NCBI RefSeq assembly: GCF_019802125.1
Contig: NZ_JAHVHT010000003.1
Location: 248,001 to 312,000, forward strand
Origin: Tateyamaria omphalii
GTDB lineage: Bacteria > Pseudomonadota > Alphaproteobacteria > Rhodobacterales > Rhodobacteraceae
Direction of reading: 5' to 3'
DNA: 64,000 nt
The notes under the pieces were generated by a model. It was not told the DNA's origin and did not search any database. It saw only the letters and a list, made by a program, of their open reading frames with translations. The translations under genes and the position numbers were made by a program. Positions 1-64,000 of the stretch are shown here, one piece after another (the first letter of the stretch is position 1; every line of letters starts with the position of its first letter).

Positions 1-148
1 CGAACATGAACCCTTCCTCAAGGAAGTCTTCGTCGACCTGGTCGGCCATGACGGTGACGTGCTGCAGCTTGCCGCGCGGGTCTGTGAAACGGATGTCGAC
101 GTACTCGGCGCCTTCTTCCTTGATCATATCGAGAACGGGGTTGGCCAT
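1..148 (-). CDS. glnA: glutamine synthetase, N-terminal fragment (cut by window edge)
   Basis: This is the first 49 codons of type I glutamine synthetase, which makes glutamine from glutamate, ammonia and ATP in the cytoplasm. The reverse strand reads [20 protein letters not shown] and continues into [13 protein letters not shown], the typical GS beta-grasp N-terminus. The ATG at 148 is preceded by an AGGAAGGA ribosome site. It lies 33 bp downstream of glnB on the same strand, the usual alphaproteobacterial glnB-glnA operon. The catalytic domain is outside the window. Confidence 0.93.
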
Positions 149-181
149 TCCTATTGGTCCTTCCTGACGTTTGGTATTGAG

Positions 182-1477
<1,296 letters not shown>

Positions 1478-1478
1478 A

Positions 1479-2360
1479 ATGTCATCGGCTGAAAAGATCG
1501 TGCGCAGTGCGCTGCCCAACCTTGCTAAGCGTCATGGGCACAAGTTCGACCACGGGCACGCGCTGATTTTATCTGGCGGTTTTGGGCGCACAGGTGCTGC
1601 GCGCCTGGCCGCGCGTGGGGCGTTGCGCATCGGCGCAGGTTTGGTGACGTTAGGTGCACCACCGTCGGCTCTGATGGAGGTCGCAAGCCAGATCACTGCG
1701 CTCATGCTGGCCCGGGTTGCGGATGCAGCCGCACTCGGAGCGATCCTGGATGATGGCCGGATCAATGCGCTGTGTCTCGGGCCGGGGTTGGGATTGCATG
1801 ATCGTGCCACATCGCTTGTGGACGCGGTGCTGTGCGGAGGGCACCTCCGCCTTACGAGGCGTGTTGTTTTTGACGCAGATGCGTTGACCCTGATTGCGCG
1901 CGAACCGCAGCGCATGGAGGCCCTCAACGAACATGCGGTGCTGACACCGCACGGGGGGGAGTTTGCGCGGCTGTTCCCTGACATCTCCGAAAAGCTGAGC
2001 GTCGTGCCGGACCGGGGTCCGGCTTACTCGAAGGTGGATGCCACGCGAGACGCAGCGAAACGATGCGGGGCTGTCGTTCTGTTCAAGGGGCCGGATACCG
2101 CCATTGCGCACCCGGATGGCCGATGCTCCGTCCATACCTCGACGTATGGTCGAGAGGTGCCTTGGCTTGCCACCGCTGGGGCGGGCGACGTACTTGCCGG
2201 ATTTATTACCGGCCTTATGGCGCGCGGATTTGAACCCATTGAGGCCTGCGAAGCTGCCGCTTGGCTGCACGTCGAATGCGCGCAAGCCTTCGGACCCGGC
2301 CTGATTGCCGAAGACCTGCCGGAGATGCTTCCACAGGTGTTGCGCGCGCTGGACACCTAG
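1479..2360 (+). CDS. nnrD: ADP-dependent NAD(P)H-hydrate dehydratase (YjeF C-terminal half)
   Basis: Dehydrates S-NAD(P)HX back to NAD(P)H using ADP. Ribokinase-like fold motifs are intact: KFDHGHALILSGGFGRTGAA near the start, ALCLGPGLG, the VFDADALTLI segment, LTPHGGEFARLF, VVLFKGPDTAI and the catalytic region TAGAGDVLAGFITGL. The ATG at 1479 is taken as start; a GTG at 1470 is in frame. There is no clear ribosome site, and the start overlaps the nnrE stop region (GTGTCTAAAATG), so expression probably depends on coupling to nnrE or on a frameshift. Its stop interlocks with that of the opposite-strand Hint gene at 2357-2360. Confidence 0.85.
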   Translation: MSSAEKIVRSALPNLAKRHGHKFDHGHALILSGGFGRTGAARLAARGALRIGAGLVTLGAPPSALMEVASQITALMLARVADAAALGAILDDGRINALCLGPGLGLHDRATSLVDAVLCGGHLRLTRRVVFDADALTLIAREPQRMEALNEHAVLTPHGGEFARLFPDISEKLSVVPDRGPAYSKVDATRDAAKRCGAVVLFKGPDTAIAHPDGRCSVHTSTYGREVPWLATAGAGDVLAGFITGLMARGFEPIEACEAAAWLHVECAQAFGPGLIAEDLPEMLPQVLRALDT

Positions 2361-2860
2361 GCGGCTTCTGCGCCCGTCATCGTCATCGCGGGCACCGACA
2401 ACTCCAGACCGTCAGCATAGACCACATGCGGTGCCTCGAACCCGAGCCGGACGAGCGTCATCTGGCGGGTGCCGAGCGAGGTGATGTATTCATCGTCGAT
2501 CAGGCACCCGGCCGGCATCACCGCCTGTGCCGCACCGCGCATGGCCCGTGCCCGCCAGTCGCGGATCAGAACCATCTGGGCGGCGGGAATGATGACGTGA
2601 TGACTGGGCTTGGTGTCGCCCAGAGAGCCCGCGGCGATTTTCACCGCCTCGTCCGTCGTTCGGTAGGACTGGGTCGCGGTGAGCGGGACCAGACCTGCAT
2701 TCCGTGTGATCACGCGATCCCCCGCCGAGAGATACTCGACCGGAATTTCACCGTCAGCTGTCAAAAGAAGCGTGCCGGACACAAGTCCGACATGCGCGAT
2801 ATCAATGCGCAAAGGGGGCATCCGCCCGACCGTTTCGCGCCCGACCGTTTTCGGTTTCAT
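2357..2860 (-). CDS. small Hint-domain (Hedgehog/intein-like) protein
   Basis: 167-residue protein consisting almost only of a Hint_2-type module common in Rhodobacteraceae. Recognisable segments are SGTLLLTADGEIPVEYLSAG, then GDRVITRNAGLVPL, PSHHVIIPAAQMVLIRDWRA and a C-terminal GLELSVPA strand. In active Hint domains a cysteine begins the motif (CFxxGT); here the aligned residue is Gly25, so self-cleavage through a thioester seems unlikely. No RTX repeats or signal peptide are attached. Convergent with nnrD, with the two stop codons overlapping in CTAG. Function unknown. Confidence 0.75.
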   Translation of the reverse strand: MKPKTVGRETVGRMPPLRIDIAHVGLVSGTLLLTADGEIPVEYLSAGDRVITRNAGLVPLTATQSYRTTDEAVKIAAGSLGDTKPSHHVIIPAAQMVLIRDWRARAMRGAAQAVMPAGCLIDDEYITSLGTRQMTLVRLGFEAPHVVYADGLELSVPAMTMTGAEAA

Positions 2861-2986
2861 GGCGTCTCTTTCTGTAACCTGCCTCTAGGTTGGGCATATG
2901 ATAGTTGAACGGGCGCTTAATGTCGCGTCATTTTTCGCAAATACGTCTCGCCTCCCTCCGCCCTCTTTGCTATTGGGGCTCGTGTT

Positions 2987-3071
2987 GCGGGCGTGGCGGA
3001 ATTGGTAGACGCACCAGATTTAGGTTCTGGCGCCGCAAGGTGTGGGAGTTCGAGTCTCCCCGCCCGCACCA
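2987..3071 (+). tRNA. tRNA-Leu (anticodon UAG)
   Basis: Complete class II tRNA of 85 nt including encoded CCA. Acceptor stem GCGGGCG pairs with CGCCCGC. The anticodon stem CCAGA/TCTGG encloses loop TTTAGGT with TAG at 3021-3023. The variable arm is long and the T-loop is GTTCGAGTC. It decodes CUA and, by wobble, other CUN leucine codons. Confidence 0.96.
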
Positions 3072-3126
3072 GACACGGCAGGAACGACGTTGAGAAACTA
3101 TTGCGGGTTTCGTACGTTCCCACGTC

Positions 3127-4032
3127 ATGACACAGCTAGAAACAAGCAGCGTCCCGCCGAAAGATCCCGCCATGTGGTGGCGTGCCATTCGACATGTCGC
3201 GCGGCTGAACGACGAAAAACATCTGGGGCTTATCGCGGCGGGTGTGGCGTTTTATGCCATTCTGGCTGTCTTTCCCGGCATTGCGGCCACGATTGCACTG
3301 TGGGGGATCATTGGTGATCCCGGCTTGGCGCTGCGGCAGATGGAAGAGTTTCAGGCTCTGATCCCGGCGGATGTCTATGCGTTGCTCGCGGCTCAGCTGG
3401 TCAAGCTTGCGACGACGGATGGGCTGACGCTGGGGTGGGCATCGCTTTTGTCGTTCGGGTTTGCGCTCTGGTCGGCACGTGCGGGGGTGGCTGCTTTGAT
3501 GCAGGGTCTGAACGCGATCTACGACGCGCCGAACCGGTCGGGCGTGGCCCACTACATCCGAGCGTTCCTGTTGACGTTGAGCCTGATCGGCGTGGTCCTT
3601 ACGGCCATGGCCTGCATTGTTGTACTACCCGTGGTCCTCGCGTTTCTGCCGCTTGGCCCATGGGCCAATTTTGGTGTTGAAGTATTGCGCTGGGCCGTTG
3701 GTATCGCCGTTCTGCTGGCGGGGTTCTCGGTGATCTACCGGTTGGGGCCGAACCTGTCCGGGCAGCGCCCGCGCCTGATTTCGCCCGGTGCTGCCTTTGC
3801 CGCGATCTGCTGGATTGCTGCGTCGACCGGGTTTTCCGTCTATCTGCAGAACTTCGGTAACTACAACGAGGTATACGGGTCCATTGGTGCGGTGATCGTC
3901 ATGCTGTTGTGGCTGTTCATCAGCGCCTATCTGGTGTTGCTGGGGGGCGCCTTGAACGCGGAACTGGCGCGGGCGCGGCGCGCCAAGCTGTCTATCCCAG
4001 AACCATCAGCCACATCCACGCCGTCAGAATAG
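3127..4032 (+). CDS. YihY/BrkB family inner membrane protein
   Basis: 301-residue polytopic protein of the YihY/virulence factor BrkB family (once misnamed RNase BN). Family hallmarks are GLIAAGVAFYAILAVFPGIA at the first membrane segment, GWASLLSFGFALWSARAGVA followed by GLNAIYD, the GQRPRLISPGAAFAA segment, and NYNEVYGSIGAVIVMLLWLF near the end. About six hydrophobic segments are visible. It is a membrane protein of uncertain biochemical role. It begins 55 bp after tRNA-Leu and its 3' end overlaps the AEC transporter gene on the other strand by 41 bp. Confidence 0.88.
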   Translation: MTQLETSSVPPKDPAMWWRAIRHVARLNDEKHLGLIAAGVAFYAILAVFPGIAATIALWGIIGDPGLALRQMEEFQALIPADVYALLAAQLVKLATTDGLTLGWASLLSFGFALWSARAGVAALMQGLNAIYDAPNRSGVAHYIRAFLLTLSLIGVVLTAMACIVVLPVVLAFLPLGPWANFGVEVLRWAVGIAVLLAGFSVIYRLGPNLSGQRPRLISPGAAFAAICWIAASTGFSVYLQNFGNYNEVYGSIGAVIVMLLWLFISAYLVLLGGALNAELARARRAKLSIPEPSATSTPSE

Positions 4033-4921
4033 TCAGTGCCGTTGCGACAAGCACTGACGTCGCCGCCACCCGCTTTGCACGGCCGTACATGTTGGCAAAG
4101 ATATAGCCGTTGACGCCCGGAGCCATGGCGGCTGTCAGAACGGCGGTCTTGTGGGTGCCTTCAGGCACGGAAAGGGCTGTGCCAAGTCCGTAGGTGATCG
4201 CCGGATGCAGCAGGAGTGAGATCGCGCAGATCATGGCGATGACCCGTGCGTCACCTTCAGGTTTGTATTGGATCAGGACCCCTCCGAGGGCGAAAAGGGC
4301 GGTGGGAAGTGCCGCACGGATCACGAGGTCCAGCCCGTCGCGCAGAACGTTCGGCAGCACGATGCCGCTGAGGTTGACGATGAACCCGGCCAGGATCGCC
4401 AGGACAAGCACGTTGCGAAACATCGCCCGGATGACCCCACGCGCCATCGTCAGAGGGCTTTGACCGCGATTGCGCGCAATCTCCATCGCGGTGATGCCCA
4501 GCCCGTAGCAAAAGGGGGAATGGAATGCGATGATGGCGTAGGCACCAGACAGCGCCTCGGGTCCGTAGGCTCGTTCGTTGATGGCGAGGCCCAGCAGGAC
4601 CGAATTCGAAAACAGGCAGCAAAAGCCGATGGCGATGCTGTCTTCGATATCGCGTTTGAAGAAGTAGAAGGCACCTGCCGTGCCAAGGACAAAGCCGGTG
4701 GCGGCGCCAACGTAGAAGCTGGTCAGCAAGCGCAGATCGAGGCTGGTGGACAGGTCCAAGTTGGCGATGGCGGAAAACAGCAAGCAGGGGATCGCAAAGT
4801 TCTGGCTGAACTTCATCAGCGCGTCGATGCCATCGGCCGTAAAGAAACCGCGCCAGACCGCAACGTATCCGAACCCGATCACCAGAAAGACGGGCAGGAT
4901 GACGTCGAGAAGCGCTTGCAT
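3992..4921 (-). CDS. AEC family transporter
   Basis: 309-residue auxin-efflux-carrier-family membrane protein; bacterial members export or exchange malate, malonate or other organic acids. It starts MQALLDVILPVFLVIGFGYV, has FSQNFAIPCLLFSAIANLDL (the conserved NFAxPxLLF motif), and ends with AMAPGVNGYIFANMYGRA plus a last hydrophobic helix. About ten membrane segments are visible, the normal size. The substrate cannot be told from sequence. It lies 68 bp after the MBL gene on the same strand and may be the last gene of that transcript; it overlaps the 3' end of the YihY gene. Confidence 0.85.
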   Translation of the reverse strand: MQALLDVILPVFLVIGFGYVAVWRGFFTADGIDALMKFSQNFAIPCLLFSAIANLDLSTSLDLRLLTSFYVGAATGFVLGTAGAFYFFKRDIEDSIAIGFCCLFSNSVLLGLAINERAYGPEALSGAYAIIAFHSPFCYGLGITAMEIARNRGQSPLTMARGVIRAMFRNVLVLAILAGFIVNLSGIVLPNVLRDGLDLVIRAALPTALFALGGVLIQYKPEGDARVIAMICAISLLLHPAITYGLGTALSVPEGTHKTAVLTAAMAPGVNGYIFANMYGRAKRVAATSVLVATALTILTAWMWLMVLG

Positions 4922-4989
4922 GTTCGGGCCTTTGCGGCGGGGTCAGAGGACGGGAGCCTCCGGCGGGGATTTTTTGAAAACAGGGAAGG

Positions 4990-5793
4990 TCAGGACACGG
5001 GGCGCGTCACCGTCAGGCCGTCATAGGCGGGTTCAATGTGGGCGGGTGTTTCGTTCAAAACGGTGTCGTAATCGAGGTCGATGTGCATGTTGGTCAGGAT
5101 CGCGCGTTTGGGTTTGACCCGTTCGATCCAGTGCAGCGTGTTTTCAAGATGGCTGTGCGTCGGGTGCGGGTCGCGGCGCAGCGCGTCGACGATCCATGTG
5201 TCGAGGTTGTCCAAAGCGGGCCAAACGCTGTCAGGGATGGTGGCCACGTCCGGCAGATAGGCCACGTCGCCGATACGGAAGCCAAGCGCGTCGATGCTGC
5301 CGTGGTTTACCTTGAACGGGGCGAAGGTGATGGGGCCGCCGGGGCCGTCAATCACCGTGTCGCCGTCGATCGTATTCAGTTCGAGGATCGGAGGGTAGGG
5401 CGAGCCTTTGGGCTGGACAAAGGCATAGCCGAAGCGGCTGATCAGGTCGTCCTGCGTGTCGCCGTCGGCCCAGACCTGCAGCCGTTCGCGCATGTTGAAT
5501 ACGATCATCCGCAGATCGTCGATACCGTGCACGTGATCGGCATGGGCATGGGTGTAGATCACGCCGTCAAGGCGCCCGGTTCCGGTGTTCAGAAGCTGGT
5601 TGCGCAGATCGGGAGAAGTGTCGACCAGTACGGTGGTCGTGCCTGTTTCGCCGATGCGCTCGACCAGCAGTGAACAGCGTTGCCGACGGTTCTTGGGATT
5701 GTCAGGGTCGCACGCCCCCCAGTTGCCACCAAGCCGCGGCACACCGCCGGACGATCCGCAGCCAAGGATCGTGAACGTCAGAGTATCCGTCAT
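4990..5793 (-). CDS. MBL-fold metallohydrolase (PhnP-like)
   Basis: 267-residue metallo-beta-lactamase-fold hydrolase. It begins with FTILGCGSSGGVPRLGG, as in the PhnP/RNase Z-like subgroup, followed by the metal-binding THAHADHVHGIDDLR (HxHxDH), a later VNHG histidine, YLPDVATIP and LTNMHIDLDY near the end. PhnP enzymes are cyclic phosphodiesterases; the exact substrate here is not known. The start overlaps the end of the tatD-like gene by 4 bp. This pair plus holB and tmk is a conserved alphaproteobacterial arrangement, so co-transcription is expected. Confidence 0.9.
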   Translation of the reverse strand: MTDTLTFTILGCGSSGGVPRLGGNWGACDPDNPKNRRQRCSLLVERIGETGTTTVLVDTSPDLRNQLLNTGTGRLDGVIYTHAHADHVHGIDDLRMIVFNMRERLQVWADGDTQDDLISRFGYAFVQPKGSPYPPILELNTIDGDTVIDGPGGPITFAPFKVNHGSIDALGFRIGDVAYLPDVATIPDSVWPALDNLDTWIVDALRRDPHPTHSHLENTLHWIERVKPKRAILTNMHIDLDYDTVLNETPAHIEPAYDGLTVTRPVS

Positions 5794-6590
5794 GCAGCGA
5801 CCTTGTAGGCTGCAGCCTTGGCGAACAGGCGGTCGAAGTTCCTTTGCGTTTGCGCGGCGAATTCAGCGTAGTCGAGGCCCATCGTCTCGGCCCCTTTGCG
5901 CGCTGTGTGGGCCGTGAAGGCGGGTTCGTTACGTTTGCCGCGATAAGGGGGCGGTGCGAGGTAGGGGGCGTCGGTTTCGATCAGGATGCGGTCCACAGGC
6001 GCGGCGGCGAAGATGTCGCGTAACTCCTGGCTTTTCGGAAATGCCGCGATGCCGGACATCGACAAATAGAAGCCGAGGTCGAGTGCGGCGCGCGCGAGGT
6101 CCAGAGACGAGGAAAAGCAGTGCATGACGCAGCTGTAGGCGCCTTGCTTGTACTCTTCGGTCAGGATTCGGGCCATGTCATCATCCGCTGCCCGGGCATG
6201 GATGATGAGCGGCAGACCGGTTTCGCGCGCCGCTGCGATATGGATGCGCAAGGATTTTTTCTGAATGTCGGCACTTTGAGACGTGTAGTGATAGTCCAGT
6301 CCGGTTTCGCCTATGCCCACGAATTTCGGATGCCGCGCCAAAGCAATCAACTCATCCGTTGTCGCAAGCGGTTCGTCGGCCGCACTCATGGGGTGGGTTC
6401 CGGCGGCATAGAAAACAGGGTCGTGCGCTTCGGCGATGGCGCGGACCTGTGGCTCCAGCCGCAACTTGGTGCAGATCGTGACCATTCGGGTGACACCAGC
6501 CTCGGCGGCGCGCGCGACGATATCTGGCAGCTGACCCTCGAAATCCGGGAAGTCGAGGTGGCAGTGGCTGTCGGTGATTTCTGGGGTCAT
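5790..6590 (-). CDS. TatD family metal-dependent DNase/hydrolase
   Basis: 266-residue TIM-barrel hydrolase with all TatD metal ligands: DSHCHLDF (HxH) at residues 7-14, the glutamate in GIGETGLDYHY, IHARAADDD, VMHCFSSS and the aspartate in IETDAPYLAP, followed by GKRNEPAF. TatD/YcfH proteins are Mg-dependent 3'-5' exonucleases that take part in DNA repair and turnover. It overlaps holB by 4 bp upstream and the MBL gene by 4 bp downstream, implying translational coupling. Confidence 0.93.
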   Translation of the reverse strand: MTPEITDSHCHLDFPDFEGQLPDIVARAAEAGVTRMVTICTKLRLEPQVRAIAEAHDPVFYAAGTHPMSAADEPLATTDELIALARHPKFVGIGETGLDYHYTSQSADIQKKSLRIHIAAARETGLPLIIHARAADDDMARILTEEYKQGAYSCVMHCFSSSLDLARAALDLGFYLSMSGIAAFPKSQELRDIFAAAPVDRILIETDAPYLAPPPYRGKRNEPAFTAHTARKGAETMGLDYAEFAAQTQRNFDRLFAKAAAYKVAA

Positions 6591-7705
6591 CGGGCGGGGG
6601 CCGTCTCGGATAGCTTGAACAGCGTATCTAGGACCAGCGCGGCAGGGTCAAGGTTGACCGCTCTGCCGTGGCGGGCGCGGGCCAGTGCGGTCTGTGCAGT
6701 TTGTGCCCACGCGCGGGCTTGATGGGCGTGGGGTGCGAGGCGCATGAGGATCGCGGCCTCGTCCGGGGCGGCCTCGACAGGGGGAGGGTGGCCCAGAGCG
6801 CCGGTGCGGGCCAGACGTGACAGGGCGACGTCGATCAGAGTGTAGAGCAGGTCGAGCTTTTCTTCGGCGCCACGACCGGCCGCTGCTTCCGCCAAGGCGA
6901 GTGCCCGCCCACGGTCGAGGTTGGGTAGCGTGCCAAGCAGGTGGATCACTTCGCGGTAGATTTTGAGCCCGTCGAGAAGCGATAGGCGCAGGGCATCGCC
7001 GACCGATCCCGCGCTGAGTTCCGCAAGCGCCGTTGCATCGGGGCCGGGGTCCACACCGGCTTGCGCCATGGCCTGCTCCATCTGCTGAAGATCAAGCGTG
7101 CCCAATCGAAGCGTTCGGCAGCGCGAACGGATTGTGGGCAACAGGCGGCTGGGCTGATGGCAGATCAACAGGAGTGTGGTGCGCGCCGGCGGTTCTTCGA
7201 GCATTTTCAAGAGGGCATTGGCGGCGTTGACGTTCATGTCGTCGGCGGCATCGATGATCACGACCCGGCGTCCACCATCCGTCGCACTGAGTTGGAAGAA
7301 CGAACCGAGCGCGCGGATGTCGTCGATGGTGATCTGATCGCGCAGGCGCTTTGTCTTTTCGTTTTCTGTCCGATGCACGGATTTCAGCCCCGGATCGGAT
7401 CCGGCTGCAATGCGTCGCGTGACCGGGTGGTCGGGCGAGACATCAAGCGTGCTCGGCACCGGGGCACCGAACATATCGTCGGGATCCGGGTCGGGGGTGG
7501 CCAGCAGGAAACGCGCGATACGCCAGGCGAGCGTAGCCTTGCCTACACCACGCGGGCCGGTCAGCAGCCAGGCGTGATGCACACGGCCCCCATTGAACGC
7601 GTCCAGGAATGCCGCCTGCGCCGCGTCCTGGCCGATCAGGTTCACAGTTTCACGCGGATGCGGTGCGCCGGGGATGCGCGTCGGGTCCTGGGTATCTTCA
7701 GCCAT
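6587..7705 (-). CDS. holB: DNA polymerase III subunit delta'
   Basis: 372-residue clamp-loader subunit. It starts with NLIGQDAAQAAFLDAFNGGR, then the delta'-type degenerate P-loop GPRGVGKATLAW, in which the usual Ser/Thr after Lys is Ala, consistent with delta' not hydrolysing ATP. Further motifs are RVVIIDAADDMNVNAANALL, KMLEEPP and TIRSRCRTLRL, the SRC arginine-finger motif. Part of the tmk-holB-tatD-MBL gene run; it overlaps tatD by 4 bp and lies 73 bp downstream of tmk, a gap filled by a nested inverted repeat. Confidence 0.93.
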   Translation of the reverse strand: MAEDTQDPTRIPGAPHPRETVNLIGQDAAQAAFLDAFNGGRVHHAWLLTGPRGVGKATLAWRIARFLLATPDPDPDDMFGAPVPSTLDVSPDHPVTRRIAAGSDPGLKSVHRTENEKTKRLRDQITIDDIRALGSFFQLSATDGGRRVVIIDAADDMNVNAANALLKMLEEPPARTTLLLICHQPSRLLPTIRSRCRTLRLGTLDLQQMEQAMAQAGVDPGPDATALAELSAGSVGDALRLSLLDGLKIYREVIHLLGTLPNLDRGRALALAEAAAGRGAEEKLDLLYTLIDVALSRLARTGALGHPPPVEAAPDEAAILMRLAPHAHQARAWAQTAQTALARARHGRAVNLDPAALVLDTLFKLSETAPAR

Positions 7706-7722
7706 GAAAGTGACCTAGCATC

Positions 7723-7765
7723 GGAGGCGGCAGGGGGGCCAGCCCCCCGGCGCATATGCGCCTCC
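7723..7765. repeat. nested inverted repeat between tmk and holB
   Basis: An outer stem GGAGGCG (7723-7729)/CGCCTCC (7759-7765) encloses a GGGGGG/CCCCCC hairpin (7733-7738/7743-7748). The right side also contains the perfect palindrome GGCGCATATGCGCC (7749-7762). There is no T-run on the minus side, so it is more likely an mRNA structure or processing site than a simple terminator. Confidence 0.5.
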
Positions 7766-7778
7766 CCCCGTCGTATTG

Positions 7779-8414
7779 TCAGTCAGAAGAAGCCAGGTAT
7801 GCGGCAGCGACGCTCTGAACGTCGTTGGCCACTGCGCTGACGTCCTGCGCACCATTGATCGTGCGAAAGCGATCCGGGAATTCGTTGGCAAGCGCAAGGA
7901 ACCCTGCACGCATTTTTTCCTGCAGATCGGTTCCGAAATCTTCGAACCGTTCTTCGATACCCTGCCGCCCCTTGGCGCGGGCAAGGCCCTGGGTCGGGTC
8001 CATGTCGATCAGGATCGTCAGGTCGGGTTCCCGCCCAATCATCAGGTCGTGGAGCGTGTCTACCTTGGCGCGAAGATCCCCGCGGCTGAGACCTTGATAC
8101 ATGCGGGTGCTGTCGGCGAAGCGGTCACAGATCACGATCTTGCCGGCATCGACAGCCGGTTGGATCAACCGTTCCATGTGATCCCGCCGGGCCGCCGTAA
8201 AAAGCAGCAGTTCGGTTTCTGCGGACCAGCGATCCGGATTACCCTGCAAAACAAGCGCGCGTATTTCCTCGGCCCCCGGGCTGCCGCCGGGTTCGCGGGT
8301 CAGGACCACGTCATGGCCAAGGCCGCGCAAGTGGTCCGCCAGCAACCGCGCTTGCGTGGATTTGCCGGAGCCGTCGATGCCTTCGAAGGTGATGAAGTGC
8401 CCCTTGGACGTCAC
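7779..8414 (-). CDS. tmk: thymidylate kinase
   Basis: 211-residue dTMP kinase making dTDP for DNA synthesis. Motifs: P-loop ITFEGIDGSGKSTQARLLAD, the LTREPGG dTMP-binding segment, CDRFADSTRMYQG (DRY/DRF motif), and the lid region following ARAKGR. Normal length. The start overlaps the end of the DD-carboxypeptidase gene by 4 bp (ATGA type), so the two are probably coupled, and holB lies downstream on the same strand. Confidence 0.96.
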   Translation of the reverse strand: MTSKGHFITFEGIDGSGKSTQARLLADHLRGLGHDVVLTREPGGSPGAEEIRALVLQGNPDRWSAETELLLFTAARRDHMERLIQPAVDAGKIVICDRFADSTRMYQGLSRGDLRAKVDTLHDLMIGREPDLTILIDMDPTQGLARAKGRQGIEERFEDFGTDLQEKMRAGFLALANEFPDRFRTINGAQDVSAVANDVQSVAAAYLASSD

Positions 8415-9577
8415 GCGCCACCTTCGGGCGCGGTTTCCTCGTTGAAGCGCTCGATCAGTGACAGGGCAGCGGTCGAAATCTTGGCAAGGAAGCCGCCATG
8501 GGCAATGTCGTCCTCGGCCAGCAGCGGGACGCGCACCTCCGGCAACCCTTCTGGCTGGATCACCAGTTCACCCAAGGGCGTTCCGGCGGCAATCGGTGCC
8601 TGGACCGGGCCGGTGTAGACGACCTCGGCATTCACGGTCTTGCCAGCGAGGATGGGCAGAAGGACGGTAACGTCTTCCTGTGGGACGAGACCCACTTCGG
8701 GTTCCGCACCTTCCCACACGCGGGCGGTGGCGACACGCGTTCCGCTTTCCACCACTGTACGTTCGGCAAACTGGCGGAAGGCCCAGTTCACAATCGCCTC
8801 GGATTCCTGCGCGCGGCCCTCTACCGTGTCGAGGCCCGAGATGACGAATACGACGCGGCGCTCGCCTTGCTTGGCCGAGCCGGTCAGGCCGTAGCCGGCT
8901 TCTTCCGTGTGCCCGGTCTTCAAGCCGTCGGCGCCAATGCCGAGCGTCAGAAGCGGATTGCGGTTGAAGCGGTTTGAGCTTTCGTTTGCGTCAAACAGGA
9001 ACTCGGTTTCCGAAAACATCGGATAGTATTCGGGATAGTCGGATATCAGCCGTTGCGCCAAAAGGCCCAGGTCGCGCATGGACATCCGGTGCCCTGCGGC
9101 GGGCCAGCCGCTGGAGTTCGCGAATGTCGAATTGGTCATACCCATCTCCTGCGCGCGCCGGGTCATGAGGCGGGCAAATCCGGCCTCGGTCCCGTCGGGG
9201 CTGAGCGCTTCGGCAATGACAACGCAGGCATCGTTGCCAGACAAGACGATGATGCCGCGTATCAAGTCCTCGACCGTGACACGCTCGCCCTGCTGCAGAA
9301 ACATGGTCGAACCACCAAAGCTCGCTGCATGCGTCGATGTCACCAACTCGTCCGTCATGGCCAGTTGCCCACGCTCCACGGCTTCGAACGCCATATAAAG
9401 CGTCATCAACTTGGACATTGACGCAGGCGGCAGTGGCTCGTCTGCGTTCTTGTTCAGCAAAACGGTGCCGGTGGTGTGGTCAATCACATAGGCCGCCGTC
9501 GCGCGTGTCTCAAACGCAGTGACGGGCAGGGCGGTGCTGGCAATCAGCAGGGCGGCAGCAGCGAGGGGGCGGATCAC
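8411..9577 (-). CDS. D-alanyl-D-alanine carboxypeptidase (PBP5/6 type)
   Basis: 388-residue periplasmic penicillin-binding protein of the DacA/DacC group that trims the terminal D-Ala from peptidoglycan stem peptides. A signal peptide (about residues 1-21) precedes FETRATAAYVID. Active-site motifs are SMSK at residues 53-56, SGND near 114 and KTGHT near 219. The C-terminal beta-domain is present (VPLLAEDDIAHGGFLAKIST), with a final amphipathic segment likely to touch the membrane. Located between the SPOR lipoprotein gene (17 bp upstream) and tmk (4-bp overlap). Confidence 0.92.
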   Translation of the reverse strand: MIRPLAAAALLIASTALPVTAFETRATAAYVIDHTTGTVLLNKNADEPLPPASMSKLMTLYMAFEAVERGQLAMTDELVTSTHAASFGGSTMFLQQGERVTVEDLIRGIIVLSGNDACVVIAEALSPDGTEAGFARLMTRRAQEMGMTNSTFANSSGWPAAGHRMSMRDLGLLAQRLISDYPEYYPMFSETEFLFDANESSNRFNRNPLLTLGIGADGLKTGHTEEAGYGLTGSAKQGERRVVFVISGLDTVEGRAQESEAIVNWAFRQFAERTVVESGTRVATARVWEGAEPEVGLVPQEDVTVLLPILAGKTVNAEVVYTGPVQAPIAAGTPLGELVIQPEGLPEVRVPLLAEDDIAHGGFLAKISTAALSLIERFNEETAPEGGA

Positions 9578-9594
9578 GGGTGATTTGCTCCTGG

Positions 9595-10491
9595 TCAGTT
9601 TGTGACGGCGTATGCGTCGGTGAACCCTTCGCCCTTGATGGTTTTCAGCAACTGGCTGCGTTCCGAAGCGGTGCCAGCAGGGCCGACAACAACGCGCCAG
9701 AACGCTTTGCCATCGCGTTCAAAGGATTTCACGGTTGGAATGACCCCGGCGCCGCGCATCTGCTTGGCGGTTCGTTCAGCATTTGCCTCGATTGAGAAGA
9801 TACCGATCTGGATGAACGGTTTGTCGAGGCTGGATGCCGTTGGTCGCGTCGTTGCTGCGGCAGGGGTGGGTTCAAGTGTGGCGGCAGGCTGAATGCCTTG
9901 CGTAGAAGGTGCCGGAGCGTCGAGACCCGCTGCAGCGCTTTCGATAGGATCGAGTGTTGTCGTTGAAACGTCCGCAGGTGCGGCGACGGTTTCTGCATCG
10001 ACAGGCGCTGCCTCGGGTTCAAGGGATACTTCTTCTTTCCGGAGCGCTGTGACATTCAACTGCGCAGGTGCGCCAGCCAGCATTCCCAGTGCTTCCGCCG
10101 CATCAGAGCTGATCTGGATGCGTGGGCCGGGAATATCACGTTCACGACGGAACAGAGCGCCCACGACGAATTGGTCGTTTTCGGTGTTGCGGATAATTAC
10201 CCGCTCAGGGTCGGTGACATCCGGGTGCGCCACCCACACGCCGCCAAGAGACGGACGGCCATCCCAGAGCCCTGCTTCCGTTGCCGAGAACACCTCGGGT
10301 GCTTCGACGTCGCGCTCGACTGTCTTGATGGCAGCGCCAGGTTTTGGCGTGTCTTCTACCGACGTGTTGGAGCGTTTGAACGCATCCATGGCGACGAATT
10401 GGCCACTTTCGTTGCACCCGGCCAACAGGCCAAGCGCCAGAACTACGGCTGTGCCGCTGCGAAATATGGAACGGGATGAATGTCTGCTCAT
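9595..10491 (-). CDS. SPOR-domain lipoprotein
   Basis: 298-residue lipoprotein. The signal sequence has lipobox LAGC with Cys26, followed by a conserved central region (GRPSLGGVWVAHPDV, VIIRNTENDQFVVGALF) resembling RlpA/septal-ring-associated lipoproteins, an Ala/Pro/Thr-rich linker, and a C-terminal SPOR domain from about residue 220 (FIQIGIFSIEANAERTAKQM). SPOR domains bind denuded peptidoglycan at the division site. The central part lacks a clear double-psi barrel catalytic motif that I can verify. The start at 10491 is chosen because the upstream part of the open frame runs into tRNA-Ser. It is the first gene of the dacA-tmk-holB run. Confidence 0.87.
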   Translation of the reverse strand: MSRHSSRSIFRSGTAVVLALGLLAGCNESGQFVAMDAFKRSNTSVEDTPKPGAAIKTVERDVEAPEVFSATEAGLWDGRPSLGGVWVAHPDVTDPERVIIRNTENDQFVVGALFRRERDIPGPRIQISSDAAEALGMLAGAPAQLNVTALRKEEVSLEPEAAPVDAETVAAPADVSTTTLDPIESAAAGLDAPAPSTQGIQPAATLEPTPAAATTRPTASSLDKPFIQIGIFSIEANAERTAKQMRGAGVIPTVKSFERDGKAFWRVVVGPAGTASERSQLLKTIKGEGFTDAYAVTN

Positions 10492-10707
10492 GGACCAAGT
10501 CCTTGCCTGCTGTTGCCTGTGCGCCCGATTTCGGGCTGTTTTGGTGCCGCTTGCGGCACAGGATTTTTCCCCGCTTATGCAGGGTTCTGGGCCGATCATA
10601 GCCTGAACGTAACGTTCTGAAAAGCGCGCGATTCGCACATCGGCAAATTTCCACGGCGCTGTGGGCATTTGCAGAATCGCATCTGCGCCCCTAAAGCACG
10701 TCGCACC

Positions 10708-10797
10708 GGAGGTTTGGCAGAGTGGTCGAATGCGGCGGTCTTGAAAACCGTTGGGCGTGAGAGCGTCCCGTGGGTTCGAATCCCACAGCCTCCGCCA
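10708..10797 (+). tRNA. tRNA-Ser (anticodon UGA)
   Basis: Class II tRNA of 90 nt with encoded CCA. Acceptor GGAGGTT pairs with AGCCTCC (one G-T), discriminator G. The anticodon loop CTTGAAA has TGA at 10742-10744. The long variable arm and GTTCGAATC T-loop fit serine tRNA. It decodes UCA/UCN. Confidence 0.95.
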
Positions 10798-11556
10798 CAA
10801 GCCCAGATGCTGGTCGAGATTTGAGAAAGGGTGGCGTCAGCTTCTTGCGCATCGTCTTGGATCACCCGGTTTCTGACTGATCTAGGGAGCTTTGTTCCGT
10901 GCCAAGAACGGCAGGACGTGTTTTTCCGCTTCGTTCGACAAGATTGACAGCGCAAAGAATGCATTCCCGCGCGACAGCAGGATGCACGGCATTATAGCTG
11001 CAGCCGCGAGAAGCGCACACTGTAGCCATCGTTGATCCTGTCACCTGTGTCGGTGCAAAAGAGGCAGCCAGTCAAAGGTAGTCTCGCCATGACTTCAAGC
11101 ATCCATGACAGCGGCAGTGACATGGCGATGACAACGAAGAGCAAAGCCGGGAATGGCCAGAACCTCGCAGGCCATTTCGACAGGCCGCGCGAAGCCGACC
11201 AACACGCGCTGGTTCGCCCTTTCGACTGTAGGTCGTTTCAATTCAGGCGCCGGAGGACAGCAGTGGAGTGACATGCCGCGGTGCTGTTGAGTGTTGGCGG
11301 AGTTCAGTTGGTCGTTCAATACACCGCAGTTGAGACAAGCCGGGCCTTGGTTGTTCGCCGCTCTTCCAAGGCGAATCTACCTCGGCACGAAGTGAGTGAA
11401 CAATCTCATTTGCAAATAGCATGTTTCTGCACGAGACATTTCTCCGGTATTTGAGGTGAATTAAATTCGCTGATCGATGTCTCAATTCAGCTTGTGCTTG
11501 CTTGGCGTTTTTGATCGTATCTCCAAAAGAGAAAAGTCGGAAAAACAGGGGTTTCT
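10798..11556. other. gene-poor region, no supported gene
   Basis: 759 bp between tRNA-Ser and the large RTX gene. Only short, overlapping open frames on both strands (for example 11032-11271 plus and 11095-11319 minus) are present, and none shows a recognisable domain or good ribosome site. The last 150 bp are noticeably more A/T-rich than the flanks and probably hold the RTX promoter. Position beside a tRNA makes an old insertion scar possible, but I found no repeat of the tRNA end. Confidence 0.6.
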
Positions 11557-14500
11557 GTGCGTTATTCTTTCAAGGAAAGTGCTGGCATCTTCGTGAATTG
11601 GCCGAATTGGCCTTTGAATGACGATGTTGACGCAACGGCATCTGGCTCGGCAGTTTTGACCAAAACCAGAGCCGCAACGGAAACTGGAACATCAAGCGAC
11701 GACTCCCTCACTGGAACCAATGGGTCCGATCTGTTGGATGGTGGCGGTGGAAACGACGTCATTACCGGCTTGGGTGGGCGTGACACTCTGATTGGTGGCG
11801 CAGATGACGATGATCTGCTTGGCGGCTCTGGCAACGACCTCTATTTTTTTGACCTTGGATGGGGAAGTGACCGTCTTCTGGATGTAGATGAGAGTGGGGG
11901 CGGTGGCGGCGTTCTGGATGCCATCGAATTCGGCGTTGGCATTGATCCGAACGACATTGCGCTGAAACGAGACGGTCAACACCTTGTTGTTGAACATGAG
12001 AATGGTGACCAGATCTCGGTTTTCTACCAGTTCGGCGTCACATTTTTGTCGATGGATACCGCGTATCAGATTGAAGAAATCCGATTTGCTGATGGGACCG
12101 TCTGGGGCGATGCAGAACTCCATGCAATTCTGACGACGGGCACATCTGGTGACGACTACATCGTTGGAAATGACGCTGATGAGCTTTTGCTGGGTCTCGA
12201 AGGCGATGACTACATATTGGGCGCTGATGGTGAAGACACGATAAATGGTGGCGCAGGCAATGATTTCCTCGGCACTGGTGCGGGACAAGGCCAGTTTGTT
12301 TTCGATCCCAATTGGGGGCAAGATACTGTTTCGGCGCGTTTCGGCGACTCCATTGTTTTTTCCGACGGCGTGCATTCAGATGAACTGACGGTGAGAAGGT
12401 CGGGCAGCGACCTCCATATTGATCATGCCGATGGCGCGTCGATCCGCGTCCTCAATTTCTTCGCGGCCAATGCAGCAGGTGACTTGGCGGCAGTCCATTT
12501 CGCCGATGGCACCATCTGGACGGCGGCGGATCTGGTTCAGATGGCGCGCATACCGACCGAGGGCGCAGACGTCATCGTAACTGATGACAACGGCGCCGTG
12601 ATTGACGCGCTCGGAGGCGAAGACACCGTTTCCGGCGGCGCTGGCAATGACACTATTTCCGGTGGTGTCGGTGATGATGTTCTTTCGGGGCGTGACGGAA
12701 ACGACCTGCTGTATGGGGGTGTCGGCAACGACACGTTGGGCGGTGTTGTCGGGGAACGTGGCGACGACCAACTGTTTGGCGGCGCTGGTGACGACCTGTT
12801 AGCTGGCGGATCGGGCAATGACACCCTGACAGGAGGTTCAGGCAATGATGTTCTGAGCGGTCTCGATGGAAACGACGAATATCATTTCTCCGAGAATTGG
12901 GGCAGCGACACGATCAACGCTGGCGACGGCAGTATCAGTTCAACTGTACAGACAACATTTGACGTCATCCGTTTCGATGCGACCGTTTCAGTGTCTGATA
13001 TTTCTATTTCGCGCGTCGGCAGCGACCTGATCCTGAGCCATTCGAATGGCGATGAAATTCTTGTCCGCGACCAATTCGCGAATCCGCAACTCGATAGCCT
13101 CTATGTAAATGTCTCCGAGGTTGTATTTGCCGACGGCACAGTTTGGACTGCCGGCTTTCTGGATCTGCAATCCAACCCGGCCACAGCTGGCAATGATGAG
13201 CGCAACGGCGGAACGGCTGATGATTTCATCGATGGCTTGGCAGGCGACGATACGCTCTACGGGAGAGAAGGGAGCGATACGTTGTCAGGTGGCGCTGGGG
13301 ACGATGAACTGAGAGGCGGCGCCGGGCTGGACACATATGTGTTCGAGCTGGGTTGGGGACAGGACACGATTTTTGACACGTCAGCCGCGGTTGGCAGCGC
13401 GGCCCCTGACAGTATCGGTCTGCTTTCATTCGGCGACGGTATTCACGCCAGCGATTTCACCGCACAGATACGTGACCTTGCCATCCTGCTCATTCACGCA
13501 AGCGGCGCAACGATTGAGCTGGGCGAGTTCTTTCTTCTGGACCTGCCGGGAGAGGCCGTGACGGCCAGCTTCATGGATGGAACGGTGTGGACCATTACGG
13601 AGATCGAAAACCTGACGACGCGTGGTACGCAAGGTGACGACAGCATTTCTGGATTTGACCGGGACGAGACACTCGCGGGTGAGGCCGGTGACGATACGAT
13701 TTGGTCCAATGGTGGCGACGATACAGTCAGCGGTGGTTCAGGTTCCGACATCCTGAATGGCGGCGCTGGCAACGACATGGTTTCAGGGGATTTCGGCCAC
13801 GACAGCCTTTGGGGTGCCATTGGGGACGACACGCTGATCGGTGGCACAGGCAATGACCGGCTTTCGGGTGGGGCGGGCGCAGACACATACGTGTTCGAGC
13901 TGGGCTGGGGCAATGATACGATTGTCGACTTCGGTACGTCGCAACCGAACAGCCCGGACGTCATTCAATTCGGCGCCGGCATTCAAGCGTCGCATATCCA
14001 AGTACACTATGCCTTTGCAGATATGTTCCTGACATATGCAAACGGAGACCGCATCGTCATCCAAAATGCGCGCACGACGGAAAATGTGGTCAGAGAAATA
14101 CATTTCGCGGATGGCACGGTCTGGACGAATGCATATCTGGACGCGATCTACCAGGCAGGGACCTGGCCTCTCGAGGTGTTCATTGCATCCGACGCGGATG
14201 ATGAGGTTCTGGGCACATCGATGGGTGACTCCCTACGTGCTGCGTCCGGTGACGACATCATCGTGGGTTTCGAGGGCCCTGACACGCTGGATGGAGGAGA
14301 AGGCGACGATATCCTGATCGGTGGTCTCGGCAATGACAGCCTGATTGGTGGGCTGGGCGAAGACGTATATGTCTTCGATCTTGGCTGGGGTTGGGATTTC
14401 ATCGATAACACCGAAGCAAATGCAACTGACGAGACGGCGGCCGCCAGCGCCGAGTTTGTGTATTTTCGCAGTGCAGTGTCCTTCGATGACCTCGCCTTTT

Positions 14501-15795
14501 GGTGGCGCGAGGATGATTTGCTCATATTGCACGAAAGCGGCGATAGAATCGTCATCGAGTACCATTTCCTGCATCCGGCCTATGCAATTTCGGAACTGGT
14601 GTTCGAAGTTGGCGCTGATGATCTGGAATTCATTTCGGTCGATGAGCTTCAAATTGGTTTGATGGGCACGGACGGCCAAGACAGCATTGTGGCGAGTGTT
14701 GGTGACGACACGATCATCGGCCTTTTGGGCGACGACACGATTGACGGGGGCGCCGGGCACGACATCCTGCAAATCCGCGGGAGCAGTAGCGACTATCAGT
14801 TGCTCCAGGCAGACAATGGTTTCTACGAATTGCGCTCAGTTGACGGCGCGGATTTGATCGTCGGCATCGAAGAGGTGCAGTTCCAAGATGCAACTATGAC
14901 GCTCGGAGAAATGCTGACGTTGCTTGAAACACCCGGTCTTGTCCTTCAGGGGACATCGGATGCGAACGACTTGCTGGGCTCAACCGGCGATGACTTGATC
15001 GCTGCCGGGGCCGGCAACGATACGGTTCACGCCGGGAGCGGGAACGACGCCTTGAACGGCGGTATCGGGGCAGACGTTATGAATGGTGGTTCCGGGAATG
15101 ATACACTGACAGGTCTGAACGGCTTTGACAGCCTGTCCGGGCAGGGCGGGGACGACAACCTGAGGGGAGGGTTCGGCAACGATACTCTGGACGGGGGCGA
15201 TCTGAACGACCTGCTTCATGGTGGTGTCGGCTTTGACAGCCTGCTGGGTGGTGCTGGTTCCGACACGTTGTTTGGCGTGAATGGGCGGGATACGTTGCTG
15301 GGTGGTTCGGGCAACGATGATTTGTTTGGGGGCGATGGCAACGATCTACTTGATGGAGAAGCGGGCAACGATCAGTTGAATGGCGGCCTCGGTTTCGACA
15401 CGCTGATTGGCGGCGCCGGTGATGACGTCTTGAGCGGCCTGAACGGTTTCGACCTTCTGCGCGGTGGAACAGGCAATGATAGCCTCGAGGGCAACTTTGG
15501 GAGCGATACGCTGGATGGTGGTGCTGGCAATGACACGTTGCGCGGTGGGCTTGGTGCGGACACATTCGTGTTTACGGGCGGGGCTGATCTGATCCGGGAT
15601 TTTTCGCTTGTGGTGGATCATTTGGAAATAGCCGCTGCCATACTTCCAGACGGGGCATCCCAGGTCAGCGACCTTGTCGACTTCGCGTCGGTCATTGACG
15701 GGAACCTGGTGTTTGACTTCGGGGATGGTGATCAATTGCGCCTGAACGGGGTCACAAACATTCAGCTGTTGCTGGATGAGATCACGTTTGTCTGA
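11557..15795 (+). CDS. large RTX calcium-binding protein
   Basis: 1412-residue acidic protein made of blocks of RTX nonapeptides (GGxGxDxLx) alternating with a domain of about 100 residues of the haemolysin-type calcium-binding-related kind. The linker domain recurs six times, each carrying a stretch like [13 protein letters not shown] and ending in FADGTVW; endings fall near residues 176, 314, 523, 671 and 849, with a degenerate sixth near 1015. The longest RTX block covers about residues 1125-1345. No N-terminal signal is seen, while the C-terminus ends in DEITFV, consistent with type I secretion. No enzymatic domain was recognised. GTG start at 11557; an in-frame upstream alternative was not seen. 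Confidence 0.88.
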
Positions 15796-16019
15796 CGGCC
15801 AGACGTCGACGGCTGACCATATCCGAGTCTTGTTCAGCGTGTTGCGCCATCCCGCGACCCTTTTCACCTCTGGGCTGTCATGCGTGCCCAGTTGTGGGAC
15901 GATCCGGCTCACAATACCCACCATGGTGCCACCTAGGGCTTGACAGAACCGGGTGTGATAAGCGCCTCTTGGGCATGAATGCAGGCCGCGAGAGCCTCGT
16001 AGACAAGGGAGACACTTCA

Positions 16020-17147
16020 ATGACATTCAAACAGCTTCTGGCTGCGACCTGCGTCGTGGCTCTTGGTGCGGGTGCACAGGCCGATGGCGTGAAGGTTGGC
16101 ATGATCACCACGCTATCAGGCGGCGGTGCAGGCTTGGGCATCGATGTGCGCGACGGGTTCATGCTGGCGGTGAGGGGCAATGACGACATAGAACTGGTGA
16201 TCGAGGACGATCAGCGCAAGCCGGACATTGCTGTGCAACTCGCCGACAAGATGATCCAGTCCGAAAAGGTCGATGTGATGACCGGTATCATCTGGTCAAA
16301 CCTCGCCATGGCGGTCGTGCCTGCGGCAACGGCGCAGGGAAAGTTCTACCTGTCACCAAATGCGGGTCCCTCGGCCCTTGCAGGCAAGGGATGTCACGAA
16401 AACTACTTCAATGTGAGCTGGCAGAACGACGCCTTCTCAGAAGCGGCCGGCACTGCGCTGAGCGGCGAGGCAGGGAAGGTGTTTCTGATGGCGCCGAACT
16501 ACCCCGCAGGCCAGGACATCATGGCGGGCTTCAAACGAACCTATGAGGGTGAGATTGCGGCCGAAGTCTATACCAAACTTGGCCAGACCGACTATGCGGC
16601 TGAAATCGCACAAATGCGCGCAAGCGATGCCGACCAGATCTATTTCTTCCTGCCCGGCGGCATGGGGATTTCGTTTATGAAGCAATATGCAGGGTCTGGT
16701 GTGGACAAACCCGTCTCCGGACCGGCGTTCAGCTTTGACCAGGGTATTCTGGGTGCGATCGGCGATGCAGCCGTCGGCGCCAAGAACACGGCGCATTGGT
16801 CCAAGGATCTTGATGTGCCCGGCAATGCAGAGTTCGTGGATGCGTTCCAGGCCGAGTACGGACGGCTCCCATCAATCTATGCGGCGCAGGGGTTCGACAC
16901 CGGTTTGCTTCTGGCCTCTGCTGTCGCCAAGGCGGATGTGGATGATGCCGACGCATTCCGCGCAGCCCTGAAAGAGGCGGAATTCCAGTCGGTGCGCGGC
17001 AAGTTTTCCTTTGCCGACAACCACCACCCGGTGCAGGACATCTACATGCGCGAGGTGATCAAGGAGGGTGACCTGGTCACCAATCGGATCGTCGGTACGG
17101 CGGCTACGGATCACAGCGACCCATACGGCGCGGATTGCAAATTGTGA
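16020..17147 (+). CDS. branched-chain amino acid-type ABC transporter substrate-binding protein
   Basis: 375-residue periplasmic binding protein of the LivK/HAAT family (Peripla_BP_6). Signal peptide MTFKQLLAATCVVALGAGAQ, then VKVGMITTLSGGGAGLGIDV, the typical family opening. The ATG at 16020 has a strong AAGGGAGA ribosome site; the open frame extends further upstream without homology. It is first in an operon with two permeases and two ATPases. The ligand is unknown: amino acids, amides or aromatic acids are possible for this family. Confidence 0.9.
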   Translation: MTFKQLLAATCVVALGAGAQADGVKVGMITTLSGGGAGLGIDVRDGFMLAVRGNDDIELVIEDDQRKPDIAVQLADKMIQSEKVDVMTGIIWSNLAMAVVPAATAQGKFYLSPNAGPSALAGKGCHENYFNVSWQNDAFSEAAGTALSGEAGKVFLMAPNYPAGQDIMAGFKRTYEGEIAAEVYTKLGQTDYAAEIAQMRASDADQIYFFLPGGMGISFMKQYAGSGVDKPVSGPAFSFDQGILGAIGDAAVGAKNTAHWSKDLDVPGNAEFVDAFQAEYGRLPSIYAAQGFDTGLLLASAVAKADVDDADAFRAALKEAEFQSVRGKFSFADNHHPVQDIYMREVIKEGDLVTNRIVGTAATDHSDPYGADCKL

Positions 17148-17154
17148 CCCGGTT

Positions 17155-17182
17155 GGCCCCGGTCGTGTCCGGGGCCGTCTTT
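17155..17182 (+). terminator. hairpin with T-run after the substrate-binding protein gene
   Basis: GGCCCCGG (17155-17162) pairs perfectly with CCGGGGCC (17169-17176), loop TCGTGT, followed by GTCTTTT. It lies 8 bp after the stop codon and 53 bp before livH. Such a partial terminator would make much more binding protein than permease, a common arrangement in ABC operons. Confidence 0.75.
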
Positions 17183-17235
17183 TCCATGAAAACAAAAGGC
17201 TTGCTGGACAAAAGTGATCCTGCAGGACGGGGTGA

Positions 17236-18153
17236 ATGACGACGCTTCTGTTGATCGAGCAGGTGCTAAACGGTCTGCAATCTGGGATCATGCTGTTCCT
17301 GATGGCGGCCGGCCTCACGCTGATCTTCGGGGTGATGGGGCTGATCAATCTTGCACACGGCTCGCTCTATATGATCGGAGCCTTTGCCGCGGCGGCTGTG
17401 GCGGCGGCCACCGGGTCATTCCTGTTGGCCCTGATCGCCAGCCTGGTGGCGGCGGCGGCCGCCGGGGTGGTGATCGAAGTTGGCGTGATCCGCAGGCTTT
17501 ATGACCGTGATCATCTGGACCAAGTGCTGGCCACTTTTGCACTGATCCTCATCCTGTCCGAAGGCACGCGCTGGCTGTTCGGGTCTTTTCCGCTTTACCT
17601 TGACGTGCCTGCGGCACTCGCCGGACCGGTGACATTGCCCGGCGGCATTGCCTATCCCGCGTACCGTCTGGTGATCATCCTCGTGGGCCTTGTCCTGGCG
17701 GTGGGCTTGTTCCTGCTGATCGGTCGGACACGCATCGGCATTCAGATCCGCGCGGGCGAGGCCGATCGGGAGATGATCGCGGCCCTTGGCGTCAACATCT
17801 CGCGCCTCTACACACTTGTCTTTGCCCTGGGCGCTGCCCTTGCCGGGCTGGCTGGTGCCCTGGTGGGGGCCATTCAATCTGTTCAGGTCGGCATGGGTGA
17901 GCCTGTGCTCATCCTCGCCTTCGTGGTCATCGTGATTGGCGGGATCGGGTCGATAAAGGGCGCGCTTGTCGGCGCGCTGCTGGTCGGGTTGACCGATACG
18001 CTGGGGGGCGTGTTGCTACCGCTGGCGCTGAGTGGGATCATGGATGCGTCCTCGGCCACGACCGTCGGGTCGGCTCTTGCCTCCATGCTGATCTATGTGC
18101 TGATGGCGGTGGTCCTGATCTTCCGTCCCACCGGCCTGTACGGAACAGCGTGA
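17236..18153 (+). CDS. HAAT-family ABC transporter permease (LivH type)
   Basis: 305-residue inner membrane permease. It starts MTTLLLIEQVLNGLQSGIML and has the LivH hallmark GLTLIFGVMGLINLAHGSLY, the ATPase-contacting loop RTRIGIQIRAGEADREMIAA, the LGVNISRLYTLVFALGAALA segment, and VIVIGGIGSIKGALVGALLV. Roughly eight membrane segments. Its TGA overlaps the ATG of the next permease by one base (TGATG), suggesting coupled synthesis of the two permease halves. Confidence 0.93.
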   Translation: MTTLLLIEQVLNGLQSGIMLFLMAAGLTLIFGVMGLINLAHGSLYMIGAFAAAAVAAATGSFLLALIASLVAAAAAGVVIEVGVIRRLYDRDHLDQVLATFALILILSEGTRWLFGSFPLYLDVPAALAGPVTLPGGIAYPAYRLVIILVGLVLAVGLFLLIGRTRIGIQIRAGEADREMIAALGVNISRLYTLVFALGAALAGLAGALVGAIQSVQVGMGEPVLILAFVVIVIGGIGSIKGALVGALLVGLTDTLGGVLLPLALSGIMDASSATTVGSALASMLIYVLMAVVLIFRPTGLYGTA

Positions 18154-19136
18154 TGCTGCGCGAACGAACCTTCAATATCGTTGCATTTCTTGCTTTGCCA
18201 CTTGTGGCATCCATCGCTCTGGCTTTGGACGAACCCTTCATCATTTCACTTGCCACCCGAGCCGCCATTCTTGCCTTGGCGGCCGTCGGACTGAACCTGG
18301 CCCTGGGGTTGGGCGGACTTGTCAGCCTGGGCCACGCGGTGTTTTTCGGGCTCGGCGGCTATGCCATGGGCATTCTGGCCAGCCATGCCCAAAGCTACGT
18401 GCCGCTCGATCTTGGGTTCATTGTGATCGAGGGGACCAAGTCGATGCCGATCATCTGGCTTGTGGCCGTCGTTGTCAGCGCTGCAACGGCTCTGCTGATC
18501 GGGCTTTTGGCCCTTCGTACCGCTGGCGTGTACTTCATCATGATCACACTCGCCTTTGGCCAGATGTTCTATTACTTCACCATCTCCTGGCCTGCTTACG
18601 GAGGTGAAGACGGGCTGAGCATCTATGTGCGTAACGACTTCCCCGGATTGAACACGCTCGATCCAATCCAGTTCTTCGGACTGGTCTTTGCAGTATTGGC
18701 GGCTGTTCTTTGGGTGATGGGACGGATCGAGAGGTCTCCGTTCGGCCTTGCCCTTGGGGCGGCGCGTCAAAATGCAGTGCGGGTCGAAACGGTCGGGCTC
18801 AGCCCGTTTCGCTTGCGTTTGGTGGCCTTTGTCATCTCGGGCGCTGTAACCGGGCTTGCAGGGGCGCTTTTTGCAGATCTGAACCGGTTCGTATCGCCCA
18901 CCATGTTCAGTTGGCAGATGTCGGGTGAGTTCATCATCTTCATCGTGCTCGGCGGCATCGGCCGCCTGTATGGCCCGGTCGTGGGTGCCTGCCTGTTTGT
19001 TCTGCTGGAACACCTGTTGAGCGGGATCAGTGACTTCTGGCTGATTTACCTTGGTACGGTGTTGCTTTTGGTCGTTCTGTTTGCCCGTGGCGGCGTGATC
19101 GGTGCGCTGTCGAAACCGGATGCAACTCATGACTGA
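18153..19136 (+). CDS. HAAT-family ABC transporter permease (LivM type)
   Basis: 327-residue inner membrane permease, partner of the preceding LivH. Typical features are AAVGLNLALGLGGLVSLGHA with VFFGLGGYAMGIL, ALRTAGVYFIMITLAFGQMF, the coupling-loop region SPFGLALGAARQNAVRVETV, and FIIFIVLGGIGRLYGPVVGA. ATG at 18153 is chosen over the GTG at 18150 because it gives the canonical TGATG overlap. It overlaps livG by 8 bp. Confidence 0.93.
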   Translation: MLRERTFNIVAFLALPLVASIALALDEPFIISLATRAAILALAAVGLNLALGLGGLVSLGHAVFFGLGGYAMGILASHAQSYVPLDLGFIVIEGTKSMPIIWLVAVVVSAATALLIGLLALRTAGVYFIMITLAFGQMFYYFTISWPAYGGEDGLSIYVRNDFPGLNTLDPIQFFGLVFAVLAAVLWVMGRIERSPFGLALGAARQNAVRVETVGLSPFRLRLVAFVISGAVTGLAGALFADLNRFVSPTMFSWQMSGEFIIFIVLGGIGRLYGPVVGACLFVLLEHLLSGISDFWLIYLGTVLLLVVLFARGGVIGALSKPDATHD

Positions 19137-19884
19137 CCCGCTTCTGGACATACAGGCGCTGTCCAAATCCTTCGGCGCCCTGCGCGCCACGGCGGATGTT
19201 TCGCTTGCGCTGGTGCCTGGCGAAATTCATGCGCTGATCGGACCGAATGGGGCGGGCAAGTCGACCCTGATTCAACAGATCGCGGGCGGGTTGGCCCCGG
19301 ACGCTGGGCGGGTCATTCTGGATGGCCGGGACGTAACCGGGCTAAACACCGCAGATCGTGCCCGATTGGGCTTGGGGCGGACGTTTCAGATCAGTGCGCT
19401 CGCGATGGAAAACACGGTGCTGCAGAACGCAATGCTCGGTTCGGTCGGCGCGGCGCGAAATGCTTGGCGTTTTCTGCAGCCGGTCATGGGCGACGCGCGC
19501 CTGCGCAAACAGGCCGAGGCCTCCATTGAGCGCGTCGGCCTGGAGGAAGCTGCCAACACGCCAGTCAGCGCTCTGAGCCATGGACAACGTCGGCTGCTCG
19601 AGGTGGCCGTCGCTCTGACCTTGGACCCCAAGGTGTTTCTCATGGATGAACCCATGGCCGGACTTGGGGCCGAGGGTACGGCACGCATGACCGACTTTCT
19701 GGGGGATTTGCGCAAGGAAGCCCCCATCCTGCTTGTGGAGCATGACATGGATGCGGTTTTTGCCCTGGCCGATCGCATTTCGGTCCTGGTTTCGGGAAAG
19801 ATCATCGCAACCGGCACGCCCGATCAGATCCGTCGCAACGACGACGTGCGAACGGCCTATCTCGGGGACGAGGTGCTCCCATGA
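19129..19884 (+). CDS. HAAT-family ABC transporter ATPase (LivG type)
   Basis: 251-residue ATPase. Walker A GPNGAGKSTL, Q-loop region LGRTFQISAL, signature ALSHGQRRLLEVAVAL, Walker B VFLMDEPMAGLG and H-loop VEHDMDAVF are all intact. The LivG-specific C-terminal stretch (GTPDQIRRNDDVRTAYLG) is present. ATG 19129 is chosen over an upstream GTG because ABC homology begins right after it. Overlaps livM by 8 bp and livF by 4 bp. Confidence 0.94.
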   Translation: MTDPLLDIQALSKSFGALRATADVSLALVPGEIHALIGPNGAGKSTLIQQIAGGLAPDAGRVILDGRDVTGLNTADRARLGLGRTFQISALAMENTVLQNAMLGSVGAARNAWRFLQPVMGDARLRKQAEASIERVGLEEAANTPVSALSHGQRRLLEVAVALTLDPKVFLMDEPMAGLGAEGTARMTDFLGDLRKEAPILLVEHDMDAVFALADRISVLVSGKIIATGTPDQIRRNDDVRTAYLGDEVLP

Positions 19885-20570
19885 CGCTTTTGCGCCTCGA
19901 CCAAATCGCGGCTTCCTACGGAGCAGCACAAGCTTTGTTTGGGGTAGATCTCCATCTCGAAGAAGGGGAGGTGCTGGCCCTCATGGGCCGCAACGGTATG
20001 GGGAAGTCGACCACTATCCGAGTCATTTGCCGATTGATGAAGCACAGTGCCGGACACGTGCAGTTCCTGGGGCGGGACATGGCGCAGGTGTCCCCCCATG
20101 AGGCCGCCCGGGCCGGTCTGGGCCTCGTGCCAGAGGGGCGACGCATCTTTGCATCGCTGACGGTACGCGAAAACCTGATGGCAGCCGCACGTCCGGGCTT
20201 ATGGGACTTCGCGGCCGTCACCCGATTGTTTCCGCGTCTCAAAGAACGCGAGGGACAGATAGCACGCCACTTGTCGGGCGGGGAGCAACAGATGCTCGCC
20301 ATCGGGCGCGCGCTGATGACGAACCCGCGCCTGATGCTGCTGGATGAGGCGACCGAAGGTTTGGCACCGGTCGTGCGGCAAGAAATTTGGGATGCTCTGG
20401 ATGCCGTACGGCGCGACACGGGTATGTCTTTGATCGTTGTCGACAAATCGTTGACCGAATTGGGCCGGATCGCGGATCGTGCCACGATCCTTGAGCGTGG
20501 TCAGTCAGTATGGACGGGTTCGATGTCGGATGTCGCGGGGGATGTGGCGAACACTTATCTTGGCGTCTGA
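19881..20570 (+). CDS. HAAT-family ABC transporter ATPase (LivF type)
   Basis: 229-residue ATPase, last gene of the first liv-type operon. Walker A GRNGMGKSTT, LGLVPEGRRIFASLTVRENL, signature HLSGGEQQMLAIGRAL and Walker B LMLLDEATEGLAP are present. Where most LivF proteins have VEQN at the switch position, this one reads VVDKSL, so the H-loop is unusual. It ends 14 bp from the convergent photolyase-like gene. Confidence 0.93.
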   Translation: MTLLRLDQIAASYGAAQALFGVDLHLEEGEVLALMGRNGMGKSTTIRVICRLMKHSAGHVQFLGRDMAQVSPHEAARAGLGLVPEGRRIFASLTVRENLMAAARPGLWDFAAVTRLFPRLKEREGQIARHLSGGEQQMLAIGRALMTNPRLMLLDEATEGLAPVVRQEIWDALDAVRRDTGMSLIVVDKSLTELGRIADRATILERGQSVWTGSMSDVAGDVANTYLGV

Positions 20571-20584
20571 AGATCTGGGCGGCG

Positions 20585-21814
20585 CTACTCCGCCGCCCGC
20601 AACCCGCGCAGTTCGCCCAGCAAGCGCGGAATCTTGTCCTTGAATCGAAAGAACCCATGGGTCGCGTTGGGCCACGCCGTGCTGTCGAATGTCCGACGAA
20701 TGCGACGCAGCGGCGGCGCAGCGTCTTGCCCGCTGTACCGGGACAAGACATCGGCAGCTGGCCCCACGGGCGCATAGGCTGTGACCACTTGATCAACACC
20801 CGCTGCCTCGGCCCAGGCCGACAGGGCCGCTGCGGTCGGTGCGACATGAGACACCGCGCCCAAGCGTTCGCCAAAGCGATCAACGGTATCCTTGGCCGCC
20901 GCGTCTGCAAATTCTGTAACATGCGGTGCCATGGCCAAGGGTGACAGGCCGCTCCGCGTTGTGATGATCGCGGTGGCGGTCGGTGCGATCCCCGCGTCCA
21001 GGATGAAACCGGGGCTTAGATCGTCGTCATGCAGGATCAGGCCTGTGCGCGGGCTGGGGATCGGCAGGTCGGCCTCGGGCAGGAGCATTGCATCCGGCTT
21101 CGGCGGGGCGGACAGGGCGGGTGCTTCGCCTGCCAACTGCCACTTGGGCGCAAAGCGTCCCTCGGTGTATTTCGATATGTTCGAGGTGCGCGCGAGGTAG
21201 GTCTTGCCCGGTGTCTGGATACCCGCCACCCACCGCCAGCTCAGCGTATTCGATGCGGGATCGCCATCAAGCAGATGACGCAGGAAAAAATCAGCGCCCA
21301 ACTCCCAGGGCAGTCGGAGCGTGAAAATCCAGATCGAAGCAAACCACATCCGGGCGTGGTTGTGCATATAGCCGGTTTCGACCAACTCGCGCGCCCAGGC
21401 GTTGAAACACTCGATATCCGTTTCGCCCTTGCACGCCTGCTCCCATCGGTCGCGCAATCCCGATTGGGTCTGAACATTGTCAAGCGCGCCCTTCAGCGAT
21501 GTCTTGTACTGCCCCCAAGCAGCGGGCCGCATCTCCAGCCATCCTTTCCAGTAGGTCCGCCAGTATACCTCCTGTATGAACTTTTCCGCGGCGCTCGGGC
21601 TGTGGCGTAACAGCGTTGCCTCAAGCACTTCAGCTTCGGTCAAGAGACGGGCGCGGATGTAAGGTGACAAGGTCGACACACCGTCATGGTTGTCGCGGCC
21701 CAGATCGTAGTTGCGCCGCGCGGCATAATCGCGCCCGGCTCGGGGCACAAAGCGGTTCAACCGTTCAAGTGCGGCGGTGCGGGTCGGAGGAAATCTGGTC
21801 AAGGCTTCGGTCAT
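20585..21814 (-). CDS. photolyase/cryptochrome-like FAD protein with swapped domain order
   Basis: 409-residue protein. The N-terminal 270 residues resemble the helical FAD-binding domain of photolyases: TAALERLNRFVPRAGRDYAA, RRNYDLG, GVSTLSPYIRARLLTEAEVL, KFIQEVYWRTYWKGWLEMRP, ETGYMHNHARMWFASIWIFT and TLSWRWVAGIQT (the photolyase Trp-rich FAD/DNA contact region). The C-terminal 140 residues look like the alpha/beta antenna domain that normally comes first (GLILHDDDLSPGFILDAG, WAEAAGVDQVVTAYAPVGPA). This suggests circular permutation. A far longer open frame upstream is a shadow of clpP, so the ATG at 21814 is used. DNA repair or light sensing is possible; activity is unproven. Confidence 0.8.
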   Translation of the reverse strand: MTEALTRFPPTRTAALERLNRFVPRAGRDYAARRNYDLGRDNHDGVSTLSPYIRARLLTEAEVLEATLLRHSPSAAEKFIQEVYWRTYWKGWLEMRPAAWGQYKTSLKGALDNVQTQSGLRDRWEQACKGETDIECFNAWARELVETGYMHNHARMWFASIWIFTLRLPWELGADFFLRHLLDGDPASNTLSWRWVAGIQTPGKTYLARTSNISKYTEGRFAPKWQLAGEAPALSAPPKPDAMLLPEADLPIPSPRTGLILHDDDLSPGFILDAGIAPTATAIITTRSGLSPLAMAPHVTEFADAAAKDTVDRFGERLGAVSHVAPTAAALSAWAEAAGVDQVVTAYAPVGPAADVLSRYSGQDAAPPLRRIRRTFDSTAWPNATHGFFRFKDKIPRLLGELRGLRAAE

Positions 21815-21946
21815 GGGGGGCGAGCTAGGGGGACGTGCGCCCTCTTCAAGCGCCCGCGTGCTCTTGCAGCCCCCGTTGGCCGATACTAAGACTCGGGTAA
21901 TATCTCTGCGGGTATGGTCCTGCAGACGTCTGACGAGGCAGGACTT

Positions 21947-22588
21947 ATGCGCGATCCCATTGATCAATATGCTCACATCACCAACAACCTGGTCCCCATG
22001 GTGGTCGAACAGACCAGCCGTGGCGAACGGGCCTACGACATCTTTTCGCGCCTGCTCAAGGAACGGATCGTGTTTATCAACGGGCCGATCCATTCCGGAA
22101 TGAGCCATCTGGTTGTGGCCCAGCTGCTGCACCTCGAGGCGGAAAACCCGTCCAAGGAAATCAGTATGTATGTCAATTCGCCGGGCGGCGAGGTGACGGC
22201 CGGGATGTCGATCTACGACACGATGCAGTATATCAAGCCCAAAGTGTCGACCCTGATCTGCGGCATGGCCGCCTCCATGGGTTCGGTTGTTGCGATCGGA
22301 GGTGAGCCGGGGATGCGCTTTGCCCTCCCGAACTCCGAAATCATGGTGCACCAGCCCTCGGGCGGGTCGCAAGGGACAGCCGCAGACATCCTGATCTCCG
22401 CCCGTCACATCGAGAGAACGCGCGAGCGTCTGTACCAGCTCTACGTCAAGCACGCCGGTCAAGACTACGATACGGTAAAGCAGGCGCTGGATCGCGATAC
22501 CTGGCTGACGCCAGAAGAGGCAAAGGAATGGGGCCACATCGACGAGATCGTGGACCAGAGATCGAAGCCTGACGATGACGAAAAATAA
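21947..22588 (+). CDS. clpP: ATP-dependent Clp protease proteolytic subunit
   Basis: 213-residue serine peptidase that forms the ClpXP degradation chamber. The catalytic triad is visible as Ser110 (GMAASMGS), His135 (MVHQPSGG) and Asp184 (LDRDTW), matching E. coli precursor numbering within one residue. The ATG at 21947 has the ribosome site AGGCAGGA; an upstream in-frame ATG at 21914 lacks one. Oligomer and degradation-pore segments ([20 protein letters not shown]) are conserved. clpX follows 162 bp downstream, the usual pairing. Confidence 0.95.
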
Positions 22589-22596
22589 GGCAATTG

Positions 22597-22637
22597 CGCT
22601 GGTCCTCACGGCCAGCGTGATCTGACCGCGAGGTCAG
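22597..22637 (+). terminator. two small hairpins between clpP and clpX
   Basis: CGCTGG/CCAGCG (22597-22602/22612-22617) and CTGACC/GGTCAG (22622-22627/22632-22637) follow the clpP stop. The downstream bases GCAAAAAG give no T-run on the plus strand, so this may be a weak or Rho-dependent terminator or an mRNA-stability element separating clpP from clpX. Confidence 0.35.
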
Positions 22638-22750
22638 GCAAAAAGACGATTGTGGACCCCGCGGGGCTGTCCTAAGCTGACGGGCAACGCGGGGCGAACC
22701 GGAAACCCACCGGCGCCTGAGATGGCGGCATATGCCGGGAAGGACGCGAT

Positions 22751-24016
22751 ATGGCGACGAATTCGAGCGGCGACAGCAAGAATACCCTCTACTGCAGCTT
22801 CTGCGGCAAGAGCCAGCACGAGGTCCGCAAACTGATTGCAGGCCCGACCGTTTTCATCTGCGATGAATGCGTCGAGCTGTGCATGGACATCATCCGCGAA
22901 GAGACGAAGGCATCCGGCCTGAAGTCGACCGATGGTGTGCCAACGCCCAAGGATATCTGCGAGGTACTGGATGACTACGTGATCGGCCAGGCCATGGCCA
23001 AGCGTGTGTTGTCGGTCGCCGTGCACAACCACTACAAGCGCCTCAACCACGCCCAGAAGGGCGGGGACATCGAACTGGCGAAGTCCAACATCCTGCTGAT
23101 CGGTCCCACGGGCTGCGGTAAAACGCTGCTGGCCCAAACGCTCGCGCGCATCCTCGATGTGCCGTTCACGATGGCGGACGCGACAACGCTGACCGAAGCG
23201 GGTTATGTGGGTGAGGATGTCGAAAACATCATCCTCAAGCTGCTGCAGGCCTCCGAATACAACGTCGAACGTGCGCAGCGCGGCATCGTCTATATCGACG
23301 AGGTAGACAAGATCACCCGTAAGTCCGAAAACCCGTCCATCACCCGCGACGTGTCGGGCGAAGGTGTGCAGCAGGCACTGCTCAAGCTGATGGAAGGTAC
23401 GGTAGCTTCCGTTCCGCCGCAGGGTGGGCGCAAGCATCCGCAGCAGGAATTCCTGCAGGTGGATACCACCAACATCCTGTTCATCTGCGGCGGCGCCTTT
23501 GCGGGCCTCGACAAGATCATCGCGCAGCGCGGCAAGGGCTCGGCCATGGGCTTTGGTGCTGATGTGCGCGACAATGACGAACGCGGCGTGGGCGAAATCT
23601 TCACCGATCTTGAGCCCGAAGATCTGCTCAAATTCGGCCTGATCCCGGAATTCGTCGGTCGTCTGCCGGTGCTCGCAACGCTCGAGGATCTGGATGAAGA
23701 CGCGCTTGTCACCATCCTGACCCAGCCCAAGAATGCGCTCGTCAAACAATACCAGCGCCTGTTCGAGCTTGAGGATACAACGCTCACCTTCACCGAAGAC
23801 GCGCTGAGCGCTATCGCCAAACGCGCCATCGAGCGCAAGACAGGTGCGCGTGGCTTGCGGTCTATCCTCGAGGACATCCTGCTCGACACCATGTTCGAAC
23901 TTCCGGGCCTCGAATCGGTGACCGAAGTGGTGGTGAACGAAGAAGCGGTGACATCCGATGCGGCACCGTTGATGATCCATGCCGAAGCAGAGAAAGAACC
24001 AGCCTCGGCGGGCTGA
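22751..24016 (+). CDS. clpX: ATP-dependent Clp protease ATP-binding subunit ClpX
   Basis: 421-residue AAA+ unfoldase that feeds substrates to ClpP. Zinc-binding domain Cys15, Cys18, Cys37 and Cys40; Walker [13 protein letters not shown]; pore loop GYVGEDVEN; Walker [11 protein letters not shown]; a second pore-loop region around [11 protein letters not shown]; the IGF-equivalent loop region; and sensor-2 [17 protein letters not shown]. Start ATG is preceded by GGAAGGA. The length and order are those of the family. A classic terminator follows at 24041. Confidence 0.97.
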
Positions 24017-24040
24017 TCACATCGTGACATTGGATCGGAA

Positions 24041-24065
24041 GGCGGGTGTCACACCCGCCTTTTTC
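24041..24065 (+). terminator. rho-independent terminator of clpX
   Basis: GGCGGGTG-TCA-CACCCGCC hairpin (24041-24059) followed immediately by TTTTT. It lies 24 bp after the clpX stop codon. Confidence 0.9.
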
Positions 24066-24127
24066 ATGTCGTCATAGTGCAATCGTAAGGCGCACTTACG
24101 TGTGCGCCCAACCCCAAAGGAAGCGCC

Positions 24128-24490
24128 ATGTCCATTCAACGCATCCACTCCGGTGGCGAATATGAACCCAAGGTCGGCTATTGCCGCGCCGTGGCGGCGG
24201 GCGGCTGGATCCACGTCGCAGGCACAGTCGGTCACGGCACCACTGCGGTTGAACAATGCCGCTCCGCACTCGAGATTATCGGGAATGCCCTAAAGGAATG
24301 CGGCGCTGACTTCAGTCACGTGGTGCGCGTGACTTACATGCTCCCTGACCGCAACGAATTCGAACCGTGCTGGCCGATGCTGCGCGAGGCTTTCGGGGAC
24401 AACCCGCCCGCCGCCACGATGATCGAATGCGGGCTGATCACGCCCGAGGACCGGATTGAAATCGAAGTGACGGCCTACAAGGGAACGTGA
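24128..24490 (+). CDS. RidA/YjgF-YER057c-UK114 family protein
   Basis: 120-residue protein of the Rid family; typical members hydrolyse reactive enamine/imine intermediates formed by PLP enzymes. It contains YCRAVAAGGWIHVAGTVGHG, then AALEIIGNALKECGADFSHV-like central helix residues, VVRVTYML and a C-terminal EIEVTAYKGT. The key Arg of active RidA (near residue 105) is not clearly matched: the equivalent stretch reads AATMIECGLITPEDRIEIEV, closer to the Rid subfamilies lacking it. The usual functional name is therefore provisional. Confidence 0.85.
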   Translation: MSIQRIHSGGEYEPKVGYCRAVAAGGWIHVAGTVGHGTTAVEQCRSALEIIGNALKECGADFSHVVRVTYMLPDRNEFEPCWPMLREAFGDNPPAATMIECGLITPEDRIEIEVTAYKGT

Positions 24491-24585
24491 TCACCTTCAT
24501 GCCGGATCGGCGCCTGTGCGTCCGTGTCCACTGGACGACGCTGGCATGATGCGGCATAGACGGTTCAAAGCGCTGGAGGCGAAAC

Positions 24586-24969
24586 ATGGGCATTCTCAAC
24601 ACGCTGCTGCGGGCAGTCACCTGGTGGAACGGCCAAACTCTGAACACGCAACTCTTCACGGCCCGCAAGGGCGTGAAAGTGGGCGAAGACAGCCAGGGCA
24701 ACGTCTTCTACAAGACGCAGGACGACAGCAAACGCTGGGTGATCTACAATGGCGAGGCCGAGGCGAGCCGGGTGGATCCCGAATGGCATGGCTGGCTGCA
24801 CCGCACCTGGGATGAGCCACCAACAGACAGGCCGCTCAAGCGCAAGGAGTGGGAAAAGCCGCACCAGCCCAACCTGACCGGCACGGCGCTGGCCTATGCA
24901 CCCGCTGGTTCGATCCGCAGGGCGGAGCCGGCGGACCGGTCCGACTACGAAGCCTGGACGCCGGAATAA
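24586..24969 (+). CDS. NADH:ubiquinone oxidoreductase 17.2 kDa-type accessory subunit (NDUFA12-like)
   Basis: 127-residue protein with the NDUFA12/B17.2 signature: [20 protein letters not shown], then [39 protein letters not shown] and [18 protein letters not shown]. Alphaproteobacteria keep this supernumerary complex I subunit, unlike most other bacteria, which supports the taxonomic placement. It is unlinked to the nuo operon here and followed 1 bp later by the mlaD-like gene. Confidence 0.92.
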
Positions 24970-24970
24970 C

Positions 24971-25423
24971 ATGGCCGAGAACACGACCGAGGTGCTGGTG
25001 GGCGGCGTCGTGCTTGCTGCGGCCATCGGGTTCGCCGTCTACGGCGCGCAAGTCGCAGGCCTTGGCAACAGCGGCGGGGCGTCCTACCCGCTCACGGCCA
25101 GCTTCCGCAGCCTTGAAGGGGTGAATGTCGGCACCGATGTCCGCCTTGCTGGTGTAAAGGTTGGCACGGTCACGGATGTCACGCTCAATCCCGAAACCTA
25201 CCGTGCCGACACCGTCGTGTCGGTACGATCAGACACGCAAATCCCCGATGACAGCGCCATCGTCATCAGCTCCGAGGGGTTGCTCGGTGGCAATTTCGTT
25301 GAAATCATGCCGGGTGGATCACCCTTCTATTTCGAAGGGGGTGATGAAATCACCGACACCCAAGGATCTGTCAGCCTGATCTCACTCCTGCTCAAATTCG
25401 TCTCCGGGGGCGAAGGCGAATGA
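24971..25423 (+). CDS. mlaD: MlaD-type MCE-domain lipid transport protein
   Basis: 150-residue protein with one N-terminal membrane helix (VLVGGVVLAAAIGFAVYGA) and a single MCE domain: SYPLTASFRSLEGVNVGTDV, then RLAGVKVGTVTDVTL, SEGLLGGNFVEIMPGG. MlaD forms the periplasmic hexamer of the Mla system, which moves phospholipids between inner and outer membranes. The ATG at 24971 is chosen because the upstream extension overlaps the preceding gene and has no MCE homology. Other mla genes are not in this window. It overlaps the DUF2155 gene by 4 bp. Confidence 0.9.
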   Translation: MAENTTEVLVGGVVLAAAIGFAVYGAQVAGLGNSGGASYPLTASFRSLEGVNVGTDVRLAGVKVGTVTDVTLNPETYRADTVVSVRSDTQIPDDSAIVISSEGLLGGNFVEIMPGGSPFYFEGGDEITDTQGSVSLISLLLKFVSGGEGE

Positions 25424-25788
25424 TACGCCGCGCCGCACGCATTGCGGCACTGGCGGTCTGCATGGCCACTGGCGCCATGGCCGAGGACCCAACGGAAAGC
25501 GCGCCGGGTGCCGTTCTGCGTGGCCTCGACAAGTTCAGCGGCCAGGTCGTCGACATCGAGATGCTGGCGGGGCGCACCGTGCGGTTCGAACGCCTCAACA
25601 TCACGCTGACCGAATGCCGCTATCCTTCGGGCAACCCATCGGGGAACGCCTATGCGGGGCTGCAAATTTCTGAGGTCGGGCGCGACGGCGTTGTGTTCTC
25701 CGGCTGGATGATCGCCTCTGCCCCTGCTTTGAACGCGATGGAACACGCCCGCTACGACGTTTGGGTCATGCGCTGCACGACGTCCTGA
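25420..25788 (+). CDS. DUF2155 periplasmic protein
   Basis: 122-residue protein with a signal peptide (cleavage probably after AMA) and a DUF2155 domain: VLRGLDKFSGQVVDIEMLAG, then RLNITLTECRYPSGNPSGNA, VVFSGWMIASAPALNAMEHA and YDVWVMRC. The family occurs in alphaproteobacteria and has two conserved cysteines, both visible here (LTEC, MRC). Role unknown; gene order with mlaD suggests cell-envelope function. Its 3' end overlaps the aat gene on the other strand by 37 bp. Confidence 0.87.
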   Translation: MIRRAARIAALAVCMATGAMAEDPTESAPGAVLRGLDKFSGQVVDIEMLAGRTVRFERLNITLTECRYPSGNPSGNAYAGLQISEVGRDGVVFSGWMIASAPALNAMEHARYDVWVMRCTTS

Positions 25789-26399
25789 AAACTGCCAATG
25801 GTCGCGGATGTGAAATCCGCTGAATGGACCCCAAGCGCGTGGTCCAGCCGCGCGTGGTAGGTTGCGCGCGTGATTTCCTGCGCACCCAATGTTGCGAGGT
25901 GCGGTGTCAGGAACTGCGTATCAAAAAGGGTGAAACCGGTGCGTTGCAGGTGATCTACAGCCGCCGCCAATGCCATTTTCGATGCGTTCGGTCGGCGAGA
26001 GAACATGCTTTCCCCAAAAAACGCGCCCTTCAGCACAACGCCGTAGACGCCGCCGACCAACTGGCCCCCGTCCCACACCTCGATCGACCGCGCCTGACCC
26101 CGATCATGCAGGGCCATGTAAAGCCTTCGGATTTCGGGATTGATCCAAGTGTCCACGCGGTCCGCACACCCGTCCACCACACCGGCAAAATCCGCATCTG
26201 CGCGCAGCACCCAATCCGTCCGTCGCATCGCCCGTGCAAGCGAGCGTGAGATATGGAACCCATCCAGCGGCAGCACGCCACGCATACGCGGATCGACCCA
26301 GAACACCTCCGGATCGTCGCGCGACTCCGCCATCGGGAAGATGCCCGCAGCATATCCCTGCAACAGCAGCTCAGGCGTCAGTCTGATCTCGTCTTTCAT
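25752..26399 (-). CDS. aat: leucyl/phenylalanyl-tRNA-protein transferase
   Basis: 215-residue enzyme that adds Leu or Phe to N-terminal Lys/Arg of proteins, creating N-end-rule degradation signals for ClpS/ClpAP. Signature segments: LTPELLLQGYAAGIFPMAES, FWVDPRMRGVLPLDGFHISR, RADADFAGVVDGCADR, TWINPEIRRLYMALHDRGQA, SIEVWDGGQLVGGVYGV, GESMFSRRPNASKMAL and TPHLATLGAQEITR. The ATG at 26399 is used; the upstream extension overlaps the accC terminator region. Confidence 0.95.
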   Translation of the reverse strand: MKDEIRLTPELLLQGYAAGIFPMAESRDDPEVFWVDPRMRGVLPLDGFHISRSLARAMRRTDWVLRADADFAGVVDGCADRVDTWINPEIRRLYMALHDRGQARSIEVWDGGQLVGGVYGVVLKGAFFGESMFSRRPNASKMALAAAVDHLQRTGFTLFDTQFLTPHLATLGAQEITRATYHARLDHALGVHSADFTSATIGSFQDVVQRMTQTS

Positions 26400-26447
26400 G
26401 TGTGGGTCCTGCGAATATGCCGCCAGATTACCGCGACAGCCGCGCAC

Positions 26448-26473
26448 AAAAAAGGGACCGCCGCGGCGATCCC
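26448..26473 (-). terminator. rho-independent terminator of the accB-accC operon
   Basis: On the minus strand GGGATCGC-CGCG-GCGGTCCC forms an 8-bp stem (one G-U) and is followed by TTTTTT. It begins 22 bp after the accC stop codon, between accC and aat. Confidence 0.88.
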
Positions 26474-26495
26474 TGTTGAAAGCGTGTCCGGCCGA

Positions 26496-27842
26496 TCAGT
26501 CTGCCTGCGCTTCAAGCCACTTTTCCAGCCAGTGAATGTTGTAGTCACCGGTGTGGATGTCCTTTTCGGCCAGCAGGGCGTGGAACAGGGGCACCGTCGT
26601 GTCGATCCCGTCGATGATCAATTCGCCCAAGGCCCGGTTCAACCGTGCCAACGCCTCTGCCCGGTCGCGTCCATGAACGATCAGCTTGCCGATCAGGCTG
26701 TCGTAATAGGGCGGGATCGAATAGCCGTCATAAAGCGCCGAATCCATGCGGACCCCCAGGCCACCCGGGGCATGGTATTGCGTGATCCGTCCCGGAGAGG
26801 GCGAGAAATCGGGCAGCTTCTCAGCGTTCAGCCGCACCTCGATCGAGTGGCCGTTGATCTCCAGATCCTCTTGCGTGAACGACATGTCCATGCCGGACGC
26901 CACACGGATTTGCTCGCGCACAAGATCGACGCCAAAGATGGCCTCCGTCACCGGGTGCTCCACCTGCAGCCGCGTGTTCATCTCGATGAAGTAGAACTCA
27001 CCCTTTTCGTACAGGAACTCGATGGTGCCCGCGCCGATATAGTTGATCTTGGCCACCGCATCCGCACAGATGCGCCCGATCTCGGCCCGTTCTTCAGGGC
27101 TGATCGCGGGGCCGGGCGCCTCTTCAAACACCTTCTGGTGGCGCCGTTGCAGCGAACAATCCCGCTCGCCCAGATGCACGGCGCGGCCCTTACCGTCGCC
27201 AAAAACCTGGATCTCGATATGGCGCGGTGTGGTGAGGTACTTCTCAATATAGACTTCGTCGTTGCCAAAGGCGGCCTTGCCCTCGGCTCGCGCGGTCATG
27301 AAAGCGCTTTCCATGTCGGCTGCGGTCTGCGCCACCTTCATCCCACGTCCACCGCCGCCAGCAGTGGCCTTGATGATGACGGGATAGCCGAACTCTTCGC
27401 CGATGGCCTTGGCTTCTTCCAACGTCGCGACGCCCCCGTTCGAACCGGGCACGCAAGGCACGCCGAGTGCCTTCATCGTGTCCTTCGCCGTGATCTTGTC
27501 GCCCATGACGCGGATATGCTCGGCGGTCGGACCAATGAAGGTCAGCCCGTGATCTTCCACGATCTGCACAAACTGCGCGTTCTCCGACAGGAAGCCGTAT
27601 CCGGGGTGGATCGCTTCGGCGCCCGTGATCTCACAGGCGGAGATGATAGCCGGGAAGCTGAGATACGATTGGGGCGAGGCCGGAGGGCCGATGCAAACGG
27701 ACTCGTCTGCCATACGCACGTGCATGGCGTCTGCGTCAGCCGTCGAGTGGACAGCCACCGTCGCAATACCCATCTCTCGGGCTGCACGGATGACGCGCAG
27801 GGCGATCTCTCCGCGATTGGCAATCAGGATTTTGTTGAACAT
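26496..27842 (-). CDS. accC: acetyl-CoA carboxylase biotin carboxylase subunit
   Basis: 448-residue ATP-grasp enzyme carboxylating biotin on BCCP, the first step of fatty acid synthesis. It starts [20 protein letters not shown] and has [10 protein letters not shown], the glycine-rich ATP lid [14 protein letters not shown], the [20 protein letters not shown] segment, [26 protein letters not shown] and the final EVRLNAE. Length is normal. It follows accB by 10 bp in an accBC operon closed by a clear terminator. Confidence 0.97.
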
Positions 27843-27852
27843 GGTGCGCCCC

Positions 27853-28347
27853 TTATTCGAGGATCACGAGCGGGGCGCCAAATTCCACGGCTGCGCCGTC
27901 ATCGACAAGGATGCGCTTGACCGTGCCTGCGCGTGGGGCAGGGATATGGTTCATGGTTTTCATGGCTTCGACGATCAGCAGCGTGTCACCTTCGCTGACC
28001 TGTTGGCCGACCTTGATAAACGATGGCGCGCCCGGTTCCGCCTGCATGTAAACGGTGCCCACCATGGGTGACGTAACGGCGCCCGGATCGTTTGCGGGGT
28101 CTGCCGGAGCCTCGGCGGGTTCTGACGCAGCGACTGCTGCAGGCGCAGGGCTGGCGACGGCTTGTGGGGCGGGGGCGGCGACCTGGGTCACCACCTGTTG
28201 TGCAGTGTGGCGCGACACGCGCACATTCAGGCTGTCGTCTTCGCCATATTCGCGTTTGACCTGCAATTCCGTCAGATCATTTTCACGCAGCAGCTCGGCC
28301 AAGGCCTGGATAAAGGCCACGTCGGCGTCATGATTGCTTTTTGTCAT
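27853..28347 (-). CDS. accB: acetyl-CoA carboxylase biotin carboxyl carrier protein
   Basis: 164-residue BCCP. The C-terminal biotinyl domain has the biotin site Lys130 in [10 protein letters not shown], followed by [18 protein letters not shown]. An Ala/Pro-rich flexible linker covers about residues 60-90, and the N-terminal helix ([20 protein letters not shown]) is typical. First gene of accBC. Confidence 0.96.
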
Positions 28348-28464
28348 TTTGTCCTCAACCGGTGGGCGGCGGCGCTTTCCGAACAGGGTTGGCGCATGCT
28401 CAGCGCCGCTTATAGCGCTGCTTATTCGCCGTGGAAAGCGCAGTTGGTGACGTTAGGACAACAC

Positions 28465-28503
28465 CCGCACCAGCATGCATCCGAAAGCTGCATGCTGGTG
28501 CGG
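28465..28503. terminator. strong 15-bp hairpin between accB and the second RTX gene
   Basis: CCGCACCAGCATGCA (28465-28479) and TGCATGCTGGTGCGG (28489-28503) are perfect complements with a 9-base loop. It lies 17 bp beyond the RTX gene stop on the minus strand. No T-run follows on either side, so it may act as a transcript 3'-end stabiliser or with Rho rather than as a simple intrinsic terminator. Confidence 0.55.
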
Positions 28504-28520
28504 ATTGACGTCAGGCGGGA

Positions 28521-29711
28521 TCACAGAATGAAGTCGTCCGCCGTCAGGCTGTTCTGCTCGATGTCCAGCAGAGTAATCGAGTTGATGTGACCGTTGCTCA
28601 GATATGCCAGGTCGACAGCCTCATAGAGCCCATCGAGGTCAATCACCGCATCACCATCGGCATAGGTGATGAAGGCCGAAACGTCGTCAAAGTCGATCAC
28701 CGCTTCTGTGATCCCGGTTTCGCTGTTGGTGCGCTGGACGGGTGGCAACCGAATAAGGTCGCCGTCACCAAAGTCGGTGATAACGTCTTCCCCGCTGCCA
28801 CGGCTGAAATAGAACGTGTCCGCGCCGGAACCGCCCTGCATTGTGTCGTTGCCGCGCCCGCCAAGCAGATTGTCCCGACCGCTGTTGCCGAGCAGAAGGT
28901 CATTGCCATTTCCACCTGCCACGAAGTCGCTGCCACCACCGCCAATGAGGGTGTCGTCGCCTTCGCCGCCGCGCAGCGTGTCCTTGTTGCCATTGCCGAC
29001 CAATCGGTCGTCGCCGTCGTTGCCTTCCAGCACGTCGCGACCGCCGCCGCCGAACAGCATCTCGTCGCTGGCGCCACCCCGCATTGTGTCGTTGCCCGCG
29101 CCGCCAAGAACCCGACCGGATCCGCCCAGCAGTTCATCGGCAGGGAGGGCCAGATACAAATCATTGCCGCTGCCGAGATTGACCTCGCCGATGGTGCCCG
29201 TGTTGACCACGACGTCGTTGCCGGAACCGGTATCGAGCCGCCCGGCAATATTCCCATCAAATGTTGTCCCTGCGCTCTCGAAGGAGAGAACCAGAACGAT
29301 ATCATCCCCTCCACTGGTACTGACATCGCCATCGACAAGACCGGCCGTATAGACGAAGTCATCCCCCAATCCCAACTGGATGTCGCCGATGATTATGCCT
29401 TCGTTCAGTATGGCACGCTGCCCGGTTTCAGTCAGTGAAATGGATGTCTCTGCGCGTCCGCTGCTCCCTATGACACCGGTGTTGCTGATGACGACATCGG
29501 TCGCACCGGCACCTTCAACGAAATCCCGGACAAAGCCATCATTGAGAAACAAGGCTTCGTTATCTTCCAGAAAAACGAAATTGCGTGCCTGTGTGCTGGT
29601 CTGCTCAATTTCCAGAACAGGAGCGAAGTCAAAGATGAAACCCTCAGGCAGGAAGGCGTTATTGTACAGGAAAGATGCGCGGTCAAACAGACCGCGTGCA
29701 AAAGTAGTCAT
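28521..29711 (-). CDS. RTX calcium-binding protein with beta-helix-like N-terminal region
   Basis: 396-residue acidic protein. Residues 1-90 show no known domain. About residues 70-190 contain short repeated segments such as VVISNTGVIG, AILNEGIIIGD and VVVNTGTIGEVNLGSGND, which look like parallel beta-helix turns. Residues about 195-305 form a continuous RTX block ([32 protein letters not shown]). The end (ITLLDIEQNSLTADDFIL) fits a type I secretion signal. No enzyme motif was seen. A/T-rich sequence upstream (29712-29830) likely carries its promoter. It is unrelated in layout to the 1412-residue RTX protein. Confidence 0.87.
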   Translation of the reverse strand: MTTFARGLFDRASFLYNNAFLPEGFIFDFAPVLEIEQTSTQARNFVFLEDNEALFLNDGFVRDFVEGAGATDVVISNTGVIGSSGRAETSISLTETGQRAILNEGIIIGDIQLGLGDDFVYTAGLVDGDVSTSGGDDIVLVLSFESAGTTFDGNIAGRLDTGSGNDVVVNTGTIGEVNLGSGNDLYLALPADELLGGSGRVLGGAGNDTMRGGASDEMLFGGGGRDVLEGNDGDDRLVGNGNKDTLRGGEGDDTLIGGGGSDFVAGGNGNDLLLGNSGRDNLLGGRGNDTMQGGSGADTFYFSRGSGEDVITDFGDGDLIRLPPVQRTNSETGITEAVIDFDDVSAFITYADGDAVIDLDGLYEAVDLAYLSNGHINSITLLDIEQNSLTADDFIL

Positions 29712-29821
29712 ATTTAAACCCCCAGGTTAACAGGGTAGTTTATGCCTTATTTTTGCCATAGTTTCTACAGACGCGAGCGTAGGTTTCCGAATTGAATACA
29801 ATATCGAAAGCGGCCACGAAT

Positions 29822-29850
29822 TAATTAAAAAAGAGGGCGTTAAGCCCTCT
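29822..29850 (-). terminator. rho-independent terminator of the second liv-type operon
   Basis: AGAGGGC (29832-29838) pairs with GCCCTCT (29844-29850) around GTTAA. On the minus strand the hairpin is followed by TTTTTAATTAA. It lies about 50 bp after the stop of the last ATPase gene. Confidence 0.88.
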
Positions 29851-29901
29851 ATTTCAACCGAAGATAGGTAATATCCTCAACCTCAGATAGATAATTGATG
29901 C

Positions 29902-30657
29902 CTAAATTGCGAGATATTCAGACCGTAATTCCTCATTTTCCAAAACTTCCGCAGCGGTTCCGTCAAAAACAATTCCGCCGGTGTCCAAAATAACGGCACG
30001 ATCCGCCAGTTGAAGCGCGCGCACGGCGTTCTGTTCGACGATCACGGTGGTGATTCCCTGTTCCTTGATCACGGTCAGTGTCTTCTCGATCTCATCCACG
30101 ATCACGGGCGCCAGGCCTTCATAGGGCTCGTCCAGCAACAGGACCTTTATGTCACGGGCAAGCGCCCGTGCGATGGCAAGCATCTGCTGTTCCCCGCCCG
30201 AAAGCGTGGTGCCCTCTTGAGTGCGGCGCTCGCCGAGCCGTGGGAACAGATCGTAAAGCCGCTCGATGGACCAGCCGATGGGTGGGGCGATCTGCGCAAG
30301 TTTCAGGTTCTCTTCCACGGTCAGCCCGGGAATGATGCGCCGATCCTCGGGCACCAGCCCAAGCCCAGCCTGGCTCGCCTCGTGGCTCGACATGTTGTGC
30401 AGCGGTTGGTGGTCCAACCAGATCTCGCCATGGGTCACTTGTGGATCACCGATCCGCGCAATGGACCGCAGGGTCGACGTTTTGCCAGCACCGTTTCGAC
30501 CCAGCAGGGCAAGGATCTCACCCTCGTGGACGTTAAAGCTGATGCCCTGCACGATGTAGCTTTCGCCGTAGTAGGCGTGCATGTCCCACACGCTCAGAAA
30601 GGCGGGCGCTGTGGCTGCGTGGTTTGCGTGCTTTGAAAAGTCGGGTTTGACGTTCAT
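29902..30657 (-). CDS. HAAT-family ABC transporter ATPase (LivF type), second operon
   Basis: 251-residue ATPase. Walker A GRNGAGKTST, LGLVPEDRRIIPGLTVEENL, signature TLSGGEQQMLAIARAL, Walker B VLLLDEPYEGLAP and the LivF-type VEQNAVRALQLADRA are all present. An extra N-terminal stretch of about 20 residues (MNVKPDFSKHANHAATAPAF) precedes the usual start. Last gene of the five-gene minus-strand operon; it is followed by a good terminator. Its DRRIIPGLTVEENL variant is common in the urea/amide group. Confidence 0.93.
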   Translation of the reverse strand: MNVKPDFSKHANHAATAPAFLSVWDMHAYYGESYIVQGISFNVHEGEILALLGRNGAGKTSTLRSIARIGDPQVTHGEIWLDHQPLHNMSSHEASQAGLGLVPEDRRIIPGLTVEENLKLAQIAPPIGWSIERLYDLFPRLGERRTQEGTTLSGGEQQMLAIARALARDIKVLLLDEPYEGLAPVIVDEIEKTLTVIKEQGITTVIVEQNAVRALQLADRAVILDTGGIVFDGTAAEVLENEELRSEYLAI

Positions 30658-30669
30658 CGGTCAGGCTCC

Positions 30670-31434
30670 TTACGCGGCATCTTGGGTTTCGCCCAGATAC
30701 GCTTCGCGCACCTTGGGATGGCCCTTGATATTGTCGGGCGTGTCTTCGACCAGCGGGGTGCCCTGCGCCAGCACGGTGATCCGCTCGGCGAGGGAGAACA
30801 CAACATGCATGTCGTGTTCGATGATCGAGATGGTGATGTCCCGCTCGTCCTTGATCTGCTTGAGCAGGTCGATGGTGTTGTTGGTGTCGGCGCGCGCCAT
30901 ACCTGCCGTCGGCTCGTCCAGCAGCAGCAGGCGCGGCTCTTGTGCCAGGCACATACCGATCTCCAGCCGCCGCTTGTTACCGCGCGACATGGTGGCGGCG
31001 TTGTCATTGCGCGCGTCGGCCATGTTCATCTCTTCCAGCATCTGCTCGGCACGTTCAACGATCTCGCGATCCTTGAACATGTCGATGAACGCATTGGGCG
31101 TGAACGCCCCGTCGCGCTTGGCGAAACAGGGGATCATCATGTTTTCCATGACGCTCAGCTCGCCAAAGATTTCCGGTGTCTGAAACACGCGGGAAATGCC
31201 CATCTGGTTGATCTCGTAAGGCTTCCGCCCCAGTACCGACTGCCCGTCGAACATGACGGACCCGGTGTCGGGGATCAGCTTGCCCACCAGACAGTTCAGC
31301 AGCGTGGACTTGCCCGCCCCGTTGGGGCCGATGATGGCATGAACCGTGTTCTCGGCCACACTGAGGTTCACGTCCCCCAACGCTTGCAGACCGCCGAACC
31401 GTTTGCCCACGTTTTTGACTTCAAGAATACCCAT
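30670..31434 (-). CDS. HAAT-family ABC transporter ATPase (LivG type), second operon
   Basis: 254-residue ATPase. Walker A GPNGAGKSTLLNC, Q-loop SRVFQTPEIFGELSVMENMM, Walker B LLLLDEPTAGM, and H-loop SIIEHDMHVVF. The signature motif is unusual, MSRGNKRRLEIGM instead of LSxGxxR, as in a subset of amide-type transporters. It lies 12 bp from each neighbour in the SBP-H-M-G-F operon. Confidence 0.93.
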   Translation of the reverse strand: MGILEVKNVGKRFGGLQALGDVNLSVAENTVHAIIGPNGAGKSTLLNCLVGKLIPDTGSVMFDGQSVLGRKPYEINQMGISRVFQTPEIFGELSVMENMMIPCFAKRDGAFTPNAFIDMFKDREIVERAEQMLEEMNMADARNDNAATMSRGNKRRLEIGMCLAQEPRLLLLDEPTAGMARADTNNTIDLLKQIKDERDITISIIEHDMHVVFSLAERITVLAQGTPLVEDTPDNIKGHPKVREAYLGETQDAA

Positions 31435-31446
31435 CGGTTTCTCTCC

Positions 31447-32646
31447 TTATTCCGCAGGCGTGGTTTTGCCGTCCGGTCCGTCTTCGGCCGGTTTCTTGCG
31501 CTTGAAGAGGCGGGCCACACGTTGGCCCCCTTCGACAAGCCCACCAGGCAGGAAGATCACGACCAGCATGAAGATGATGCCCAGCGTCAGGTGCCAGCCC
31601 TTGCCAATGAACGGGTAAACTAGCGACACGAGGATGTCCTCGATCCCGTCCGGCATGAAGGCGAACCACTGGTGCAGGATCTCCTTGTTGATCTTGGACA
31701 GGATGTTTTCCATGTACTTGATCGCACCGGCACCGAGCACTGGCCCGATCAGCGTGCCGACGCCACCGAGGATAGACATCAGCACGACCTCACCGGACGC
31801 GGTCCAGAACATGCGCTCCGCACCCACCTGCGTATCCATGGCCACCATCAGACCACCAGCCAGGCCGGCATACATGCCCGAGATGACAAAGGCGGCGAGG
31901 GTGTAAGGCTTGGCGTTCAGGCCCGTGTAGTTCAAACGCTGCTGGTTCGACTTCACGGCCCGCAGCATCATGCCAAAGGGCGAGCGGAAGATGCGGATCG
32001 ACATGTAGAACGCAACCAGCATCACGATGGCCGCCACGTAGTAGCCCGCGTTGAAAGTAAAGAGCCAACCACCGACGCTCCATTCAAAGCTCGACCCCAT
32101 TTCGAGCCCGAAGAGGTTCGCCTTGGGCGTGGCCCCGTTGGCCAGTGTGCCATCCAGAATGCGCGGGTCGGTGACTTTCGGCTGCAGCCCTGTTTCACCG
32201 CCGGTGATCGGTGTCAGCACCGAATAGGCGAGCGAATAGGACATCTGCGCAAAGGCCAGTGTCAGGATCGAGAAGTAGATGCCCGAGCGGCGCAGGCTGA
32301 TCCACCCCACGGCGAGGCTGAAGATGCCTGCAACGATCACCGACACGAAGATCGCCGGGATTACGTTCATTGTGAGCAGCTTCATCATCCAGATCGCGGC
32401 GTAGGAGCCGACGCCGAGGAAGGCCGCGTGGCCAAAGGACAGGTAGCCAGTGAGGCCGAAGAGGATGTTGAACCCGATGGCGAAGATACCAAAGATCACG
32501 AAGCGCTGCATCAGGTCTGGATAGCCCGCATTGAACTGCGCCATGGCAGACCCTTCAGGGAAGGGGTTCAGCAGGAAGGGGGCCAGTACCACCAGTACGG
32601 CGACCAGAAGCAGGAGGCGGAAGTCTTTTTTGTCGAGACCGAACAT
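31447..32646 (-). CDS. HAAT-family ABC transporter permease (LivM type), second operon
   Basis: 399-residue permease, longer than the LivM of the first operon because of a periplasmic insertion near [20 protein letters not shown]. Core motifs: [20 protein letters not shown] then [30 protein letters not shown], the coupling-loop [20 protein letters not shown] and [20 protein letters not shown]. About ten hydrophobic segments. The charged C-terminus ([12 protein letters not shown]) faces the cytoplasm. 3-bp gap to the LivH gene. Confidence 0.92.
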
Positions 32647-32649
32647 TAG

Positions 32650-33681
32650 TTATTCCTCCATCACGCCCTTGCGGCCCATAAGGCCCCGAGGACGGGTCAA
32701 CAGAATGATGATGGCAACCAGGTAGATGATGATCTGGTTGAGGCCCGGCAGCACCGCGAGGACCTCGCGCATCGAAGCAAAGCTTTCGAGAATGCCGAGC
32801 AGGAAGCCTGCGGCGACGGCACCGGGCAGCGAGCCCATGCCGCCGACAACGACCACCACGAAGCTGAGGACGAGGAAGTCCATGCCCATGTGGTAGTTGG
32901 GCGAGTTGATGGGCGTGTACATCACACCCGCAAGGCCCGCGACTGCGGCGGCGATGCCGAACATCAGGGTAAAGCGGCGGTCGATATTGATGCCCAGAAG
33001 CTGCACCGTCTCGCGGTCGGCCATGCCGGCCCGCACGACCATCCCGAAGGTGGTGAACTGAAGGAAGGCGAAGACTGCACCGATGATGACGGCGGCGAAG
33101 GCGAAGTAGATGATCCGCCAGTAGGGATAGATGATGATGTTGGGATCAAAGCCCAGCATCGCGCCGAAATCGAACGAGCCTTTGAAGGCCGCAGGAGCGG
33201 GTGTCGGGATCGGGTTGGCGCCGTAGTAGTACTTGATGATCTCTTGCAGCACGATGGCGAGGCCGAAGGTTACGAGGATCTGGTCAGCGTGCGGGCGCTT
33301 GTAGAAGTGCTTGATCAAGCCACGCTCCATGATCACACCGATGGCGATCATCACCGGGATGGCGAAAAGGATCGAGAGTGGGACAGCCCAGTCGATGATG
33401 GCCGCACCCGTCGTCTCGCCGAACCAGTCCATGACGTAAGGAACATCGACCTTGAGCGGGTTGCCGAGGAAGTCTGTTTGGGTGTCGTCCACAACCGTGT
33501 GGCTGAGGGTCAGGATCCGGCTCAGGGTCACGGCGCAGAAGGCCCCGATCATGAACAGGGCTCCGTGGGCGAAGTTGACCACGCCCAGAGTGCCGAAAAT
33601 CAGCGTGAGACCCAGCGCAATCAGCGCATAGGCCGAGCCCTTGTCGAGCCCGTTTAGAATTTGAAGGATGATCGCTTCCAT
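32650..33681 (-). CDS. HAAT-family ABC transporter permease (LivH type), second operon
   Basis: 343-residue permease. It begins ILQILNGLDKGSAYALIALG and has LTLIFGTLGVVNFAHGALFM, an insertion with a periplasmic loop of about 50 residues (VDDTQTDFLGNPLKVDVPYV region), the coupling loop TTFGMVVRAGMADRETVQLL and VVVVGGMGSLPGAVAAGFLL. The insert also occurs in amide/urea-type systems. A 126-bp gap containing two hairpins separates it from the substrate-binding protein gene. Confidence 0.92.
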   Translation of the reverse strand: MEAIILQILNGLDKGSAYALIALGLTLIFGTLGVVNFAHGALFMIGAFCAVTLSRILTLSHTVVDDTQTDFLGNPLKVDVPYVMDWFGETTGAAIIDWAVPLSILFAIPVMIAIGVIMERGLIKHFYKRPHADQILVTFGLAIVLQEIIKYYYGANPIPTPAPAAFKGSFDFGAMLGFDPNIIIYPYWRIIYFAFAAVIIGAVFAFLQFTTFGMVVRAGMADRETVQLLGINIDRRFTLMFGIAAAVAGLAGVMYTPINSPNYHMGMDFLVLSFVVVVVGGMGSLPGAVAAGFLLGILESFASMREVLAVLPGLNQIIIYLVAIIILLTRPRGLMGRKGVMEE

Positions 33682-33706
33682 CGGCCGAACCTCTGGGTTG
33701 GGGCAG

Positions 33707-33725
33707 ATGTCCCACGATGGGACAT
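33707..33725. repeat. inverted repeat between substrate-binding protein and LivH genes
   Basis: ATGTCCCA (33707-33714) pairs with TGGGACAT (33718-33725) around CGA. No T-run follows on the minus strand. Together with the hairpin at 33769-33792 it probably protects or terminates part of the transcript after the abundant binding-protein message. Confidence 0.5.
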
Positions 33726-33768
33726 GTTATGTTAAATTATTGAAAGCCTGGGATCAGGTGCCAGAGAA

Positions 33769-33792
33769 GGGTGGGACACAGGTGCCCCACCC
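33769..33792. repeat. hairpin just after the substrate-binding protein gene
   Basis: GGGTGGG (33769-33775) and CCCACCC (33786-33792) can form a 7-bp GC-rich stem 16 bp after the stop of the minus-strand binding-protein gene. No clear T-run follows, so partial termination or mRNA protection is an inference. Confidence 0.45.
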
Positions 33793-33807
33793 AGCATTTT
33801 CAATGGC

Positions 33808-35145
33808 TTACGCGCCGGGGTTGCAGGACCCCAGTTCGCCACCGAAGATCGACGCGTCGTAGGTCACCTGGCTGACAGGCGTCACTTCCACGATTTCGAG
33901 AAGGTCGAACTCGGATGTCGGGTTCTCTTTCCCTTTCACGACCAGCACGTCCTTGAAGCACTGGTGGTCTTCGGCGCGGTAGAGCGTCGGACCGTTGCCC
34001 ATGCCGTCGAACTCGAAGCCTTCGAGCGCTTCGGCTACGGCGCAGGGGTTGAACGACCCGGCCCGTTCCACGGCGTCCGCGTAGAGCATCGCCTGCACAT
34101 AGCAGGTGTGTGCCGCCTGCGAGGGCGGGAAGCCGTACTTGGTGCCGAAGGATTTGACGAACGCCTTGGAGCCTTCGTCCTGCAGCGACCAGTGCCAGTT
34201 GGTGGAACCGAAGATCCCCTTCACGTTGGCGCCCGCACCCTTCGCCATCAGGCGGGAGTAAAGCGGAACAACGATCTCGAAGTTCTTGTTGTTCACCAGC
34301 TTGTCACGCAGGCCGAACTGAACCGCGTTGGTCAGCGAGTTCACCATGTTGCCGCCGTAGTGGTTCAGAACCAGCACGTCCGCGCCCGATTGCAGAACCG
34401 GCGCGATGTAGGACGAGAAGTCGGTCTGTGTCAGCGGCGTTTTCACGGCTGCAACAGTTTCCCAACCCATGGCTTCGGTCGAGGTGCGCACGGCTTCTTC
34501 GGTCGTGTAGCCCCAGTTGTAGTCAGCCGTCAGGTGGTAGGCTTTACGATCCGTGCCGTAGTTGTTGGCCAGGATCGGCGCCAGCGCCGCACCGGACATG
34601 TAGGAGTTGAAGAAGTGGCGGAAGCCGTTGGCCTTCTTGTCCTTGCCGGTCGTGTCGTTCGAGTGGGTCAGACCCGCCATGAAGATCACGCCCGCCTCTT
34701 GGCAGAGCGCCTGCACGGCCACAGCCACACCGGAGGACGAACCACCCGTGATCATCACGGCGCCGTCTTTTTCGATCATCGAACGTGCCGATGCGCGGGC
34801 TGCGTCAGATTTGGTCTGCGTGTCGCCTGTGACGTACTCGACCTTTTTGCCCATGATGCCGTTGCCTTGCAGGGCCTTGGACGAGAAGGTGTTCATCAGG
34901 CCGCCGTCGCCGCCACCGTTCAGGTGCTCGACCGCCAGCTCGTAGGCGCGCAGTTCGTCCGCACCTTCGTCAGCGTAGGGGCCGGTTTGCGGCACGTTGA
35001 AGCCCAGCGTCACGGAAGAGCCGGTGGGCTCGTTCGTGAAAGCAGCGGCCGACTGCGCCGTAAAGATCGTTGGTGCGGCAACACCGGCACCCGCGATGGC
35101 ACCGGTCTTGAGCACGCCACGGCGCGTCAGATTCATTTTGGACAT
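33808..35145 (-). CDS. HAAT-family substrate-binding protein with Tat-like signal (urea/amide type)
   Basis: 445-residue periplasmic binding protein. The N-terminus MSKMNLTRRGVLKTGAIAGA has the twin-arginine motif TRRGVLK and a hydrophobic run ending near SAAAF, so Tat export is likely. The mature domain opens VTLGFNVPQTGPYADEGADE, the Peripla_BP_6 fold. It contains YHLTADYNWGYTTEEAVRTS and GSTNWHWSLQDEGS, similar to urea/short-chain-amide-type binders more than to LivK. The start has a GGGAGG ribosome site. First gene of the operon; the 229-bp upstream region is shared with the ScfR-type regulator. Confidence 0.88.
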   Translation of the reverse strand: MSKMNLTRRGVLKTGAIAGAGVAAPTIFTAQSAAAFTNEPTGSSVTLGFNVPQTGPYADEGADELRAYELAVEHLNGGGDGGLMNTFSSKALQGNGIMGKKVEYVTGDTQTKSDAARASARSMIEKDGAVMITGGSSSGVAVAVQALCQEAGVIFMAGLTHSNDTTGKDKKANGFRHFFNSYMSGAALAPILANNYGTDRKAYHLTADYNWGYTTEEAVRTSTEAMGWETVAAVKTPLTQTDFSSYIAPVLQSGADVLVLNHYGGNMVNSLTNAVQFGLRDKLVNNKNFEIVVPLYSRLMAKGAGANVKGIFGSTNWHWSLQDEGSKAFVKSFGTKYGFPPSQAAHTCYVQAMLYADAVERAGSFNPCAVAEALEGFEFDGMGNGPTLYRAEDHQCFKDVLVVKGKENPTSEFDLLEIVEVTPVSQVTYDASIFGGELGSCNPGA

Positions 35146-35238
35146 GAATATCCTCCCATTTGTTGAAATGCGCGGACCTGCTCCTCAACCGGACCGCGCG
35201 CGCACATTGTGCAAAGCCACTATCGCGTATGGTTGGAA

Positions 35239-35315
35239 AATTGCGCAATAAACCCCTTGTTTTGCAGAATTATTTTGTAAACAATTGCACAATGCGACGG
35301 TATACTTTGTAAAGT
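35239..35315. promoter_or_regulatory. A/T-rich divergent regulatory region with dyads
   Basis: Between the binding-protein gene (minus) and the ScfR-type gene (plus) lies an A/T-rich stretch unlike the surroundings. It holds the palindrome TTGCGCAA at 35241-35248, the element TTTTGCAGAATTATTTTGTA (about 35260-35279), and the dyad ACTTT-GT-AAAGT at 35304-35315. RamB/ScfR-type regulators are known to bind TTTGC-like elements, so one or more may be autoregulatory operators; this is inferred. Confidence 0.45.
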
Positions 35316-35374
35316 TCATTATGTCGCAGCGCAGAAACGCGTTGAAATAACTCACAAACGCAAGGGAATGGTGC

Positions 35375-36682
35375 ATGGCGCGAGACGCACTGACTGGCAC
35401 GCGAATACGCGAGCGGCGCGCCATGGGTGGGCTCAAGCAGTCCGATCTTGCCAAGCAGATTGGCATATCAGCGTCGTATTTGAACCTGATCGAGCATAAT
35501 CGCCGCAGAATCGGCGGTAAGCTGCTTCTGGATATCGCCGCTGCGCTTGACGTCGAACCGACCGTATTGAGCGAGGGGGCCGAGGCCGCGTTGATCGCCG
35601 CCTTGCAGGAGGCCGCCCAACGTGCCCGTTTGCCTGAAGAAGAGAGTGCGCGGGCCGAGGAATTTGCGGGCCGGTTTCCAGGTTGGGCTGAGGCACTGGC
35701 GGCGGCCCATCGCAAGATCGCAGACCTTCAGCGCATGGTCGAAACCCTGAGCGACCGTTTGGCGCATGATCCGGAACTGGCCGCATCCGTGCACGAGGTC
35801 TTGTCGACCGCAGCGTCCATCCGATCGACGGCGTCCATTCTGGCCGAAGACAAGAGCATCACCGCCGAGTGGCGCGACCGCTTCCACGCCAATATCGATG
35901 CAGACAGCCGCCGCCTGGCGCATAGTTCGAAGGCGCTGGTCGGTTTTCTGGATGCCGAAACGGGGGAGGCGGCCCCGTCGGGGTCCCCGCAGGAAGAGGT
36001 CGCGGCCTTTCTCGCAGGTCATGCGCAGGCATTGGAGACATTGGAAGGCGGCGACGCGGAGGCTGATCGGCTTGTTACGACTGCCACAGAGCTCGCTTCG
36101 GCCCAGTCGCGGCATTTGGCCCGCACGATCCTTGATCGCATGGTTCAGGACAGCGCCCGGGTTGGCTTGTCCGATCTGAAAGATGCGCTGTCATCGCATG
36201 GGCCGGATGTTATCACCCTGGCCGGTCATTTTGGTGTGTCGGTGCCTCATATCATGCGCCGCCTGGCGGCGGTACAGCAGCTTGATGCCGGGTTGGTTGT
36301 TGCGGATCGCGCGGGCAGCCTGCTGTTTCGCAAGGACACGGATGGGTTTGCCATCCCACGTCATGGGGCTGCGTGCCCACTTTGGCCGCTGTTTCAGGTG
36401 ATGGGCCAACCGGGGCAGGTCATCCGGGCGCGGGTCGAGATGCCCACCCGCGACAATGCCGTATTTGATTGCTACGCCGCTGCCGAACAGGTGGGACCCG
36501 CCATTCTGAATGCCCCGCCGCTTCTGGAGGCCACGATGCTGATCCTGCCGGCCCCTGATACACCAGGCGCGCGGGATGTGCCGATGGAACAGGTGGGCCC
36601 GGCCTGCCATATCTGTCCCCGGTCCGGATGTCGGGGCCGCCGCGAGCCGTCGATCCTGAGCGACGGGTTCGGTGGTTTTTGA
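35375..36682 (+). CDS. XRE-family short-chain fatty acyl regulator (ScfR/RamB type)
   Basis: 435-residue regulator. Residues 8-62 are a lambda-type helix-turn-helix (GTRIRERRAMGGLKQSDLAK, IGISASYLNLIEHNRRRI). The middle is helical. The C-terminal half matches the ScfR/DUF2083 region: FGVSVPHIMRRLAAVQQ, FRKDTDGFAIPRHGAACPLW, and a final Cys pair in CHICPRSGC. The family controls short-chain acyl-CoA metabolism (acetate, propionate) in actinobacteria and alphaproteobacteria. The IrrE/ImmA-like region lacks an obvious HExxH. It lies 90 bp upstream of the response regulator and SLC5-kinase genes, suggesting a linked carbon-sensing function. Confidence 0.88.
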   Translation: MARDALTGTRIRERRAMGGLKQSDLAKQIGISASYLNLIEHNRRRIGGKLLLDIAAALDVEPTVLSEGAEAALIAALQEAAQRARLPEEESARAEEFAGRFPGWAEALAAAHRKIADLQRMVETLSDRLAHDPELAASVHEVLSTAASIRSTASILAEDKSITAEWRDRFHANIDADSRRLAHSSKALVGFLDAETGEAAPSGSPQEEVAAFLAGHAQALETLEGGDAEADRLVTTATELASAQSRHLARTILDRMVQDSARVGLSDLKDALSSHGPDVITLAGHFGVSVPHIMRRLAAVQQLDAGLVVADRAGSLLFRKDTDGFAIPRHGAACPLWPLFQVMGQPGQVIRARVEMPTRDNAVFDCYAAAEQVGPAILNAPPLLEATMLILPAPDTPGARDVPMEQVGPACHICPRSGCRGRREPSILSDGFGGF

Positions 36683-36772
36683 CAGGTCTGCCAATTCCGC
36701 ACATAGTTGACGGGCGGGGTCCAAAGAGCGAAACAGCCTCCGGCCTGCGCGATTTGGGGAGGAGACGCAGAC

Positions 36773-37147
36773 ATGGGCAAGCATGTCCTGCTCGTTGAAG
36801 ACGAGATCAATATTATAGAAGCGATACAGTTTCTGCTGAGCCGGGAGGGCTGGAAGGTGGATACCCACTCCGATGGCGCAACGGCCGTCGAAACAGTGCG
36901 CACCATGAAGCCCGATCTTGTTGTGCTGGACTACATGCTGCCCGGCAAGAACGGTATCGACATCCTGACCGAACTGCGCGCTGATCCGGAGTTTGCCCGG
37001 TTGCCCATTCTGATGCTGACCGCGCGCGGTCAGGGCAGGGATCGGGAACTGGCGGAGCGGGCGGGCGTCAGCCGCTTCATGAGCAAGCCGTTCTCCAACA
37101 CCGAGGTGATGACGGCGGTCCGTGACCTTGTGCAGCTGGCGCAATGA
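36773..37147 (+). CDS. single-domain response regulator
   Basis: 124-residue stand-alone receiver domain. Acidic pocket VEDE near residues 9-12, phosphorylation site Asp53 (VVLDYMLPG), Thr in LMLTARGQ and Lys in FMSKPFSN. There is no output domain, so it must act through phosphotransfer or protein contact. The start ATG has a GGGGAGGAG ribosome site. It overlaps the next small gene by 4 bp and is co-transcribed with the SLC5-kinase, its probable partner. Confidence 0.93.
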   Translation: MGKHVLLVEDEINIIEAIQFLLSREGWKVDTHSDGATAVETVRTMKPDLVVLDYMLPGKNGIDILTELRADPEFARLPILMLTARGQGRDRELAERAGVSRFMSKPFSNTEVMTAVRDLVQLAQ

Positions 37148-37425
37148 GTGATCAGACCCCCAGCGCGACCCTGTTTCTGGAAAAGCGCAGCTATCGCCGT
37201 CGTCGGCTGATGGATGCCTTGCGCCTGTTGCCGATCGTCGGGGTGCTGTTGTGGATGCTGCCGGTGTTCTGGCCGAGCGGAGGGGATCACCCTGCCGATC
37301 CAACACCTGTCGCGATGTCGAGCGCCGTCACATATGTGTTTGTCGTTTGGATACTGTTGATCCTGGCCGCAGCTGTCTTGTGGTGGTTCATCGGTGAGCG
37401 TGACCGGGCGGACGAGGGCTCATGA
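37144..37425 (+). CDS. small two-helix membrane protein
   Basis: 93-residue protein with a basic N-terminal segment (KRSYRRRRLMDALRL), a first membrane helix LLPIVGVLLWMLPVFW, a short proline-rich loop and a second helix VTYVFVVWILLILAAAVLWW. It resembles in size and place the small partner subunits (DUF485/DUF4212-like) of SLC5 sodium:solute symporters, although I cannot confirm the family. 4-bp overlaps tie it to the response regulator and the kinase gene. Confidence 0.8.
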   Translation: MSDQTPSATLFLEKRSYRRRRLMDALRLLPIVGVLLWMLPVFWPSGGDHPADPTPVAMSSAVTYVFVVWILLILAAAVLWWFIGERDRADEGS

Positions 37426-40103
37426 TCTCGGTCAACCAGCTGCTTGGCGTCAGCCTGGTTTACGTGGCCTTTCTGTTTGCCATCGCCTTTTTTGCCGAAC
37501 GTGCATCCATGCGTGGCAAAGGCAGCTGGTTGCGGTCGCCGACCGTCTACACGCTGTCCCTGTCGATCTATTGCACCGCCTGGACATTTTATGGCGCCGT
37601 AGGCTACGCCGCCCGGTCGGGGATGGAGTTTGTCACCATCTATTTGGGCCCGAGCCTTGTGATGATCGGCTGGTGGTGGGTGCTGCGCAAGTTGGTGCGG
37701 ATCGGACGGGCGCAGCGGGCCACATCGGTCGCCGACCTGATCTCGGCCCGGTATGGCAAGTCCAACCTGTTGGCCATCGTGGTGACCGTCATGGCCGTGA
37801 TTGGCGTCACCCCGTATATCGCGCTGCAATTGCAGTCCGTCACATTGTCGCTGTCGATATTCTCCGAAACGGGCCAGCCCGACAGCCTGAGCCAGCAGAC
37901 CGCCGCGTTCTGGGTGGCTGGGGGGCTTGTTGTGTTTACCGTGCTCTTTGGCACGCGCAATCTGAACGCCAATGAACGCCACGACGGTGTGGTTATCGCC
38001 ATCGCGGTCGAAGCGGTCGTCAAGCTGGTGGCCTTGCTGGCTGTGGGCATCTTCGTCGTCTGGGGGATTGCCGGTGGCATCGGGCCGATGATGGAGCGGA
38101 TCGACAACTCCAGCATCGGTGAATGGAGCATGGACCGCAGCCGCTGGGCCGCCCTGACCATGTTGTCGGCCGCCGCCTTTCTGGCGCTGCCGCGCATGTT
38201 CCAGGTCATGGTGGTCGAGAACGAGGATGAGCGGCACCTGCAGATCGCGAGCTGGGCGTTTCCCCTGTACCTGATGTTGATGAGCCTTTTCGTTGTGCCG
38301 ATCGCAGTTGTTGGCCTCGACATCCTGCCGGCCGGATCCAACCCCGATCTTTTCGTTTTGACCGTGCCTTTGGCCGAAGGGCAGGGCGGGCTTGCAACGC
38401 TGTCCTTCCTTGGCGGTTTTTCGTCGGCCACATCCATGGTCATCGTGGCGACGCTCGCCTTGTCCACAATGGTGTCGAACCATGTGGTCATGCCGGTCTG
38501 GCTGAGCAGGCAGGCCGAAGGCGCGCAGGTTTCAGGTGACGTTCGAAACGTGGTGATCCTCGCCCGCCGGGCGTCGATCCTGATGATCATCTTCTTTGGC
38601 TACATCTATTATCGCCTGTCAGGTGGCGGAGCAGCGCTGGCCGCGATTGGCCTGATTTCCTTTGTTGGGGTGGCACAATTCCTGCCTGCCATGCTTGGCG
38701 GCATCTTTTGGCGCGGCGCGACGCGCTGGGGGGCTTTGGCGGGCCTGCTGGTCGGCTTCGCGGTTTGGGTGTTCTGTTCGCTTCTTCCGAGCTTCGGTCC
38801 CGATGCGATTCTGAGCACGGCAGTGTTCGAACAGGGCATTGGCGGTCTGCGCTGGCTGCGCCCGCAAGCGCTGTTCGGGATCGAGGGGATAGATCCGACC
38901 GTCCATGCGATGGTGTGGTCGCTCAGTCTGAACGTGGCTGTCTTTGTTGGGGTGTCGCTTGTCACCTTCCCCACGCCTTTGGAACGTCTGCAAGGCGCAC
39001 AATTCGTCAATGTATTCGACCATTCCACGCAGGCCCGTGGTTGGGATGCTGCCCTTGCCACGTCCGAAGACCTGATGATCATGGCGCAGCGTATCCTGGG
39101 CCCGGCGGACGCGCTGTCATTGTTCCGGGCCGAGGCGCAGCGGCAGGGTTTGACGGGACATTTGCCTGAGCCGACGCAGGGTTTCCTGCAAACCCTTGAG
39201 CGCGAATTGGCAGGGTCCGTTGGATCGGCCACTGCCCATGCGATGATCAGCCAGCTTGTGGGCGGAACATCGGTGTCGGTTGAAGACCTGATGGCGGTCG
39301 CGGACGAGTCCGCGCAAATCCTGGAATACTCCAACCGGCTTGAAGCCAAGTCCGCCGAGTTGAGCCGCACGGCACGCCAGTTGCGCGAGGCCAATCAGAA
39401 ACTGACAGCGCTTTCGGTGCAAAAGGATGCGTTCCTGGGCCAGATCAGCCACGAGTTGCGCACGCCCATGACCTCTATCCGCAGCTTTTCCGAAATCCTG
39501 CGCGACACCGATAAGCTGGATCAGGCGGACAAGACGAAATACGCGTCGATCATTCACGGTGAAACGATACGGCTGACCCGGCTTCTGGATGACCTGCTGG
39601 ACCTGAGCGTGTTGGAAAATGGCCAGGTGAGTTTGAACCTCGAGCAGGGGAACCTGAACGATGTCATTGCGCAGGCAGTCCTGTCGGCGGGAGGTGCACG
39701 TTCGACCCAACTTCGTATCAACCATGTGCGCTCTGATCTGGATGTGCCGCTGAGCACCGATCTGGACAGGTTGCGGCAGGTGTTCATCAACTTGATCACC
39801 AACGCCCAGAAGTATTGCAACGCGCCAGAGCCGTCGCTGACGGTTGATATCTTGCAACACGGCGGCGGGTTGCAGGTCGTGTTTCACGACAATGGAACGC
39901 TCATTCCGCCCGAAGCACGTGCGCTGATCTTCGAAAAGTTTTCTCGCATCAATGACAAGGATGGTTCGGGCGCGGGTCTGGGTCTTGCGATCTGCCGCGA
40001 GATCATGGCGCGTTTGGGCGGTGACATCACCTATGAGCCGCGGGCCGACGGAAATGCATTTATCGTGCATTTGCCCGGTCAGGCTGCCTTGGCGGCGCAA
40101 TAG
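37422..40103 (+). CDS. SLC5/SSS transporter-histidine kinase fusion (CbrA/CrbS type)
   Basis: 893-residue sensor. About residues 1-500 form a sodium:solute symporter-like domain with 13 or so membrane helices (SIYCTAWTFYGAVGYAARSG, SVADLISARYGKSNLLAIVV, VGVAQFLPAMLGGIFWRGAT). After a helical linker comes the HisKA domain with His677 in ISHELRTPMTSIRSFSEI, then N-box INLITNAQKYCN and G-boxes GSGAGLGLAICREIM. Such fusions (CbrA, CrbS) sense or transport amino acids or acetate and signal to a response regulator. It has no receiver domain of its own. The adjacent receiver at 36773 is the likely partner. Confidence 0.9.
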   Translation: MISVNQLLGVSLVYVAFLFAIAFFAERASMRGKGSWLRSPTVYTLSLSIYCTAWTFYGAVGYAARSGMEFVTIYLGPSLVMIGWWWVLRKLVRIGRAQRATSVADLISARYGKSNLLAIVVTVMAVIGVTPYIALQLQSVTLSLSIFSETGQPDSLSQQTAAFWVAGGLVVFTVLFGTRNLNANERHDGVVIAIAVEAVVKLVALLAVGIFVVWGIAGGIGPMMERIDNSSIGEWSMDRSRWAALTMLSAAAFLALPRMFQVMVVENEDERHLQIASWAFPLYLMLMSLFVVPIAVVGLDILPAGSNPDLFVLTVPLAEGQGGLATLSFLGGFSSATSMVIVATLALSTMVSNHVVMPVWLSRQAEGAQVSGDVRNVVILARRASILMIIFFGYIYYRLSGGGAALAAIGLISFVGVAQFLPAMLGGIFWRGATRWGALAGLLVGFAVWVFCSLLPSFGPDAILSTAVFEQGIGGLRWLRPQALFGIEGIDPTVHAMVWSLSLNVAVFVGVSLVTFPTPLERLQGAQFVNVFDHSTQARGWDAALATSEDLMIMAQRILGPADALSLFRAEAQRQGLTGHLPEPTQGFLQTLERELAGSVGSATAHAMISQLVGGTSVSVEDLMAVADESAQILEYSNRLEAKSAELSRTARQLREANQKLTALSVQKDAFLGQISHELRTPMTSIRSFSEILRDTDKLDQADKTKYASIIHGETIRLTRLLDDLLDLSVLENGQVSLNLEQGNLNDVIAQAVLSAGGARSTQLRINHVRSDLDVPLSTDLDRLRQVFINLITNAQKYCNAPEPSLTVDILQHGGGLQVVFHDNGTLIPPEARALIFEKFSRINDKDGSGAGLGLAICREIMARLGGDITYEPRADGNAFIVHLPGQAALAAQ

Positions 40104-40155
40104 CGCAAAACTTTGGACCGCATAAAGCGGTTGGTAACCTATCGTCCCTAGACCT

Positions 40156-41400
40156 ATGCCGTACGTGCAGGCCGTAGAAACGGCGGAGTTTATGGGCGAA
40201 ACCGAAAAAACAAGTGTTCTGGGACGCATTGCTGCTGCGGGGCGGGATGTGCGTCAGGCGCGGGCAATGACGTTGCCCAAGGCCATGCGTGTGACGCTGG
40301 CCAAGGTTGCGGATGCGCTGATGGATCTGCCCATGGCTGTCATCGGTGCGGTTGTCGACAAGATGCCAGGCGATGCAGTCGAAGGGCAGTTGAAGGATGA
40401 CGCCTTGCTCATGCTGCTGGACGGACCCGATGGGCATGTTGGCGCGGCTGCGTTCGATCCTGTCCTTGTCGGTGGTTTGATACAGCAGCAAACCATGGGC
40501 ACTGTGCAACCGGATCAGGGCGCGCCGCGGGCCATGACGCGCACCGACGCCGCGATCTGTGCCCCGCTGATCGACATGCTGTTCGAACGCATCGTGGCGG
40601 TTCTGGATGAGCAGGAAGACAAAACCCTTCTGGAGGGCTTTCGCTTTGGGGCCAAGGTGGAAGACACACGCACACTGGCAATGGCACTGGATGCGCAGGA
40701 TTATGCGTTGGTCCGTCTCACCGTTGATGTAGCGCGGGGGGCGCGACAGGGCGAAATACTGTTCGTTCTGCCGTTGCCTGACCCTTTTGATCAGACGGAA
40801 GGCGATGATGACGAAGAGGACACGTTCGAGCAGTCGAGCATGACCGATACGGTGATGGCGTTGAACGCGGACTTGAAGATGGTGCTGTGCAGTTTGCATC
40901 TGCCGCTCGGCGCGCTGCAAAGCATGTCGCCCGGTGATGAATTGCCGGTCACGCCGGGCGCATTCCCGAACGTGCAGATCACGACCAGTACCGGTCGTAT
41001 CGTGGGACGCGGGATCGTCGGTCATGTCAACGGGGTCCGCGCCGTCAAACCGCAGCGCAAGCCCAGCCATGCCACCCAGCCCTTGCGGCGCGTATCTGAC
41101 GAGCCTCTGGTAGATATGCCTCGGGTCGAAGAAATCCCGGGCCCTGCGCGGCGTGAAGGCGAGGCAACGAAGGACGTGACAGAGGACGACATAGAAGCCG
41201 CAATGGCGGCATTGCGGCCAGGCGATCCGGTTCTTGGTCAAGACGTTGCGCCGGAGGTCGACAGGGATATTGCGAACGCATCGGGCCTGGTCGAAAACCT
41301 GCCTGCTCTCGCGGATTTGCCTCACCTGGACGATTTGCCCGATCTTGCAGACCTGCCTGACCTGAGCGACCTACCGGATCTTGCCGCGAACGGCGGTTAG
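40156..41400 (+). CDS. FliM/FliN C-terminal-domain protein with LPDL-repeat tail
   Basis: 414-residue protein. A long N-terminal part (ARAMTLPKAMRVTLAKVADA, PMAVIGAVVDKMPGDAVEGQ) resembles the FliM middle region, and a SpoA-like (FliM/FliN C-terminal) domain lies at about residues 245-295 (LPLGALQSMSPGDELPVTPG, VQITTSTGRIVGRGIVGHV). The C-terminus is a short-repeat tail of DLPDL units, ending LPDLAANGG. No flagellar genes are nearby. Possible roles are a flagellar motor switch variant or a type III-like C-ring component. An internal start at M13 is possible. Confidence 0.75.
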   Translation: MPYVQAVETAEFMGETEKTSVLGRIAAAGRDVRQARAMTLPKAMRVTLAKVADALMDLPMAVIGAVVDKMPGDAVEGQLKDDALLMLLDGPDGHVGAAAFDPVLVGGLIQQQTMGTVQPDQGAPRAMTRTDAAICAPLIDMLFERIVAVLDEQEDKTLLEGFRFGAKVEDTRTLAMALDAQDYALVRLTVDVARGARQGEILFVLPLPDPFDQTEGDDDEEDTFEQSSMTDTVMALNADLKMVLCSLHLPLGALQSMSPGDELPVTPGAFPNVQITTSTGRIVGRGIVGHVNGVRAVKPQRKPSHATQPLRRVSDEPLVDMPRVEEIPGPARREGEATKDVTEDDIEAAMAALRPGDPVLGQDVAPEVDRDIANASGLVENLPALADLPHLDDLPDLADLPDLSDLPDLAANGG

Positions 41401-41831
41401 CCGCCCTTTTGCGCGGCTATGGCTTCAAGTGTCGGGCGCAGGGCATCAAGGTCGTACCCGCCATCCCGCGCGGTGCGCAAGATATCGTCGCATGACATGC
41501 GTCCGGCTTGTCCCAGACACCACACGACCGTCGACCGTGTGCCAGACGCACAATAGGCGAGCACCGGTGTTTCCGTTTCCTCTGCGAACGCCATGTGCTG
41601 TTCGACGTTGGCGGGGGTCATGGTCTGATGTGTCAGGGGCAGCCTGTGAAACGTCAGGCCGGCCGCTTGTGCCGCAGCCTCCAACGCGTCGGCCTGAAAG
41701 GCCGGGGGGACCTCTGGATCCGGTCTGTTGCAGATCACGGTTTTGATCCCGGCTGCCGCAATGTCCGGCATGTCCGCAGGATCCAGTTGCGGTGCAACAA
41801 AATAGGCGGGCGTAATCTGTCTGATATCCAT
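41397..41831 (-). CDS. TIGR01244 family phosphatase/sulfur-transferase-like protein
   Basis: 144-residue protein of the DUF442/TIGR01244 family with a tyrosine-phosphatase-like active site CASGTRS in VLAYCASGTRSTVVW. Begins MDIRQITPAYFVAPQLDPAD. The family is often called beta-lactamase hydrolase-like and is found alone or fused to rhodanese/sulfide-handling proteins; the substrate is uncertain. The ATG at 41831 is preferred over an upstream extension. Its stop codon interlocks with that of the FliM-like gene. Confidence 0.85.
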   Translation of the reverse strand: MDIRQITPAYFVAPQLDPADMPDIAAAGIKTVICNRPDPEVPPAFQADALEAAAQAAGLTFHRLPLTHQTMTPANVEQHMAFAEETETPVLAYCASGTRSTVVWCLGQAGRMSCDDILRTARDGGYDLDALRPTLEAIAAQKGG

Positions 41832-42279
41832 GGCCCTTGGTTTATGCCGGGCACCGCCTACTGTCCAGCGCACGGGCCGCAGGCCAGTGTCACGTGCCCG
41901 TCAAAAGCACAGCATCTCATCGCTCGCTCGATGCTTGGGCCGGATCATGACAATACGTGACCGGCCGAAAAAGATGCAGAACAGCGCCGATCCAAATGTG
42001 TCGGATCGGACCCGCACGACGCCGCGAGGTGATGCGGCCTTGGGCCTCGGTCCCAATGTGACTGAAAGGCCGGGACCGTGGCGAGCGTATCCCGACCACT
42101 ACAAAGATCAGTAGGGTGATGGTTGTGGATCCGTCCTGTCAGGATGGTCGAGCATGCCAGCCACTATGCGGCACGGACGTACGACCCGGTTTTCCGAAAG
42201 TGGCGGTGCCATTGCCGCGTCTTCACTCATACGGGCCTTGGCGGGCCTTCGCACCTGGAACACTCGGATCCGTTGTGAG
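41832..42279. other. gene-poor region with one candidate small ORF
   Basis: 448 bp with no recognised gene. The candidate short ORF at 41947-42114 is listed separately. The segment around 42130-42230 shows no recognisable motif on either strand. No tRNA-like fold or clear terminator was seen. Confidence 0.5.
41947..42114 (+). CDS. candidate short hypothetical protein (55 aa)
   Basis: ATG at 41947 opens a 55-codon frame ending in PGPWRAYPDHYKDQ. The product is basic and hydrophilic, with several Pro, Arg and Asp residues, and has no membrane helix. There is no strong ribosome site, and I do not recognise the family. It is listed because codon use looks coding-like and the region is otherwise empty, but it may be spurious. 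Confidence 0.22.
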   Translation: MTIRDRPKKMQNSADPNVSDRTRTTPRGDAALGLGPNVTERPGPWRAYPDHYKDQ

Positions 42280-42522
42280 CTACCCCAGAAAGATCCCGAC
42301 GATCACCAGCATGAGACCCAGGACCGACACGAATAGCGCGCCGAGGTTCAAGGGAAGCACGCGCGACATGACGGCACGCATCTGAGCATCCTCCAGCCCG
42401 TCGGCCCTCGCGCGCCAGACCTTGAGAATGCACCAGACAAGCCCGATCAGGCCAAGAACCGACAAGGCGGCTCCGCCCCAGATTATGCCGTCGAATATGG
42501 TAAAATTGCGATCCTGTTCCAT
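42280..42522 (-). CDS. small two-helix membrane protein
   Basis: 80-residue protein with an N-terminal hydrophilic start (MEQDRNFTIFDGIIWGG), a first helix GAALSVLGLIGLVWCILKVW, a charged cytoplasmic loop RARADGLEDAQMRAVMSRVL and a second helix LGALFVSVLGLMLVIVGIFL. Such small membrane proteins are frequent in Rhodobacteraceae, but the function is unknown. It diverges from gapR 108 bp away. Confidence 0.75.
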   Translation of the reverse strand: MEQDRNFTIFDGIIWGGAALSVLGLIGLVWCILKVWRARADGLEDAQMRAVMSRVLPLNLGALFVSVLGLMLVIVGIFLG

Positions 42523-42629
42523 GAAGACGGGCTATCCGAGCGCCGCTGCGATGACAAGAGATCAACCCCCTTGCGACACCGTGCCTGCACCGCTATCCAG
42601 CGCTCTGATCACCAGCCAAGGAGCGCGCA

Positions 42630-42893
42630 ATGACCGACACCGCCACCAATGCCGAAAGCTACCGTGTCACGGCGGATGAATTGCGCCAGTTCATCGAACG
42701 TTTTGAACGGCTCGAGGCCGAGAAGAAGGACATCGCGGATCAACAGAAGGAAGTGATGGCCGAGGCCAAGGCGCGTGGCTACGACACCAAGGTCATGCGC
42801 AAGGTCATTGCGCTGCGCAAGCGCGACAGCGATGATATTGCCGAGGAAGAAGCTGTCCTTGAGCTATACAAGGAAGCGCTGGGCATGGGCTGA
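42630..42893 (+). CDS. gapR: GapR-type nucleoid-associated protein (DUF2312)
   Basis: 87-residue coiled-coil protein. RVTADELRQFIERFERLEAE, KKDIADQQKEVMAEAKARGY, then DTKVMRKVIALRKRD match the DUF2312/GapR family. In Caulobacter GapR binds A/T-rich, overtwisted DNA ahead of replication forks and highly transcribed genes and stimulates topoisomerases. Length is normal. It is immediately followed by a convergent HxlR gene, 4 bp away. Confidence 0.93.
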   Translation: MTDTATNAESYRVTADELRQFIERFERLEAEKKDIADQQKEVMAEAKARGYDTKVMRKVIALRKRDSDDIAEEEAVLELYKEALGMG

Positions 42894-42897
42894 ACGC

Positions 42898-43386
42898 TCA
42901 GCCGTCTTTTACATCACTGGGCTGATCTACCGGCGTGTAGTTCAACCAACGCAGGGGCAATGCGCCACCTTTCGGCACAATCCCGATCTTGACCGGGTTG
43001 CCAGTTCGTTTGTCTGTCAGCGAAAGCGCGGACTCGCCGTCCTTGATATGTTTGTCGCCCCATTGCATGAGCGCCAGGATGACCGGAGCAAGCTCCCGAC
43101 CTTTCTGGGTCAGAACATAGGCATAGCGCGTGCGGGCTGACCCATCCCTGTACGCCTCCTTCTTGGCGAGACCGTTCTCGACAATTTGCGCAAGTCGGCC
43201 GGATAGTACGGATTTCGGTATGCCGATGTCGGTCTGAATGTCCGCAAAGCGGCTGACACCGTAAAACATTTCCCGCAAGATCAACCAAGTCCACCGATCC
43301 GGCACCTGCTCGATGGCCAGTGCTGCACCGCATTCCGTCAGTGACACAGGCGCTTCCCGTACCGGCCCTTTTTCTGAGTTTGACAT
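42898..43386 (-). CDS. HxlR-family transcriptional regulator
   Basis: 162-residue winged-helix regulator. Cys19 lies in LTECGAALAI, then VPDRWTWLILREMFYGVSRF, GIPKSVLSGRLAQIVENGLA, and YVLTQKGRELAPVILALMQW, the HxlR motif set. HxlR proteins often regulate redox or aldehyde-stress genes from divergent promoters. It diverges from the GFA-family gene with 49 bp between, so it may control it. Confidence 0.92.
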   Translation of the reverse strand: MSNSEKGPVREAPVSLTECGAALAIEQVPDRWTWLILREMFYGVSRFADIQTDIGIPKSVLSGRLAQIVENGLAKKEAYRDGSARTRYAYVLTQKGRELAPVILALMQWGDKHIKDGESALSLTDKRTGNPVKIGIVPKGGALPLRWLNYTPVDQPSDVKDG

Positions 43387-43435
43387 TTGAACTCTGCTCT
43401 GCCAATTATTTTTATGAAACGCAGGATACCCAAAA

Positions 43436-43864
43436 ATGCCGGTTCAGACCACTGAAAATAAAGCCAAAGGCGGCGGCTGCTATTGTGGCGCCGTCCGGTA
43501 TGCGATTTCGGAACGTCCAACTGTAAAGGGTCAGTGCCACTGCCGAGCCTGTCAGTACATTGCGGGCGGAGCACCTCAGTATTTCATGCTTGTCCCCGTC
43601 GAGGGCTTTTCATGGACGCAAGGGCGGCCGGTCACGTACACGCGCCCCGACCTCGACACTGCGGTGACGCGGCATTTCTGCGGCGTCTGCGGAACACATT
43701 TGGCCACGTTCCGGCAGGATAGTTCGGACGTTGTTGTCAAGGCGGGCACGCTGGATGATCCAAGCCGATTTGCCCCACATGTTGCAATTTGCCATGCACA
43801 GGCGCAGCCGTTTCACAACGTGCCAGACGGGATACCGGTCTTTGAAGATCTGCCAGCGCGCTAG
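43436..43864 (+). CDS. GFA-family (glutathione-dependent formaldehyde-activating-like) protein
   Basis: 142-residue Mss4-like zinc protein. Zinc-binding cysteine pairs: GGCYCGAVRYAI and GQCHCRACQ for the first clusters, HFCGVCGTHLATF for the last. The GFA family is named after S-hydroxymethylglutathione synthase, but most members have unproven substrates. It is divergent from an HxlR regulator and its stop overlaps that of the next minus-strand gene in CTAG. Confidence 0.88.
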   Translation: MPVQTTENKAKGGGCYCGAVRYAISERPTVKGQCHCRACQYIAGGAPQYFMLVPVEGFSWTQGRPVTYTRPDLDTAVTRHFCGVCGTHLATFRQDSSDVVVKAGTLDDPSRFAPHVAICHAQAQPFHNVPDGIPVFEDLPAR

Positions 43865-44736
43865 GGCGCTATGAAGCTCACACCCGGGATGCGCGCCACG
43901 CGCTCCATATCTTCTTCGTAGATATCGGTCATCGCTTCGATTGTATCCTCGGTCCAGCCGGGAGCATTCAACTCTTCCTCGATCTCGTCTTCGATGGCGA
44001 ATTTGTCGAGGAAGGCAACGATCACCCGCCGCTTCTGCATTTCGGTCATGGTGGGGTGCGTCTTGAGGTAGGCGCGGAAGCGCTGCATGCCCTCTTTGGA
44101 CATGATCTCGGACAGCAGGTCGAATCCGCCGACGATCTTCTCACCGTGTTCGAGGCCCGCCAACTCGCGCACGATCTGTGCCCAGAGCATCGGCATGTCC
44201 TCGAAACACCAGGTGGTTATGGTGACGTCGGGTGCCGCCGAACGGATCGCTGACAGCGTTTCGGACCATCGGATCGCGTACGGGTCGGCGCCACGCAAAA
44301 ACGCTTCCATGTCGTCCTGCGGCGCCTGATCGAACAGCGCCGGCAGAAAGGTTGCAGGGTTACGCATGGCAAGGAAAAGCTCGACCTCGTCATGTGCGAA
44401 AAGAGCCGACAACTGGGCGACCCTTTCCGGTGCCGCTTCGTAGATAAACCCGTTGCGTATGCAGGAGCGCGGAGCGCCGAACAAGAACATGTGGCTCAGG
44501 ATCATGCGGTCGGCGTTTTCCTCATCTAGGATGAGGTCCAGCAAAACGTCCCGGGCATCTGGTGCGGGAGGTGCCTCCTGAAGTGCCGCCATGGTCTGCT
44601 TCAGCAGGCTCCGATACTTTCCAGGCCCCGGGACTGCGATCCCGCGTTTGGAAAAATCCTCTTTGTTGCGCAGCAGGCAGCGAACCAGGCGCTCCTCCTC
44701 TGTGAAATGGGCACCTGCGTGAAGGACAATTTGCAT
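43861..44736 (-). CDS. hypothetical protein resembling bacterial sulfotransferase-like proteins
   Basis: 291-residue soluble protein starting MQIVLHAGAHFTEEERLVRC, in which HAGAHFTEEERL is like the P-loop region of sulfotransferase-like proteins found in Rhodobacteraceae (HxGxHKTGTT type), but with the PAPS-binding GTTSL residues not conserved. Later segments are HDEVELFLAMRNPATFLPAL and WSETLSAIRSAAPDVTITTW. The ATG at 44736 is chosen; an ATG at 44769 is in frame, and the longer frame runs into tRNA-Thr. Function is unknown. Confidence 0.7.
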   Translation of the reverse strand: MQIVLHAGAHFTEEERLVRCLLRNKEDFSKRGIAVPGPGKYRSLLKQTMAALQEAPPAPDARDVLLDLILDEENADRMILSHMFLFGAPRSCIRNGFIYEAAPERVAQLSALFAHDEVELFLAMRNPATFLPALFDQAPQDDMEAFLRGADPYAIRWSETLSAIRSAAPDVTITTWCFEDMPMLWAQIVRELAGLEHGEKIVGGFDLLSEIMSKEGMQRFRAYLKTHPTMTEMQKRRVIVAFLDKFAIEDEIEEELNAPGWTEDTIEAMTDIYEEDMERVARIPGVSFIAP

Positions 44737-44868
44737 GCGGATCGACCTGTCGGGCTTTGTGAACGACATGGGTAGATATACGGGAAACGGGCCGGGATAA
44801 AACCTCTGACCGGAGTGGAAAAACGATCTTGCCACCGCGATGCGCAAAGAGTAGACGATGCGCCCAAG

Positions 44869-44944
44869 GCCCCTATAGCTCAGCTGGTAGAGCAACTGAT
44901 TTGTAATCAGTAGGTCCGCGGTTCGAGTCCGTGTGGGGGCACCA
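44869..44944 (+). tRNA. tRNA-Thr (anticodon UGU), island integration site
   Basis: 76-nt tRNA with encoded CCA. Acceptor GCCCCTA pairs with TGGGGGC. The anticodon arm ACTGA-TTTGTAA-TCAGT has TGT at 44902-44904, and the T-arm loop is GTTCGAGTC. The last 16 bases (CCGTGTGGGGGCACCA) are repeated at 52896-52911, marking this tRNA as the attachment site of the following island; the tRNA itself remains complete. Confidence 0.96.
44929..44944 (+). repeat. attachment-site core, left copy (in tRNA-Thr)
   Basis: CCGTGTGGGGGCACCA, identical to 52896-52911. Direct repeat of a tRNA 3' end flanking an integrase is the hallmark of tyrosine-integrase site-specific integration. Confidence 0.88.
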
Positions 44945-45009
44945 CTTCTTCTCGTTTTAAGCATTGAAAACAATGGGATGGCCTCCGAAGGGTTATTTGC
45001 GGTCACCAT

Positions 45010-45021
45010 TTTGGTCACCAA
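45010..45021 (+). repeat. TTTGGTCACCAA element near the left island end
   Basis: The 12-mer is identical to 52743-52754 next to the integrase gene. A second GGTCACCA copy lies at 45001-45008. Candidate arm-type integrase or excisionase site; inferred. Confidence 0.4.
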
Positions 45022-45183
45022 TCCGCTGCGCAGGCACGTCATCGGTCTGATGTTAGATCAATCATTTTGCTCTCGCCGTTAAGGGGGGGGGGCGCTACGA
45101 TCTCCAAGGCGGTTCGCATCCAGACCGGTCATACCTACCAACACGAATTTTTCAGATTTCTGAAAAACACACCCCCTGCATTG

Positions 45184-47508
45184 CTACCGAGCATAGAGGT
45201 GAGACTGAATTTCCACGAAGGCCGTGCGAATTTCCGCAACGCTTCCCAGAACACGTTTTGCGTCGTTCGTTCCGCCGTACTTAATCTTTAGGAAGTCCCC
45301 AATTTTCTTGAGGTCAAGCTCATCGACTCCACGCGCTGCATATGAGCTCAGAACATATGCTAAAAAATCTTTCATCTCGGCTTCGTAACCGGCCAAGCCA
45401 GAATTAGCCGCACTTTCGGCCCTGTCTAATCGACTGAGAGGAGCCAGAGCGAAGCGGACATGTGCGAGGACGTCAAAAACATCGCTGTTGGGCGCGTCGA
45501 TTAGTCTCCGCATGTCATCGATTTTCTCGCGGTCGTATCCTCGATCTTGAAGCTGGGCCAAAAACCTGGATCGTGTTTCTGGATCGCTCCAAATCTTGCG
45601 CAGTTGGTCTTCATCCGAGATTAAGCCCTCCAAGTCGCCAAAAAGTTGGTTCATGAACTCTTTTGCGGAGATAGGCCTGCCGTCGTGTGACCAATAAGTC
45701 GTCGTTCCGATGAACCTGATTTGGCGTTCCTTCCCATCAGCCAATCGCACAACGACTTTTTCCGCAGGTGGTGGCGTTGGCGTCGGTTCGCCGGGTCCGA
45801 CTGTTGGGGGTGGCTGGGTCGTCGGTTCACGAGGTGGGTCAGGGTCCAATGGCTCTCCGTCCCATTCAGGATCGTTGAAATGCTCGTAGGCCTTCACAAA
45901 GTCGATGATTGTGAAAAAGTCTTTTCCCTCAAACGTTCGCGTTCCGCGCCCCACAATCTGTTTGAACTCAATCATCGACTTGACTGGGCGCAATAAAACG
46001 ATGTTCCGCACATTTCGAGCATCCACACCAGTAGAGAGCTTTTGCGATGTGGTTAGGATCGTGGGAACCGACTTCTCGTTGTCCTGAAATTCGCGAAGAT
46101 GTTGTTCGCCAAGTGCCCCGTCCTCCGCAGTGACCCGCTCGCAATAATGCGGGTCATCGCTGGTTTTGATTTGGTTGATGTAGTCGCGGACAAAGGCTGC
46201 ATGGGGCTGTGTCGCGCAGAAGACGAGCGTCTTCTGGTTCTGATCGATCTCGTCCATGAACTGCGTTATGCGGCTTTGCTCACGTTCGGGAATGAAGATC
46301 GTCGTGTTGAAGTCACCTTCGCCGTATTCCTTTTCCTCATCTATCTCGCCGGATACCACGTCGTCTTGGTCGTCATATGTGTAGGTGTCGAGCGTGCTGG
46401 CCATTTGGCGGACCTTGAACGGCGTTAGGAAACCGTCTTCGATGCCGTTCTTGAGAGAATAGCTATAAACAGGCTCCCCGAAGTACGAATATGTATCTGC
46501 GTTCTGCTTGCGCTTCGGCGTTGCAGTCAGGCCAAGCTGAACAGCGGGCGCGAAATACTCCAAGATGCCGCGCCAAGTGCTCTCGTCTTTTGCGCCGCCT
46601 CTGTGGCATTCATCCACGATGATCAGATCGAAGAAGTCCGGCGCATAGTCGTAAAAATTTGCTTCGCCTTCGCCGTCTTTTCCTTCGGTCATGAACGTCT
46701 GGAAAATTGTGAAGAAGATGCTCGCGTTCTTGGGCATCTTGCCCTTTTTGCGGATTTCGTCGGGTGAGATGCGCGATAGGGCGTCCGCTGGGAAGGCTGA
46801 GAAAGAATTGTAGGCCTGATCGGCGAGGATGTTGCGGTCGGCGAGGAAAAGCACTCTGGGGCGGCGTGAGGGCTCATAGGAGAGGTTCCAGCGGGCCTCG
46901 AACAGCTTCCATGCTATCTGGAAGGCGATGGACGTTTTGCCTGTCCCTGTGGCGAGGGTCAGGAGGATGCGGTCTTGGCGATTAGCTATGGCATCCAGGG
47001 CGGCGTTGACCGCGCGGGCTTGATAGTAACGCGGTTCCCATTTGCCACCACCTGTCTCGAAGGGGATGGAACCGAATTTCTCTCGCCAAGGGTTTGGGGT
47101 GGGGAAGATACGTGCCCAGAGGTCTTCCGGCGTCGGGAACGGCGTGATCTCGCGCTCCGTGCCCGTCTTCATATCGACTTCGTGCCAGCCGATACCGTTG
47201 GTGGAATAGGCGAGCGGGGCGTCGATCCGAGTGGCGTAGTCCACAGCCTGCCCACGCCCGCTGGTGGAGCCTTTGGAGGCTTTCTTGGCCTCGATCACCG
47301 CCATGACATGATTGTTCATGCGCAGCACGTAGTCGGCGGGTTTGGGGGCGGCGCGGTTCTGTCCGACGTTGATCCGACCAGGCCACAGCATTTCTTCGCG
47401 GTTGATACGAGCACCGGGGATGGCGTCGGGGCCATACCATCCCGCTTTCATCAATTCGGGATCAATCCGATTGGCGCGAGTATCTTCTTCGGTCTCGTCA
47501 AAACTCAT
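45184..47508 (-). CDS. hsdR: type I restriction endonuclease, R subunit
   Basis: 774-residue HsdR. An N-terminal nuclease domain has a PD-(D/E)xK-like site in ADYVL and AVIEAKKASKG. The helicase core has Walker A TLATGTGKTSIAFQ near residue 189, Walker B DECHRGG near 300, LGLTATPKRKQNADTYSYFG and late helicase motifs including RPVKSMIEFKQIVGRGTRTF. The C-terminal 150 residues are helical, as expected for HsdM/HsdS contact. It degrades unmethylated DNA in complex with HsdM and HsdS. Last of the hsdM-S-R operon, with a 39-bp gap from hsdS. Length suits compact HsdR proteins. Confidence 0.93.
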   Translation of the reverse strand: MSFDETEEDTRANRIDPELMKAGWYGPDAIPGARINREEMLWPGRINVGQNRAAPKPADYVLRMNNHVMAVIEAKKASKGSTSGRGQAVDYATRIDAPLAYSTNGIGWHEVDMKTGTEREITPFPTPEDLWARIFPTPNPWREKFGSIPFETGGGKWEPRYYQARAVNAALDAIANRQDRILLTLATGTGKTSIAFQIAWKLFEARWNLSYEPSRRPRVLFLADRNILADQAYNSFSAFPADALSRISPDEIRKKGKMPKNASIFFTIFQTFMTEGKDGEGEANFYDYAPDFFDLIIVDECHRGGAKDESTWRGILEYFAPAVQLGLTATPKRKQNADTYSYFGEPVYSYSLKNGIEDGFLTPFKVRQMASTLDTYTYDDQDDVVSGEIDEEKEYGEGDFNTTIFIPEREQSRITQFMDEIDQNQKTLVFCATQPHAAFVRDYINQIKTSDDPHYCERVTAEDGALGEQHLREFQDNEKSVPTILTTSQKLSTGVDARNVRNIVLLRPVKSMIEFKQIVGRGTRTFEGKDFFTIIDFVKAYEHFNDPEWDGEPLDPDPPREPTTQPPPTVGPGEPTPTPPPAEKVVVRLADGKERQIRFIGTTTYWSHDGRPISAKEFMNQLFGDLEGLISDEDQLRKIWSDPETRSRFLAQLQDRGYDREKIDDMRRLIDAPNSDVFDVLAHVRFALAPLSRLDRAESAANSGLAGYEAEMKDFLAYVLSSYAARGVDELDLKKIGDFLKIKYGGTNDAKRVLGSVAEIRTAFVEIQSHLYAR

Positions 47509-47547
47509 ACGCGCAACGGTAGTGAAATTCGCTGAAGCGTAAAGAGG

Positions 47548-48708
47548 TTAGGTGAGTTCGCCTGCGAAAGCTCTTTGCAGAAGGGATTGGCGGAGATCGT
47601 TGATATTTGCGATCTTGTCGGTTGCCGACGCCAATAGTGCAGCATGGGCTTCCGAAATCTTTTCCATTCGTTTAACAGCTACAGTCTGCTGTGTTTGGGG
47701 TGGGCACTTTAGTTTGAGCGTCTTCACATCTCTAATGTTGATTTGCATAAGAGCTGCACCATAGGTCTTTTCAGAAATCTGCTTCTGCAAAAAACTGGAT
47801 TGGCATTGATAGAACCCAAAAAGGCGGTTCATTCGTTCGTTAAACCTAATCGGAACGATACCGCGAGTTACATTGGCGCCTCGGAGTTCATGAGACGACA
47901 AGCTAATGGTCCCCGTTGTTCCCCTTACACAAAGCAGCAGTTCTGTACCGTTGAGTTGCGTGCGCGAATAAGACGCCGCACGCTCTGGTGCGACCCTTTT
48001 TAGACCCGCCGGTGATACGATTTTGCCACCCAAATCGACAGGACGCACAACTGGCAATCCGTTCGCCACGTCCTCACCGGGTTGGACGATGCCGTAAGAG
48101 AGCGAGCAGTCTTCGTTTGCCAATTCCTGTAAGGTAAACTCTGGCCATTCTTCTTGCGCGAAAACTTCATCAAGCGATGACGTGAACAAGTCCCGTACGT
48201 TCTGGAGGTTGGCGTCGGCGTGGGCGCGGGCGCGGGCCAGTCCCTCGAAGGCCTCATCCAAAACCGCAACAATCCGCTGTTGTACTTCGAGCAGTGGGAG
48301 GGGGATTGGAATTTCCCGCAATCGGCCTTGATTGAGCTTGGGAACGGTCATGCCCGATACGAACGGCATGAGGTCCGTGCCGTTCAGATAGTAGATCAAC
48401 CAGTCATCCAAAACTTGATCTCTATGCGGGCGGATCACATGAGCGTGGTTGTTGACCCACGCCTTGCCCTCAATGGCGAAGGCTGAGTTTTCGCCCGCTT
48501 CCCATTTCGCGCCATCCTCGCCAATCAGTACCAGCGGTTCATCAAAGAGGTATCCATCGACGTGATCAAGAACGCCAGTTGCTCCATAGTATGGGTATGG
48601 GCCAGCCGTCCTATCCTTCTTAGTAATTGGTTTTCTCAATCGATCTAGTACATCGACTAGTTCGCCAAGTGGTTTCGTTGGCCAGCCGAAGTCAGCAGTG
48701 TCCTTCAC
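47548..48708 (-). CDS. hsdS: type I restriction-modification specificity subunit
   Basis: 386-residue HsdS with two target-recognition domains. TRD1 begins WPTKPLGELVDVLDRLRKPI and TRD2 begins WPEFTLQELANEDCSLSYGI. Each is followed by a helical spacer: QQRIVAVLDEAFEGLARARA near the middle, and the TAVKRMEKISEAHAALLA-like end with LRQSLLQRAFAGELT. The start is the GTG at 48708 overlapping the hsdM stop by 4 bp; a longer open frame upstream is an hsdM shadow. The target sequence cannot be read from this. Confidence 0.9.
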   Translation of the reverse strand: MKDTADFGWPTKPLGELVDVLDRLRKPITKKDRTAGPYPYYGATGVLDHVDGYLFDEPLVLIGEDGAKWEAGENSAFAIEGKAWVNNHAHVIRPHRDQVLDDWLIYYLNGTDLMPFVSGMTVPKLNQGRLREIPIPLPLLEVQQRIVAVLDEAFEGLARARAHADANLQNVRDLFTSSLDEVFAQEEWPEFTLQELANEDCSLSYGIVQPGEDVANGLPVVRPVDLGGKIVSPAGLKRVAPERAASYSRTQLNGTELLLCVRGTTGTISLSSHELRGANVTRGIVPIRFNERMNRLFGFYQCQSSFLQKQISEKTYGAALMQINIRDVKTLKLKCPPQTQQTVAVKRMEKISEAHAALLASATDKIANINDLRQSLLQRAFAGELT

Positions 48709-50156
48709 AGCATTCCCCGAATGTCTTCGAGGATTTGCGCTGTCTCGGCATCCCGTGCCAGCATGTCGGCAATGATCTCTTCGGGGCACCGCAGAGCCTC
48801 GGCCTCGGGAGCGTTGGGGTTCTTGACCGACAGATCGTAGGTGTCCTCGTCCAGATCGGCGCGGTTCACGATCCAGCTTTTCGGACCGTTCGGGCGGGTA
48901 CGTTGCAGATCGACAAAACCCGCCAGATCGTTGTCGTTCAGCGGGTTGGTCTTGCCGAGGCTGCGGCCCGGATCGAGCTGGTAATACCAGATGTCCCGCG
49001 TCGGCGCGCCTTTCTCGAAGAACAGCACAACGGTCTTGACGCCCGCGCCCTGGAAAGTGCCTTGAGGGCAATCGAGGATGGTGTGCAACTTGCAGGTCGC
49101 CACGAGTTCGCGCCGCAGCTCGACACTCGCATTGTCGGTGTTGCTGAGAAACGTGTTCTTGATGACGATGGCCCCGCGCCCGCCTGCCTTAAGTTTGCGG
49201 ATAAAGTGCTGCAGGAACAAATAGGCGGTTTCACCAGATTTGATCGGAAAGTTCTGTTGGACTTCTTTGCGTTCACCGCCGCCAAAGGGGGGATTGGCAA
49301 GGATCACGTCGTGACGGTCCTTTTCCTGAATATCCATCACGTTCTCATTGAGCGTGTTGGCGTGGATCAGGTTGGGCGTGTCGATCCCGTGCAGGATCAT
49401 GTTCATAATGCCGATGATGTAGGCCAGCGACTTCTTTTCCTGACCGAAGAAGGTGTCGCGCTGGAGCGTCCGAAAATCCGCTGCCGAGATGTCTGGCTTC
49501 ATCAGGTAGTCATAAGACTCACAAAGAAAACCGGCAGAGCCGACAGCGCCATCATAGACAGTTTCGCCAATCTTCGGATCGACCACCTTGATCATCGCCC
49601 GGATCAGCGGGCGGGGCGTGTAGTATTCCCCCCCATTGCGCCCCGCGTTGCCCATTCGCTTGATGCGGCTTTCATAGAGGTCAGACAGTTCGTGCTTTTC
49701 GGCTTGGGTGTTAAACGACAGTGCATCCACGATCTCTAAAACATCGCGCAAGGTGTAGCCGGACCGGAACTTGTTGATGATCTCCGAGAAAATCTCGCCG
49801 ATCTTGTATTCGAGCGTGTCGGCGCTGGACGCAGAGGCGCGGAACGCCTTCAGGTAGGGGAATAACTCGTCATTGACAAATGCAACAAGATCATCGCCGG
49901 TGATGGCGTTGTCGTGCTCCAGCTTTCCGTCTTCAGTCTTCGGCGCTGCCCAGCTTTGCCATCTGAATTGCTTTGATAGGATAGGCGTGTAGTCACGCCC
50001 TTCGAGCTCCGCCTCGTCCATGCGCGATTGCTCAAGATCGTCGAGGTATTTTAGGAACAAAATCCACGACGTTTGTTCAGCGTAGTCGAGTTCGGATGCC
50101 AAACCCTGCTCGTTGCGCATTTCTTTGTCGATGTTGTTGAATGCGTTCTCAAACAT
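48705..50156 (-). CDS. hsdM: type I restriction-modification methyltransferase subunit
   Basis: 483-residue N6-adenine methyltransferase. An N-terminal helical domain (FENAFNNIDKEMRNEQGLAS) precedes YYTPRPLIRAMIKVVDPKIG, the AdoMet motif YDGAVGSAGFLCES, and catalytic motif IV ILANPPFGGGERK near residue 286 (NPPF). It methylates the recognition site with HsdS to protect self DNA. First gene of the hsdMSR transcript; the AlpA-like gene is 414 bp upstream. Confidence 0.94.
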   Translation of the reverse strand: MFENAFNNIDKEMRNEQGLASELDYAEQTSWILFLKYLDDLEQSRMDEAELEGRDYTPILSKQFRWQSWAAPKTEDGKLEHDNAITGDDLVAFVNDELFPYLKAFRASASSADTLEYKIGEIFSEIINKFRSGYTLRDVLEIVDALSFNTQAEKHELSDLYESRIKRMGNAGRNGGEYYTPRPLIRAMIKVVDPKIGETVYDGAVGSAGFLCESYDYLMKPDISAADFRTLQRDTFFGQEKKSLAYIIGIMNMILHGIDTPNLIHANTLNENVMDIQEKDRHDVILANPPFGGGERKEVQQNFPIKSGETAYLFLQHFIRKLKAGGRGAIVIKNTFLSNTDNASVELRRELVATCKLHTILDCPQGTFQGAGVKTVVLFFEKGAPTRDIWYYQLDPGRSLGKTNPLNDNDLAGFVDLQRTRPNGPKSWIVNRADLDEDTYDLSVKNPNAPEAEALRCPEEIIADMLARDAETAQILEDIRGML

Positions 50157-50570
50157 GCGCAGCTCATCCCATTTTGCGTCAGGGTATATGGTTGGCGCGC
50201 GCTGCGTTCAATCGGCGTTTGTCTCTAACCTTGCTGCTCATTGGTGGGGTTGTTGTGTGTGGGCATAGGACGACAAGCCCCAGGCATTCGCCTTAGGCTC
50301 GCGTTCCTGTGCCCGTTCATCTTGCGTCTGCTCACCGGAGCCGGTCGCCGCTACGGGGCCCCTGATGTCACATCGATCCCGTGCATCAGGATTGGCCGCT
50401 ACTTTCGACATTGGATCATATGCCGGGAACCGGGCTTCGGCCTCTAGGACTGCCCTTGGCGTTTGGTTCCGCCCCGTGGTACGCCGTCCGCGTCTGGTGC
50501 CACCGTCTTGTCAGTACCGTCCACCAGTGCGGCCCCGCGTACTTGCCTGTGCGCGGGGTCACGTCAGCCG
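50157..50570. other. intergenic region between alpA-like and hsdM
   Basis: 414 bp with no supported gene on either strand; short plus-strand open frames there have no domain. It contains a hairpin CCCCGCG (50533-50539)/CGCGGGG (50552-50558) just after the AlpA-like stop codon, possibly a terminator separating the regulator from hsdM. The hsdM promoter is presumably in the 50160-50300 part. Confidence 0.5.
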
Positions 50571-50762
50571 CTAGGGCTGGGATTGTTTTTCCAGCAGGGA
50601 TTTGATGCGCGTGTCGATCTCGGAGCGATCCCAGTAAACGCTGCCAGAGAGCTTCACAGGGCGCGGCAGAATGCCGGATTGGATGTCGCGGTAGATCGAT
50701 GCCTTGGAGCGCCCACCGAGCTTCTGCGACAGCTCAGAAATCGTGATGAGTTGGATGTCCAT
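50571..50762 (-). CDS. AlpA-family excisionase-like regulator
   Basis: 63-residue winged-helix DNA-binding protein: ITISELSQKLGGRSKASIYR, then DIQSGILPRPVKLSGSVYWD and RSEIDTRIKSLLEKQ. AlpA proteins regulate integrase/excision genes in P4-like phages and islands. Its position next to the integrase operon supports that. Complete at normal length. Confidence 0.9.
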   Translation of the reverse strand: MDIQLITISELSQKLGGRSKASIYRDIQSGILPRPVKLSGSVYWDRSEIDTRIKSLLEKQSQP

Positions 50763-50860
50763 AATTCTCTCCGTCTGATTGAGACGACTTGAGAATTATT
50801 GGTGTCAGAACGGAGCAGCTAACCCCCAACACACCCAGATGTTGGATGTCGAGTTGGGGG

Positions 50861-51514
50861 TCAGGCGTCAAAGTCCGTCATAGCAACGAGGATTTTGAAC
50901 GCTTTTTGCAGGTCTTCGAAGTCTCGCTGATATTCTTCGCCTTTTTCCACGGCGGTCTCAGCGGCCCGCCGCCAATTTGCCTTTTCTCCTAAGGCCAGGA
51001 ACACGGCTTCAACGCATTTTCCGAATATCGATGAGGGTTCCGCGCCTCGCTTTGCTGCGCTGGGCGTGAGGCCGAATTGTCTGAACAGGTGCGCGATCTC
51101 AATCGCTACAGTTGTTGCAGGGACATTTTGACGGCTCGGTTTCAGAATATCTGAATGCGACTTGGTAGCCGAAAGAACCTTGTTTTGTACTCTCAGGCTG
51201 CTTTCGATGAAGTCAATGAAGCCTTCGCCGTACTCTCGTTCCATGTCAGACTGAACTTCAGCATTTGCTGAAAGGACAGCAAGTAACGCCCTAAAACCTT
51301 TGCGTTTCTTTGCCGCTTTTTCCCGCACTTCAGCAAGTATCTTGTCACCTTCGCGTCGGTGACATTGAGCTATCCAATTGCCCAAGGCTTCAGCGCGTAC
51401 ATCATCAAAGATGGCCTGCATCTTCCGGGCTTTGACGTATAATCCGTCATGCGTGTATTGGCGAATGAGTGCATCTCGAATGATGCTGCCAACTTCAAGG
51501 TGGGTTTCGTTCAT
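50861..51514 (-). CDS. unknown island protein
   Basis: 217-residue, mostly helical, charged soluble protein starting MNETHLEVGSIIRDALIRQY, with a basic stretch VREKAAKKRKGFRALLAVLS and a late segment HLFRQFGLTPSAAKRGAEPS. No recognised domain. It overlaps the integrase stop by 4 bp, so it is translated with the integrase, and lies 98 bp upstream of the AlpA-like gene. A role in island excision, regulation or defence is possible; none is shown. Confidence 0.75.
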   Translation of the reverse strand: MNETHLEVGSIIRDALIRQYTHDGLYVKARKMQAIFDDVRAEALGNWIAQCHRREGDKILAEVREKAAKKRKGFRALLAVLSANAEVQSDMEREYGEGFIDFIESSLRVQNKVLSATKSHSDILKPSRQNVPATTVAIEIAHLFRQFGLTPSAAKRGAEPSSIFGKCVEAVFLALGEKANWRRAAETAVEKGEEYQRDFEDLQKAFKILVAMTDFDA

Positions 51515-52707
51515 GCTCGACCTGCAAACGGGATGACATCAACAGCCGTGTGACCATCCAAGAATGAACTCCACCGGTTCATTACGGCTCGCCGCTTCTC
51601 AACAAACGAGCCACGAATGTAAGCGTTGGTGGCGCTGTCGCCGACTTTGTGGTGTAGAATTGTCTCCGCAATCCGTTCCGAACAAACATCGTTCGAGACG
51701 ACCCAACCGCGAAAACTTGCCCGGAAGCCATGTGCGGTTACGTTCGTACCACGCCGCTTGAGCGATGCTCCAAATGTGTTTTCACTCAAATAGGGGCGTT
51801 TCTTGTTTGCAGGTGAAGGAAAGATATAGCCGCTTCCGTTGTCAAAATCCTTCGCGCGATCCAAGAGCGCGCGCGCTTCCGGTGAGAGCGGTACGATGTG
51901 GTCGCCGCGGTTTTTGACTTTCATTTTCGTCGCTGGGATCACCCATGTATCGCCGTCAACCTCATGCCACATTGCTTGTGTGACGTTGCTGACACGCACC
52001 ACCGTCGAGACCAAAAATTTGAACGCTGTATCTACCACCCCGTCATCGTAGCTTTGATAAAGCATCGGCACTTCCTGCCATGGCAGGGATGCATGACTGC
52101 TCGGGCGTTTGTTTTGTCTACCCAACAGCACTTTCGCCAATGGCACGGCATTCAGATTGACGTCGTGCCCTTCGGCGGCTGCATGTTCCAGGATGATTTT
52201 GAGCCTGCCGATGGCTTTGCGAGCCGTATCTGGCATGTCGGTCCAAATCGGTTTCAATGCATCACGTACATCGCTTTGATGAATTTGGTCGACGCGCAAA
52301 TGGCCAAGGCGCGGAAGCACATGGTCCCGCACTGGCGAATACCACCGCCCTGCAGTGCCACCGTTGTGCAATTGTGCTTTTCTGGCCTCAAATGCTTCTG
52401 GTGCGATCTGTGACAAAGTTGGAACGCCATTCTGACGGGCAGCCTTTTGAGCCGCGCGTCTACTTTGTGGAGATACACCATCGGCGATCAGCTTCTTCAT
52501 CCTTGCGGCCTCAACGCGGGCCGATGCGAGTGTGAAATGCGAAGCCGTTCCAATTACACACTCTGCCCGACGCCCGCTTTCTGGGTCCGTGTAGCGCAGC
52601 AGCCAGGTGTCTTGCGCGTTCGATCTTCTGCGGAAGTAAAGGCCATTTCCGTCGGCATGTTTGCCCTCTGGAAGCGCCTTTAGCTTGGTGTGTGTTAGCT
52701 TGGACAT
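51511..52707 (-). CDS. tyrosine-type integrase (P4/DUF4102 family)
   Basis: 398-residue site-specific recombinase. The N-terminal DUF4102 arm-binding region is KLKALPEGKHADGNGLYFRR with TWLLRYTDPESGRRAECVIG. The catalytic domain has the first Arg in VSTVVRVSNVTQAMWHEVDG, Lys near VIPATKMKVKNRGDHIVPLS, HGFRASFRGW (HxxR), ETILHHKVGDSATNAYIRGS with the His and nucleophile Tyr. The ATG at 52707 follows a GAGGT ribosome site; an upstream extension crosses the operator-like dyad. It lies 188 bp inside the right att copy. Confidence 0.93.
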   Translation of the reverse strand: MSKLTHTKLKALPEGKHADGNGLYFRRRSNAQDTWLLRYTDPESGRRAECVIGTASHFTLASARVEAARMKKLIADGVSPQSRRAAQKAARQNGVPTLSQIAPEAFEARKAQLHNGGTAGRWYSPVRDHVLPRLGHLRVDQIHQSDVRDALKPIWTDMPDTARKAIGRLKIILEHAAAEGHDVNLNAVPLAKVLLGRQNKRPSSHASLPWQEVPMLYQSYDDGVVDTAFKFLVSTVVRVSNVTQAMWHEVDGDTWVIPATKMKVKNRGDHIVPLSPEARALLDRAKDFDNGSGYIFPSPANKKRPYLSENTFGASLKRRGTNVTAHGFRASFRGWVVSNDVCSERIAETILHHKVGDSATNAYIRGSFVEKRRAVMNRWSSFLDGHTAVDVIPFAGRA

Positions 52708-52725
52708 CGGAAGTGACCTCATAGT

Positions 52726-52752
52726 GGTGACCAAAGCACAAGTTTGGTCACC
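52726..52752. promoter_or_regulatory. inverted repeat in the integrase promoter
   Basis: GGTGACCAAA (52726-52735) and TTTGGTCACC (52743-52752) form perfect 10-bp arms around GCACAAG. They lie 19-45 bp upstream of the integrase ATG. The right arm is part of the 12-mer also found near the left island end. Likely an operator, or an arm-type recombination site. Confidence 0.6.
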
Positions 52753-52895
52753 AAATCTTATGCGATGCGCCGTGAGTAATTGCAATCACATGCTACTACT
52801 TGCTACTCAGAGCTGGGCTAAAAATGACGTTAAAGTAAAGGCTTGTGAGTTCAGATGACACCTAGTGCGATAAGCTGAACCCAATAAATGTGGTG

Positions 52896-52911
52896 CCGTG
52901 TGGGGGCACCA
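52896..52911 (+). repeat. attachment-site core, right copy
   Basis: CCGTGTGGGGGCACCA, an exact copy of the tRNA-Thr 3' end. The bases before it (GTGGTG) do not continue the tRNA, so this is a partial duplication left by integration. Confidence 0.88.
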
Positions 52912-53755
52912 TTTCATCCTTGTTCACTGCTGCGACTGATGTTTTGGTCGGGTCTGGCCGTTGTTTGACAGGATGCATCGCGACCTCGAGTGAAAAGCAT
53001 GGTGTTTGCCGGTCGGATCGTGCGTGTCTTTGTTGCCTTCGAGGGGCTTTTCCCACTGTTCGATTGACAAATATCAAGCGCTTCGGGGTGTGGTGAATTC
53101 GCCTTGCCTAAACCCGCTATAAACCGGCGTTGTACGGCACAATTCGATGACCGCACCGCGATGGTATGCAGGCAAGTATCTGCAAGTGGACCGACATGAA
53201 GCCACCGCATGCTTCGGCGCAACAATTCCCTTTTCTACAACGGTTTAGCAATCCGTTTGCGGTGCCTGCGTGCCATAAACCATCGGTATAGGCATGGTCT
53301 TGAGCCGTGCGTAAACCGCCAACCTATCGACCGGTTCGGCTTCTTGCACAATCTGTTGATCAACCCACGGCGGATCCCCCTGCCGTCACATTGAAAGGTT
53401 GATTGCTCATGCCGTTGACACCGAACATCGCACCGCGCGTCGTGTGTTCACCATTCACGCCGCTTTCGTTGCTCGCCTTTGCGCAACAGTCCTTACGTGT
53501 CCCGTCCCGCTTTCTTAAAGCCGGACGAAATACGTTTGCGAGCCCTCGCCGTTCTGCGGTCATGCAGATGACAGATGAGGTGGCGTGATGCGCAAATTCG
53601 TTTCGCAAAACGTTGCTTGTCCGCGCGCTGCGTTGTGCGGCGCCAAATGCAAGCGCCGATCCCAGGCGCATGTCGGGCAAACGGCCTCCTCAACCCATCC
53701 ACCACTTTCAAGGCACGCACCACAGTGGTCCGTGCACAGCACCAAGGAGACAGAC
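52912..53755. other. long region without a supported gene, upstream of the AspH operon
   Basis: 844 bp. Several short open frames on both strands overlap each other and none has a recognisable domain (for example 53360-53680 minus). It must contain the promoter and leader of the four-gene operon starting at 53756, and the pre-island chromosomal sequence right of the attachment site. No tRNA or obvious riboswitch was recognised. Confidence 0.5.
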
Positions 53756-54358
53756 ATGAAGTATTTCAAGAAAATCCGGAGCGACGTCGATGTGTCCCCG
53801 TTCCTTGAGGAAATCGCGAGTGTCGATGATGCGTGGGCACAAGCGACGGGACGTCAGGACAAGATCGCCGTTCAACGTGAGGCGCTTGCCATTCCCTTGC
53901 GTGGTCTGCGCAAGTCGATGATCCTGGGGCGCAAGCGCCGCGACGTACACGAGAGCCGGTGGACAACCGGGTCGATCAAATTCCCCGTGGCGCGCAGTTT
54001 CATCGAGGATGTCGCACGTGAGCTGGACGCGGATATGAGCCGCGCCAAGATTGTCTGTCTGCCTGCAGGGCGTCGTGTCTACCCGCATATCGACCGGGGT
54101 GAGTATTATCGCTTCCGGGGCCGCTATCACTTCGTTCTGAAGTCCACCGCGGGGTCCTGGCTCAAAGCCGGCGATGAAGAGATCCGGATGAAGGAGGGCG
54201 AGCTTTGGTGGTTCGACAACGACCAAATGCACGAAGCCTTCAACGACGGTGACGAGGATCGGATCCACATCATCTTTGACCTGCTTCCAGCAGACATGCG
54301 TGCCAATGCCGCTACCGCGACCGAAAAGGCTCGCGCAAAACTTGAAAAGGCAGCCTGA
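53756..54358 (+). CDS. aspartyl/asparaginyl beta-hydroxylase (AspH)-family dioxygenase
   Basis: 200-residue 2-oxoglutarate/Fe(II) dioxygenase of the AspH fold (PF05118 type). His111 and Asp113 in YPHIDRGEYYRFRGRYHFVL, His159 in WWFDNDQMHEAFNDGDEDR, Arg169 and His171 in DRIHIIFDL are the expected metal and cosubstrate residues. Related bacterial enzymes hydroxylate peptide residues or lipids (LpxO, OlsC). No signal peptide or membrane helix. The ATG has an ideal AAGGAG ribosome site. It is first in a tightly spaced operon with a hydrolase (3-bp gap), a DUF1611-like protein and an ABC exporter. The substrate is unknown. Confidence 0.82.
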   Translation: MKYFKKIRSDVDVSPFLEEIASVDDAWAQATGRQDKIAVQREALAIPLRGLRKSMILGRKRRDVHESRWTTGSIKFPVARSFIEDVARELDADMSRAKIVCLPAGRRVYPHIDRGEYYRFRGRYHFVLKSTAGSWLKAGDEEIRMKEGELWWFDNDQMHEAFNDGDEDRIHIIFDLLPADMRANAATATEKARAKLEKAA

Positions 54359-54361
54359 ACA

Positions 54362-55195
54362 ATGTCACGCATTCAATTTCGCCACGGCATACCCGGCGTT
54401 GTGCCAAGCGCCTGGGTCATACATCCCGACGCGGGCAGCCGCGCGGTTGCGCCCGTGGTTGCCGTACATGGTCTGAATCGTGAGACTGAAGTTATGGCCA
54501 ACCTGTTGGCGCCCCGTGCCGACGCCACCGGGCGCACGATTGTCCTGCCGATTTTCGATCGCACCTCGTGGCGCCGCTACCAGCGTGCGGCCTGTGCGCA
54601 ACGGTCCGATTGGGCATTGATTGCGCTCCTCGATGCCTTGCGCGACGAGCGTGTGATTCAAGGCGGGCCTCCGGATCTGTCCGGCTTTTCTGGCGGTGCT
54701 CAATTCGCGCATCGTTTTGCATGGCTCCATCCGGACCAGGTCGCGCGGCTGTGCCTGGTGGCACCGGGCTGGTGGACCTTCCCAGATGCGCGCGGAGCGT
54801 TCCCGCTCGCCATCGGCACTGGCTGCAATGGACAGTCGTTTCGCTTGCGGGCCAATATCAAGCGCTTTCTGGACCGCCAAATGCATGTCTCGGTCGGTGC
54901 CTTGGACGTCAAACAGGACAGGAACCTCCGTCAGGACGCGGAGGTCGTTGCCCTGCAAGGGGCCAACCGGGTTGAACGCGCAAGGCGCTGGACGGCTGCG
55001 GCGATCCGTGCGGCGCGGCGTGTTGGCGTGGCGCCCCGGATCTCTTTCGATCTGATGGCCCACTGCGTGCACAGCTTTTCCGATTGCGTCGCCAACGCGC
55101 GCCTGGATCGCGCATTCGTGCCTGACTTTACCCCCCAACTTCAGACAAATCAGCCGCCCTTTCGCGGGCACGACCAACTTGGAAAGGTAGCCTAA
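54362..55195 (+). CDS. alpha/beta hydrolase
   Basis: 277-residue serine hydrolase. HGLNRE at residues 36-41 is the oxyanion-hole region, nucleophile Ser110 lies in the elbow SGFSGGAQFAHRFAWLHP (GxSxG), and a late His is in LMAHCVHSFSDCV. The acid residue is not certain. It resembles PHB depolymerase/esterase-like hydrolases of unknown substrate. The protein begins MSRIQFRHGIPGVVPSAWVI without a signal peptide. Its stop overlaps the next ATG (TAATG). Confidence 0.8.
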   Translation: MSRIQFRHGIPGVVPSAWVIHPDAGSRAVAPVVAVHGLNRETEVMANLLAPRADATGRTIVLPIFDRTSWRRYQRAACAQRSDWALIALLDALRDERVIQGGPPDLSGFSGGAQFAHRFAWLHPDQVARLCLVAPGWWTFPDARGAFPLAIGTGCNGQSFRLRANIKRFLDRQMHVSVGALDVKQDRNLRQDAEVVALQGANRVERARRWTAAAIRAARRVGVAPRISFDLMAHCVHSFSDCVANARLDRAFVPDFTPQLQTNQPPFRGHDQLGKVA

Positions 55196-56256
55196 TGGAA
55201 CTTCTGGATATGAACACCGATGCCGCCCAACATATTGCAGGCGCGAAATGGAGCTTTGTAACACGCCGCGTGCGTCGCGGTACGGTTCGGAAGCTGGATG
55301 GTGATCTGAGCGCCGTGCGGGCCGGTGACCTCGTCTTGGCGGAAGTGCAATGCATTGGCAGCCACAAGCGGTTGCAACTGAGCGACGGGCGCTACTCGGC
55401 GCTTTACCCTAAGGATCGTATCGTCCTGGCCTGCGGCGATCGCTTTGCGGAGGACCAGTTCGAAGGCAACGCGGCGCTTTCGCCAGATGGGTGCGACCTG
55501 CTTGCCGGCGGCGGGGTGGTTGGCTTGATGCAATCACGCAATGGAAAGGTCAAACGCCCGACCAGACTGTCGGTGATTGGACGGCTGGCGGACGCGGATG
55601 GCAAGGTGCTGAACCTTGATCAGTTCGCTCTCTCACACCATTCGGGATCTCGGCCCGAGCGGGTTATCGGTGTTCTGGGCACAGGAATGAATGCGGGAAA
55701 AACTGCAGCAGCGGCCGGTCTGGTGAACGGCTTTGCCCGGTTCGGCGACAAGGTGGCAGCGATCAAGGCGACGGGCACCGGATCGTTCGGTGATGTGCAC
55801 CAATATGAAGCAGCGGGCGCTGCCCGTACCTTCGATTTTACCGATGCGGGGCTCGCCTCGACCTTCCGGCAACCGGTTGAGCGACTTGACGCCCTGACCC
55901 GTTTGCTTCTGTCAGCCGCGTCGGATTGCGATGTCGCCATTGTCGAACTTGCCGATGGTGTGAGCCAGGTGGAGACAGCGGAGTTGCTGCGCCGTCCGGA
56001 CTACCGGTCGCTGTTCGATGCCTTCATGTTGGCAGCCCCGGGCGCGCTGGCATCCCGCGGTGCCCTGTCCTGGCTGGCCGAGCACGACATCGTGCCCATC
56101 GCGCAAACGGGCCTGATGACACAGGCACCGCTGGCGGCGCGCGAAGCCGAAACGCTTGGCTTGCCGGTTCTGTCTCGCGAGGATCTGTCGGACCCGGCGA
56201 CTGCGGGTTCGCTGCATGCGCTGCTGTCGGAGACACAGTCGGGGCATGCGGCATGA
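55195..56256 (+). CDS. DUF1611-like P-loop protein
   Basis: 353-residue protein. An N-terminal domain of about 150 residues (RRGTVRKLDGDLSAVRAGDL, VIGRLADADGKVLNLDQFAL) is followed by a deviant P-loop ERVIGVLGTGMNAGKTAAAA with Lys169, the segment GSFGDVHQYEAAGAARTFDF, and VAIVELADGVSQVETAELL. The layout fits the DUF1611 family, which includes the reported D-glutamate N-acetyltransferase DgcN, but sequence similarity to DgcN cannot be verified here. Its start and stop overlap its neighbours (TAATG, ATGA), so it is translated with the hydrolase and the ABC protein. Confidence 0.65.
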   Translation: MELLDMNTDAAQHIAGAKWSFVTRRVRRGTVRKLDGDLSAVRAGDLVLAEVQCIGSHKRLQLSDGRYSALYPKDRIVLACGDRFAEDQFEGNAALSPDGCDLLAGGGVVGLMQSRNGKVKRPTRLSVIGRLADADGKVLNLDQFALSHHSGSRPERVIGVLGTGMNAGKTAAAAGLVNGFARFGDKVAAIKATGTGSFGDVHQYEAAGAARTFDFTDAGLASTFRQPVERLDALTRLLLSAASDCDVAIVELADGVSQVETAELLRRPDYRSLFDAFMLAAPGALASRGALSWLAEHDIVPIAQTGLMTQAPLAAREAETLGLPVLSREDLSDPATAGSLHALLSETQSGHAA

Positions 56257-57857
56257 GCCGTAGACCCGCCATAGCTGCACATCGCCGGTGGATAGGACTG
56301 AGCGTTCTGGTCTGCCTGGCGATCGGGCAGGCGGCCACAATGGTCGTGACCGCCTTTGCCACGCGAGACGTTATTGGCGCGCTCAGGGAAGGAAATGGCA
56401 TTGTTCCCGTTCAGGCGCTGATTGCGATGGTTGCGGCGGGTTTCGCGATTTTCGGACTTCGATCAGCGGAAGGGGCGATCGGTGAACGCACGGCTCAAAG
56501 CTATGCTGCCGATATTCGCCGCACACTGTTCCTGCACATGACCAAGATGCCAACAAGTGCCATGGCGCGCAGGCGGGCAGGTGCGACAGCCTTGCGCTAT
56601 GTCGGTGACTTGACGGCATTCAAGGGCTGGGTTGCGCGGGGACTGGTCCGGTACATTTCTGGCGCAGTTACGATACCCGCGGCATTCCTGATCCTTTACT
56701 GGCTCGAGCCGAGGCTGGCTCTTGCGGCCGCTGTGCCGATTGGAGTTGTCGTGATCACGATCTTCCTGCTTGGTCAACCGCTTGCCGATGCCCATGCGAC
56801 GTTGCGTTCCAAGCGGGCGCGACTTGCGGCCGACATGGCCGAGCGACTGCCGCAGGGCATCGCGCTGCGCCGCTCTGGCCGGGTCAAGACAGAGTTGCGC
56901 GCGCTCGATGCCAAGTCGGAAAAGATCGTACGCGCGGCGGTCTGGCGCGCTTGGCTTGCTGAAACGGTTCGCGCAATGCCGGATGCAGCGGCTGGGATTG
57001 CAGGGGCACTGTGTTTGTGGGTTTGCCTTGATCTCCGCCTCAGCGTGGCGGATGCAGTCGCGGCGCTGACCGCTCTTGCGCTGGTGGTCTGGCCATTGCG
57101 TCATCTGGCTGACGCCCGCGACCGTCAAAAGGCATTTGGCGTGGCGCGTGCGAAGCTGGATGCGACACTATCCACCCCCCGGATGCGCAGTTTGAAGAAG
57201 GCCAATGCCGATCCAGACGCCCCCGCCGTCGCACTGGATGGCGTGCGGATGCCAGGTAGCGCGCCGTTGAACCTGACCCTGCAATGCGGTGAAATGCGCC
57301 GACTTTCAGGCCCCGCCAGTTGTGGAAAAAGCCGCCTGCTGCTGACCCTTGCCGGGTTCGAGGCCGCACCGGACGAAGGGATGCTCAAGGTTTTCGGCAG
57401 TGCGCCTGCTGCGTCGAAAAGTGGCCGTATCCTTTATCTTGGGCAATATGCACCCACTCTGAAAGGGTCGTTGCGCCGGGAGGTTACGCTTGGCACAGGA
57501 TGCGATCCCGAAAAAGCGGAGTTGCGCGATGTGATCAAACGCGCCGGGCTTGTCGACATGACAGAGCGGCTTGGCGGTCTGAACGGCCAGGTTTCGGAGG
57601 GCCGCCGCAATCTGACCTCAAGCGAGCGCGGACGGCTCTTCCTGGCGCGGGGACTGATCGCGCGCCCGGATCTGGCATTGATCGATGCGGACGAGATCGG
57701 ATTGAAAGGTGAAGCACTTGCCGTTCTGCTGGATCACTTTGAGTGTCTCGGCGCTGCAGTGCTGATTGTGACGTCGGACAAGGCGGCCCAGATCAGGCTG
57801 GGCTCACCGGTGCGACTGCAAACAACGGGTAACTACAGTCGTGCGGACGCGGCGTGA
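56253..57857 (+). CDS. ABC exporter half-transporter with degenerate ATPase
   Basis: 534-residue fused permease-ATPase (type I exporter fold). About six membrane segments occupy residues 1-290 (WIGLSVLVCLAIGQAATMVV, SGAVTIPAAFLILYWLEPRL, DAAAGIAGALCLWVCLDLRL). The ATPase has Walker A GPASCGKSRLLLT, but the signature is changed to NLTSSERGRLFLARGL, and after Walker B Asp the usual Glu is Ala (LALIDADEIG). Hydrolysis may therefore be weak. It is last of the AspH-hydrolase-DUF1611 operon, starting 4 bp inside the previous gene, so it probably exports or flips their product. No dedicated second half-transporter gene is next to it. Confidence 0.8.
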   Translation: MSRRPAIAAHRRWIGLSVLVCLAIGQAATMVVTAFATRDVIGALREGNGIVPVQALIAMVAAGFAIFGLRSAEGAIGERTAQSYAADIRRTLFLHMTKMPTSAMARRRAGATALRYVGDLTAFKGWVARGLVRYISGAVTIPAAFLILYWLEPRLALAAAVPIGVVVITIFLLGQPLADAHATLRSKRARLAADMAERLPQGIALRRSGRVKTELRALDAKSEKIVRAAVWRAWLAETVRAMPDAAAGIAGALCLWVCLDLRLSVADAVAALTALALVVWPLRHLADARDRQKAFGVARAKLDATLSTPRMRSLKKANADPDAPAVALDGVRMPGSAPLNLTLQCGEMRRLSGPASCGKSRLLLTLAGFEAAPDEGMLKVFGSAPAASKSGRILYLGQYAPTLKGSLRREVTLGTGCDPEKAELRDVIKRAGLVDMTERLGGLNGQVSEGRRNLTSSERGRLFLARGLIARPDLALIDADEIGLKGEALAVLLDHFECLGAAVLIVTSDKAAQIRLGSPVRLQTTGNYSRADAA

Positions 57858-58218
57858 CGGTTGTTTGTCCTTTTGCACAGGCGACACAAAAATGAGCGGC
57901 GTCGCCCAGTCCGCCGTGACGAAGCGAACATAATTCCTAAACGGGGGAAGATTTCCGCCAAAATTTTGTGCGAAATAGCGGATATTGCGCAAAAATAACG
58001 CACATAGGCTTGATTTGGCCCATTAATTGAGCGGCAGCTGGTGAGAAACAGAGCGAGAGCGATACCACTTGCGGCGGGCTGTACGGCTCGAAGTCGTGCG
58101 ATGGTGTCGGCCTAGGAAACCAAGAACACCACCGCACTCCGCATCAAATGCGTAGGGGGGCATATGGATGTTCGGAATTCCGAATGCAACGCCCTGCGCG
58201 ACACGCAAGGGGACACAG
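57858..58218. promoter_or_regulatory. urtA upstream region with A/T-rich dyads
   Basis: 361 bp without a gene. The A/T-rich centre (57960-58010) holds the palindrome TTGCGCAA (57985-57992) and the arms TGTGCG (57967-57972) and CGCACA (57999-58004). The same ATTGCGCAA element occurs upstream of the second binding-protein gene at 35240. No GCAC-N7-GTGC NtrC box was found. It is the likely urtABCDE promoter and operator region. Confidence 0.5.
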
Positions 58219-59496
58219 ATGTCTAAACGACTACTCACCACAACCGCTGCCTTGGCCGTGATGGCCGCCCTGCCTGCCGCCGCTCAGGATTGTCCGATCA
58301 AGGTTGGTGTTCTGCACTCGCTATCCGGGACAATGGCGATTTCGGAAACGACGCTCAAAGATACGATGGAAATGCTGGTCGAACAGCAGAACGAAGCGGG
58401 TGGTGTTCTGGGCTGCCAGCTTGAGGCTGTGGTTGTGGACCCGGCATCCGACTGGCCGCTCTTTGCCGAAAAGGCGCGCGAATTGCTGACCGTGCACGAG
58501 GTCGACGTGATCTTTGGCAACTGGACGTCGGTGAGCCGCAAGTCCGTCCTGCCCGTGATCGAAGAGCTGAACGGCTTGCTGTTCTACCCCGTCCAGTACG
58601 AGGGTGAGGAAAGCTCGAAGAACGTGTTCTACACCGGTGCCGCGCCGAACCAGCAGGCGATCCCGGCGACCGATTACTTCCTCGAAGAACTGGAGGTCGA
58701 GAAATTCGCGCTTCTGGGCACCGACTACGTGTACCCGCGCACCACGAACAACATCCTTGAATCCTATCTGAAGGACAAGGGCATCCCCGCCGAGGACATC
58801 TTCGTCAACTACACGCCCTTCGGTCACTCCGACTGGTCCAAGATCGTGGCTGACGTCGTGGCGCTGGGCGCTGACGGCAAGAAGGTCGGCGTGATCTCGA
58901 CCATCAACGGCGACGCCAACGTTGGTTTCTACAAGGAACTGGCCGCTGCGGGTATCTCGGCTGACGACATCCCCGTTGTGGCATTCTCAGTTGGTGAAGA
59001 AGAGCTTGCAGGTCTCGACACATCGAACCTCGTCGGTCACCTGGCCGCGTGGAACTACTTCCAGTCGGCAGACAGCGAAGCCAATGAGGCGTGGGTCGAG
59101 GCATGGAAAGCCCGCATGGGTGAAGAGCGTGTGACCAACGACCCAATGGAAGCGCACTACATCGGCTTCAACATGTGGGTGAACGCCGCGACTGCAGCAG
59201 GCACGACCGATGTCGATGCCGTGCGCACCGCCATGTACGGCCAGGAGTTCCCGAACCTGACGGGCGGTACAGCCGTCATGCTGCCGAACCACCACTTGGC
59301 CAAGCCGGTTCTGATCGGTGAGATCCAGGAAGACGGCCAGTTCGACATCATCAGCCAGACCGAAGAAGTGCCGGGCGACGCCTGGACCGACTTCCTGCCG
59401 GAGTCGGCCGTGCTGGTCTCGGACTGGAAAGAGCTGGGCTGCGGGATGTATAACACCGAGACGTCCACCTGCGTCCAGATCAAGTCGAACTACTGA
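58219..59496 (+). CDS. urtA: urea ABC transporter substrate-binding protein
   Basis: 425-residue periplasmic protein. Signal peptide MSKRLLTTTAALAVMAALPA precedes the UrtA opening IKVGVLHSLSGTMAISETTL. FGNWTSVSRKSVLPVIEELN, then GLLFYPVQYEGEESSKNVFY and FVNYTPFGHSDWSKIVADV are UrtA-specific. ATG 58219 follows AAGGGGAC. First gene of urtABCDE, which imports urea at low concentration, usually under nitrogen limitation. Confidence 0.95.
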   Translation: MSKRLLTTTAALAVMAALPAAAQDCPIKVGVLHSLSGTMAISETTLKDTMEMLVEQQNEAGGVLGCQLEAVVVDPASDWPLFAEKARELLTVHEVDVIFGNWTSVSRKSVLPVIEELNGLLFYPVQYEGEESSKNVFYTGAAPNQQAIPATDYFLEELEVEKFALLGTDYVYPRTTNNILESYLKDKGIPAEDIFVNYTPFGHSDWSKIVADVVALGADGKKVGVISTINGDANVGFYKELAAAGISADDIPVVAFSVGEEELAGLDTSNLVGHLAAWNYFQSADSEANEAWVEAWKARMGEERVTNDPMEAHYIGFNMWVNAATAAGTTDVDAVRTAMYGQEFPNLTGGTAVMLPNHHLAKPVLIGEIQEDGQFDIISQTEEVPGDAWTDFLPESAVLVSDWKELGCGMYNTETSTCVQIKSNY

Positions 59497-59546
59497 TTTG
59501 AACCTTCGGGGGCGGGCAGCTGCCCCCGATCACCTACTAGGATTGG

Positions 59547-61526
59547 ATGCCCATGTCGGTTTTCCGTCGCTTCTTTGTTGCGGCCTTGTCCCTTCTCGTG
59601 ACGCTGGCCGCTTTGCCTGTCTCTGCCCAGGATGCGCAGGCGCCGATCCAACGCCTGTTGCAAGAGCATGGCGAGATCATCGCCAAAAGCTCGCGCCGTA
59701 CCATTGGCCCTGCCATTGATGCGCTGGCCGCCAGCGGTCTGGACGAGGCGCAAACCGTGCTCGAACGCTGGCGCGAAAAGGAGATGTGGCAGAACAAGGA
59801 CACAGGGCTTTTCGTCTATGCCGAGGAAATCGACCGTCGCACCATCCGCACCTTCGACTTTGCCACTAGCGAGGCGCTGGGCGAGTTCGAAGACAAGGCC
59901 TACAAACAGCTCAAACCCAACAGCGGCATTCGCGGTCTGATCAGCGCGGCCCTCGTTCGCTTCCAGTTGACCGACCCCAACCCGCAGGCGCGCACCGCCG
60001 CGCTGAACGCGATTGAGCGCGATGCTGATGAGACCCACCTTGCCGCGTTGCGCGCCGTGGTTGATGCCGAGAGCGATGCAAATATCGCGCAGCGCATGAA
60101 GCGGTTGGAACGTCTCCTGACCATCCGCTTTGCCGAAGAAGACGCTGAACGGATCGCCGCCATCCAAAGCTTCGAGGGTGATCTGGGCGTGGACGTCCGT
60201 GCGGCGCTCAACCCCCTTGTCGTCACGCGGCTCGATGTCGACAGCGTCCTGCCCAATGACGCCGATGTCGTACGACAGATTGAGCCTGGGACAGACGCGC
60301 TTGATGTCGACTCGGCCTATGCACTTCTCGTATCGAAGGACCTCGCGGTCGAACGCATCTCTCGCGACGCCCAGAAGGCGGCACTGATTGCCAATATCGA
60401 CGGGGGTAGTGTAGGCGGCATCCAGTTAGCCTCGCTCAACACCGAAGCCGGACGCGATCTCGCCTATACCGCACTGGTCCAACAGGGCGCGGTAGAACCC
60501 GCTGCCACGGATGCCGAGGTCAGGGAAACACTGGAAAACTTCGCCTTCTTCGAGCGCTACAGCGCCGTATCGCCCGAGGTCGCGCTGGCAGCCCAAGCCG
60601 TGCTGAAGGGCATCGAAAACAAGGTTGCCGTGAACCAGACAATCGACCTTGGCCTCGACGCGCTATCTCTTGCTTCGATCTACTTTCTCGCGGCCATTGG
60701 GCTCGCCATCACCTTCGGCGTCATGGGCGTCATCAACATGGCCCACGGTGAGTTCATCATGATGGGCGCCTATACGGGTTACGTTGTCCAGCTGTTTGTG
60801 CCCGACTACACGCTCAGCATCCTCCTCGCCATCCCGCTCGCCTTCATGGTGACCTTCGGCGCGGGTGTCGCGATGGAGCGGCTGGTGATCCGTTGGCTCT
60901 ACCACCGCCCGCTTGAAACGCTGCTTGCAACCTTCGGCATCTCAATCGCGCTGCAACAACTCGCCAAGAACATCTTCGGCACCCAAGCCCGCCCACTCAC
61001 GGCCCCCGGGTGGCTCGACGGCTCGCTGGTCTTCAACGACATCGTGTCGATCAGCTACATCCGCATCGCCATCTTCGTCCTCGCGCTCCTGTTCCTCGCC
61101 CTGTTCCTGATCGTGATGAACCGCACGCGGCTCGGGCTCGAGGTGCGGGCGGTCACCCAGAACCCGCGCATGGCGGCGTCGATGGGCATCAACCCCGACC
61201 GCATCAACATGCTGACCTTCGGTTTCGGCTCGGGCATCGCGGGCATCGCAGGTGTCGCCATCGGGCTCTATGCCAAAGTCACATCCGAGATGGGCAGCGA
61301 CTACATCGTGCAATCCTTCATGACCGTGGTCGTCGGTGGGGTCGGTAACATCTGGGGCACGCTGCTGGGCGCCACCATGGTCGGCACGCTGCAAAAGGGG
61401 ATCGAGTGGTTGAACCCGTCCAACACGTTGGCAGCACAAACCTACATGATCCTTTTCATCATCCTGTTCATCCAGTTCCGGCCGAAGGGCATCATCGCCC
61501 TCAAGGGCCGCGCGGCGGAGGCGTAA
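59547..61526 (+). CDS. urtB: urea ABC transporter permease UrtB
   Basis: 659-residue protein. A signal peptide and a periplasmic helical domain of about 350 residues (RLLQEHGEIIAKSSRRTIGP onward), typical for proteobacterial UrtB, precede the LivH-like permease: GLAITFGVMGVINMAHGEFI, coupling loop RTRLGLEVRAVTQNPRMAAS, GFGSGIAGIAGVAIGLYAKV and VVVGGVGNIWGTLLGATMVG. A second ATG at 59553 is possible. 50 bp after urtA and 3 bp before urtC. Confidence 0.95.
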   Translation: MPMSVFRRFFVAALSLLVTLAALPVSAQDAQAPIQRLLQEHGEIIAKSSRRTIGPAIDALAASGLDEAQTVLERWREKEMWQNKDTGLFVYAEEIDRRTIRTFDFATSEALGEFEDKAYKQLKPNSGIRGLISAALVRFQLTDPNPQARTAALNAIERDADETHLAALRAVVDAESDANIAQRMKRLERLLTIRFAEEDAERIAAIQSFEGDLGVDVRAALNPLVVTRLDVDSVLPNDADVVRQIEPGTDALDVDSAYALLVSKDLAVERISRDAQKAALIANIDGGSVGGIQLASLNTEAGRDLAYTALVQQGAVEPAATDAEVRETLENFAFFERYSAVSPEVALAAQAVLKGIENKVAVNQTIDLGLDALSLASIYFLAAIGLAITFGVMGVINMAHGEFIMMGAYTGYVVQLFVPDYTLSILLAIPLAFMVTFGAGVAMERLVIRWLYHRPLETLLATFGISIALQQLAKNIFGTQARPLTAPGWLDGSLVFNDIVSISYIRIAIFVLALLFLALFLIVMNRTRLGLEVRAVTQNPRMAASMGINPDRINMLTFGFGSGIAGIAGVAIGLYAKVTSEMGSDYIVQSFMTVVVGGVGNIWGTLLGATMVGTLQKGIEWLNPSNTLAAQTYMILFIILFIQFRPKGIIALKGRAAEA

Positions 61527-61529
61527 GCG

Positions 61530-62786
61530 ATGACCGACGCAACACTCGCGCCAGCCCGCCAACCTATTGTCCGGCGCTACCCGGTCTTGCTGGTGTTCCT
61601 CGGGTGCCTCGCACTCTTCACGCTCGGCGTCACGATCCTGTCTGAGGGGTTCGGGATCGGCATAATCTCAACCAGCTTCGTCAAGACATTGGGCAAGACG
61701 CTGTGCCTCTGCCTTGTCGCGCTCGCCATGGACCTTGTCTGGGGCTATTGCGGCATTCTCAGCCTGGGTCACATGGCGTTCTTCGGCATCGGCGGCTACG
61801 CCATTGGCATGTGGCTGATGTACGCGCGCACGGAAATCATCGTCGTGCAAAGCCTGTCCGCCGCACCTTTGCCACCGACGGCACAGGAAATCTCTGACGG
61901 GATCGCCACACAAATCTTCGGCGTTGTCGGCGCATCGGAGTTTCCGCCGATCTGGGCCGTTGCGCATTCGCTGCCGCTGCAACTGGCCGCCGTGGTTCTG
62001 GTGCCGGGCCTGCTGGCGCTGGTCTTTGGCTGGCTTGCCTTCCGCAGCCGGGTCACGGGTGTCTACCTGTCGATCCTGACCCAAGCCATGACCCTCGCGC
62101 TGGCCCTGTACCTGTTCCAGAACGACAGCGGGCTGCGCGGCAACAACGGTCTGTCGGGGCTGCAAAACCTGCCGGGGCTGGGACACGTGCCGCAATCCAC
62201 AATTTCGATCTGGTTCTTCTGGGCTTCGGCGCTGGCGCTGGGCCTCGGCTACATTCTCTGCACCTGGGTCGTGTCGGGCAAATTCGGTTCTGTGATACGC
62301 GCCATACGCGACGACGAAAGCCGGGTGCGGTTCCTCGGCTACCCTGTCGAGGCATACAAGCTCTTCGTCTTTACGCTCACCGCCGTGATCGCCGCCATCG
62401 CTGGTGCGCTGTATTATCCGCAGGCGGGTATCATCAACCCGGCAGAGATTGCGCCCATAGCTTCCATCTACCTTGCCGTGTGGGTCGCCATCGGGGGCAG
62501 GGGGCGGCTCTATGGTGCCGTCATTGGTGCCGCTTTCGTCTCGCTCCTGTCCACCTACTTCACCGGCGGCCAGGCGCCCGACATCAACCTTGGCTTTTAC
62601 ACGATCCAATGGGTCAACTGGTGGACTGTCCTTCTTGGGCTCTCCTTCGTAGTTGTCACGCTCTTTGCACCCAAAGGGCTGGGCGGATTGTTCGACTTGA
62701 TCGCTGCGCGTACAGCGCCTGACCGGCATGGCGCAGACCTCGGCCCCGATGTTGGAGCCCTGCGTGAGAAGGAGGCAGAGAAATGA
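61530..62786 (+). CDS. urtC: urea ABC transporter permease UrtC
   Basis: 418-residue LivM-like permease. VALAMDLVWGYCGILSLGHM then AFFGIGGYAIGMWLMYA, FRSRVTGVYLSILTQAMTLA, QNDSGLRGNNGLSGLQNLPG (UrtC-typical), SVIRAIRDDESRVRFLGYPV and WVAIGGRGRLYGAVIGAAFV. A polar C-terminal tail follows. It overlaps urtD by 4 bp. Confidence 0.95.
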   Translation: MTDATLAPARQPIVRRYPVLLVFLGCLALFTLGVTILSEGFGIGIISTSFVKTLGKTLCLCLVALAMDLVWGYCGILSLGHMAFFGIGGYAIGMWLMYARTEIIVVQSLSAAPLPPTAQEISDGIATQIFGVVGASEFPPIWAVAHSLPLQLAAVVLVPGLLALVFGWLAFRSRVTGVYLSILTQAMTLALALYLFQNDSGLRGNNGLSGLQNLPGLGHVPQSTISIWFFWASALALGLGYILCTWVVSGKFGSVIRAIRDDESRVRFLGYPVEAYKLFVFTLTAVIAAIAGALYYPQAGIINPAEIAPIASIYLAVWVAIGGRGRLYGAVIGAAFVSLLSTYFTGGQAPDINLGFYTIQWVNWWTVLLGLSFVVVTLFAPKGLGGLFDLIAARTAPDRHGADLGPDVGALREKEAEK

Positions 62787-63523
62787 GTTCCCTTCTCGAG
62801 GTTTCGGGCGTCTCGGTGTCCTTTGACGGGTTCAAGGCCATCAACAACCTCACCTTCCAGATCGGCGAGGCCGAAATGCGGGCGGTGATCGGACCCAACG
62901 GAGCGGGCAAGACCACCTTCATGGACATCGTCACGGGCAAGACACGGCCCGATGAGGGCAGTGTGCTGTGGGGCGAGAAATCTCAATCGCTGCTGTCGAT
63001 GTCGGAAAGCCAGATCGCCCAGGCCGGGGTCGGGCGCAAGTTTCAACGCCCAACGGTGTTCGAGGATCAGACCGTCGCCGAAAACCTTATGCTGGCGTTG
63101 AAAAAGAAACGCGGGCCGTTGGCCGTGCTGGGCTTTCGGGCCTCGGGCGCGGATCAGGACAGGGTGGTGGAATTGGCCGAGGAAATTGGCCTGTCTGGTG
63201 CACTGGGTCGCAAATCGGGTGAATTGAGCCATGGGCAAAAGCAATGGCTCGAAATCGGGATGCTGCTCGCGCAGGAGCCCAGATTGCTGTTGGTCGATGA
63301 ACCGGCGGCAGGCATGACCCCGGCCGAGCGCGAACACACGACCGAAATCCTGGTCGAAGCGGCCAGGACACGGGCCGTGGTCGTGGTGGAGCATGACATG
63401 GAATTCGTGCGCCGCCTGAACTGCAAGGTAACGGTGCTACACGAAGGGTCGGTTCTGGCCGAAGGGTCGATTGACCATGTGACATCGGACGAAGCTGTGA
63501 TCGAGGTGTATCTTGGTCGATAA
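62783..63523 (+). CDS. urtD: urea ABC transporter ATPase UrtD
   Basis: 246-residue ATPase. Walker A GPNGAGKTTFMD, GVGRKFQRPTVFEDQTVAEN (UrtD-type Q-loop), signature LSHGQKQWLEIGMLL, Walker B LLLVDEPAAGM and H-loop VVVEHDMEFV. It overlaps urtC by 4 bp and urtE by 11 bp. Confidence 0.95.
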   Translation: MSSLLEVSGVSVSFDGFKAINNLTFQIGEAEMRAVIGPNGAGKTTFMDIVTGKTRPDEGSVLWGEKSQSLLSMSESQIAQAGVGRKFQRPTVFEDQTVAENLMLALKKKRGPLAVLGFRASGADQDRVVELAEEIGLSGALGRKSGELSHGQKQWLEIGMLLAQEPRLLLVDEPAAGMTPAEREHTTEILVEAARTRAVVVVEHDMEFVRRLNCKVTVLHEGSVLAEGSIDHVTSDEAVIEVYLGR

Positions 63524-64000
63524 CCTGTTGGAAATTGAAGGGCTCACGCTGCACTACGGCGGCAGTGAAATCCTGCGCGGCGTCGATCTGGCGGCACGGA
63601 CGGGTGAAGTCACATGTGTCATGGGCACTAACGGCGTGGGTAAGACAAGTCTGCTCAAGGCGATCTCCGGTACGCATGGGCGCAGTGGCGGGCGGTATCG
63701 CCTCGGCGGGCAGGAGATTGGCAAGCTCAGCGCACATGCGCTGGCCCAAAAGGGCGTGGCCTATGTCCCCCAAGGGCGCGAGATATTTCCGTTCCTGACC
63801 GTGCAAGAGAACCTGGAAACCGGGTTTGCCTGCTTGCCGCGCGCACAACGTCGGGTCCCTGACGAGATTTTCGACCTGTTCCCCATCCTCAGGGAATTTC
63901 TTCATCGACGCGGCGGCGACCTGTCGGGTGGTCAACAACAGCAGCTTGCCATCGCGCGAGCCTTGGTGACTAACCCGAAACTCCTGCTGCTCGACGAGCC
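63513..64000 (+). CDS. urtE: urea ABC transporter ATPase UrtE (cut by window edge)
   Basis: First 162 codons of the second urea ATPase. The frame reads LLEIEGLTLHYGGSEILRGV, Walker A GTNGVGKTSLLK, VAYVPQGREIFPFLTVQENL, signature LSGGQQQQLAIARAL, and stops in Walker B LLLLDEP at the window end. No ATG is available near the conserved start; the TTG at 63513, with GAGG upstream, is the best start and overlaps the end of urtD by 11 bp. The rest lies outside. Confidence 0.88.
   Translation, partial: MVDNLLEIEGLTLHYGGSEILRGVDLAARTGEVTCVMGTNGVGKTSLLKAISGTHGRSGGRYRLGGQEIGKLSAHALAQKGVAYVPQGREIFPFLTVQENLETGFACLPRAQRRVPDEIFDLFPILREFLHRRGGDLSGGQQQQLAIARALVTNPKLLLLDE

Follow-up and report, generated by a model that had tools for sequence, protein, structure and literature searches.

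Gene content and conservation of the locus

The window, the whole 64,000-nucleotide stretch of the Tateyamaria omphalii contig that was analyzed, contained four forward-strand open reading frames (ORFs) of 200, 277, 353, and 534 amino acids (aa) between positions 53756 and 57857, at the positions initially annotated. In order, these were predicted to encode an AspH-family oxygenase, an alpha/beta hydrolase, a P-loop protein, and an ABC-exporter-like protein. The tight joining noted earlier was confirmed, with a 3-bp gap, a 1-bp overlap (TAATG), and a 4-bp overlap (ATGA) at the successive junctions, as was the ribosome-binding site AAGGAG (53744 to 53749, forward strand), read from the sequence 6 nucleotides (nt) 5' of the first ATG. 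An antisense ORF over the hydrolase gene was ruled out as a true gene by better gene calling and by Ka/Ks.

The same four-gene order was found in 14 further distinct loci, as expected of the operon proposed initially, and in three of these (L026, L027, and L099) the operon preceded the same downstream genes as in the window. Ka/Ks values of 0.03 to 0.20 over all four genes, in comparison with five relatives, indicated purifying selection. The four genes are thus a conserved operon-like unit of marine bacteria, and its P-loop/ABC core extends to Acidobacteria and Thermoplasmata. No named pathway was found for the unit, in agreement with the earlier reading, and none of the four proteins had a PADLOC match at an E value of ≤0.001, so a defense system was rejected.

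The 844-bp leader starts at the right repeat (52896 to 52918) of a genomic island, and since the island ends with that repeat at 52918, the operon lies outside it and is not island cargo. A consensus scan revealed no sigma-70-like promoter. The suggestion that the leader hides a precursor peptide gene was not upheld; no convincing or conserved separate small ORF was found in the aligned stretch from 53350 to 53800, which held only what may be a leader of aspH or an in-frame extension at its N terminus (53588 to 53755, forward strand; 56 codons), with cysteines spaced C-x5-C-x3-C. This spacing was present in the window, L026, L027, L099, and also L032, and was absent from L028 to L031 and L033, where the open frames upstream of aspH comprised 10 to 33 codons. 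Among the window, L026, L027, and L099, the Ka/Ks-type ratio of the extension was 0.27 to 0.56. Where the fourth gene ends, a stem resembling a terminator (57838 to 57858, forward strand) was weak evidence for one, with 11 such sites in the region against 5.4 expected.

AspH-family oxygenase

The first gene (53756 to 54358, forward strand; 200 aa) was annotated as a 2-oxoglutarate (2OG)/Fe(II) oxygenase of the aspartyl/asparaginyl beta-hydroxylase (AspH) family, an identity that held at 60.6 bits against PF05118 (cutoff, 22.6). Residues H111, D113, H125, H159, R169, and H171 were invariant in 17/17 aligned sequences; these include the histidine pair and arginine of the family (H111, H159, and R169), which we take to bind the metal and 2OG. 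No hydrophobic stretch was seen at the N terminus by crude hydropathy, and no other PF05118 match was found in the genome. By sequence, the protein is likely an aspartate beta-hydroxylating enzyme. Its PDB matches included proline hydroxylases, which act on free proline.

A lipid product was part of the initial annotation; a reading of this kind would have AspH act like LpxO or OlsC and an MsbA-like protein move the lipid. The oxygenase matched the LpxO and OlsC models weakly, and MsbA models matched the ABC-like protein, but the LpxO and OlsC scores (17.8 and 11.6 bits) were so far under the NCBIfam equivalog cutoffs (500 and 450) that a lipid hydroxylase was rejected as unlikely. With a hydrolase resembling PahZ1/LpqC and no acyltransferase family found among the four genes, lipid modification is very improbable.

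PahZ1/LpqC-like hydrolase

The second gene (54362 to 55195, forward strand; 277 aa) was correctly but unspecifically read as an alpha/beta hydrolase; profile, sequence, and predicted fold narrowed it to the family of PahZ1 (poly(aspartic acid) hydrolase-1) and LpqC. The leading profile matches were LpqC (3d0k; 1.7e-33) and PahZ1 (9o7u, 1.3e-32; 6ve6, 1.5e-29), with the next at 2.4e-5. Foldseek comparison of the predicted fold likewise returned PahZ1 (3.1e-16 and 2.2e-15) and LpqC (1.3e-14) before the next match at 2.4e-9, and single-sequence comparison placed the protein nearest the same pair. LpqC was as close as PahZ1. Residues S110, D182, and H237, invariant in 22/22 sequences, were assigned from the alignment as the putative Ser-Asp-His triad. 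PahZ1 itself cleaves beta-Asp amide bonds, and PahZ1-type hydrolases have so far been studied with synthetic polymer (PMC4456602).

P-loop protein and acidic amino acids

The third gene (55195 to 56256, forward strand; 353 aa) was predicted to encode a P-loop protein, a remote relative of DUF1611, BioD, and MobB with a beta-rich N-terminal part. It contained a Walker A motif (GTGMNAGKT, residues 162 to 170) and an E251-x-ADG motif, and its AF2 model (mean pLDDT, 92.4) matched SRP54, BioD, and HypB in Foldseek. The DUF1611-like label was borne out only weakly: 16/24 aligned homologues matched DUF1611 (PF07755) at E values of ≤0.1 (best, 3.7e-5), and the window protein had no match at ≤1. By sequence comparison, it appears only distantly DUF1611-like. 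DgcN presumably belongs to DUF1611. Passages of PMC11747546, PMC12363236, and PMC10845958 deal with the D-Glu pathway without naming DUF1611.

Far homologues of the P-loop protein (L144 to L146) adjoined argC- and argB-type genes, with argD close by. No ArgJ match was found in the genomes of these homologues (0/5), and of ArgA only the kinase part was present; the P-loop family may therefore N-acylate glutamate, and the linkage hints at acidic amino acid N-acylation. This clue could make the family a candidate for a missing N-acetylglutamate synthase in small-genome Alphaproteobacteria. Genes of the M20 deacylase type adjoined P-loop homologues in L146 and L147 and, on manual reading, in L081 and L082. 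A protein cluster occurred in eight loci of Acidobacteria, Myxococcota, and Thermoplasmata; the one member compared, that of L041, matched the M14 and AstE/AspA families.

These neighbors, together with the proline hydroxylases among the AspH matches, speak for a small-molecule pathway, in which the P-loop protein would N-acylate free Asp, Glu, or beta-hydroxy-Asp, AspH would hydroxylate it, the hydrolase would trim, and the membrane protein would transport an aspartyl peptide or an acidic amino acid that has been modified. Such a pathway would explain neither why relatives of AspH adjoin (Gly-Asp)n genes, as described below, nor why the putative exporter has a degenerate ATPase domain. We regard it as rather unlikely.

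ABC-like membrane protein

The fourth gene (56253 to 57857, forward strand; 534 aa) was predicted to encode an ABC-exporter-like protein of the CydDC/MsbA type with a degenerate ATPase domain. Both the membrane domain (PF00664, 45.3 bits) and the ATPase domain (PF00005, 40.1 bits) scored above the Pfam cutoffs, as the initial reading of an ABC exporter implied. In the alignment, Walker A was kept, LTSSE replaced the signature, DAD replaced the catalytic DE, and the H-loop histidine was absent, leaving only Walker A among the four motifs (Walker A, signature, Walker B Glu, and H-loop His) by which an ATP-driven exporter was judged. Since the window copy has lost the signature, the catalytic Glu, and the H-loop, its reading as an ordinary ATP-driven pump is unsupported. 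A motif search of 46 P-loop-adjacent ABC proteins found 11 with Walker A only, 12 with all four motifs, 9 with none, and 14 in mixed states.

The degenerate ABC protein also bears on the idea of ribosome-independent synthesis of an acidic polymer resembling cyanophycin or poly-Asp, followed by its hydroxylation, trimming, and export. The PahZ1-like hydrolase would suit such a polymer, and one ligase cluster occurred with HlyD-type genes beside the P-loop/ABC pair in the distant loci L043, L058, L077, and L079; the L043 ligase scored 402 bits against the cyanophycin synthetase model TIGR02068 (cutoff, 850). The cluster had no member in the window region or the compared AspH loci, which, with the ABC degeneracy, renders this idea improbable.

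Asp-rich genes near AspH and P-loop relatives

Six of seven AspH relatives (41 to 48% identity) came directly after a co-oriented gene that ends in (Gly-Asp)n repeats (L098 and L158 to L162, of which L159, L160, and L161 come from one genus; the exception was L163). The repeats comprised 14 to 70 units in the four complete genes and were written in mixed synonymous codons. In L030 and L031, a gene for an Asp-rich protein lay divergent to aspH, about 0.2 kb away. Across 79 loci, 18 of the 26 D-rich ORFs lay within 1.5 kb of AspH or the P-loop gene (27% of bases; P = 9e-6, or P = 0.006 at 4 kb), with the threshold set after examples had been seen and related loci counted as independent. AspH and the P-loop protein also co-occurred: of 295 genomes, 22 had the P-loop gene, and these included eight of the nine with AspH (P = 2e-9). 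Elsewhere in the genome that holds the window, a paralogous P-loop gene (L063) was directly preceded by an EF-hand poly-Asp gene, and two further poly-Asp proteins were encoded at C3:468 kb.

The linkage was partial. Neither a D-rich ORF nor six consecutive Asp codons occurred in the window; among AspH loci that also carry the P-loop gene, only 3/18 (L030, L031, and L076) had a D-rich ORF, and the orphan AspH loci L096 and L097 had none. Six-Asp runs were present in 226/295 genomes of the family; Asp-rich proteins thus also occur where the module is absent. Strict six-Asp runs occurred in only 5/22 P-loop windows, where 56 runs against 1.39 expected is a rough enrichment, overlapping matches having been counted and L031, taken as the same place, having replaced G062. 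A literature search that covered few subscription papers found nothing linking AspH with Asp-rich proteins.

Proposed function

Because several related copies adjoin genes for secreted proteins with long Asp repeats, the unit may be an undescribed modifier of such proteins. The PahZ1 match and the Asp-repeat neighbors of relatives make aspartate polymers the first choice. Our preferred reading, held tentatively at a probability of roughly 0.45, assigns the four genes to a conserved module acting on aspartate polymers, probably Asp-rich parts of secreted proteins; they would form the branch of this module that carries AspH, and AspH would add the beta-hydroxyls. Among the products first envisaged, the lipid falls away, the short peptide yields to aspartate polymers, and the acidic amino acid derivative stays as the main rival.

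Under the aspartate polymer reading, cytoplasmic AspH would add a beta-hydroxyl group to Asp in Asp-rich tails or repeats of proteins secreted later, and the PahZ1-like hydrolase would cut beta-aspartyl amide bonds or trim Asp oligomers. The P-loop protein would use a nucleotide, perhaps together with acyl coenzyme A, for acylation or ligation of an acidic amino group. Its membrane partner would be the ABC-like protein, no ordinary ATPase in this lineage. Surface binding of Ca2+ or metal is a possible purpose. The genome to which the window belongs would have to encode the targets at other sites.

A bolder version, which we consider rather unlikely, holds that Alphaproteobacteria possess an undescribed class of post-translationally modified Asp-repeat proteins ((Gly-Asp)n and poly-Asp), in effect a ribosomal counterpart of cyanophycin-type polymers, in which AspH would hydroxylate many Asp residues of a ribosomal polymer and the P-loop/hydrolase/ABC-like set would add or remove beta-amide-linked groups. 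Asp-Gly repeats are also the textbook place for isoaspartate to form, and a beta-aspartyl hydrolase would have a natural function there.

Asp hydroxylation is known mainly from the EGF domains of animals and from a small number of peptides. If the proposal is true, bacteria hydroxylate aspartates within long ribosomal Asp repeats, and poly(aspartic acid) hydrolases of the PahZ1 type gain a proposed natural setting; we know of no natural substrate of PahZ1. Given the pairing of AspH relatives with (Gly-Asp)n genes, short synthetic peptides could show directly what the substrate is.

Comparison with known systems

The window's ABC-like protein shares recognizable membrane and ATPase domains with the CydDC/MsbA exporters but differs in its degenerate catalytic motifs, and its scores against the CydD and CydC models (104 and 96.6 bits) lay under the cutoffs (435 and 329). 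With the DUF1611 D-glutamate N-acetyltransferase DgcN, the P-loop protein shares the P-loop domain and, through its homologues, the DUF1611 match; it differs in lacking such a match of its own and in its pairing with an ABC-like membrane protein. PahZ1 of Sphingomonas KT-1 and Pedobacter KP-2 and LpqC ranked first among the structural matches of the hydrolase and near the top by sequence, with the triad kept. The hydrolase differs from them in that identity was about 20%, its activity is a predicted one, and its gene shares an operon with those for AspH, the P-loop protein, and the ABC-like protein. Human AspH is an aspartyl/asparaginyl beta-hydroxylase that acts on EGF-like domains. The window AspH belongs to the same family and keeps its His/Arg residues, but it is bacterial, is 200 aa long, and has no hydrophobic N terminus, and the neighbors of its bacterial relatives suggest Asp repeats in place of EGF domains.

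Organization, conservation, and distribution of the four-gene unit

The genes for AspH (positions 53756 to 54358), the hydrolase (54362 to 55195), the P-loop protein (55195 to 56256), and the ABC-like protein (56253 to 57857) make up a genuine operon-like unit that is conserved and has no name, and its parts together point to aspartate polymers. As described in the initial annotation, the four forward-strand genes are tightly packed, with a 3-bp gap followed by TAATG and ATGA overlaps, and in the sequence AAGGAG stands 6 nt upstream of the first ATG. Against five relatives, Ks for the four genes was high (1.15 to 2.30), and Ka/Ks was lowest for AspH (0.03 to 0.06), with values of 0.10 to 0.20 for the hydrolase, 0.065 to 0.11 for the P-loop protein, and 0.08 to 0.12 for the ABC-like protein; because Ka/Ks was low (0.03 to 0.20) at high Ks, all four genes were judged to be real. 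A possible 56-codon in-frame extension precedes aspH (53588 to 53755), with cysteines arranged as C-x5-C-x3-C in five loci (the window, L026, L027, L099, and L032). Nearby lies a genomic island of ~8 kb (44929 to 52918) with a type I restriction-modification system and a tyrosine integrase; one of its repeats (44929 to 44951) overlaps the tRNA-Thr 3' end, and a 91% copy lies at 52896 to 52918.

The search of other genomes for the same gene order, as proposed in the initial annotation, was positive, with the AspH, hydrolase, P-loop, and ABC-like genes in exactly this order in 15 distinct loci (the window and the fetched loci L026 to L033, L053, L065, L099, L129, L131, and L133). In L129, L131, and L133, the four genes were followed by histidine kinase-type and response regulator-type genes. 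All four genes were present in a different arrangement in L071 and L139, L076 contained P-loop, ABC, and AspH genes without the hydrolase, and further loci carried the hydrolase, P-loop, and ABC genes without AspH or only the P-loop and ABC genes, a pair that extends to Acidobacteria and Thermoplasmata.

The module is accessory. AspH was present in 4 of 20 genus genomes, 9 of 295 family genomes, 11 of 385 class genomes, and 1 of 304 phylum genomes (that of the window itself). The P-loop gene was found in 22/295 family genomes, two of them (G126 and G196) with proteins only ~35% alike, and in 20/385 class genomes, a count that includes far homologues without an adjoining ABC gene. AspH and P-loop genes occurred together in eight of the nine AspH-containing family genomes (P = 2e-9); in G063 and G125, two of these eight, AspH was encoded apart from the P-loop locus. 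The AspH of the ninth, which had no P-loop gene, was a 42% relative. In the class sample, AspH matches of ≥300 bits fell in P-loop genomes in 5/5 cases and weaker matches in 1/6.

Predicted functions of the encoded proteins

The window AspH scored well above the PF05118 cutoff and was the sole match to this family found in its genome; H111, D113, H125, H159, R169, and H171 were invariant in 17/17 aligned sequences. A hydrolase profile built from 22 homologues and run against PDB sequences best matched LpqC (1.7e-33) and poly(aspartic acid) hydrolase-1 (PahZ1; 1.3e-32 and 1.5e-29), with the next matches at 2.4e-5 and weaker. In a structure search with the AlphaFold model (mean pLDDT, 79.6; <50 at residues 140 to 161 and 260 to 277), PahZ1 ranked top (3.1e-16 and 2.2e-15), followed by LpqC (1.3e-14); no other structure scored better than 2.4e-9.

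The P-loop protein model (mean pLDDT, 92.4) was closest to folds of the SRP54, BioD, and HypB type, and its profile gave a match to BioD (2.6e-4) and a weaker one to MobB (0.035). The label "DUF1611-like" held weakly for the family, with matches in 16/24 homologues at E ≤ 0.1 (best, 3.7e-5; by E value, not curated cutoff), but not for the window protein, which had no match at E ≤ 1. Far homologues in L144, L145, and L146 adjoin argC- and argB-type genes, with argD codirectional in L146 and convergent in the other two; these assignments were made by models for L144 (argC above cutoff, argB and argD just under theirs) and by shared gene clusters for L145 and L146. ArgJ had no match in five genomes with arg-linked-type P-loop homologues and has one in the genome of the window; in those five, ArgA was matched by its kinase part only, 1 to 1.2 kb from the P-loop match. 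This gene setting is a hint that the far homologues may N-acylate acidic amino acids, a role that may extend to the window protein. The far homologue itself (L144, 9189 to 10235, reverse strand; also L145 and L146) is a candidate nonclassical N-acetylglutamate synthase. P-loop proteins in L077, L079, and L058 carry an extra C-terminal part, which in L077 gave a 44-bit match to the Mutator transposase family (PF00872); the L058 gene is annotated as a transposase. A 27% P-loop relative lies in a Priestia plasmid cluster (L057, 4730 to 13418) with ornithine carbamoyltransferase, ATP-grasp, TPP enzyme, M20 peptidase, and PEP mutase family genes, perhaps a phosphonate product pathway.

The fourth protein had been proposed to be an ABC exporter, but as an ordinary ATP-driven pump this does not fit, the window copy retaining Walker A only. 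By motif search on an alignment, 46 nonduplicate P-loop-adjacent ABC proteins had all four motifs in 12 cases, Walker A alone in 11 (including the window), none in 9, and mixed sets in 14. The ATPase part of the window protein evolves faster than the membrane part (Ka/Ks, 0.14 to 0.22 versus 0.04 to 0.06), yet is still constrained.

Association with aspartate repeat proteins

Genes for Asp-repeat proteins are linked with some AspH and P-loop genes; the chemistry of the unit we infer. Several neighboring genes encode proteins that carry extended runs of Asp and are predicted to be secreted. These included a poly-Asp-ended cluster in L063 (from the genome of the window; EF-hand by Pfam), L055, L072, and L073, a second cluster adjoining aspH in L030 and L031, poly-Asp-containing S8 peptidases (identified by Pfam in L070) next to genes of the ECF sigma and anti-sigma types, and proteins with (Asp-Asp-Asp-Val/Ile)n repeats adjoining barrel-like proteins in L138 (BBP2_2 match slightly under cutoff) and L140. 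The last are predicted to be secreted (L138, 14976 to 16437; L140, 4095 to 5796), and both loci also hold two-component, P-loop, and ABC genes. Across 79 fetched loci, window excluded, 18/26 Asp-rich reading frames lay ≤1.5 kb from an AspH or P-loop gene, a zone comprising 27% of bases (P = 9e-6), and at limits of 2.5 kb (P = 1.4e-5) and 4 kb (P = 0.006) the count was 21/26 each time. The Asp-rich threshold was fixed after examples had been seen, and the P values treat kin loci as independent.

Seven AspH relatives with 41 to 48% identity were read (L098 and L158 to L163). The same-strand gene directly upstream of AspH ended in 50, 24, 70, and 14 (Gly-Asp) units in L098, L158, L159, and L162, respectively, and contigs L160 and L161 start within such repeats directly before AspH; L163 had no (Gly-Asp) repeat gene before AspH. 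The six repeat loci represent four families by handle, L159 to L161 belonging to one genus. Within the repeats, Gly is encoded by three or four different codons and Asp by both of its codons, which suggests selection at the protein level. The six genomes had no P-loop match (E ≤ 1e-5 for G014; E ≤ 1e-20 for the others), and the genome of L163 had two. AspH and the (Gly-Asp)n repeat gene have a conserved neighbor, a 530-amino-acid protein encoded close to AspH at five of the seven loci (L098, L158, L160, L161, and L162); the L098 copy (7698 to 9281, reverse strand) had no Pfam or NCBIfam match and no significant PDB match (E = 0.66).

Against this link, no Asp-rich reading frame was found in the window, in the orphan AspH loci L096 and L097, or in more than 3 of the 18 AspH loci that also carry a P-loop gene (L030, L031, and L076), and six-Asp runs were common (226/295 family genomes) and occurred in only 5/22 P-loop windows. 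For these reasons, the candidate targets in the genome of the window (L063, 9424 to 9813; L086, 9319 to 9561 and 9640 to 10071) are guesses. The two L086 genes (468 kb on contig C3) encode small adjacent proteins with hydrophobic N termini and poly-Asp tails, without Pfam matches, and the only three six-Asp-codon matches of this genome fall at L086, 9319 to 10071.

No publication describing the whole four-gene unit was found in the literature searched; the closest known pieces to its parts are AspH and PahZ1.
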